DNA of 18,560 nt from an uncultured Lactobacillus sp. (GTDB lineage: Bacteria > Bacillota > Bacilli > Lactobacillales > Lactobacillaceae): NCBI GenBank assembly GCA_946482425.1, contig CAMLRO010000023.1, forward strand, positions 1-18,560, given 5' to 3'. The position numbers were made by a program, and so were the translations under genes. The notes under the pieces are model-generated. The model did not search any database. It was given only the letters and a program-made list of their open reading frames with translations, and was not told the DNA's origin. Shown in pieces: positions 1 through 18,560 of this stretch (the first letter of the stretch is position 1; each line of letters opens with the position of its first letter).

Positions 1-36
1 TTTTGTAAAAGAAATTATTTATTCAAAGTAGTAGAA

Positions 37-47
37 TGTATATAAAT
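37..47 (+). promoter_or_regulatory. Possible -10 region of the SLAP-protein gene
   Basis: An AT-rich TATATAAAT stretch lies about 30 bases before the SLAP-protein start codon, preceded by TG. No convincing -35 box is seen 16-18 bases upstream, and the window edge is close, so this is only a candidate promoter. The ribosome binding site GAGGTG at 63-68 is clear. Confidence 0.3.
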
Positions 48-73
48 AAGTTTTTCAATAATGAGGTGTCAAA

Positions 74-799
74 ATGAAGAAAAAACTTTTGTTAAGTCTA
101 GCTGGAATTGCATCTTTGACTTTGGGATTAAGTACCACTAAACCAGTTTTGGCTGCAGAAACTGATGCAAATTCAACTAATCAAAGTCAGACTAATAATA
201 CAACTTCTAATACTACAAAAGGAGATTCGAATACGTCAAATACTACCGATCAAAGTAAAACCAATAATGAACAATCCAATACAACTAACAGTACAAATAA
301 GCCTTCTACAACAGATACGACAAAGAAGCCCAAGAAAAATAATACTAATTCAAATAATGCAATAAAATATTTAGGCAAAACTGTCAAATTAAAGAGAAAT
401 GCCTATATATATGACAGTAAGGGTAAAAGAATTAAAAACAAAAAACTGAAAAAAGGAACAATTCTTTCAGTTACGGGTTTTACCACAGTTAAAAATAAGA
501 GTTACTTGCAAATATCATTAAATGGTAAGAAAACTAAGAAGAAAGAATACGTAAAGCCAGGTAATGTAAAGCTTTTTAAAGTTGCCAGCTATAAAGTAAA
601 ACGCAATGCTAAAGTTTACGATAGCAAAGGCAAGCTTCTGGTAAAAGGAAATAAATATTCATACGTTAAAAAAGGTACAACAGTTTTTGTATATAGTACT
701 AAGAAGATTAAAGGTAAAAAGTTAGTAGGAATATCTGAAACACAGTTTTTAAAATGGTCTGATTTAGTTCATAAGACTGGTAAAGCAGTCATTAAATAA
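74..799 (+). CDS. Secreted SLAP-repeat (S-layer-associated) cell-surface protein
   Basis: A 241-residue exported protein. The N-terminus (residues 1-28) is a classical signal peptide: MKKK, a hydrophobic core, and a likely cleavage near VLAA/ET. Residues 29-96 form a low-complexity Ser/Thr/Asn-rich linker. The rest is very Lys-rich and holds two diverged copies of a SLAP-like repeat: RNAYIYDSKGK (108-118) and RNAKVYDSKGK (177-187), each followed by a KKGT turn and a beta-rich stretch. SLAP domains of lactobacilli bind cell-wall polymers non-covalently, so this is probably a wall-attached protein. No enzymatic domain and no LPXTG anchor is seen, so the function beyond wall binding is unknown. 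The start is fixed by GAGGTG six bases upstream. The nitroreductase gene follows after 32 bases with no obvious terminator, so the two could share a transcript. Confidence 0.85.
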   Translation: MKKKLLLSLAGIASLTLGLSTTKPVLAAETDANSTNQSQTNNTTSNTTKGDSNTSNTTDQSKTNNEQSNTTNSTNKPSTTDTTKKPKKNNTNSNNAIKYLGKTVKLKRNAYIYDSKGKRIKNKKLKKGTILSVTGFTTVKNKSYLQISLNGKKTKKKEYVKPGNVKLFKVASYKVKRNAKVYDSKGKLLVKGNKYSYVKKGTTVFVYSTKKIKGKKLVGISETQFLKWSDLVHKTGKAVIK

Positions 800-831
800 T
801 TGCGGTTTTGTTTTTCTTAGGAGGCATACAA

Positions 832-1314
832 ATGACTGATCCTGTTTTAAAGAGAGTAGCTGTCAGAAAATATACGACTGAAAAAGTTGCTCAAGATGAT
901 ATTGATAAGTTGATCAATGCTTTTCAAGCATCTCCTTGTGGCATGCATCAAACTGATGTGATGCAGATGACAGTGGTTGAAGATGAAAAATTATTATCAC
1001 AAATAGAACAAGTTACAAGTAACGCTTGCTATAATGCTCCTTTATTATTTGTCATTAATGTCAAAAAGAACAATGAGTTTGGTGAAAGAGACGCTTCTGT
1101 TGCTGCAGAAAACATAATGGTAGAGGCGGCAGAACTCAACTTGGGTTCGGTTTATCTAATGAATGCAGCAAGCGTGCTCAATTCTGCTAAAAACTTGGAA
1201 GAAAAGTTAGGTCTTCCGCAGAATTTTGAAACCTGTGTTATTGTTGCCTGCGGTCATGCTGCTGAAGAACCAGACGATGATAGATCAAATAGATACAAAG
1301 TAGTAAGAAGATAA
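832..1314 (+). CDS. Nitroreductase-family FMN-dependent oxidoreductase
   Basis: A 160-residue protein resembling the short nitroreductase family, which are FMN enzymes using NAD(P)H to reduce nitro, quinone or other electron-poor substrates. The N-terminal DPVLKRVAVRKYT fits the family's phosphate-binding RxxxRKY/F segment. The middle segment RDASVAAENIMVEAAELNLG matches the conserved D-xx-A-x-ENxx-xA-xx-LGxG region, and the C-terminus has the usual IVACGHAAEEP strand and turn. The chosen start is the ATG seven bases after a perfect AGGAGG (819-824). An in-frame TTG at 808 would add eight residues without a ribosome binding site. No signal peptide is present, so it should be cytosolic. The natural substrate cannot be told from sequence. 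A hairpin terminator follows directly. Confidence 0.8.
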   Translation: MTDPVLKRVAVRKYTTEKVAQDDIDKLINAFQASPCGMHQTDVMQMTVVEDEKLLSQIEQVTSNACYNAPLLFVINVKKNNEFGERDASVAAENIMVEAAELNLGSVYLMNAASVLNSAKNLEEKLGLPQNFETCVIVACGHAAEEPDDDRSNRYKVVRR

Positions 1315-1337
1315 GATTTTAAGTATAAGAACCAAAG

Positions 1338-1386
1338 ACTTTAGCTATCAGCTGTATTTTAATGATGCTAGCTAAAGTTTTTTATT
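1338..1386 (+). terminator. Rho-independent terminator after the nitroreductase gene
   Basis: ACTTTAGCTA (1338-1347) pairs perfectly with TAGCTAAAGT (1369-1378), with a possible short extension ATCA/TGAT inside the loop. The 3' arm runs into a T-rich tract (1378-1383). It lies 24 bases after the nitroreductase stop and before the dhaK promoter. Confidence 0.8.
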
Positions 1387-1439
1387 TTGAACAAAATATT
1401 CAATTTATTGCAACACAAATGGTTTAAATAAAGGTTACT

Positions 1440-1448
1440 TGGTATAAT
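1440..1448 (+). promoter_or_regulatory. Extended -10 promoter of the dhaKLM operon
   Basis: TGGTATAAT gives a perfect -10 hexamer (1443-1448) with the TGn extension at 1440-1442. The -35 region 17 bases upstream (TGGTTT) is poor, as is common for extended -10 promoters. Transcription would begin near 1455, inside the palindrome described next. Confidence 0.7.
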
Positions 1449-1453
1449 AGTTA

Positions 1454-1466
1454 TGTAAGCGTTACA
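1454..1466 (+). promoter_or_regulatory. Palindromic operator, LacI/CcpA (cre)-like, at the dha transcript start
   Basis: TGTAAGCGTTACA is a perfect inverted repeat, TGTAA and TTACA around GCG. The central AAGCG and the symmetry resemble LacI-family operators and catabolite-responsive elements, but it is one base shorter than the usual 14-base cre, so CcpA binding is plausible rather than certain. It covers the expected +1, where a bound repressor would block initiation. Catabolite repression of dihydroxyacetone use would make sense. Confidence 0.55.
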
Positions 1467-1491
1467 TTTATTTACTGAAGGAGCTAATTAC

Positions 1492-2487
1492 ATGAAAAAA
1501 ATTATTAATGATCCTGCTAATGTTGTACCAGAAATGGTTAAAGGTATGGTGAGATCTTATCCACAATTTATAACAAAAATAGAAGATGCTGAGGCTGTGA
1601 TGAGAGCAGATAAAGAATCTATGACTGGTAAGGTAGGTATTGTCAGTGGGGGAGGTTCTGGCCACGAACCTACTCATGCTGGTTTTGTGGGTAAAGGGAT
1701 GTTAAGTGCAGCTGTTTGTGGAGAAGTGTTTACATCCCCAACGCCGGATCAAATATACGCAGCAATCAAAGCAGTTGACCAAGGTCAAGGTGTCTTTTTA
1801 GTAATTAAAAATTATTCTGGAGACGTCATGAACTTTGATATGGCAAAAGATATGGCTGATATGGACAACATCAAAGTTAAATCAATTGTGGTTGACGATG
1901 ATATAGCTGTTGAAAACAGTACTTTTACGCAAGGTAGACGTGGTGTAGCCGGTACTTTGTTTATGCATAAGATACTTGGCGCCATGGCTCAAAATGGTGC
2001 AAGTTTAGACGAAATTGCTGCAGCAGCTAAAAAAGTTTTGCCTAATATTAAAACAATTGCGGTAGCCTTATCAGCTGCTACCAATCCTGAAACAGGCAAA
2101 CCTGGTTTTGTTTTAAAAGATGATGAAATTGAATATGGCGTAGGCATTCACTCAGAGCCTGGCTACCGCCGTGAAAAAATTAAGCCTGCTAAAGACTTGG
2201 TTTCTGAATTGGTAGGTAAATTAAATGATGAAATGCATTTGGACCACAACAAGAAATATGCGGTATTGGTTAATGGCATGGGTGCAACTCCATTAATGGA
2301 ACAATACATTTTTAGCAATGACTTGCTTGATAAATTGGCGGAGTTTGATGTTAAACCAGCTTTCATGAAAGTTGGTAATTACATGACATCATTGGATATG
2401 GCCGGTATTTCGCTCACATTTTTTGAAATAGCTGATGAAAAATGGCTCAAGTACCTTAATCAGCCCGTTGAAACCATTGCTTGGTAA
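1492..2487 (+). CDS. dhaK: PTS-dependent dihydroxyacetone kinase, substrate-binding subunit DhaK
   Basis: A 331-residue protein of full family length. DhaK binds dihydroxyacetone covalently as a hemiaminal on a histidine and passes it to DhaL for phosphorylation to dihydroxyacetone phosphate, which enters glycolysis. Visible landmarks are the GGGSGHEPTHAG loop (residues 53-64, with H58 at the position of the second active-site histidine), the KNYSGDVMNF segment, and GVGIHSEPG, where H220 is the expected covalent histidine. The start ATG has GAAGGAG (1477-1483) at good spacing. It is the first gene of dhaK-dhaL-dhaM, with dhaL 17 bases after its stop. It is probably controlled by the palindrome at 1454-1466. 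No glycerol dehydrogenase is seen in the window, so glycerol would need one encoded elsewhere. Confidence 0.95.
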   Translation: MKKIINDPANVVPEMVKGMVRSYPQFITKIEDAEAVMRADKESMTGKVGIVSGGGSGHEPTHAGFVGKGMLSAAVCGEVFTSPTPDQIYAAIKAVDQGQGVFLVIKNYSGDVMNFDMAKDMADMDNIKVKSIVVDDDIAVENSTFTQGRRGVAGTLFMHKILGAMAQNGASLDEIAAAAKKVLPNIKTIAVALSAATNPETGKPGFVLKDDEIEYGVGIHSEPGYRREKIKPAKDLVSELVGKLNDEMHLDHNKKYAVLVNGMGATPLMEQYIFSNDLLDKLAEFDVKPAFMKVGNYMTSLDMAGISLTFFEIADEKWLKYLNQPVETIAW

Positions 2488-2504
2488 AAGAAGGGAAGAA
2501 TAAT

Positions 2505-3095
2505 ATGGGATTGACTGTAAACAATTTAATTGACTGGATGAATAATTTTTCTGCCAAAATCGAACAAAATAAGCAATATTTAAGTGACCTTGATACAGCC
2601 ATCGGTGATGGTGACCATGGCTTTAACATGAGTCGCGGGATGATCGCGGTTAGTCAAAAACTTTCCACTAAACCTGAAACTATCACTGACGTATTCAAGC
2701 AAATTGCCATGACTCTAATTTCGACGGTTGGTGGAGCTTCAGGCCCGCTGTATGGCACCGCTTTTTTAGAAATGGCCAAGAAAAGCGCTACTAGCGATGA
2801 CATTGGTGAATTACTGGACGCTGCTTTAGCTGGTATTAAAAAACGTGGCGGTGCTGAACCAGGAGACAAAACGATGGTTGATGTTTGGTCAGTACTCGTA
2901 CCTGAAGTAAAAGCGCATAATTTAACTCAAGAAAAAATTGATTCTGCTGTAACTGCAACTAAAGATTTGATTGCTAAAAAGGGTCGTGCTTCATATTTAG
3001 GAGAGAGATCAAAAGGTCATGTTGATCCCGGCTCGCAATCTAGTGGCTATCTCTTTGAAGCTTTACTAGAAACTAAAGGTATACTATGGGTTTAG
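2505..3095 (+). CDS. dhaL: PTS-dependent dihydroxyacetone kinase, ADP-binding subunit DhaL
   Basis: A 196-residue, all-helical nucleotide subunit. In the PTS-dependent system its bound ADP is not exchanged but is rephosphorylated in place by DhaM, and the phosphate is then passed to dihydroxyacetone on DhaK. The Mg-ADP ligands are visible: D30, D35 and D37 in DTAIGDGDHG, the same numbers as in E. coli DhaL. Other conserved pieces are GGASGPLYGT, GGAEPGDKTMVD and the C-terminal GRASYLGERSKGHVDPGS loop. The ATG at 2505 is chosen because the AGAAGGGAAG Shine-Dalgarno stretch (2488-2497) lies just before it. A TTG at 2481 would add eight residues and overlap dhaK. Its last ten bases overlap dhaM, suggesting translational coupling. 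Confidence 0.93.
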   Translation: MGLTVNNLIDWMNNFSAKIEQNKQYLSDLDTAIGDGDHGFNMSRGMIAVSQKLSTKPETITDVFKQIAMTLISTVGGASGPLYGTAFLEMAKKSATSDDIGELLDAALAGIKKRGGAEPGDKTMVDVWSVLVPEVKAHNLTQEKIDSAVTATKDLIAKKGRASYLGERSKGHVDPGSQSSGYLFEALLETKGILWV

Positions 3096-3457
3096 GCATT
3101 ACGTTAGTATCACATGTTCCTGAAATACCTACTGGATTGACTAAACTTTTAGATCAAGTTGCAAAAGATGTATCAATCACAACTGCTGGCGGAACAAATG
3201 AAGAAGATATAGGGACTAGCATGGACAAGGTTTTGCAGGCTTTTTCTGACAATAAAGCCGATGAAATTTTGGCTTTTTATGATTTAGGCAGTGCCAAAAT
3301 GAATATTGAATTAGCTACTGAAATGACTTCCAAAAAAATTCACTTATATGATGTTGCCTTCATCGAAGGGGCATATACAGCAGCCACTCTGATTGAAGCC
3401 GGAGTTAATTTATCTGAAATAGAAAAACAGCTTGAGTGCTTAAAAATAAAAAAATAG
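3086..3457 (+). CDS. dhaM: Dihydroxyacetone kinase phosphoryl donor DhaM (PTS EIIA-mannose-like)
   Basis: A 123-residue protein, the single-domain form of DhaM found in Firmicutes (E. coli DhaM carries extra HPr and EI-like domains). It receives phosphate from the general PTS proteins EI and HPr and rephosphorylates ADP on DhaL. The EIIA-mannose fold is indicated by GITLVSHVPEIPTGLTKLL, where H10 is the predicted phosphorylated histidine, followed by TAGGTNEEDIGTSMDKVL and the FYDLGSAKMNIE segment. The gene overlaps dhaL by ten bases and has a modest AAAGGT ribosome binding site inside dhaL. No clear terminator follows. About 300 AT-rich bases separate it from glpF. Confidence 0.92.
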   Translation: MGLGITLVSHVPEIPTGLTKLLDQVAKDVSITTAGGTNEEDIGTSMDKVLQAFSDNKADEILAFYDLGSAKMNIELATEMTSKKIHLYDVAFIEGAYTAATLIEAGVNLSEIEKQLECLKIKK

Positions 3458-3659
3458 GTTTAAAACAATATAATATTCGGCTTTGTCCTAATTTTTGGGT
3501 CATATCAAAATTTCATAGTTTACTTTTTTAATAAAAATAACAGATGCAAAAATATAGTGGCAATTTTTAAGAAGCAGAATACAAATATGCTAAAAGCAGG
3601 AATATTAAATAACAATTATCAAAAAAGGATTGCATTCACCATTTTATTTAAAGAAAGGG
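3458..3659. other. AT-rich spacer between dhaM and the glpF promoter
   Basis: This is the upstream part of a 308-base gene-free stretch between dhaM and glpF. I see no ORF with a ribosome binding site, no RNA gene and no convincing hairpin terminator here. The downstream part (3660-3765) carries the glpF promoter, an inverted repeat and the ribosome binding site, listed separately. Confidence 0.6.
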
Positions 3660-3688
3660 TTTACATAAGTAAGATTTTATAATATATT
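3660..3688 (+). promoter_or_regulatory. SigA-type promoter of glpF
   Basis: The -35 box TTTACA (3660-3665) and -10 box TATATT (3683-3688) are separated by exactly 17 bases. Transcription would start near 3695, giving a 5' untranslated leader of about 70 bases that contains the inverted repeat at 3722-3740. A second TATAAT at 3678-3683 overlaps but lacks a matched -35. Confidence 0.65.
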
Positions 3689-3721
3689 TTGTTTGGGAGT
3701 AATTTGCTACTAAACATTATT

Positions 3722-3740
3722 TTAGGTTTATTTAACCTAA
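3722..3740 (+). promoter_or_regulatory. Inverted repeat in the glpF leader (operator or RNA hairpin)
   Basis: TTAGGTTTATTTAACCTAA has perfect 7-base arms around a 5-base centre. It lies about 30 bases after the expected transcript start and 11 bases before AGGAGA (3751-3756). It could be a repressor operator or a weak RNA hairpin close to the ribosome binding site. The owner is unknown. Confidence 0.5.
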
Positions 3741-3765
3741 TAATCGAAGTAGGAGATTTTAAAAA

Positions 3766-4485
3766 ATGAATAATAGCTTATCAATGCAATTAGTGGGAGA
3801 GTTCATCGGAACTATCATCTTAGTATTGCTTGGAGATGGCGTTTGTGCTGGTGTCAATTTGAACAAGTCAAAAGCAAAAGGCAGCGGCTGGATCGTTATT
3901 TCTTTTGGTTGGGGTTTCGCTGTAACTTTCGGTGTATTTTGTGTTAGTTGGCTTTGTCCGGGACACTTTAATCCAGCGGTTTCATTAGGAATGGCTATTG
4001 CAAATAAATTGCCTTGGTCTTCAGTTTTGCCATATATGCTGGCACAGACTGCCGGTGGCTTTATCGGCGGTATCTTAGTTTGGTTAACTTATTTTCCTCA
4101 CTGGGAAGAAACAACTGATCAAGAAGGCATTCTAGGTTCTTTTGCAACTACACCAGCAATTAGAAACTATACGTGGAATTTCTTTACAGAAATGATTGCT
4201 ACATTTGTTTTGGTTTTCGGCTTGCTCGGACTAACTAATACTAAATTGGCATCGGGTCTCAATCCATTACTGGCAGGATTTTTGATCACAGCGATTTGTT
4301 TGTCCTTGGGAGGACCAACTGGTATCGCTATTAATCCAGCTCGTGATTTAGGACCAAGACTTGCTCACCAATTTATGCCAATTGCCAATAAAGGCGGTTC
4401 AGATTGGGCTTATAGTTGGGTGCCAGTCTTTGGACCACTTTTAGGTGGAGTAATTGCAGCATTATTATTCAATGTGATTGTCTAA
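3766..4485 (+). CDS. glpF: Glycerol uptake facilitator (aquaglyceroporin)
   Basis: A 239-residue membrane channel of the MIP family with six predicted transmembrane helices and two re-entrant half-helices. It lets glycerol, and probably dihydroxyacetone or other small neutral solutes, diffuse across the membrane. The two signature loops are GHFNPAVSLG (N69-P70-A71) and INPARDLGPR (N190-P191-A192). Asp194 after NPAR is typical of the glycerol-conducting branch rather than strict aquaporins, and Arg193 is the selectivity-filter arginine. AGGAGA at 3751-3756 sets the start. It sits downstream of dhaKLM on the same strand with its own promoter, so a joint role in triose/glycerol uptake is likely. 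A strong hairpin terminator ends the unit. Confidence 0.93.
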   Translation: MNNSLSMQLVGEFIGTIILVLLGDGVCAGVNLNKSKAKGSGWIVISFGWGFAVTFGVFCVSWLCPGHFNPAVSLGMAIANKLPWSSVLPYMLAQTAGGFIGGILVWLTYFPHWEETTDQEGILGSFATTPAIRNYTWNFFTEMIATFVLVFGLLGLTNTKLASGLNPLLAGFLITAICLSLGGPTGIAINPARDLGPRLAHQFMPIANKGGSDWAYSWVPVFGPLLGGVIAALLFNVIV

Positions 4486-4492
4486 TGAAAAA

Positions 4493-4522
4493 GGCTCACG
4501 TTAACAGGACGTGAGTCTTTTT
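4493..4522 (+). terminator. Rho-independent terminator after glpF
   Basis: GGCTCACGT (4493-4501) pairs with ACGTGAGTC (4509-4517), nine pairs including one G-U, around a 7-base loop. It is followed by TTTTTG and preceded by an A-run, so it may also work for the converging LysR gene on the other strand. Confidence 0.9.
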
Positions 4523-4534
4523 GTTTGCCCAAAA

Positions 4535-5428
4535 TTATTGATATTCATCTGGTTTAAAATGTCGCAGTATTTCGATCCCTTTGCGCTGATACTTGTTAGG
4601 TATGAAGCTTTTTCTCATTGCTATCTGCATGTAGGCCCACAATTTTTGTCCCGGTTTTAACCGAATGACGTGAATATCAGAAACCTCTTTTAAGCTGCTT
4701 TCCATGGCAAGAGCAATTCCTACATTGCGTTTAACTAATTCAATCATCATTCTCATTGTAGTAGCAGTGTATGAAATCTGTGGCGTAAAATCACCTAACT
4801 TCGCTTCCTGTTCCAAACATTCTCTGGTTAAATAGCCTCTTTTGCGAGCGACAAACTTGCGGTTGCGCAAGTCGGATGCACTAATTTGATGGACATCCCG
4901 CCACTTGTCGCTCGTACTGGTAATAATGACTAGTTCAGTTCTTTGCAAGTTATGAATAAAATATTCGGGGTCATTTATAGGAACCATCCAGGAATATATT
5001 GCTACATCGACGGTGCCGTCGGTTAAGTCAGAAAATGCGTTAGCCGATCTTTCAATTCTAGATTCAATTAGATTGGCAATATTTGCTTGATAAAATTTTT
5101 GAATAATATCGGCGATGTAAAGACTACCGGCTTCCCCAGAAAAGGCAAGCCGAATTTTTTTGTCACTGGCATGCATCACATCATAATTGATACTGGCGAT
5201 ATCTTGCAATAGAATTTTTGCTCTTTTATAAAGTAAGTCGCCGGCATCGGTCAAAGTTATTTTACTTTTGCGATTTTTTTGCAATATTAGTGGATCATCG
5301 AACTTATCTGCCAGCCGCTTCACTGCCATGGAAATTGTGGGCTGGGTAACATCAAAAAATGCTGCTGTGGTCGTATAGTTACCAGTTTCGACTAATTTAC
5401 AAAAATATAATAAGTCTTTTTCATTCAT
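4535..5428 (-). CDS. LysR-family transcriptional regulator, divergent from the tandem flavoproteins
   Basis: A 297-residue LysR-type regulator of usual length. The N-terminal winged helix-turn-helix spans about residues 1-65 (MNEKDLLYFCKLVETGNYTT, then DVTQPTISMAVKRLADKF and the LTDAG wing). A linker helix and the periplasmic-binding-protein-like effector domain (about 90-295) follow. Such proteins activate a divergent target operon when an effector, often the substrate of that operon, binds. It is transcribed away from the flavoprotein/transporter operon across a 190-base gap that holds an imperfect palindrome (5497-5516). The ATG is supported by AGGAAGT (complement of 5433-5439). By position it resembles HcrR of the L. 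plantarum hydroxycinnamate reductase locus, but orthology is not shown by what I can see. Confidence 0.88.
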   Translation of the reverse strand: MNEKDLLYFCKLVETGNYTTTAAFFDVTQPTISMAVKRLADKFDDPLILQKNRKSKITLTDAGDLLYKRAKILLQDIASINYDVMHASDKKIRLAFSGEAGSLYIADIIQKFYQANIANLIESRIERSANAFSDLTDGTVDVAIYSWMVPINDPEYFIHNLQRTELVIITSTSDKWRDVHQISASDLRNRKFVARKRGYLTRECLEQEAKLGDFTPQISYTATTMRMMIELVKRNVGIALAMESSLKEVSDIHVIRLKPGQKLWAYMQIAMRKSFIPNKYQRKGIEILRHFKPDEYQ

Positions 5429-5496
5429 GAGTACTTCCTAAATAAATAAAATTTATAAATATATCTAATTAAATTATATTAAATTTAACTTTAATG

Positions 5497-5516
5497 TACA
5501 ACAACAAGTTGCTGTA
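5497..5516. promoter_or_regulatory. Candidate LysR operator in the divergent intergenic region
   Basis: TACAACAACAAGTTGCTGTA is a 20-base interrupted palindrome with eight of nine arm pairs matching around a 2-base centre. It lies roughly midway between the divergent LysR gene and the first flavoprotein gene, where an LTTR recognition site is expected. I found no clear -35/-10 pair for the flavoprotein operon nearby, as is usual for activator-dependent promoters. Confidence 0.5.
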
Positions 5517-5621
5517 ATAGATTTTTGTATTATGAAACTAAATTATTTTTCTAAAAAATTTAATTAGACTTAAAAAGTTGGTCAAGATATATTTAGGTTA
5601 AGAATAGTTTATAAGAAAGTG

Positions 5622-7418
5622 ATGGTGAAAAATTTGATCTACGATTCAACTCTCAAATGGGACGCCGTTTACGACGTAATTGTAGTCGGATTCGGCGGAG
5701 CTGGAGCCGGTGCAGCAAGATTCGCAGCAGATAATAATGCGCACGTTCTGCTCATTGACTCAGCTCCTGAAGGTCATGAAGGTGGCAATACCAGGTATGC
5801 TGGTGGTGCTTTTGCTTGGAGCGATAATTTTGCTGATCTGCGTGAATATTATAAGCAAACTTATTATCCCTTTAAGTATGATCCAAAAGATTTAGACGCT
5901 TTTGTCAATAATGTTTTGAAGATGAAGGAGTACTCTCAAAAATATTTTGGCATTGAAGCACAATACACCGGCAGAAGACCTCAAGGAGAATATCCAGAAT
6001 ACAAGCATGCAGAAACAATGCGCTCACAAAGCATGACTGCTGGTATGTATAATGGCGGATTCTGGAAATTATTACGTAAAAAAGTTTACGAGCGTTTAGA
6101 CAAAATTGATGTTTGGTTTGAAAGTCCTGCACAACATTTAATTCAGGACCCCAACACTAAAACCATTTTAGGTGTGCAAATTAAACATCAAGGTATAAAT
6201 AGAAATGTGGCTGCCAGAAATGGTGTAGTTCTATCATGTGGTGGCTTTGAAAATAACCAAGATATGGTTCAAACATTTTTAGGTCAAGGTTCTTTAGCTC
6301 CAATTGGTACTTTATATAATCAAGGTAAAGGAATTGATTTGGCAGTTGAAGCTGGCGCTAGACTGTGGCATATGTCCAACTATGATTCACATGGTTTTTC
6401 TTTAAGAGAAGGTCAGCCAAGAGAAAAATTTGCCTATATGATCAACTGGAAGAACTTGTTTAATGGCAGTATTTTCGTTGCTGGCGATGACGGCACCCGG
6501 TATTACCGTGAAGACGAAGAAGACCGTCATGGTTACAAATATAACCACGGCAACTGGATTATGCAGCCTAACCAAAATCATCCACATATCATCATGGATC
6601 AAAGGCAATTTGAGCAACTAGCTCATGATGATTCAGATAAGGCCGAACAAATTAAGAGCCTGATCACCTATGCAATAAAAGCTGAAACTATTGCCGAATT
6701 AGCTGACAAGATTGCCGCACCAAAATTGGCTGAAGCTGTCAGTGATTTTAACTTTTTAGTCAATGAAAAAAAGCGCGATATGTTTTTAAATCGTAAAATT
6801 GAAACAATGCGTGCTTTTGGCGCAGGTCCATATTATGCTATCCCAATTCGCCACAACATTCTGCATACACATGGTGGCGCTCGTCGTAATGAAAATTGCG
6901 AAGTTTTAGACATGGAGAATAATGTTATTCCTCATTTATATGAAGCTGGTGAATTAGGAGATATTTTTGCTACCAAATATGTTGGTGCAAACAGTATTGC
7001 TGATTTGTTAATTTCTGGCAAAATTGCAGGAGAAAATGCTGCGTGGCCAAAAAGAAAAATGGCTGAAGTTGATGTAGTTACAGGTGCTTCAAAAAACCCT
7101 GATCTAAAATCTGACGCCCATGCTTCTTCAACTGATTTTGAAGCTGGACCTAATCAGGGAATTGGAATTAGTGAAAATGGCATTAATGATGTCCCAATTG
7201 TGGTGCGCGTTACGATGTCAGGTGATAAGATTTCCCACATTGAAACACTGCAAGAAAAAGAAACTCCTTATTTGGGAGGTAAAGCAATTCCCATTCTAAC
7301 TAATGAAATGATCGAAAAGCAAACTACAGAGGTTGATGCGGTCAGTGGCGCAAGTACAACTAGTGCTGCTTTTAAAGAAGCGGTCAACCAAGCAATTGAG
7401 AACGCTGAAAAGCAGTAA
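5622..7418 (+). CDS. Fumarate reductase-like flavoprotein, FAD domain plus C-terminal FMN_bind domain (first of tandem pair)
   Basis: A 598-residue soluble flavoprotein without a signal peptide. The N-terminal FAD dinucleotide fold has GFGGAGAG (residues 23-30) and the HEGGNTRYAGGAF loop. The fumarate-reductase/KstD-like FAD_binding_2 domain runs to about residue 475, with GELGDIFATKYVGANS near its end. An FMN_bind domain covers about 515-595 and has DAVSGASTTS (D572-T580), the place where FMN is normally esterified by ApbE. Relatives reduce activated C=C bonds, such as fumarate, urocanate and hydroxycinnamates. H257 (NYDSHGF) and H415/H417 (LHTHGG) occupy catalytic-histidine-like positions, but the usual NRLGGN arginine is replaced (K452 region). 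GTG 5619, ATG 5622 and GTG 5625 are all possible starts, with only AGAAAG as ribosome binding site. The second flavoprotein begins 12 bases downstream. Confidence 0.85.
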   Translation: MVKNLIYDSTLKWDAVYDVIVVGFGGAGAGAARFAADNNAHVLLIDSAPEGHEGGNTRYAGGAFAWSDNFADLREYYKQTYYPFKYDPKDLDAFVNNVLKMKEYSQKYFGIEAQYTGRRPQGEYPEYKHAETMRSQSMTAGMYNGGFWKLLRKKVYERLDKIDVWFESPAQHLIQDPNTKTILGVQIKHQGINRNVAARNGVVLSCGGFENNQDMVQTFLGQGSLAPIGTLYNQGKGIDLAVEAGARLWHMSNYDSHGFSLREGQPREKFAYMINWKNLFNGSIFVAGDDGTRYYREDEEDRHGYKYNHGNWIMQPNQNHPHIIMDQRQFEQLAHDDSDKAEQIKSLITYAIKAETIAELADKIAAPKLAEAVSDFNFLVNEKKRDMFLNRKIETMRAFGAGPYYAIPIRHNILHTHGGARRNENCEVLDMENNVIPHLYEAGELGDIFATKYVGANSIADLLISGKIAGENAAWPKRKMAEVDVVTGASKNPDLKSDAHASSTDFEAGPNQGIGISENGINDVPIVVRVTMSGDKISHIETLQEKETPYLGGKAIPILTNEMIEKQTTEVDAVSGASTTSAAFKEAVNQAIENAEKQ

Positions 7419-7430
7419 AGAAGTGCAAAA

Positions 7431-9266
7431 ATGAAAATCAACGAAAAAACTAAGTGGAATGGTGTGTATGATGTAGTCGTTTTAGGTTTCGGTGGAGCCG
7501 GAGGCACGGCAGCTCGTTTTGCTGCAGAAAATGGTGCTCAAGTCTTATTAGTTGACGCTGCTCCTTATGGTCATGAGGGTGGTAACACCCGTTATTCAGC
7601 ACAGCATGTTGCTATGGCACATGATAGAAAGAAGATTGCTGAATATTATGAGCAGCTGGCAGCGCCATATAATTTTGATCAGAAAACAATGGCTGCTTAT
7701 CTTGATGGCTTTGTTAATATGCCGCAATATTTTAAAAAGTATTTTGGTATTGATCCTTTTATCTGGTCACGTGATAATCAACCGGGTGACCATTTAGCAA
7801 AGAAAAAGAATTTATGTGAGTATCCTGAATATCGCGGCTCTGAAACCTTTGATTTTGCCCTGGTTCATAATCAAGACTTTGATGCTGAATTATGGAAAGT
7901 AATTCGTGCTCAAGTCGTCAAAAATGCTGCCAACATTGATGTCTGGCTTAATTCTAAAGCAGAACATTTATTGCAGGACGAGACAACTGGTGAAATAGCT
8001 GGAGTAATTATTAATCGTAACAAGAAACAATATTATATTCATGCTCGCAAAGGAGTAATTGTTGCTACAGGTGGCTTTGAAAATAATAAGCAGATGCAGC
8101 AGGATTACCTGCACGTCACTAAATTAACCCCGCTGGGCACTCTCTATAATAAGGGTGACGGGATTAAAATGACTGCAGAAGTTGGAGCAAAAATGTGGCA
8201 CATGAGCAATTATGAGTCATTAGGCATCGTTCCCAGCTATGTAATTGCTGAAGGTGAAAATGAGCGTGGTCGGCAGGTTAGCGGTTGGCAAAATGTCAAA
8301 TCAGGTGCAATTTTTGCGGTGGCAGACGACGGCACCCGCTTTATGCGCGAAGACGCTAAATTCAGACATGGTCATATAGCTGAACACGGGGACTATTTAT
8401 TGCCTCACGCTTACGACAATGCATGGCTAGTCTTTGATAATCAGCAATATCAAAAGTTTGTCTTAGAACAAAAGCAAGGAAAGCTCAAGTACGGTAAGTT
8501 CTTTGACAAGGTTGTTAGTGCAGGTTCACTGACTGAATTAGCCCAAACGATGAATGTACCAGCCGCAAATCTGAAAAATACTGTTTTGCAATTTAACGAG
8601 TTTGCCACTAACGGCAAGGATTTGGAATTTGGTCGTGCACCTGAGTCAATGACTAGTTTCGATTTAAAAGATGACGTCCATGCAGTTAAATTGGCTCCCG
8701 CAGTGCTTAATACCCAAGGTGGACCAGAACATGATGAGTTTGCCCGTGTACTTGATGTCAACGATCAACCAATCAAACGCCTCTACACAGCTGGTGAGCT
8801 TGGCGGAATGTGCGTCAATCGTTACCAGGGCGGTGGCAACTTAGCTGAATGCTTGATTTTTGGCAAAATTGCTGGAGAAAATGCTGCCAAGTTAGAGCCA
8901 ATTGAGGATTCGATTAATTTAACGGAGAAATTACCGCGAATTAATGATCTTTTGGATGGAGAAAAGGACGATCAAATTGAGCTGGGACAAAATCAGTTTC
9001 TAGGATCTTCTGAAGCAGGTATTGGCGGCAGGATTTTGGTTCGTGTTACTTATTTTGATAATAAAATCAAAAAAATCGAAGTACTGGAAAATCATGAAAC
9101 GGAAGGAATTGGAGCTGTAGCCATTGACCGTATACCCCAGGAAATGGTAAGCAATAATTCTACGGATGTTGATGCAGTTTCAGGAGCTTCTACCACAACT
9201 AATGCTTTAAAGGAAGCCGTGAATGCGGCGATTAAGAAAGCACAAAATAGCTCTAAAGGAGAATAA
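7431..9266 (+). CDS. Fumarate reductase-like flavoprotein, FAD domain plus C-terminal FMN_bind domain (second of tandem pair)
   Basis: A 611-residue cytosolic paralogue of the preceding protein with the same domain order. The FAD-binding fold has GFGGAGGTAARFA near residues 19-31 and HEGGNTRY. The reductase domain contains DDGTRFMREDAKFRHG, GELGGMCVNRYQGGGN and FGKIAGENAA. The C-terminal FMN_bind domain contains DAVSGASTTTNALKEA (from D581). The catalytic-site pattern is the mirror image of its neighbour: R464 (NRYQGGGN) is kept, but the histidine of the substrate loop is Leu264 (NYESLGI) and the HTMGG-like stretch reads NTQGG. The two may therefore act on different substrates or form one complex. 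It lies 12 bases after the first flavoprotein and five bases before the transporter, so the three are clearly one operon. The substrate is unknown. Confidence 0.85.
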   Translation: MKINEKTKWNGVYDVVVLGFGGAGGTAARFAAENGAQVLLVDAAPYGHEGGNTRYSAQHVAMAHDRKKIAEYYEQLAAPYNFDQKTMAAYLDGFVNMPQYFKKYFGIDPFIWSRDNQPGDHLAKKKNLCEYPEYRGSETFDFALVHNQDFDAELWKVIRAQVVKNAANIDVWLNSKAEHLLQDETTGEIAGVIINRNKKQYYIHARKGVIVATGGFENNKQMQQDYLHVTKLTPLGTLYNKGDGIKMTAEVGAKMWHMSNYESLGIVPSYVIAEGENERGRQVSGWQNVKSGAIFAVADDGTRFMREDAKFRHGHIAEHGDYLLPHAYDNAWLVFDNQQYQKFVLEQKQGKLKYGKFFDKVVSAGSLTELAQTMNVPAANLKNTVLQFNEFATNGKDLEFGRAPESMTSFDLKDDVHAVKLAPAVLNTQGGPEHDEFARVLDVNDQPIKRLYTAGELGGMCVNRYQGGGNLAECLIFGKIAGENAAKLEPIEDSINLTEKLPRINDLLDGEKDDQIELGQNQFLGSSEAGIGGRILVRVTYFDNKIKKIEVLENHETEGIGAVAIDRIPQEMVSNNSTDVDAVSGASTTTNALKEAVNAAIKKAQNSSKGE

Positions 9267-9270
9267 AGAA

Positions 9271-10686
9271 ATGTTAGATAAAATACAATGGAAAAAGTGG
9301 GTTTTACCACTAGCTATTGGCATTGGCTTATGGCTGTTAACTCCATTAAAACCAGCGGCAATTAACGTTCAAGCTTGGCACCTATTCGCCATATTTATTG
9401 CAACTATAATTGCTTGTGTAACTAAACCATTACCAATGATGGCAACTACAATAATAGCGGTGGTGATTGCTACATTAACCGGTATTTTTAAGATGGAAGA
9501 AGTCACTGCCGGTTTTGGTAATTCCACGGCATGGATGGTCGCTATGTGTATGTTTATGGCGGCCGGCTTTATTAAATCAGGTCTTGGTAAAAGAATTGCC
9601 TACTTCTTTGTCAAAACTTTTGGCAAGAGAACTTTAGGTTTGGCTTATGCCTTATCGTTAGTGGAAACTGTTTTGGCAATCGGTATCCCAAGTAACAACG
9701 CTCGTGTTAACGGTATTATGTACCCAATTATTGATAACTTATCAAGAGAAATGGGTTCAGATCCTAAAAAGGGAACTGAGCGTGACATGGGTTCATTCCT
9801 TGTCTTTACAGAATACGAAGTTAACATCGTTACATCCACCATGTTTCTAACTGGTTTAGCCGGTAACATGGTGGCATTAGGAATAGCAAAGACCCAAAAC
9901 GTTACTATTTCCTGGATGCAATGGTTCGTAGCTGCAATCGTACCGGGCATAATTTCCTTAATATTAGTACCTTTTATTCTATATAAAATTTACCCGCCTA
10001 AGATCAAAGAAACACCTAATGCTCATGCTTGGGCAAACAAAAAATTACAAGAATTAGGCAAAATGACAGCTGCAGAAAAAATTATGGGTGTGGTTTTTGT
10101 CCTGTCAGTTGCATTATGGCTAATAGGTTCTAAGTTTGGCATTGACGCTACTTTAGTCAGCTTTATTGCAGTTGCATTACTATTGGTATTTGGCGTCATC
10201 AATGTTAAGGATATTTTAGGTCAAAGTTTTGCTTGGAACATCTTAACTTGGCTTTCAATTATCATGTTGATGTCTCAAAAATTAATGACTTTGGGCTTTT
10301 TCCCTTGGTTCTCAAAGACTTTAGGTAGTGCACTTCATGGTATGAATTGGGTTTTAGTACTGGTAATCTTATTCTTGGTTTACTTTTACCTCCATTATTT
10401 ATTCCCAAGTGTTTCTACACAAATTTCTGCTCTATATGCAGGATTTCTCTCAATTGCGATCGGTGCCGGAGTGCCACCTATGATGGCAGCGTTAATGCTA
10501 GCTTTAGACGGTTCTTTATACTTGTCAACTTCAAGCTATTCGGCAGGTCCTGCCGCTTTGCTTTCTTCAACAGGCTACGTTTCTAACAAAGATTGGTGGA
10601 AACTAAGCGCCATAATTGGTGTTGTACTTAACATTATCTGGTTAGGCGGCGGTCTGGTTTGGACTAAAGTTATCGGCATGTGGTAA
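9271..10686 (+). CDS. DASS-family (SLC13/CitT-like) organic anion transporter
   Basis: A 471-residue integral membrane protein with about 11-12 hydrophobic segments. It belongs to the divalent anion:Na+ symporter/antiporter family that includes CitT and TtdT-type dicarboxylate carriers. The first half carries IPSNNARVNGIMYPI, matching the SNT-type substrate/sodium hairpin of CitT-like members. The second-half equivalent reads YLSTSSYSAGPAALLSSTGY and lacks the usual SNT or THY spelling. The ATG at 9271 is chosen because AAAGGAG (9255-9261) precedes it. An upstream in-frame start would overlap the flavoprotein gene by 14 codons. Co-transcription with the two reductases suggests it imports their organic-acid substrate, perhaps exchanging it for the reduced product, as CitT exchanges citrate for succinate. 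A strong terminator follows. Confidence 0.85.
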   Translation: MLDKIQWKKWVLPLAIGIGLWLLTPLKPAAINVQAWHLFAIFIATIIACVTKPLPMMATTIIAVVIATLTGIFKMEEVTAGFGNSTAWMVAMCMFMAAGFIKSGLGKRIAYFFVKTFGKRTLGLAYALSLVETVLAIGIPSNNARVNGIMYPIIDNLSREMGSDPKKGTERDMGSFLVFTEYEVNIVTSTMFLTGLAGNMVALGIAKTQNVTISWMQWFVAAIVPGIISLILVPFILYKIYPPKIKETPNAHAWANKKLQELGKMTAAEKIMGVVFVLSVALWLIGSKFGIDATLVSFIAVALLLVFGVINVKDILGQSFAWNILTWLSIIMLMSQKLMTLGFFPWFSKTLGSALHGMNWVLVLVILFLVYFYLHYLFPSVSTQISALYAGFLSIAIGAGVPPMMAALMLALDGSLYLSTSSYSAGPAALLSSTGYVSNKDWWKLSAIIGVVLNIIWLGGGLVWTKVIGMW

Positions 10687-10688
10687 TC

Positions 10689-10721
10689 AAAAGGGCTTTG
10701 ATCTTGACTCAAGGCCTTTTT
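10689..10721 (+). terminator. Rho-independent terminator of the flavoprotein-transporter operon
   Basis: AAAAGGGCTTTGA (10689-10701) pairs with TCAAGGCCTTTTT (10709-10721) over 13 positions with two G-U pairs and a 7-base loop. It starts three bases after the transporter stop and ends in a T-run, closing the operon. Confidence 0.92.
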
Positions 10722-10751
10722 GTTATTCTCTAAATTTTTAGCGTTAGGTAG

Positions 10752-10780
10752 TTGTTAGTTGAGCGGCTCTAGTTTAATAT
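10752..10780 (+). promoter_or_regulatory. SigA-type promoter of the asparaginase-cutC unit
   Basis: The -35 box TTGTTA (10752-10757) and -10 box TAATAT (10775-10780) are spaced by 17 bases. It lies between the upstream terminator and the asparaginase start, giving a leader of about 25 bases with AAGGA (10800-10804). Confidence 0.65.
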
Positions 10781-10812
10781 TATTACTATATTTAAGAAAA
10801 AGGACGAACAGA

Positions 10813-11778
10813 ATGAAAAATTGGGCTGCAATATCTACTTGGAGTATGTCATATGATGGGCTGGTAAAGGCCGGTAATCTGCTTAAAAAAGGCGCAAATG
10901 CTGGTGATGCTGTTGAAAATTTGATTATGGAAGTAGAATCATATCCCTTATATAAATCTGTAGGTTATGGCGGTTTGCCGAATGAGAATGGTGTCGTCCA
11001 AATGGACGCGGCTTTTATGAATGGAGATACCTTGGCTCAAGGCTCAGTAGCAGCAATTGAAAATGTCAAACACGCTGTTTCAGTAGCTAGAAAGTTAAGT
11101 TTAAATAAGACTAACAGCTTTTTAGTAGGAGAAGGAGCTACGAAGTTTGCGATGAAAAATGGTTTTGAAATGACCAATATGCTGACAGAAAGAGCAAAGG
11201 CAATTTGGCAAGAAAAAGTCAAAGAGCAGGCTCAGCCTGGACTGCACCCTTATGATGGTCATGATACTGTTGGGGCAATAACACTTGATCAAAATAATTC
11301 AATGGCTGCAGCCACTTCAACTTCAGGTTTATTTATGAAAAAAGAGGGTCGCATTGGTGATTCGCCTTTGTCAGGGTCAGGTTTTTATGCAGATAGCAAT
11401 ATTGGTGCAGCTGCAGCCACTGGTTTAGGTGAAGATATAATGAAAGGGTGCCTTTCATATGAAATTGTGCGAAAAATGTCAGAAGGTATGTCTCCACAGC
11501 AAGCTTGTGATGCTGCGCTTTATCCTTTTTGCCATGATTTAAAACACCGCTATGGTCAGGTAGGAGAAATTTCTTTAATCGCCTTAAATAACAAAGGTGA
11601 ATGGGGAGTAGCAACCAATGTTGAATTTCCATTTTGCGTTGCCTGTAATGACCAGGATGCAAAGATTTTAATGGCTAATCCTGGTAAAAACAATAAAACC
11701 CAAATTGAGCCTATATCGCAAACATGGCTGGATAATTATCAAAAAGAAATCAATGCTCCAGTCGGTGAAAAATTTTAA
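10813..11778 (+). CDS. Glycosylasparaginase-like Ntn hydrolase (peptidase family T2)
   Basis: A 321-residue protein of the N-terminal-nucleophile hydrolase family that includes N4-(beta-N-acetylglucosaminyl)-L-asparaginase and isoaspartyl peptidase/asparaginase. The proenzyme cleaves itself before a threonine that becomes the N-terminal nucleophile. Here this is T152 in YDGHDTVGAI, and the HDT spelling is typical of the glycosylasparaginase branch. Substrate-site elements follow: GRIGDSPLSGSGFYAD and GAAAATGLGEDI. The N-terminal WAAISTWSMSYDGL and the GYGGLPNENGVVQMDAA segment also fit this branch. No signal peptide is seen, so it would act on imported glyco-asparagine or on a related amide. 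The ATG at 10813 has AAGGA eight bases upstream, and an in-frame TTG at 10759 without such a site is rejected. cutC follows after 14 bases. Confidence 0.85.
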   Translation: MKNWAAISTWSMSYDGLVKAGNLLKKGANAGDAVENLIMEVESYPLYKSVGYGGLPNENGVVQMDAAFMNGDTLAQGSVAAIENVKHAVSVARKLSLNKTNSFLVGEGATKFAMKNGFEMTNMLTERAKAIWQEKVKEQAQPGLHPYDGHDTVGAITLDQNNSMAAATSTSGLFMKKEGRIGDSPLSGSGFYADSNIGAAAATGLGEDIMKGCLSYEIVRKMSEGMSPQQACDAALYPFCHDLKHRYGQVGEISLIALNNKGEWGVATNVEFPFCVACNDQDAKILMANPGKNNKTQIEPISQTWLDNYQKEINAPVGEKF

Positions 11779-11792
11779 GAGATGGTTTTTTG

Positions 11793-12428
11793 ATGCTTAA
11801 AGAAGTATGTGTAGAGAATTTTACTAATATTCCGCATGTTATTGAAAATGGTGCTGACAGGATAGAATTGAACAACGACCTTTCATTAGGTGGAACTACA
11901 CCAACATTTGGTGTCATAAAAAGGTCAATAATTTATGCTAACAGGGTAAAAATTCCAGTAATTGTGATGATTAGACCTAGAGGCGGCAATTTTATTTATA
12001 ATGAAGATGAAATTGCGATTATGGCTGATGATATGGCTGTTGCTGCTAAATTAGGCGCTCGAGGAGTCGCTTTTGGCTGTTTAACTGATCAGAATCAGTT
12101 AAATCGAGCTCAAATGGAACAATTAATTGTTTTAGCTCATTCCTTAAATCTTACTGTGGTGATGCATATGGCTTTTGACCAAATATCTGAAACAAGACAA
12201 AGAGATGAACTAAACTGGCTAATTGAGCAAAAAGTAGCAAGGATTTTGACACATGGGGGAGATTTGAAATTTCCCATTGAAGCCACAATTACTCACCTTA
12301 AGCAGATCCTTGACTGGTCAAACGGAAAGATAGAAATTTTACCAGGTGGCGGTATTACGACTAAAAATAGGGATGAAATAGCTGAAGCATTGCATGTTAA
12401 TCAACTTCATGGGTCAAAAATTGTCTAG
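11793..12428 (+). CDS. cutC: CutC-family TIM-barrel protein
   Basis: A 211-residue CutC-like protein. Typical features are LKEVCVEN at the start, GADRIELNNDLSLGGTTP, VMIRPRGGNFIYNEDE, VVMHMAFDQI, RILTHGG and LPGGGIT, all in the order of the family's TIM barrel. It ends soon after LHGSKIV, a short form I believe is normal in lactobacilli, rather than the roughly 240-250 residue E. coli form. CutC was named for copper homeostasis, but that E. coli phenotype was later ascribed to the MicL small RNA lying in the gene, so the biochemical role is open. The ribosome binding site is weak (GAGATGG region), and TTG 11790 directly before the ATG is an alternative start. Tight linkage to the glycosylasparaginase suggests a sugar- or amino-acid-linked role rather than a copper role. 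Confidence 0.85.
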   Translation: MLKEVCVENFTNIPHVIENGADRIELNNDLSLGGTTPTFGVIKRSIIYANRVKIPVIVMIRPRGGNFIYNEDEIAIMADDMAVAAKLGARGVAFGCLTDQNQLNRAQMEQLIVLAHSLNLTVVMHMAFDQISETRQRDELNWLIEQKVARILTHGGDLKFPIEATITHLKQILDWSNGKIEILPGGGITTKNRDEIAEALHVNQLHGSKIV

Positions 12429-12483
12429 ATTGACCCTGAGAAATAATAAAGTTTAATAGAGTATACTAAAGCACTCTGACCTG

Positions 12484-12492
12484 TGGTATAAT
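12484..12492 (+). promoter_or_regulatory. Orphan extended -10 promoter downstream of cutC
   Basis: TGGTATAAT is a perfect -10 hexamer with a TGn extension, the same nine bases as at the dhaK promoter. The -35 position 17 bases upstream (TACTAA) is weak. No plus-strand ORF follows. The next plus-strand element is the terminator at 12568-12598. Confidence 0.6.
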
Positions 12493-12498
12493 TTTGGC

Positions 12499-12598
12499 GC
12501 ATTTAAATTGGTCTCCGATCTATTTGAGCTTGGTAAATAATATCAAGTCTAAGACAAAATTTATACGAAAAAAGGCGTTGAATTCAACGTCTTTTTTT
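12499..12598 (+). ncRNA. Candidate small RNA between cutC and the third flavoprotein gene
   Basis: About 100 bases lie between an extended -10 promoter and a strong intrinsic terminator with no start codon preceded by a ribosome binding site. The predicted transcript would contain a central hairpin, CTTGGTA (12529-12535) pairing with TATCAAG (12541-12547) around AATAA, and end in the GC-cored terminator stem. It does not match an RNA family I can name. The alternative is a leftover promoter next to a terminator that serves only the flanking genes. Confidence 0.4.
12568..12598. terminator. Bidirectional terminator between cutC/sRNA and the third flavoprotein gene
   Basis: AAAAAAGGCGTTG (12568-12580) pairs with CAACGTCTTTTTT (12585-12597) around AATT, a near-perfect palindrome with an A-run before and a T-run after. 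It can serve the plus-strand unit and the converging minus-strand flavoprotein gene. A second perfect hairpin, GTCTGGAAA (12599-12607) with TTTCCAGAC (12615-12623), lies beside it. Confidence 0.88.
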
Positions 12599-12640
12599 GT
12601 CTGGAAATACTTTTTTTCCAGACTTATTCTGTAGATATTT

Positions 12641-14455
12641 TTAAAGATTTTGGATATATTTCTCTGCGTTTTTAGCTGCTTGGCGTCCTGAATTGACGTT
12701 GTGTGCACAGGCTGAACCACCTAAAGTTATTGTGTAAACATCTCTATACTGCATGGTTGAATCCATACCGGAAGCATATAAACCAGGAATTTTTTCAAAA
12801 TCATTGTTTATGACTTCGAATTTTCTGTTAGAACCAATGCCTCCTAGACCAATCAAGTTGGAAGGATCTAATCGAGCAATATAATACGGGCCTTCTTTCA
12901 TCGAAATAAGCATATCTTGATCTTTATTAAACTCTAGGTCTTTACCATTGTCACAAAACGAATTATAATCATTCACTGTTTTTACTAATACATCTGAAGG
13001 AAGATTTACTTTTTCAGCTAATTCTGCTATTGAATTTGCTTTAAATAATGAATTACCTTCGTTTTCTTTTAGTGCTTTAGCTAAAATTTCATCGGCTTTT
13101 GCAACATTCTGGGTTAGTTTATCAAAAATTTCTTGTGTAAATATTTCATATGATACTTTGGTAGCTTTAATTGCCATTCTTTGATAAAGCAAATTATATT
13201 TTTTAACATTTTCATTTACAAAACGTCTACCATCTTGATTGACAAAAATTACCGGTCCTCCTGATGGCAAAGACATAAATCCGTTTATTGGATCTAGATA
13301 CAAATGAACTCCTTCATGTGGGAAAGCTTGAATATAGTTCATCATGAATTCTGGTGATTCTTTTAGCATGTCTTTTGCACCGACTGACATAGCCATTTGG
13401 TAACCATCACCAGTGTTGCTAGGCATTGAACAGTAATGAATATTCTTTGTTGACCAACCCTGTTGTTCCAAAAGATCAGGGTTATGACCAACACCTCCAG
13501 TAGCCAATAGGGTTGCCTTTGCATTGATTTTTATATATCCATTTGGTGTTTTGGCATATACTCCTTTAATAGACCCGTTTTTTTCAATAATGCTCGTAGC
13601 TGATGTTTCCAGCAGAAATTTTACATTAAGCTCATCAGCCTTCTTTTTCATATAAGGCACGTATCCAACAGATGCAAAACCACCTTTAAACCAATGAAAA
13701 GTAGGAAACATGCAAGTACCATGATAATCGTCAACCTTTGTCAACTGCACTCCCAGATTAACCAGCCAATCGATATTAGCAGCAGAATTATTGATTAAAT
13801 CAACCCAAAACGAACCATCAGCTCTATATTGTCCCAGTTCAGCTTCTTTGGCAATTATGTCTTCTTTTTCAGCGTGTATGCCCGCTGCTTGTTGCATTTT
13901 AGTATTAATTCCAAAAATACCTTCAACGCCGCCACCGTTTCCAGCTACAAAACCATTTTTGTCAATAACAATTGTATCCATTTTGAGTTGGCGAGCTTGA
14001 ACTGCAGCAGCTAATCCAGATATGCCGGCACCGACAATTAAAAAGTCCGTACTATATTCTTTAATAATATGATTTGGCTTTTTTCGCCAAAATGAATAGC
14101 TATTATCTAAACGCTTTTTTGTGTTTACCTCTAGTGGTACAACTTTTTGATCAGCTTCAGTTTTAAAATCTTGGGGATTTCCTCCAGCTTGCTCAATTAC
14201 CTTTTCGACTGCATCTAGTAAACCGTTAACTGAATGTGTCGCTCCTGAGATAGCATCAACTGATAAGCTCTGCTCATTTATAATTTCCTTAGGAATTTTT
14301 GTAAATACTGTTTCTTCCAAACTTCCTGGAATCATTGCTTTTTGAGTCATAATTTTACTAATTTTGTTATTACTTATTTCTACCTTTATTGGCATTTGCT
14401 CATTTTCATATTCATGAGCAACAACTTGATAAGTACCTGATGTTAGATTTTTCAC
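12641..14455 (-). CDS. FMN_bind plus FAD_binding_2 flavoprotein reductase (fumarate reductase-like, FMN domain first)
   Basis: A 604-residue cytosolic flavoprotein. The FMN_bind domain comes first (about residues 5-90), with VDAISGATHSVNG and T73 as the expected FMN attachment residue. The FAD_binding_2 domain follows (about 135-600), with FLIVGAGISGLAAA (GAGISG at 142-147), GNGGGVEGIFGIN, NQDGRRFVNEN and GLYASGMDS near the end. Positions that hold catalytic Arg and His in fumarate reductases look replaced: NENVKKYNLL, LIGLGGIG and YTITLGGSA. A non-dicarboxylate substrate is therefore likely. The start is GTG at 14453-14455, with AAAGGGG (complement of 14465-14471) nine bases away. It is transcribed divergently from a LysR gene, a layout that recalls the vinylphenol reductase locus of L. 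plantarum, though this is an analogy only. Confidence 0.85.
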   Translation of the reverse strand: MKNLTSGTYQVVAHEYENEQMPIKVEISNNKISKIMTQKAMIPGSLEETVFTKIPKEIINEQSLSVDAISGATHSVNGLLDAVEKVIEQAGGNPQDFKTEADQKVVPLEVNTKKRLDNSYSFWRKKPNHIIKEYSTDFLIVGAGISGLAAAVQARQLKMDTIVIDKNGFVAGNGGGVEGIFGINTKMQQAAGIHAEKEDIIAKEAELGQYRADGSFWVDLINNSAANIDWLVNLGVQLTKVDDYHGTCMFPTFHWFKGGFASVGYVPYMKKKADELNVKFLLETSATSIIEKNGSIKGVYAKTPNGYIKINAKATLLATGGVGHNPDLLEQQGWSTKNIHYCSMPSNTGDGYQMAMSVGAKDMLKESPEFMMNYIQAFPHEGVHLYLDPINGFMSLPSGGPVIFVNQDGRRFVNENVKKYNLLYQRMAIKATKVSYEIFTQEIFDKLTQNVAKADEILAKALKENEGNSLFKANSIAELAEKVNLPSDVLVKTVNDYNSFCDNGKDLEFNKDQDMLISMKEGPYYIARLDPSNLIGLGGIGSNRKFEVINNDFEKIPGLYASGMDSTMQYRDVYTITLGGSACAHNVNSGRQAAKNAEKYIQNL

Positions 14456-14505
14456 TTTAAATAACCCCTTTCAATAATCTATTTAAGCTAATATCTACAA
14501 AATTA

Positions 14506-14532
14506 AATATAACATTGTTCATTTGTTTACAA
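14506..14532 (-). promoter_or_regulatory. Promoter of the third flavoprotein gene
   Basis: On the minus strand TGTTATATT (complement of 14506-14514) is an extended -10 element. TTGTAA (complement of 14527-14532) lies 15 bases upstream as a short-spaced -35. The -35 is inside the palindrome at 14521-14534, as expected for regulation by the divergent LysR protein. Confidence 0.5.
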
Positions 14533-14534
14533 AT
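14521..14534. promoter_or_regulatory. Candidate LysR operator (T-N11-A palindrome)
   Basis: ATTTGTTTACAAAT has perfect 6-base arms around TT and contains the T-N11-A spacing of LysR-type sites. It lies in the 133-base divergent region and overlaps the -35 of the flavoprotein promoter. A second, wider repeat, ATAATC (14533-14538) and GATTAT (14551-14556), lies beside it towards the LysR gene and could be the autoregulatory half. Confidence 0.5.
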
Positions 14535-14588
14535 AATCTAAAATATGATTGATTATCAGTTTCACTTATTAAAGAAAGAGAATAAAAA

Positions 14589-15485
14589 ATGAATCTTGAA
14601 CACTTAGAAGTATTCGTAAATTTAGCGGAGACTTTAAATTTTTCTCGAACGGCCATTGAAATGAACCTTTCACAATCAGCAGTATCACAAATAATTTCAT
14701 CAATGGAAAAAGAGCTTGACTTTTTATTATTTAAAAGAAGCAGAAAGCAAGTGGATTTAACAGAGAGTGGCAAAGAGTTTTACTATTCTATAAAACCGCT
14801 ATTAAGCGTTTATGATAAGTCGGTACAAAAGGCAAAATCAGCTGCAGCTAAAAAAAGAAATAATTTAACTATCGGTTATAGCGGAACGCCATATGAAATT
14901 TCAATATTACCAAAGATAATTAAATATTATGAAAGAACTCATAAAGAAAATGCCTTATCTATTTTTTTAGAAAATTACGCACACAATGAATTAAAAGACA
15001 GACTAATTAATGGTGATTGTGACATTATATTTACGATGCCGGATATCATAGCCAAAATGGAAAACGTTAAGTATATAAATCTAGTTACGGGGCAGTATTG
15101 TGTTAACTTTTATAAGCCTGTTTTTGATAAACAGAACTGCTTTAAAATTTCAGGATTAAGCAATTTTAGGTTAGTTTTTTCTGATAGTAAGTGGTGTCCA
15201 CCGTCACAAAATGCTTTACAGAAATATATTATTGCCATGAATGAAAATGTTAATATTGCATATGCCAATAATATTTTAAGTGCTTATTTGATGGTTAAAG
15301 CAGGGCTGGGAATTGGCATTTGGGCAGATTTTGTCAATGCTTATCATGATGAAACAATTGTTAGTGTTCCTTTAAAATATGCTATTAAGCCCAATTATGG
15401 AATTGCTATGCTAAATTATGGTGAACCAATAAGTGCTAAACGTTTTGCCAATTGGCTCACACAAAACTTTTCAAATTTTTGTTGA
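14589..15485 (+). CDS. LysR-family transcriptional regulator, divergent from the third flavoprotein
   Basis: A 298-residue LysR-type regulator. The N-terminal helix-turn-helix is MNLEHLEVFVNLAETLNFSR, then LSQSAVSQIISSMEKELDF and the LFKRSRKQVDLTESG wing. The effector-binding domain follows from about residue 90 (LTIGYSGTPYEISILP). It is preceded by AGAAAGAG (14573-14580) at good spacing. It is divergent from the FMN/FAD flavoprotein gene, so that gene is its probable target and the enzyme's substrate or product its probable effector. It is only distantly similar to the LysR at 4535-5428, so the two modules probably sense different molecules. The brnQ -35 box overlaps its stop codon, which leaves no room for a terminator. 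Confidence 0.88.
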   Translation: MNLEHLEVFVNLAETLNFSRTAIEMNLSQSAVSQIISSMEKELDFLLFKRSRKQVDLTESGKEFYYSIKPLLSVYDKSVQKAKSAAAKKRNNLTIGYSGTPYEISILPKIIKYYERTHKENALSIFLENYAHNELKDRLINGDCDIIFTMPDIIAKMENVKYINLVTGQYCVNFYKPVFDKQNCFKISGLSNFRLVFSDSKWCPPSQNALQKYIIAMNENVNIAYANNILSAYLMVKAGLGIGIWADFVNAYHDETIVSVPLKYAIKPNYGIAMLNYGEPISAKRFANWLTQNFSNFC

Positions 15486-15510
15486 CATGAAATAAGACAT
15501 TGATTAAAAT
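15482..15510 (+). promoter_or_regulatory. Strong SigA promoter of the T-box/brnQ unit
   Basis: A consensus TTGACA (15482-15487) and TAAAAT (15505-15510) are spaced by 17 bases. The -35 overlaps the stop codon of the upstream LysR gene. Transcription would begin near 15517, ahead of the T-box leader. Confidence 0.85.
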
Positions 15511-15516
15511 GTTATT

Positions 15517-15785
15517 AATATTGATAAAGCGATGAAAAGATAAGTAAACTTGCAGGTAGCGTCAAAGAGAGTCCTATAGCTGTGAATGGACCGTGATGGC
15601 AAGTTGAAAGTAACTTTGAGCTATGTAGTGAATGAAGTAGCTATAATTGGTGACACCCATTATCGTGTTAGCGTATCGCATATTTGCCGTACGTGAAGCG
15701 ACTGCAGTTATTTTAAGTAACCAAAGCAGTAATTTAGGTGGTACCGTGCCAAAGCACCCTTGATTTATTTCAAGGGTGCTTTTTT
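15517..15785 (+). promoter_or_regulatory. T-box leader (tRNA-sensing riboswitch) of brnQ
   Basis: This gene-free leader has the hallmarks of a T-box. The Stem I elements AGTA (15543-15546), ACTTGC/GCAAGT (15548-15553 with 15599-15604) and AGAGAGTCC with GGAC (15588-15591) are present. The T-box core AGGTGGTACCG lies at 15736-15746, and the terminator AAAGCACCCTTGA (15751-15763) pairs with TCAAGGGTGCTTT (15770-15782) ahead of a T-run. Uncharged tRNA pairing with TGGT should favour the antiterminator. The specifier loop after GCAAGT reads TGAAAGTAAC. GTA (valine, 15610-15612) is my best reading of the specifier, which fits a branched-chain amino acid carrier, but AGT in another register is not excluded. 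Confidence 0.9.
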
Positions 15786-15856
15786 ATTCCCTTAATAATG
15801 ACCAGAGTTTTTTATCAATTTTAATTTATGCTTTATTTCATTTAGGAGGAACTAGA

Positions 15857-17233
15857 ATGAAAGAAAATGAACAAGATCTTAATACTAAACCATTATCATG
15901 GAAACAGTATTTAATAGTTGCATCATTGTTATTTGGATTGTTTTTTGGTGCTGGTAACTTAATTTTTCCAATTCATTTGGGGCAATTATCCGGGGCAAAC
16001 TGGGGAATGGCTACATTTGGCTTTTTAGTAACTGCCGTTCTCTTACCTTTGCTTGCTGTTTTAGCAATAAGTGCCAGCCATGCCAAAGGCGTTTATGATA
16101 TCGGTACTCCACTAGGAAATAAATTTGCCCTTGTTTTTATGGTACTAATTCACTTAACCTTAGGGCCCTTGTTTGCGACACCAAGAACAGCAAGCATTTC
16201 CTTTTCGGTTGGCTTGCAGCCAGTGCTGCCTAAAGCTGCCGCTAAACCTGCATTACTGATTTTTTCAGCAATATTTTTTATCTTAGCTTTTATTATTTCT
16301 TACGAGCAGTCGACAATTTTGGATAGTATTGGACGAATTTTGAATCCTTTATTTTTATTATTATTGTTTTCTGTGTTTTTATTAGCAGCTATTTCACCGA
16401 TGGGTGCTGCTAAAGATCAAACTGTTACTGCGGCTTATCAGAGTGCTTCCTTTTTTAACGGTTTTTTAGAGGGCTATAACACAATGGATGCTCTAGCAGG
16501 ATTGGCCTTTGGATACACTATTGTTTCAGCTGTCAGGCAACTAGGAAAAACTTCAGCTAAAAGTAATGCAAAGGTTACTGCAAGAGCTGGGATCTTGGCA
16601 ACGGGTGCAATTGGAATTATTTATATTGGTTTAATCTGGCTAGGAGCAACAACACTAAATCATTTTAAAATTTCGCAAGAGGGTGGCACAGTTTTCAACC
16701 AAATTGTTACCTATTATTTGGGCGATTTTGGTCATGCTTTACTTGCCACACTAGTTACTCTTACTTGTTTAACAACTGCAGTTGGTCTAATAGCGGCTTT
16801 TGCTCAGGACTTTCATCGTAGTTTTAACAAAATAAGTTATCATGGCTGGTTGACTATCATGACTATTGTTTCCTTTATCACCGCTAATTTTGGCTTAGAT
16901 ACAATTATTTCCTGGTCAACGCCAATGCTCATGTTTTTATATCCAATTGCCATGGTTTTGATTATTTTGTCAATTTCTGGTTCTTTGTTCGACCGTGACG
17001 CAATCGTTTATTTTTGTGGGATACTTTTTACAATTGTACCGGCTATATTAGATATGATAGCTTCTTTTCCACCTATAATTAGTCACCAATCTTGGGCTTT
17101 ACAGTTAAAAGCATTCCAACTAAAATTTTTGCCTTTTGCTGATATCGGTATGGATTGGGTTATTCCTGCGGTTATCGGCTTAGTTATCGGTTTGATTATT
17201 CATTTTATGAAAAAAGCAAGGAGCAAAAGCTAA
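15857..17233 (+). CDS. brnQ: Branched-chain amino acid carrier (LIVCS family)
   Basis: A 458-residue membrane protein with about 12 transmembrane helices, of the LIVCS family of ion-coupled leucine, isoleucine and valine importers. The signature LFFGAGNLIFP lies in the first helix. Other family-like segments are GPLFATPRTASISFSVGL and NTMDALAGLAFG. The ATG at 15857 is set by a perfect AGGAGG (15844-15849) with optimal spacing. An in-frame upstream start at 15776 would begin inside the T-box terminator and is rejected. The T-box leader makes expression respond to amino acid starvation, most simply of valine or another branched-chain amino acid. I see no hairpin terminator after its stop. The copper ATPase promoter begins 35 bases downstream. 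Confidence 0.93.
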   Translation: MKENEQDLNTKPLSWKQYLIVASLLFGLFFGAGNLIFPIHLGQLSGANWGMATFGFLVTAVLLPLLAVLAISASHAKGVYDIGTPLGNKFALVFMVLIHLTLGPLFATPRTASISFSVGLQPVLPKAAAKPALLIFSAIFFILAFIISYEQSTILDSIGRILNPLFLLLLFSVFLLAAISPMGAAKDQTVTAAYQSASFFNGFLEGYNTMDALAGLAFGYTIVSAVRQLGKTSAKSNAKVTARAGILATGAIGIIYIGLIWLGATTLNHFKISQEGGTVFNQIVTYYLGDFGHALLATLVTLTCLTTAVGLIAAFAQDFHRSFNKISYHGWLTIMTIVSFITANFGLDTIISWSTPMLMFLYPIAMVLIILSISGSLFDRDAIVYFCGILFTIVPAILDMIASFPPIISHQSWALQLKAFQLKFLPFADIGMDWVIPAVIGLVIGLIIHFMKKARSKS

Positions 17234-17267
17234 TATCAATATATTCTAGCTATTTCAGTTAAATTTT

Positions 17268-17296
17268 TTGACAACCTCTATTTATAAAAGTAGATT
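17268..17296 (+). promoter_or_regulatory. Promoter of the copper ATPase gene
   Basis: TTGACA (17268-17273) and TAGATT (17291-17296) are separated by 17 bases. The region carries an 11-base inverted repeat whose left arm lies between the two boxes (17277-17287) and whose right arm abuts the first ATG (17320-17330). No CopY-type TACAnnTGTA operator is seen. Confidence 0.7.
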
Positions 17297-17329
17297 AAAG
17301 AAAAGAGCAATCTTGAGTATTATAAATAG

Positions 17330-18560
17330 ATGGGACTGAGTAATTTGAATAATATGAACATGAACCATAATGGAAATATGAATCACTCAATGGATAACAC
17401 ATCGTCAATGAATATGGGTGGTCAGGATATGATGATGCATGGCGGACATATGATGCATATGGGAAACCTGAAGAAAAAATTTTGGGTATCAGTCGTTTTA
17501 TCCTTGCCAATCATATTTTTATCACCAGCAATGGGTGTACATTTACCATTCCAATTTTCTTTTTCCGGTTCAGAATGGGTAGTTGCACTTTTTGCTACAA
17601 TTCTCTATTTTTATGGTGGACAACCATTTTTATCTGGTGCTTATTATGAAATTAAGGCTAAAAAGCCTGAAATGATGACACTGATTTCTTTAGGCATTAC
17701 TACAGCATATATTTACAGCCTATATGCTTTTATTAAAAATGATTTGTTAAACAGCAAAGTTCATGTCATGGATTTCTTCTGGGAATTAGCTACTTTAATT
17801 TTAATTATGTTACTAGGTCATCTGATTGAAATGAATTCGGTAATGAATGCCAATAGTTCAGTGCATGACTTAGCCCAACTTTTACCCGATAAGGTTCACG
17901 TACAGCATAATGGTCAAACAATGGACATGGCAATAAACGATGTTCAAAAAGATGCAGTAATTCTAGTCAAAGCAGGAGAAAGTATTCCTCTTGATGGTGT
18001 CATTCTAAATGGTTCCAGTCAGGTTAATGAATCTTTGGTTACTGGTGAATCGCGCGAAGTAACGCGGCAAAAGGACGATAAGGTTATTGGGGGTTCAATT
18101 AACGGCTCTGGAACACTAACAGTTAAGGTTACTAATTCTGCTAATTCAGGCTTTTTAGCCAGTGTTAATAAACTAGTTCAGTCATCCCAGATGAATAAGT
18201 CTAAACTACAAAATTTGGCAGATCAGGTTTCCAGCTGGTTATTTTATGCAGCGCTAATTTTTGGTATTATTGCTTTACTCGTTTGGACAAGTTTACGTGG
18301 TATAGCTGGTGGTCTCGAAAGAATGGTGACAGTGTTGGTAATAGCTTGTCCTCATGCTCTGGGTTTAGCTATTCCATTAGTAAATGCTAAAAGCACATCA
18401 ATTGGTGCCAAAAATGGCTTACTAATTAGAAATCGTAATGTTATTAGCATTAGTTCTAAAATCAATTATTTGCTCTTAGATAAGACCGGAACTTTGACGC
18501 AAGGTAAGTTTCAGGTGCGCAAGTATAATACTTTAAGTAAATCCTACAATGCGGATGAAG
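17330..18560 (+). CDS. copB: CopB-type copper-translocating P-type ATPase, N-terminal part (cut by window edge)
   Basis: The first 410 residues of a P1B heavy-metal ATPase are visible. The reading frame is open at the window end. Residues 1-45 are a Met/His-rich tail (13 Met, 5 His) instead of CxxC metal-binding domains, typical of CopB-like pumps. Then come membrane helices, the actuator domain with TGES (T238-S241), the CPH motif (C340-P341-H342) that marks the CopB subgroup rather than CPC pumps, and the phosphorylation site DKTGTLT (D384). It should export copper, or possibly silver, at the cost of ATP. The ATP-binding domain and last helices lie beyond the window. The start is uncertain: ATG 17330 and ATG 17354 are in frame and neither has a good ribosome binding site. 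It has its own promoter and no visible link to brnQ. Confidence 0.9.
   Translation, partial: MGLSNLNNMNMNHNGNMNHSMDNTSSMNMGGQDMMMHGGHMMHMGNLKKKFWVSVVLSLPIIFLSPAMGVHLPFQFSFSGSEWVVALFATILYFYGGQPFLSGAYYEIKAKKPEMMTLISLGITTAYIYSLYAFIKNDLLNSKVHVMDFFWELATLILIMLLGHLIEMNSVMNANSSVHDLAQLLPDKVHVQHNGQTMDMAINDVQKDAVILVKAGESIPLDGVILNGSSQVNESLVTGESREVTRQKDDKVIGGSINGSGTLTVKVTNSANSGFLASVNKLVQSSQMNKSKLQNLADQVSSWLFYAALIFGIIALLVWTSLRGIAGGLERMVTVLVIACPHALGLAIPLVNAKSTSIGAKNGLLIRNRNVISISSKINYLLLDKTGTLTQGKFQVRKYNTLSKSYNADE

Follow-up and report, generated by a model that had tools for sequence, protein, structure and literature searches.

What do two regulator-linked flavoprotein modules do in a Lactobacillus genome, and from where would they draw their electrons? 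We address this for the window (the whole stretch of 18,560 nucleotides that was analysed), whose host is a honeybee-gut Lactobacillus; the nearest genome compared is denoted G001. An earlier note on this DNA had placed two LysR genes, three flavoprotein genes and one DASS transporter gene here, and all were found where it placed them (Pfam: LysR twice, FAD_binding_2 with FMN_bind three times, Na_sulph_symp once). The Asparaginase_2 and CutC genes that lie between the modules went unmentioned in that note. Rfam and tRNA scans were both empty. The features are:

4535-5428, minus strand: LysR1, LysR-type regulator (PF00126 and PF03466), divergent from the F1 operon
5442-5458, plus strand: ATAAATAAAATTTATAA, a conserved LysR-type box with a T-N11-A dyad, between LysR1 and F1
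5619-7418, plus strand: F1, FAD_binding_2-FMN_bind flavoprotein, putative reductase, 599 aa
7431-9266, plus strand: F2, FAD_binding_2-FMN_bind flavoprotein, putative reductase, 611 aa
9271-10686, plus strand: DASS-family anion transporter (Pfam Na_sulph_symp; NCBIfam dass)
10688-10722, plus strand: terminator-like hairpin directly past the DASS stop, 14 pairs, T-rich tail
About 10813-11778, plus strand: Asparaginase_2, glycosylasparaginase-type (Pfam), neighbour, judged not part
11790-12428, plus strand: CutC-family protein (Pfam), neighbour, judged not part
12641-14455, minus strand: F3, FMN_bind-FAD_binding_2 flavoprotein, VprA-like
14589-15485, plus strand: LysR2, LysR-type regulator (Pfam), divergent from F3

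Module 1 (4535-10686) is LysR1 diverging from F1-F2-DASS, and module 2 (12641-15485) is LysR2 diverging from F3. Both regulators match the HTH_1 and LysR_substrate domains above the Pfam cut-off, and the transporter scores 360.8 bits against the NCBIfam dass profile (cut-off 198.6). Its start is probably ATG 9271 and not 9223, because AAAGGAG precedes this ATG and many orthologues have 471 aa. We think it rather probable that the modules are two plug-in anaerobic reductase cassettes, fed by a shared pair of FMN reductases (FRed1 and FRed2), which would dump electrons onto unsaturated compounds.

FAD_binding_2, FMN_bind and a flavinylation-type motif are present in each of F1, F2 and F3. FMN_bind lies at the C-terminus of F1 and F2 and at the N-terminus of F3 (Pfam), with the motif at residue 573 in F1 and residue 67 in F3. 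An FMN_bind domain that carries the motif D-x-x-[ST]-G-A-[ST], together with an ApbE in G001, predicts flavin attachment by ApbE. No export signal or leader was seen when the N-termini of F1-F3 were read. In the tree, F1 and F2 fall into one clade with an HcrAB-like FMN_red fusion and F3 is separate, which rules out that modules 1 and 2 are duplicates of one module; judged from sequence, they stem from different enzyme lineages. The claim of the earlier note that there are two copies of the same logic therefore holds for the similar layout and fails as duplication: in place of a matched pair there are three modules, which belong to two lineages. Of the 15 named loci holding F2, 6 have a LysR of its own beside it; on this gene order F2 is counted as a formerly separate LysR module. 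The F3 module, present in 3/21 named loci, is a variable insertion, and a divergent LysR also adjoins an F3 homologue on a Loigolactobacillus plasmid. Open frames of 1214-1230 aa had hinted at a fused F1-F2 protein; the DNA of L053 has a stop between F1 and F2, so these frames are no evidence of a fusion.

Among solved structures, Shewanella UrdA and flavocytochrome c3 come closest in sequence to all three flavoproteins, and they are also nearest by fold to the AlphaFold models of F1 and F3 (∼ 21-28% identity in fold alignments). The models have mean pLDDT values of 75.0 and 77.2 and a pTM of 0.66 and return a known fold. In contrast to UrdA and flavocytochrome c3, F1-F3 have no haem domain and have mostly lost the catalytic residues. 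We take the fumarate reductase catalytic set to be H365, E378, R381, R402, H504 and R544 (Fcc3 numbering, checked along the aligned chains). F1 keeps only H365 (its H258) and lacks equivalents of E378, R381, H504 and R544; R303 is a candidate for R402, whose place in F1 and F2 differs between phmmer and MAFFT and for which the F1 model has pLDDT < 50 at 300-318. None of the set is kept for sure in F2 and none is kept in F3. The F1 residues H416, L415 and Y454 (adjoined by K453) stand at H505, H504 and R544 of Fcc3, respectively. H258, R303, H416, H418 and K453 are identical in 26/26 sequences, and at H258, H416 and K453 F1 is unlike both F2 and the HcrB-like protein. The layout that we assume for UrdA (exported, FMN_bind ahead of the FAD domain, UrdA-type substrate residues) is not that of F1 and F2, in which the domain order is reversed; F3 has the order and is missing the arginines at R402 and R544. 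On the catalytic residues, fumarate reductase identity was rejected for all three flavoproteins, and within what residues and tree can tell, the orthology of all three to a known fumarate reductase that the earlier note had named as refuting its own reading is not seen.

The carrier bears on the same point. The window DASS shows full-length homology to structures 6wu1 and 6wtw (452.9 bits), which we take to be LaINDY, a DASS dicarboxylate exchanger. This match, and the retained H365 equivalent, would suit a second fumarate reductase in which F1 and DASS take up fumarate or malate and make succinate. We regard such a role as decidedly unlikely, since four catalytic residues are missing from F1, the second carrier motif is PS[VI][STA]TQ in the window type of DASS (23/23) versus ASGTAH in LaINDY, and in G001 a fumarase-family gene, Frd465 with all six catalytic residues and a LaINDY-type carrier (880 bits) share a locus of their own. 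The true LaINDY counterpart is that carrier gene in the G001 fumarase locus and not the window DASS.

Module 1 resembles HcrR-HcrA-HcrB of L. plantarum in its LysR control, in the proposed NADH-driven C=C reduction, as described in a report on that system (PMC10295242), and in the clade shared by F1, F2 and the HcrAB-like fusion. HcrB, listed with 812 aa and the annotation FMN reductase in a further report (PMC11126511), has an FMN reductase part and the partner HcrA; compared with HcrB by description, F1 and F2 lack an FMN_red domain and are shorter (599 and 611 versus ∼ 812 aa), and the partner of F1 is DASS. The shared clade, the HcrB annotation and the depletion in bees of three coumaroyl/caffeoyl phenolamides only with Firm-5 present, as stated in PMC5726620, would be consistent with F1 and F2 being HcrB-like hydroxycinnamate reductases for pollen coumaric and caffeic acids. 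We consider this unlikely, as DASS or CitMHS-type carriers accompany F1 and its residues H258, H416 and K453 set it apart from F2 and the HcrB-like protein. Among the species with an F1 orthologue are also L. jensenii, L. hominis and L. acetotolerans, whose habitats presumably reach beyond pollen feeders, which again argues against this substrate. F2 may be a hydroxycinnamate reductase.

Among NCBIfam profiles, F1 matches TcuA (NF006130) best, at 153.1 bits versus a curated cut-off of 369. TcuA is a dehydrogenase, and this under-cut-off match speaks against the reductive direction. Run in reverse, a TcuA-like F1 could be an aconitate reductase yielding tricarballylate, its tricarboxylates being carried by DASS or CitMHS, and the partner of F1 in G112 is indeed a CitMHS-type carrier (192 bits, below the cut-off of 260). 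Both the TcuA and the CitMHS scores lie under their cut-offs, F2 (151.5 bits) and the HcrB-like fusion likewise match the TcuA profile, and among the 20 of 22 papers listed in a literature search on this point, no title concerned such an enzyme in lactobacilli; we therefore hold aconitate reduction to be quite unlikely. F3 has VprA as its best NCBIfam match (NF053717, 276.6 bits versus a curated cut-off of 600). Module 2 is similar to VprR-VprA of L. plantarum in this match, in the adjoining LysR gene and in the FAD_binding_2 core, but F3 is far under the cut-off and its N-terminal FMN_bind is unmatched by the 481-position VprA profile.

LysR1, F1 and DASS occur together in 18/21 named Lactobacillus loci, the remaining three being short contigs or having F1 at the contig end. 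A LysR1 orthologue is in the F1 cluster at 19/21 named loci, with a partial copy at the contig end of L044. LysR1-F1-DASS is also found in other genera (G399, G057 and G041, and G394 with a cut-off LysR1) and is carried by an L. plantarum plasmid typed conjugative; F1 relatives of 59.5-60.3% are in at least 14 plasmid records. Judged by this distribution, LysR1-F1-DASS is a portable cassette across Lactobacillus, other genera and the L. plantarum plasmid. The box pattern ATAA-N6-TTTATAA occurs in 20/23 LysR1-F1 gaps, at the same place near LysR1 in 19 and elsewhere in the gap in L060, compared with 33/4600 shuffled gaps; the window has one match versus 0.08 expected. The stretch 5442-5458 is thus a conserved LysR-type box and a candidate regulator site.

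The hairpin at 10688-10722 is suggestive only, because the region has 16 such terminator-like sites versus 8.6 in shuffles. Asparaginase_2 is present in 6/21 named loci and CutC in 6/21, both together in 5/21; neither was found at L049, L052-L063 or the six loci L109-L114. Lying behind the hairpin and missing from many loci, the two genes were rejected as operon members and judged not part of the F1-F2-DASS unit. They are co-directional and adjacent, and the closest match of the Asparaginase_2 protein is glycosylasparaginase (193 bits), so that aspartate derived from glycoasparagine could in principle supply fumarate to F1. The hairpin, the patchy presence and an F1 site unlike that of fumarate reductase make this extremely improbable.

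Neither cassette holds an electron donor gene. In G001 a single cluster (TetR-FRed1-FRed2-phosphatase-ApbE) holds the one ApbE gene and both FMN_red genes of the genome. ApbE is within the FRed cluster in the 30/30 best-matching Lactobacillus loci and in 17/20 chosen divergent loci, lying outside the stretch read in the other three. It is present in 133/135 Lactobacillaceae genomes with FMN_bind versus 45/166 without, a co-occurrence inflated by relatedness, and 71/75 Lactobacillus genomes have two FMN_red copies. G178 combines in a single locus ApbE, an FMN_red gene and an FMN_red-FAD_binding_2-FMN_bind protein 46% identical to F1. There are exceptions: G012 and G045 have no FMN_bind match at E ≤ 1e-4 despite retaining FRed and ApbE, and ApbE is missing from G231 and G311, which do have FMN_bind. 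By family, size and genus, with no alignment to that record, FRed1/FRed2 correspond to L. johnsonii FRedA/FRedB, a tandem FMN_red pair described as a measured NADH:FMN reductase heterodimer (PMC4500961). That pair is known for H2O2 formation, and the word ApbE is absent from the main text of that paper; we propose here that the pair is tied to ApbE and FMN_bind reductases. The common electron source of the cassettes is probably the ApbE-linked pair of FMN reductases.

In the cassette model that we favour, each LysR protein would sense a compound and then turn on its flavoprotein. Electrons would pass from NADH via the shared soluble FRed1/FRed2, encoded elsewhere, to the ApbE-attached FMN on FMN_bind, then to FAD and to the substrate C=C, whose reduction would regenerate NAD+ in fermentation. 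DASS would import an unsaturated organic acid, probably a di- or tricarboxylate, which F1 would reduce, and may export the F1 product by exchange. F2 would be a second reductase, once independent and captured into the module 1 operon, and module 2 (LysR2-F3) would reduce another alkene, probably phenolic or otherwise non-dicarboxylate. The interpretation in the earlier note is thus partly supported. Its LysR-controlled, cytoplasmic, flavinylated C=C reductases serving as electron sinks are retained by inference, from the F1-DASS link elsewhere and the LysR-type box, and its imported substrates suit the F1 module with its DASS and not F3, which has no transporter at its locus.

With slightly less than even confidence, we also propose a hub-and-spoke soluble respiration in Lactobacillus, in which one conserved NADH:FMN reductase pair, linked to one flavinyl transferase, would charge an interchangeable, horizontally moving set (up to ∼ 20) of LysR-switched FMN_bind reductases, each with its own unsaturated compound; exposed to air, this anaerobic hub would form H2O2 through FRedA/FRedB as a by-product. 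If true, FRedA/FRedB of lactobacilli gain a physiological acceptor, and a fermenting gut symbiont with a dozen or more FMN_bind reductases yet one ApbE is explained. New electron acceptors would then be gained via a small LysR-reductase-carrier cassette with no donor gene imported, and there would be a testable link from bee diet compounds to redox balance in a core gut symbiont. G001 has at least 20 FAD_binding_2 matches at E ≤ 1e-15, and 46/75 Lactobacillus genomes have 2-9; modules 1 and 2 are part of a larger flavoprotein set in the genome. Bee-gut strains have some of the larger FMN_bind reductase sets in the genus.

Gene calls and Pfam matches bear out the layout proposed in the earlier note, in which LysR genes diverge from FMN_bind/FAD_binding_2 flavoprotein genes:

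4535–5428, minus strand: LysR1, regulator divergent from F1–F2–DASS
5619–7418, plus strand: F1, flavoprotein, domain order FAD_binding_2 then FMN_bind
7431–9266, plus strand: F2, flavoprotein, domain order FAD_binding_2 then FMN_bind
9271 (probable start) to 10686, plus strand: DASS anion carrier
10688–10722: terminator-like hairpin directly 3' of the DASS stop (14 pairs, T-rich tail)
12641–14455, minus strand: F3, flavoprotein, domain order FMN_bind then FAD_binding_2
14589–15485, plus strand: LysR2, regulator divergent from F3

ApbE attaches FMN to FMN_bind domains at the motif D-x-x-[ST]-G-A-[ST], and a motif of this type is present in F1 (DAVSGASTT, 573), F2 (DAVSGASTT, 581) and F3 (DAISGATHS, 67). 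No export signal was seen when the three N-termini were read by eye. Among named proteins, the closest belong to Lactobacillus sp. wkB10, L. juensis, L. kullabergensis and L. huangpiensis, which we take to be honeybee-gut Firm-5 lactobacilli. Genome-level statements refer to the nearest genome, G001, which shares 76% of the window's words.

The hairpin is only suggestive of an operon end, because 16 terminator-like sites were found against 8.6 in shuffled sequence. Beyond it lie an Asparaginase_2 gene (nearest to glycosylasparaginase, 193 bits) and then a CutC gene. Both occur in 5 of the 21 named Lactobacillus loci that form our F1 synteny sample (L043, L045, L046, L047, L051); CutC is found alone in L048 and the asparaginase at a contig end in L050, while both are absent from L049 and L052–L063 (L044 is too short to judge). 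We treat them as neighbours outside the operon. The pairing of the glycosylasparaginase-type gene with CutC (10813–12428) is a lead on the role of CutC. Upstream of LysR1, dhaKLM and glpF (1492–4485; same place in 7/21 named loci) place glycerol/dihydroxyacetone use beside an electron sink.

In phmmer searches of solved structures, F1, F2 and F3 are nearest to Shewanella urocanate reductase (UrdA) and flavocytochrome c3. Models of F1 and F3 gave the same result in fold searches (about 21–28% identity), with 3-ketosteroid dehydrogenases close behind. A role as fumarate reductases was rejected, as the flavocytochrome c3 catalytic residues, compared along phmmer alignments and a MAFFT alignment, are mostly replaced. 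F1 keeps H365 (as H258), but E378 and R381 are replaced, H504 is L415 and R544 is Y454. F2 has L264, L426 and Y465 for H365, H504 and R544; in F3 the replacements are F378 (H365), Y420 (R402), L534 (H504) and Y574 (R544 or close to it). The R402 place is ambiguous in F1 and F2; six of the seven proteins from the F1/F2 clade in the MAFFT alignment share an R-H-G motif, whose arginine in F1 is R303.

A different G001 protein, the 465-residue Frd465 (C6:303897–305171), keeps all six positions (H255, E270, R273, R294, H397, R437; the E and R residues were identified directly in the sequence) and exceeds the NCBIfam flavocytochrome c cut-offs (608 versus 542, 488 versus 285). Its locus (L074, G001 C6:300000–309000, 2412–8553) encodes a fumarase-family protein (584 bits, cut-off 665), Frd465, L-lactate dehydrogenase, a 236-residue protein and, three genes past Frd465, a DASS carrier scoring 880 bits to the dicarboxylate exchanger LaINDY, compared with 452.9 for the window DASS. 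The Frd465 locus is the likely fumarate route, and the window modules do something else. Frd465 has Tyr at the H505 position of flavocytochrome c3.

Thirty FAD domains were compared in a maximum-likelihood tree in which three long-branch rows are unsure and some inner forks open; F1, F2, four G001 paralogues and a G178 fusion protein form one clade (100/100). F3 and its relatives fall next to a set of four 480–487-residue single-domain proteins (99/97), most of which adjoin MFS-type carriers. G001 loci L064, L066, L067 and L071 hold reductases of 480–500 residues that lack FMN_bind; several have MFS-type carriers and LysR genes as neighbours. H258, H416, H418 and K453 are identical in 26/26 F1 sequences and differ from F2 and the G178 fusion. 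Our best guess for the F1 substrate is a di- or tricarboxylate, because a DASS or CitMHS carrier adjoins. The window DASS family carries PSN[NI]AR and PS[VI][STA]TQ in 23/23 members, unlike PSNSAR and ASGTAH in LaINDY, so by its motifs the carrier's substrate may differ from that of LaINDY. In a gnotobiotic bee study, three phenolamides were depleted only with Firm-5 present, Firm-5 and another member had flavonoids as enriched substrates, and several bee-gut members used quinate and citrate (PMC5726620). These data fit phenolic substrates for some reductases and do not single out F1–F3. F1 orthologues are also found in L. jensenii, L. hominis and L. acetotolerans.

The window holds no obvious NADH:flavin reductase gene for the modules; a small nitroreductase-family protein (808–1314) lies outside them. 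G001 has 14 FMN_bind matches, one ApbE and two FMN_red genes, which we name FRed1 and FRed2. All three genes sit in one cluster, TetR–FRed1–FRed2–tyrosine-phosphatase-like–ApbE (L076, G001 C11:180000–196000, 5949–9621; phosphatase-like gene named by eye). The FRed pair was matched in 73/75 Lactobacillus genomes, with two copies in 71, and ApbE is linked to it in 47 of 50 loci examined (30/30 best-matching, 17/20 chosen as divergent; the other 23 genomes were left out). Across the family, ApbE occurs in 133/135 genomes with FMN_bind versus 45/166 without (Fisher p 8e-43, which ignores kinship). Counter-evidence comes from G012 and G045, which have FRed and ApbE and no FMN_bind match.

In G178, ApbE, FMN_red and an 824-residue FMN_red–FAD_binding_2–FMN_bind protein are adjacent (L112, G178 C1:1674000–1693900, 6568–10566). 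Genes of 813 and 780 codons flank them on either side, with activase-like neighbours (by eye). Outside Lactobacillus, about 60 of the FMN_bind matches listed, counted by eye, lie in frames of 765–840 residues, similar in size to HcrB, whereas none was seen among the Lactobacillus matches listed; Lactobacillus therefore seems to use unfused reductases with a shared donor. HcrB has 812 residues (PMC11126511) and requires NADH and FMN (PMC10295242), and L. johnsonii FRedA/FRedB catalyse NADH-dependent FMN reduction (PMC4500961).

LysR1 is clustered with F1 in 19/21 named loci (20 if a partial copy in L044 is counted) and DASS in 18/21; loci missing either are short contigs or carry F1 at the contig edge. 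DASS stands between LysR1 and F1 in L056, L058 and L062. F2 is present in 15/21 (cut-offs 50% identity, 75% length). Six of these (L055, L056, L060–L063) have F2 with its own divergent LysR, 26–31% identical to LysR1, versus nine where F2 lies inside the F1 operon without one; F2 therefore resembles a once independent module that has been captured. F3–LysR2 is found at an identical position in 3/21 (L045, L046, L051) and is therefore a variable insertion. The L. psittaci F1 (L059, G036 C15) is interrupted by an in-frame TGA and is probably a decaying copy; the F3 frame at 16845 of L. kimbladii L045 has only 435 codons and may be broken. Open frames of 1211–1230 residues reported across tandem flavoprotein genes were not taken as fusions, a stop separating the genes at both places checked (L053, L073).

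F1 matches at E ≤ 1e-165 occur in 16 of the 397 family genomes examined; four of the 16 represent three genera other than Lactobacillus. Reading those four loci and one each from G057 and G041 (both assigned to the same genus) revealed LysR1–F1–DASS in G399, G057, G041 and, with LysR1 truncated by the contig end, G394. G112 has LysR1–F1 beside a CitMHS-type carrier (192 bits, below the cut-off of 260), and G178 a fused protein of a different kind at the F1-matching place. In the plasmid collection F1 matched 41 records, 36 from Lactiplantibacillus; among the matches listed, 14 are 59.5–60.3% identical to F1. The one examined is an L. plantarum plasmid classed as conjugative, with genes for LysR, an FAD-dependent oxidoreductase and an anion permease in that order. 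A second L. plantarum plasmid has a LysR gene and a 45% F1 relative. F3 matches one plasmid, from Loigolactobacillus backii, which also carries a divergent LysR.

LysR1–F1 gaps were sought at the 21 named loci, in six further sources and in the window (28 in all), and 23 were obtained; L057 (no LysR1), L056, L058 and L062 (DASS between) and L111 (best LysR match a distant second gene) were dropped. ATAA-N6-TTTATAA occurs in 20/23 gaps, at the same position near LysR1 in 19, compared with 33/4600 mononucleotide-shuffled gaps; it is absent from the gaps of L050, L113 and L114. The gaps are mutually distinct, yet 20/23 overstates independence because several come from close relatives. In the window the box occurs once, at 5442–5458 (0.08 expected), and includes T-N11-A with dyad (TAAATAAAATTTA), the LysR-type layout. 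L109 and L110, from a different genus, have the box too, as does L135, an L. plantarum plasmid.

LysR-controlled soluble flavin ene-reductases are known; predicted ones as portable cassettes without a donor gene appear to be new. Neither these modules nor the FRed–ApbE linkage or a hub role in lactobacilli turned up in a literature search, which is weak evidence since subscription journals were thinly covered. FMN_bind matches range from 0 to 22 per genome (median 4, 75 Lactobacillus genomes), with 8–15 in six genomes with F1 (at least 95%) and completeness of at least 90%; seven Lactobacillus genomes have at least 20 FAD_binding_2 matches. One further G001 locus (L069, C11:8000–24000, 846–8941) has genes that by eye resemble those for acyl-CoA dehydrogenase and Etf, together with an acyl-CoA ligase match, a weak MFS match and an FMN_bind reductase, a gene row unusual for a Lactobacillus.
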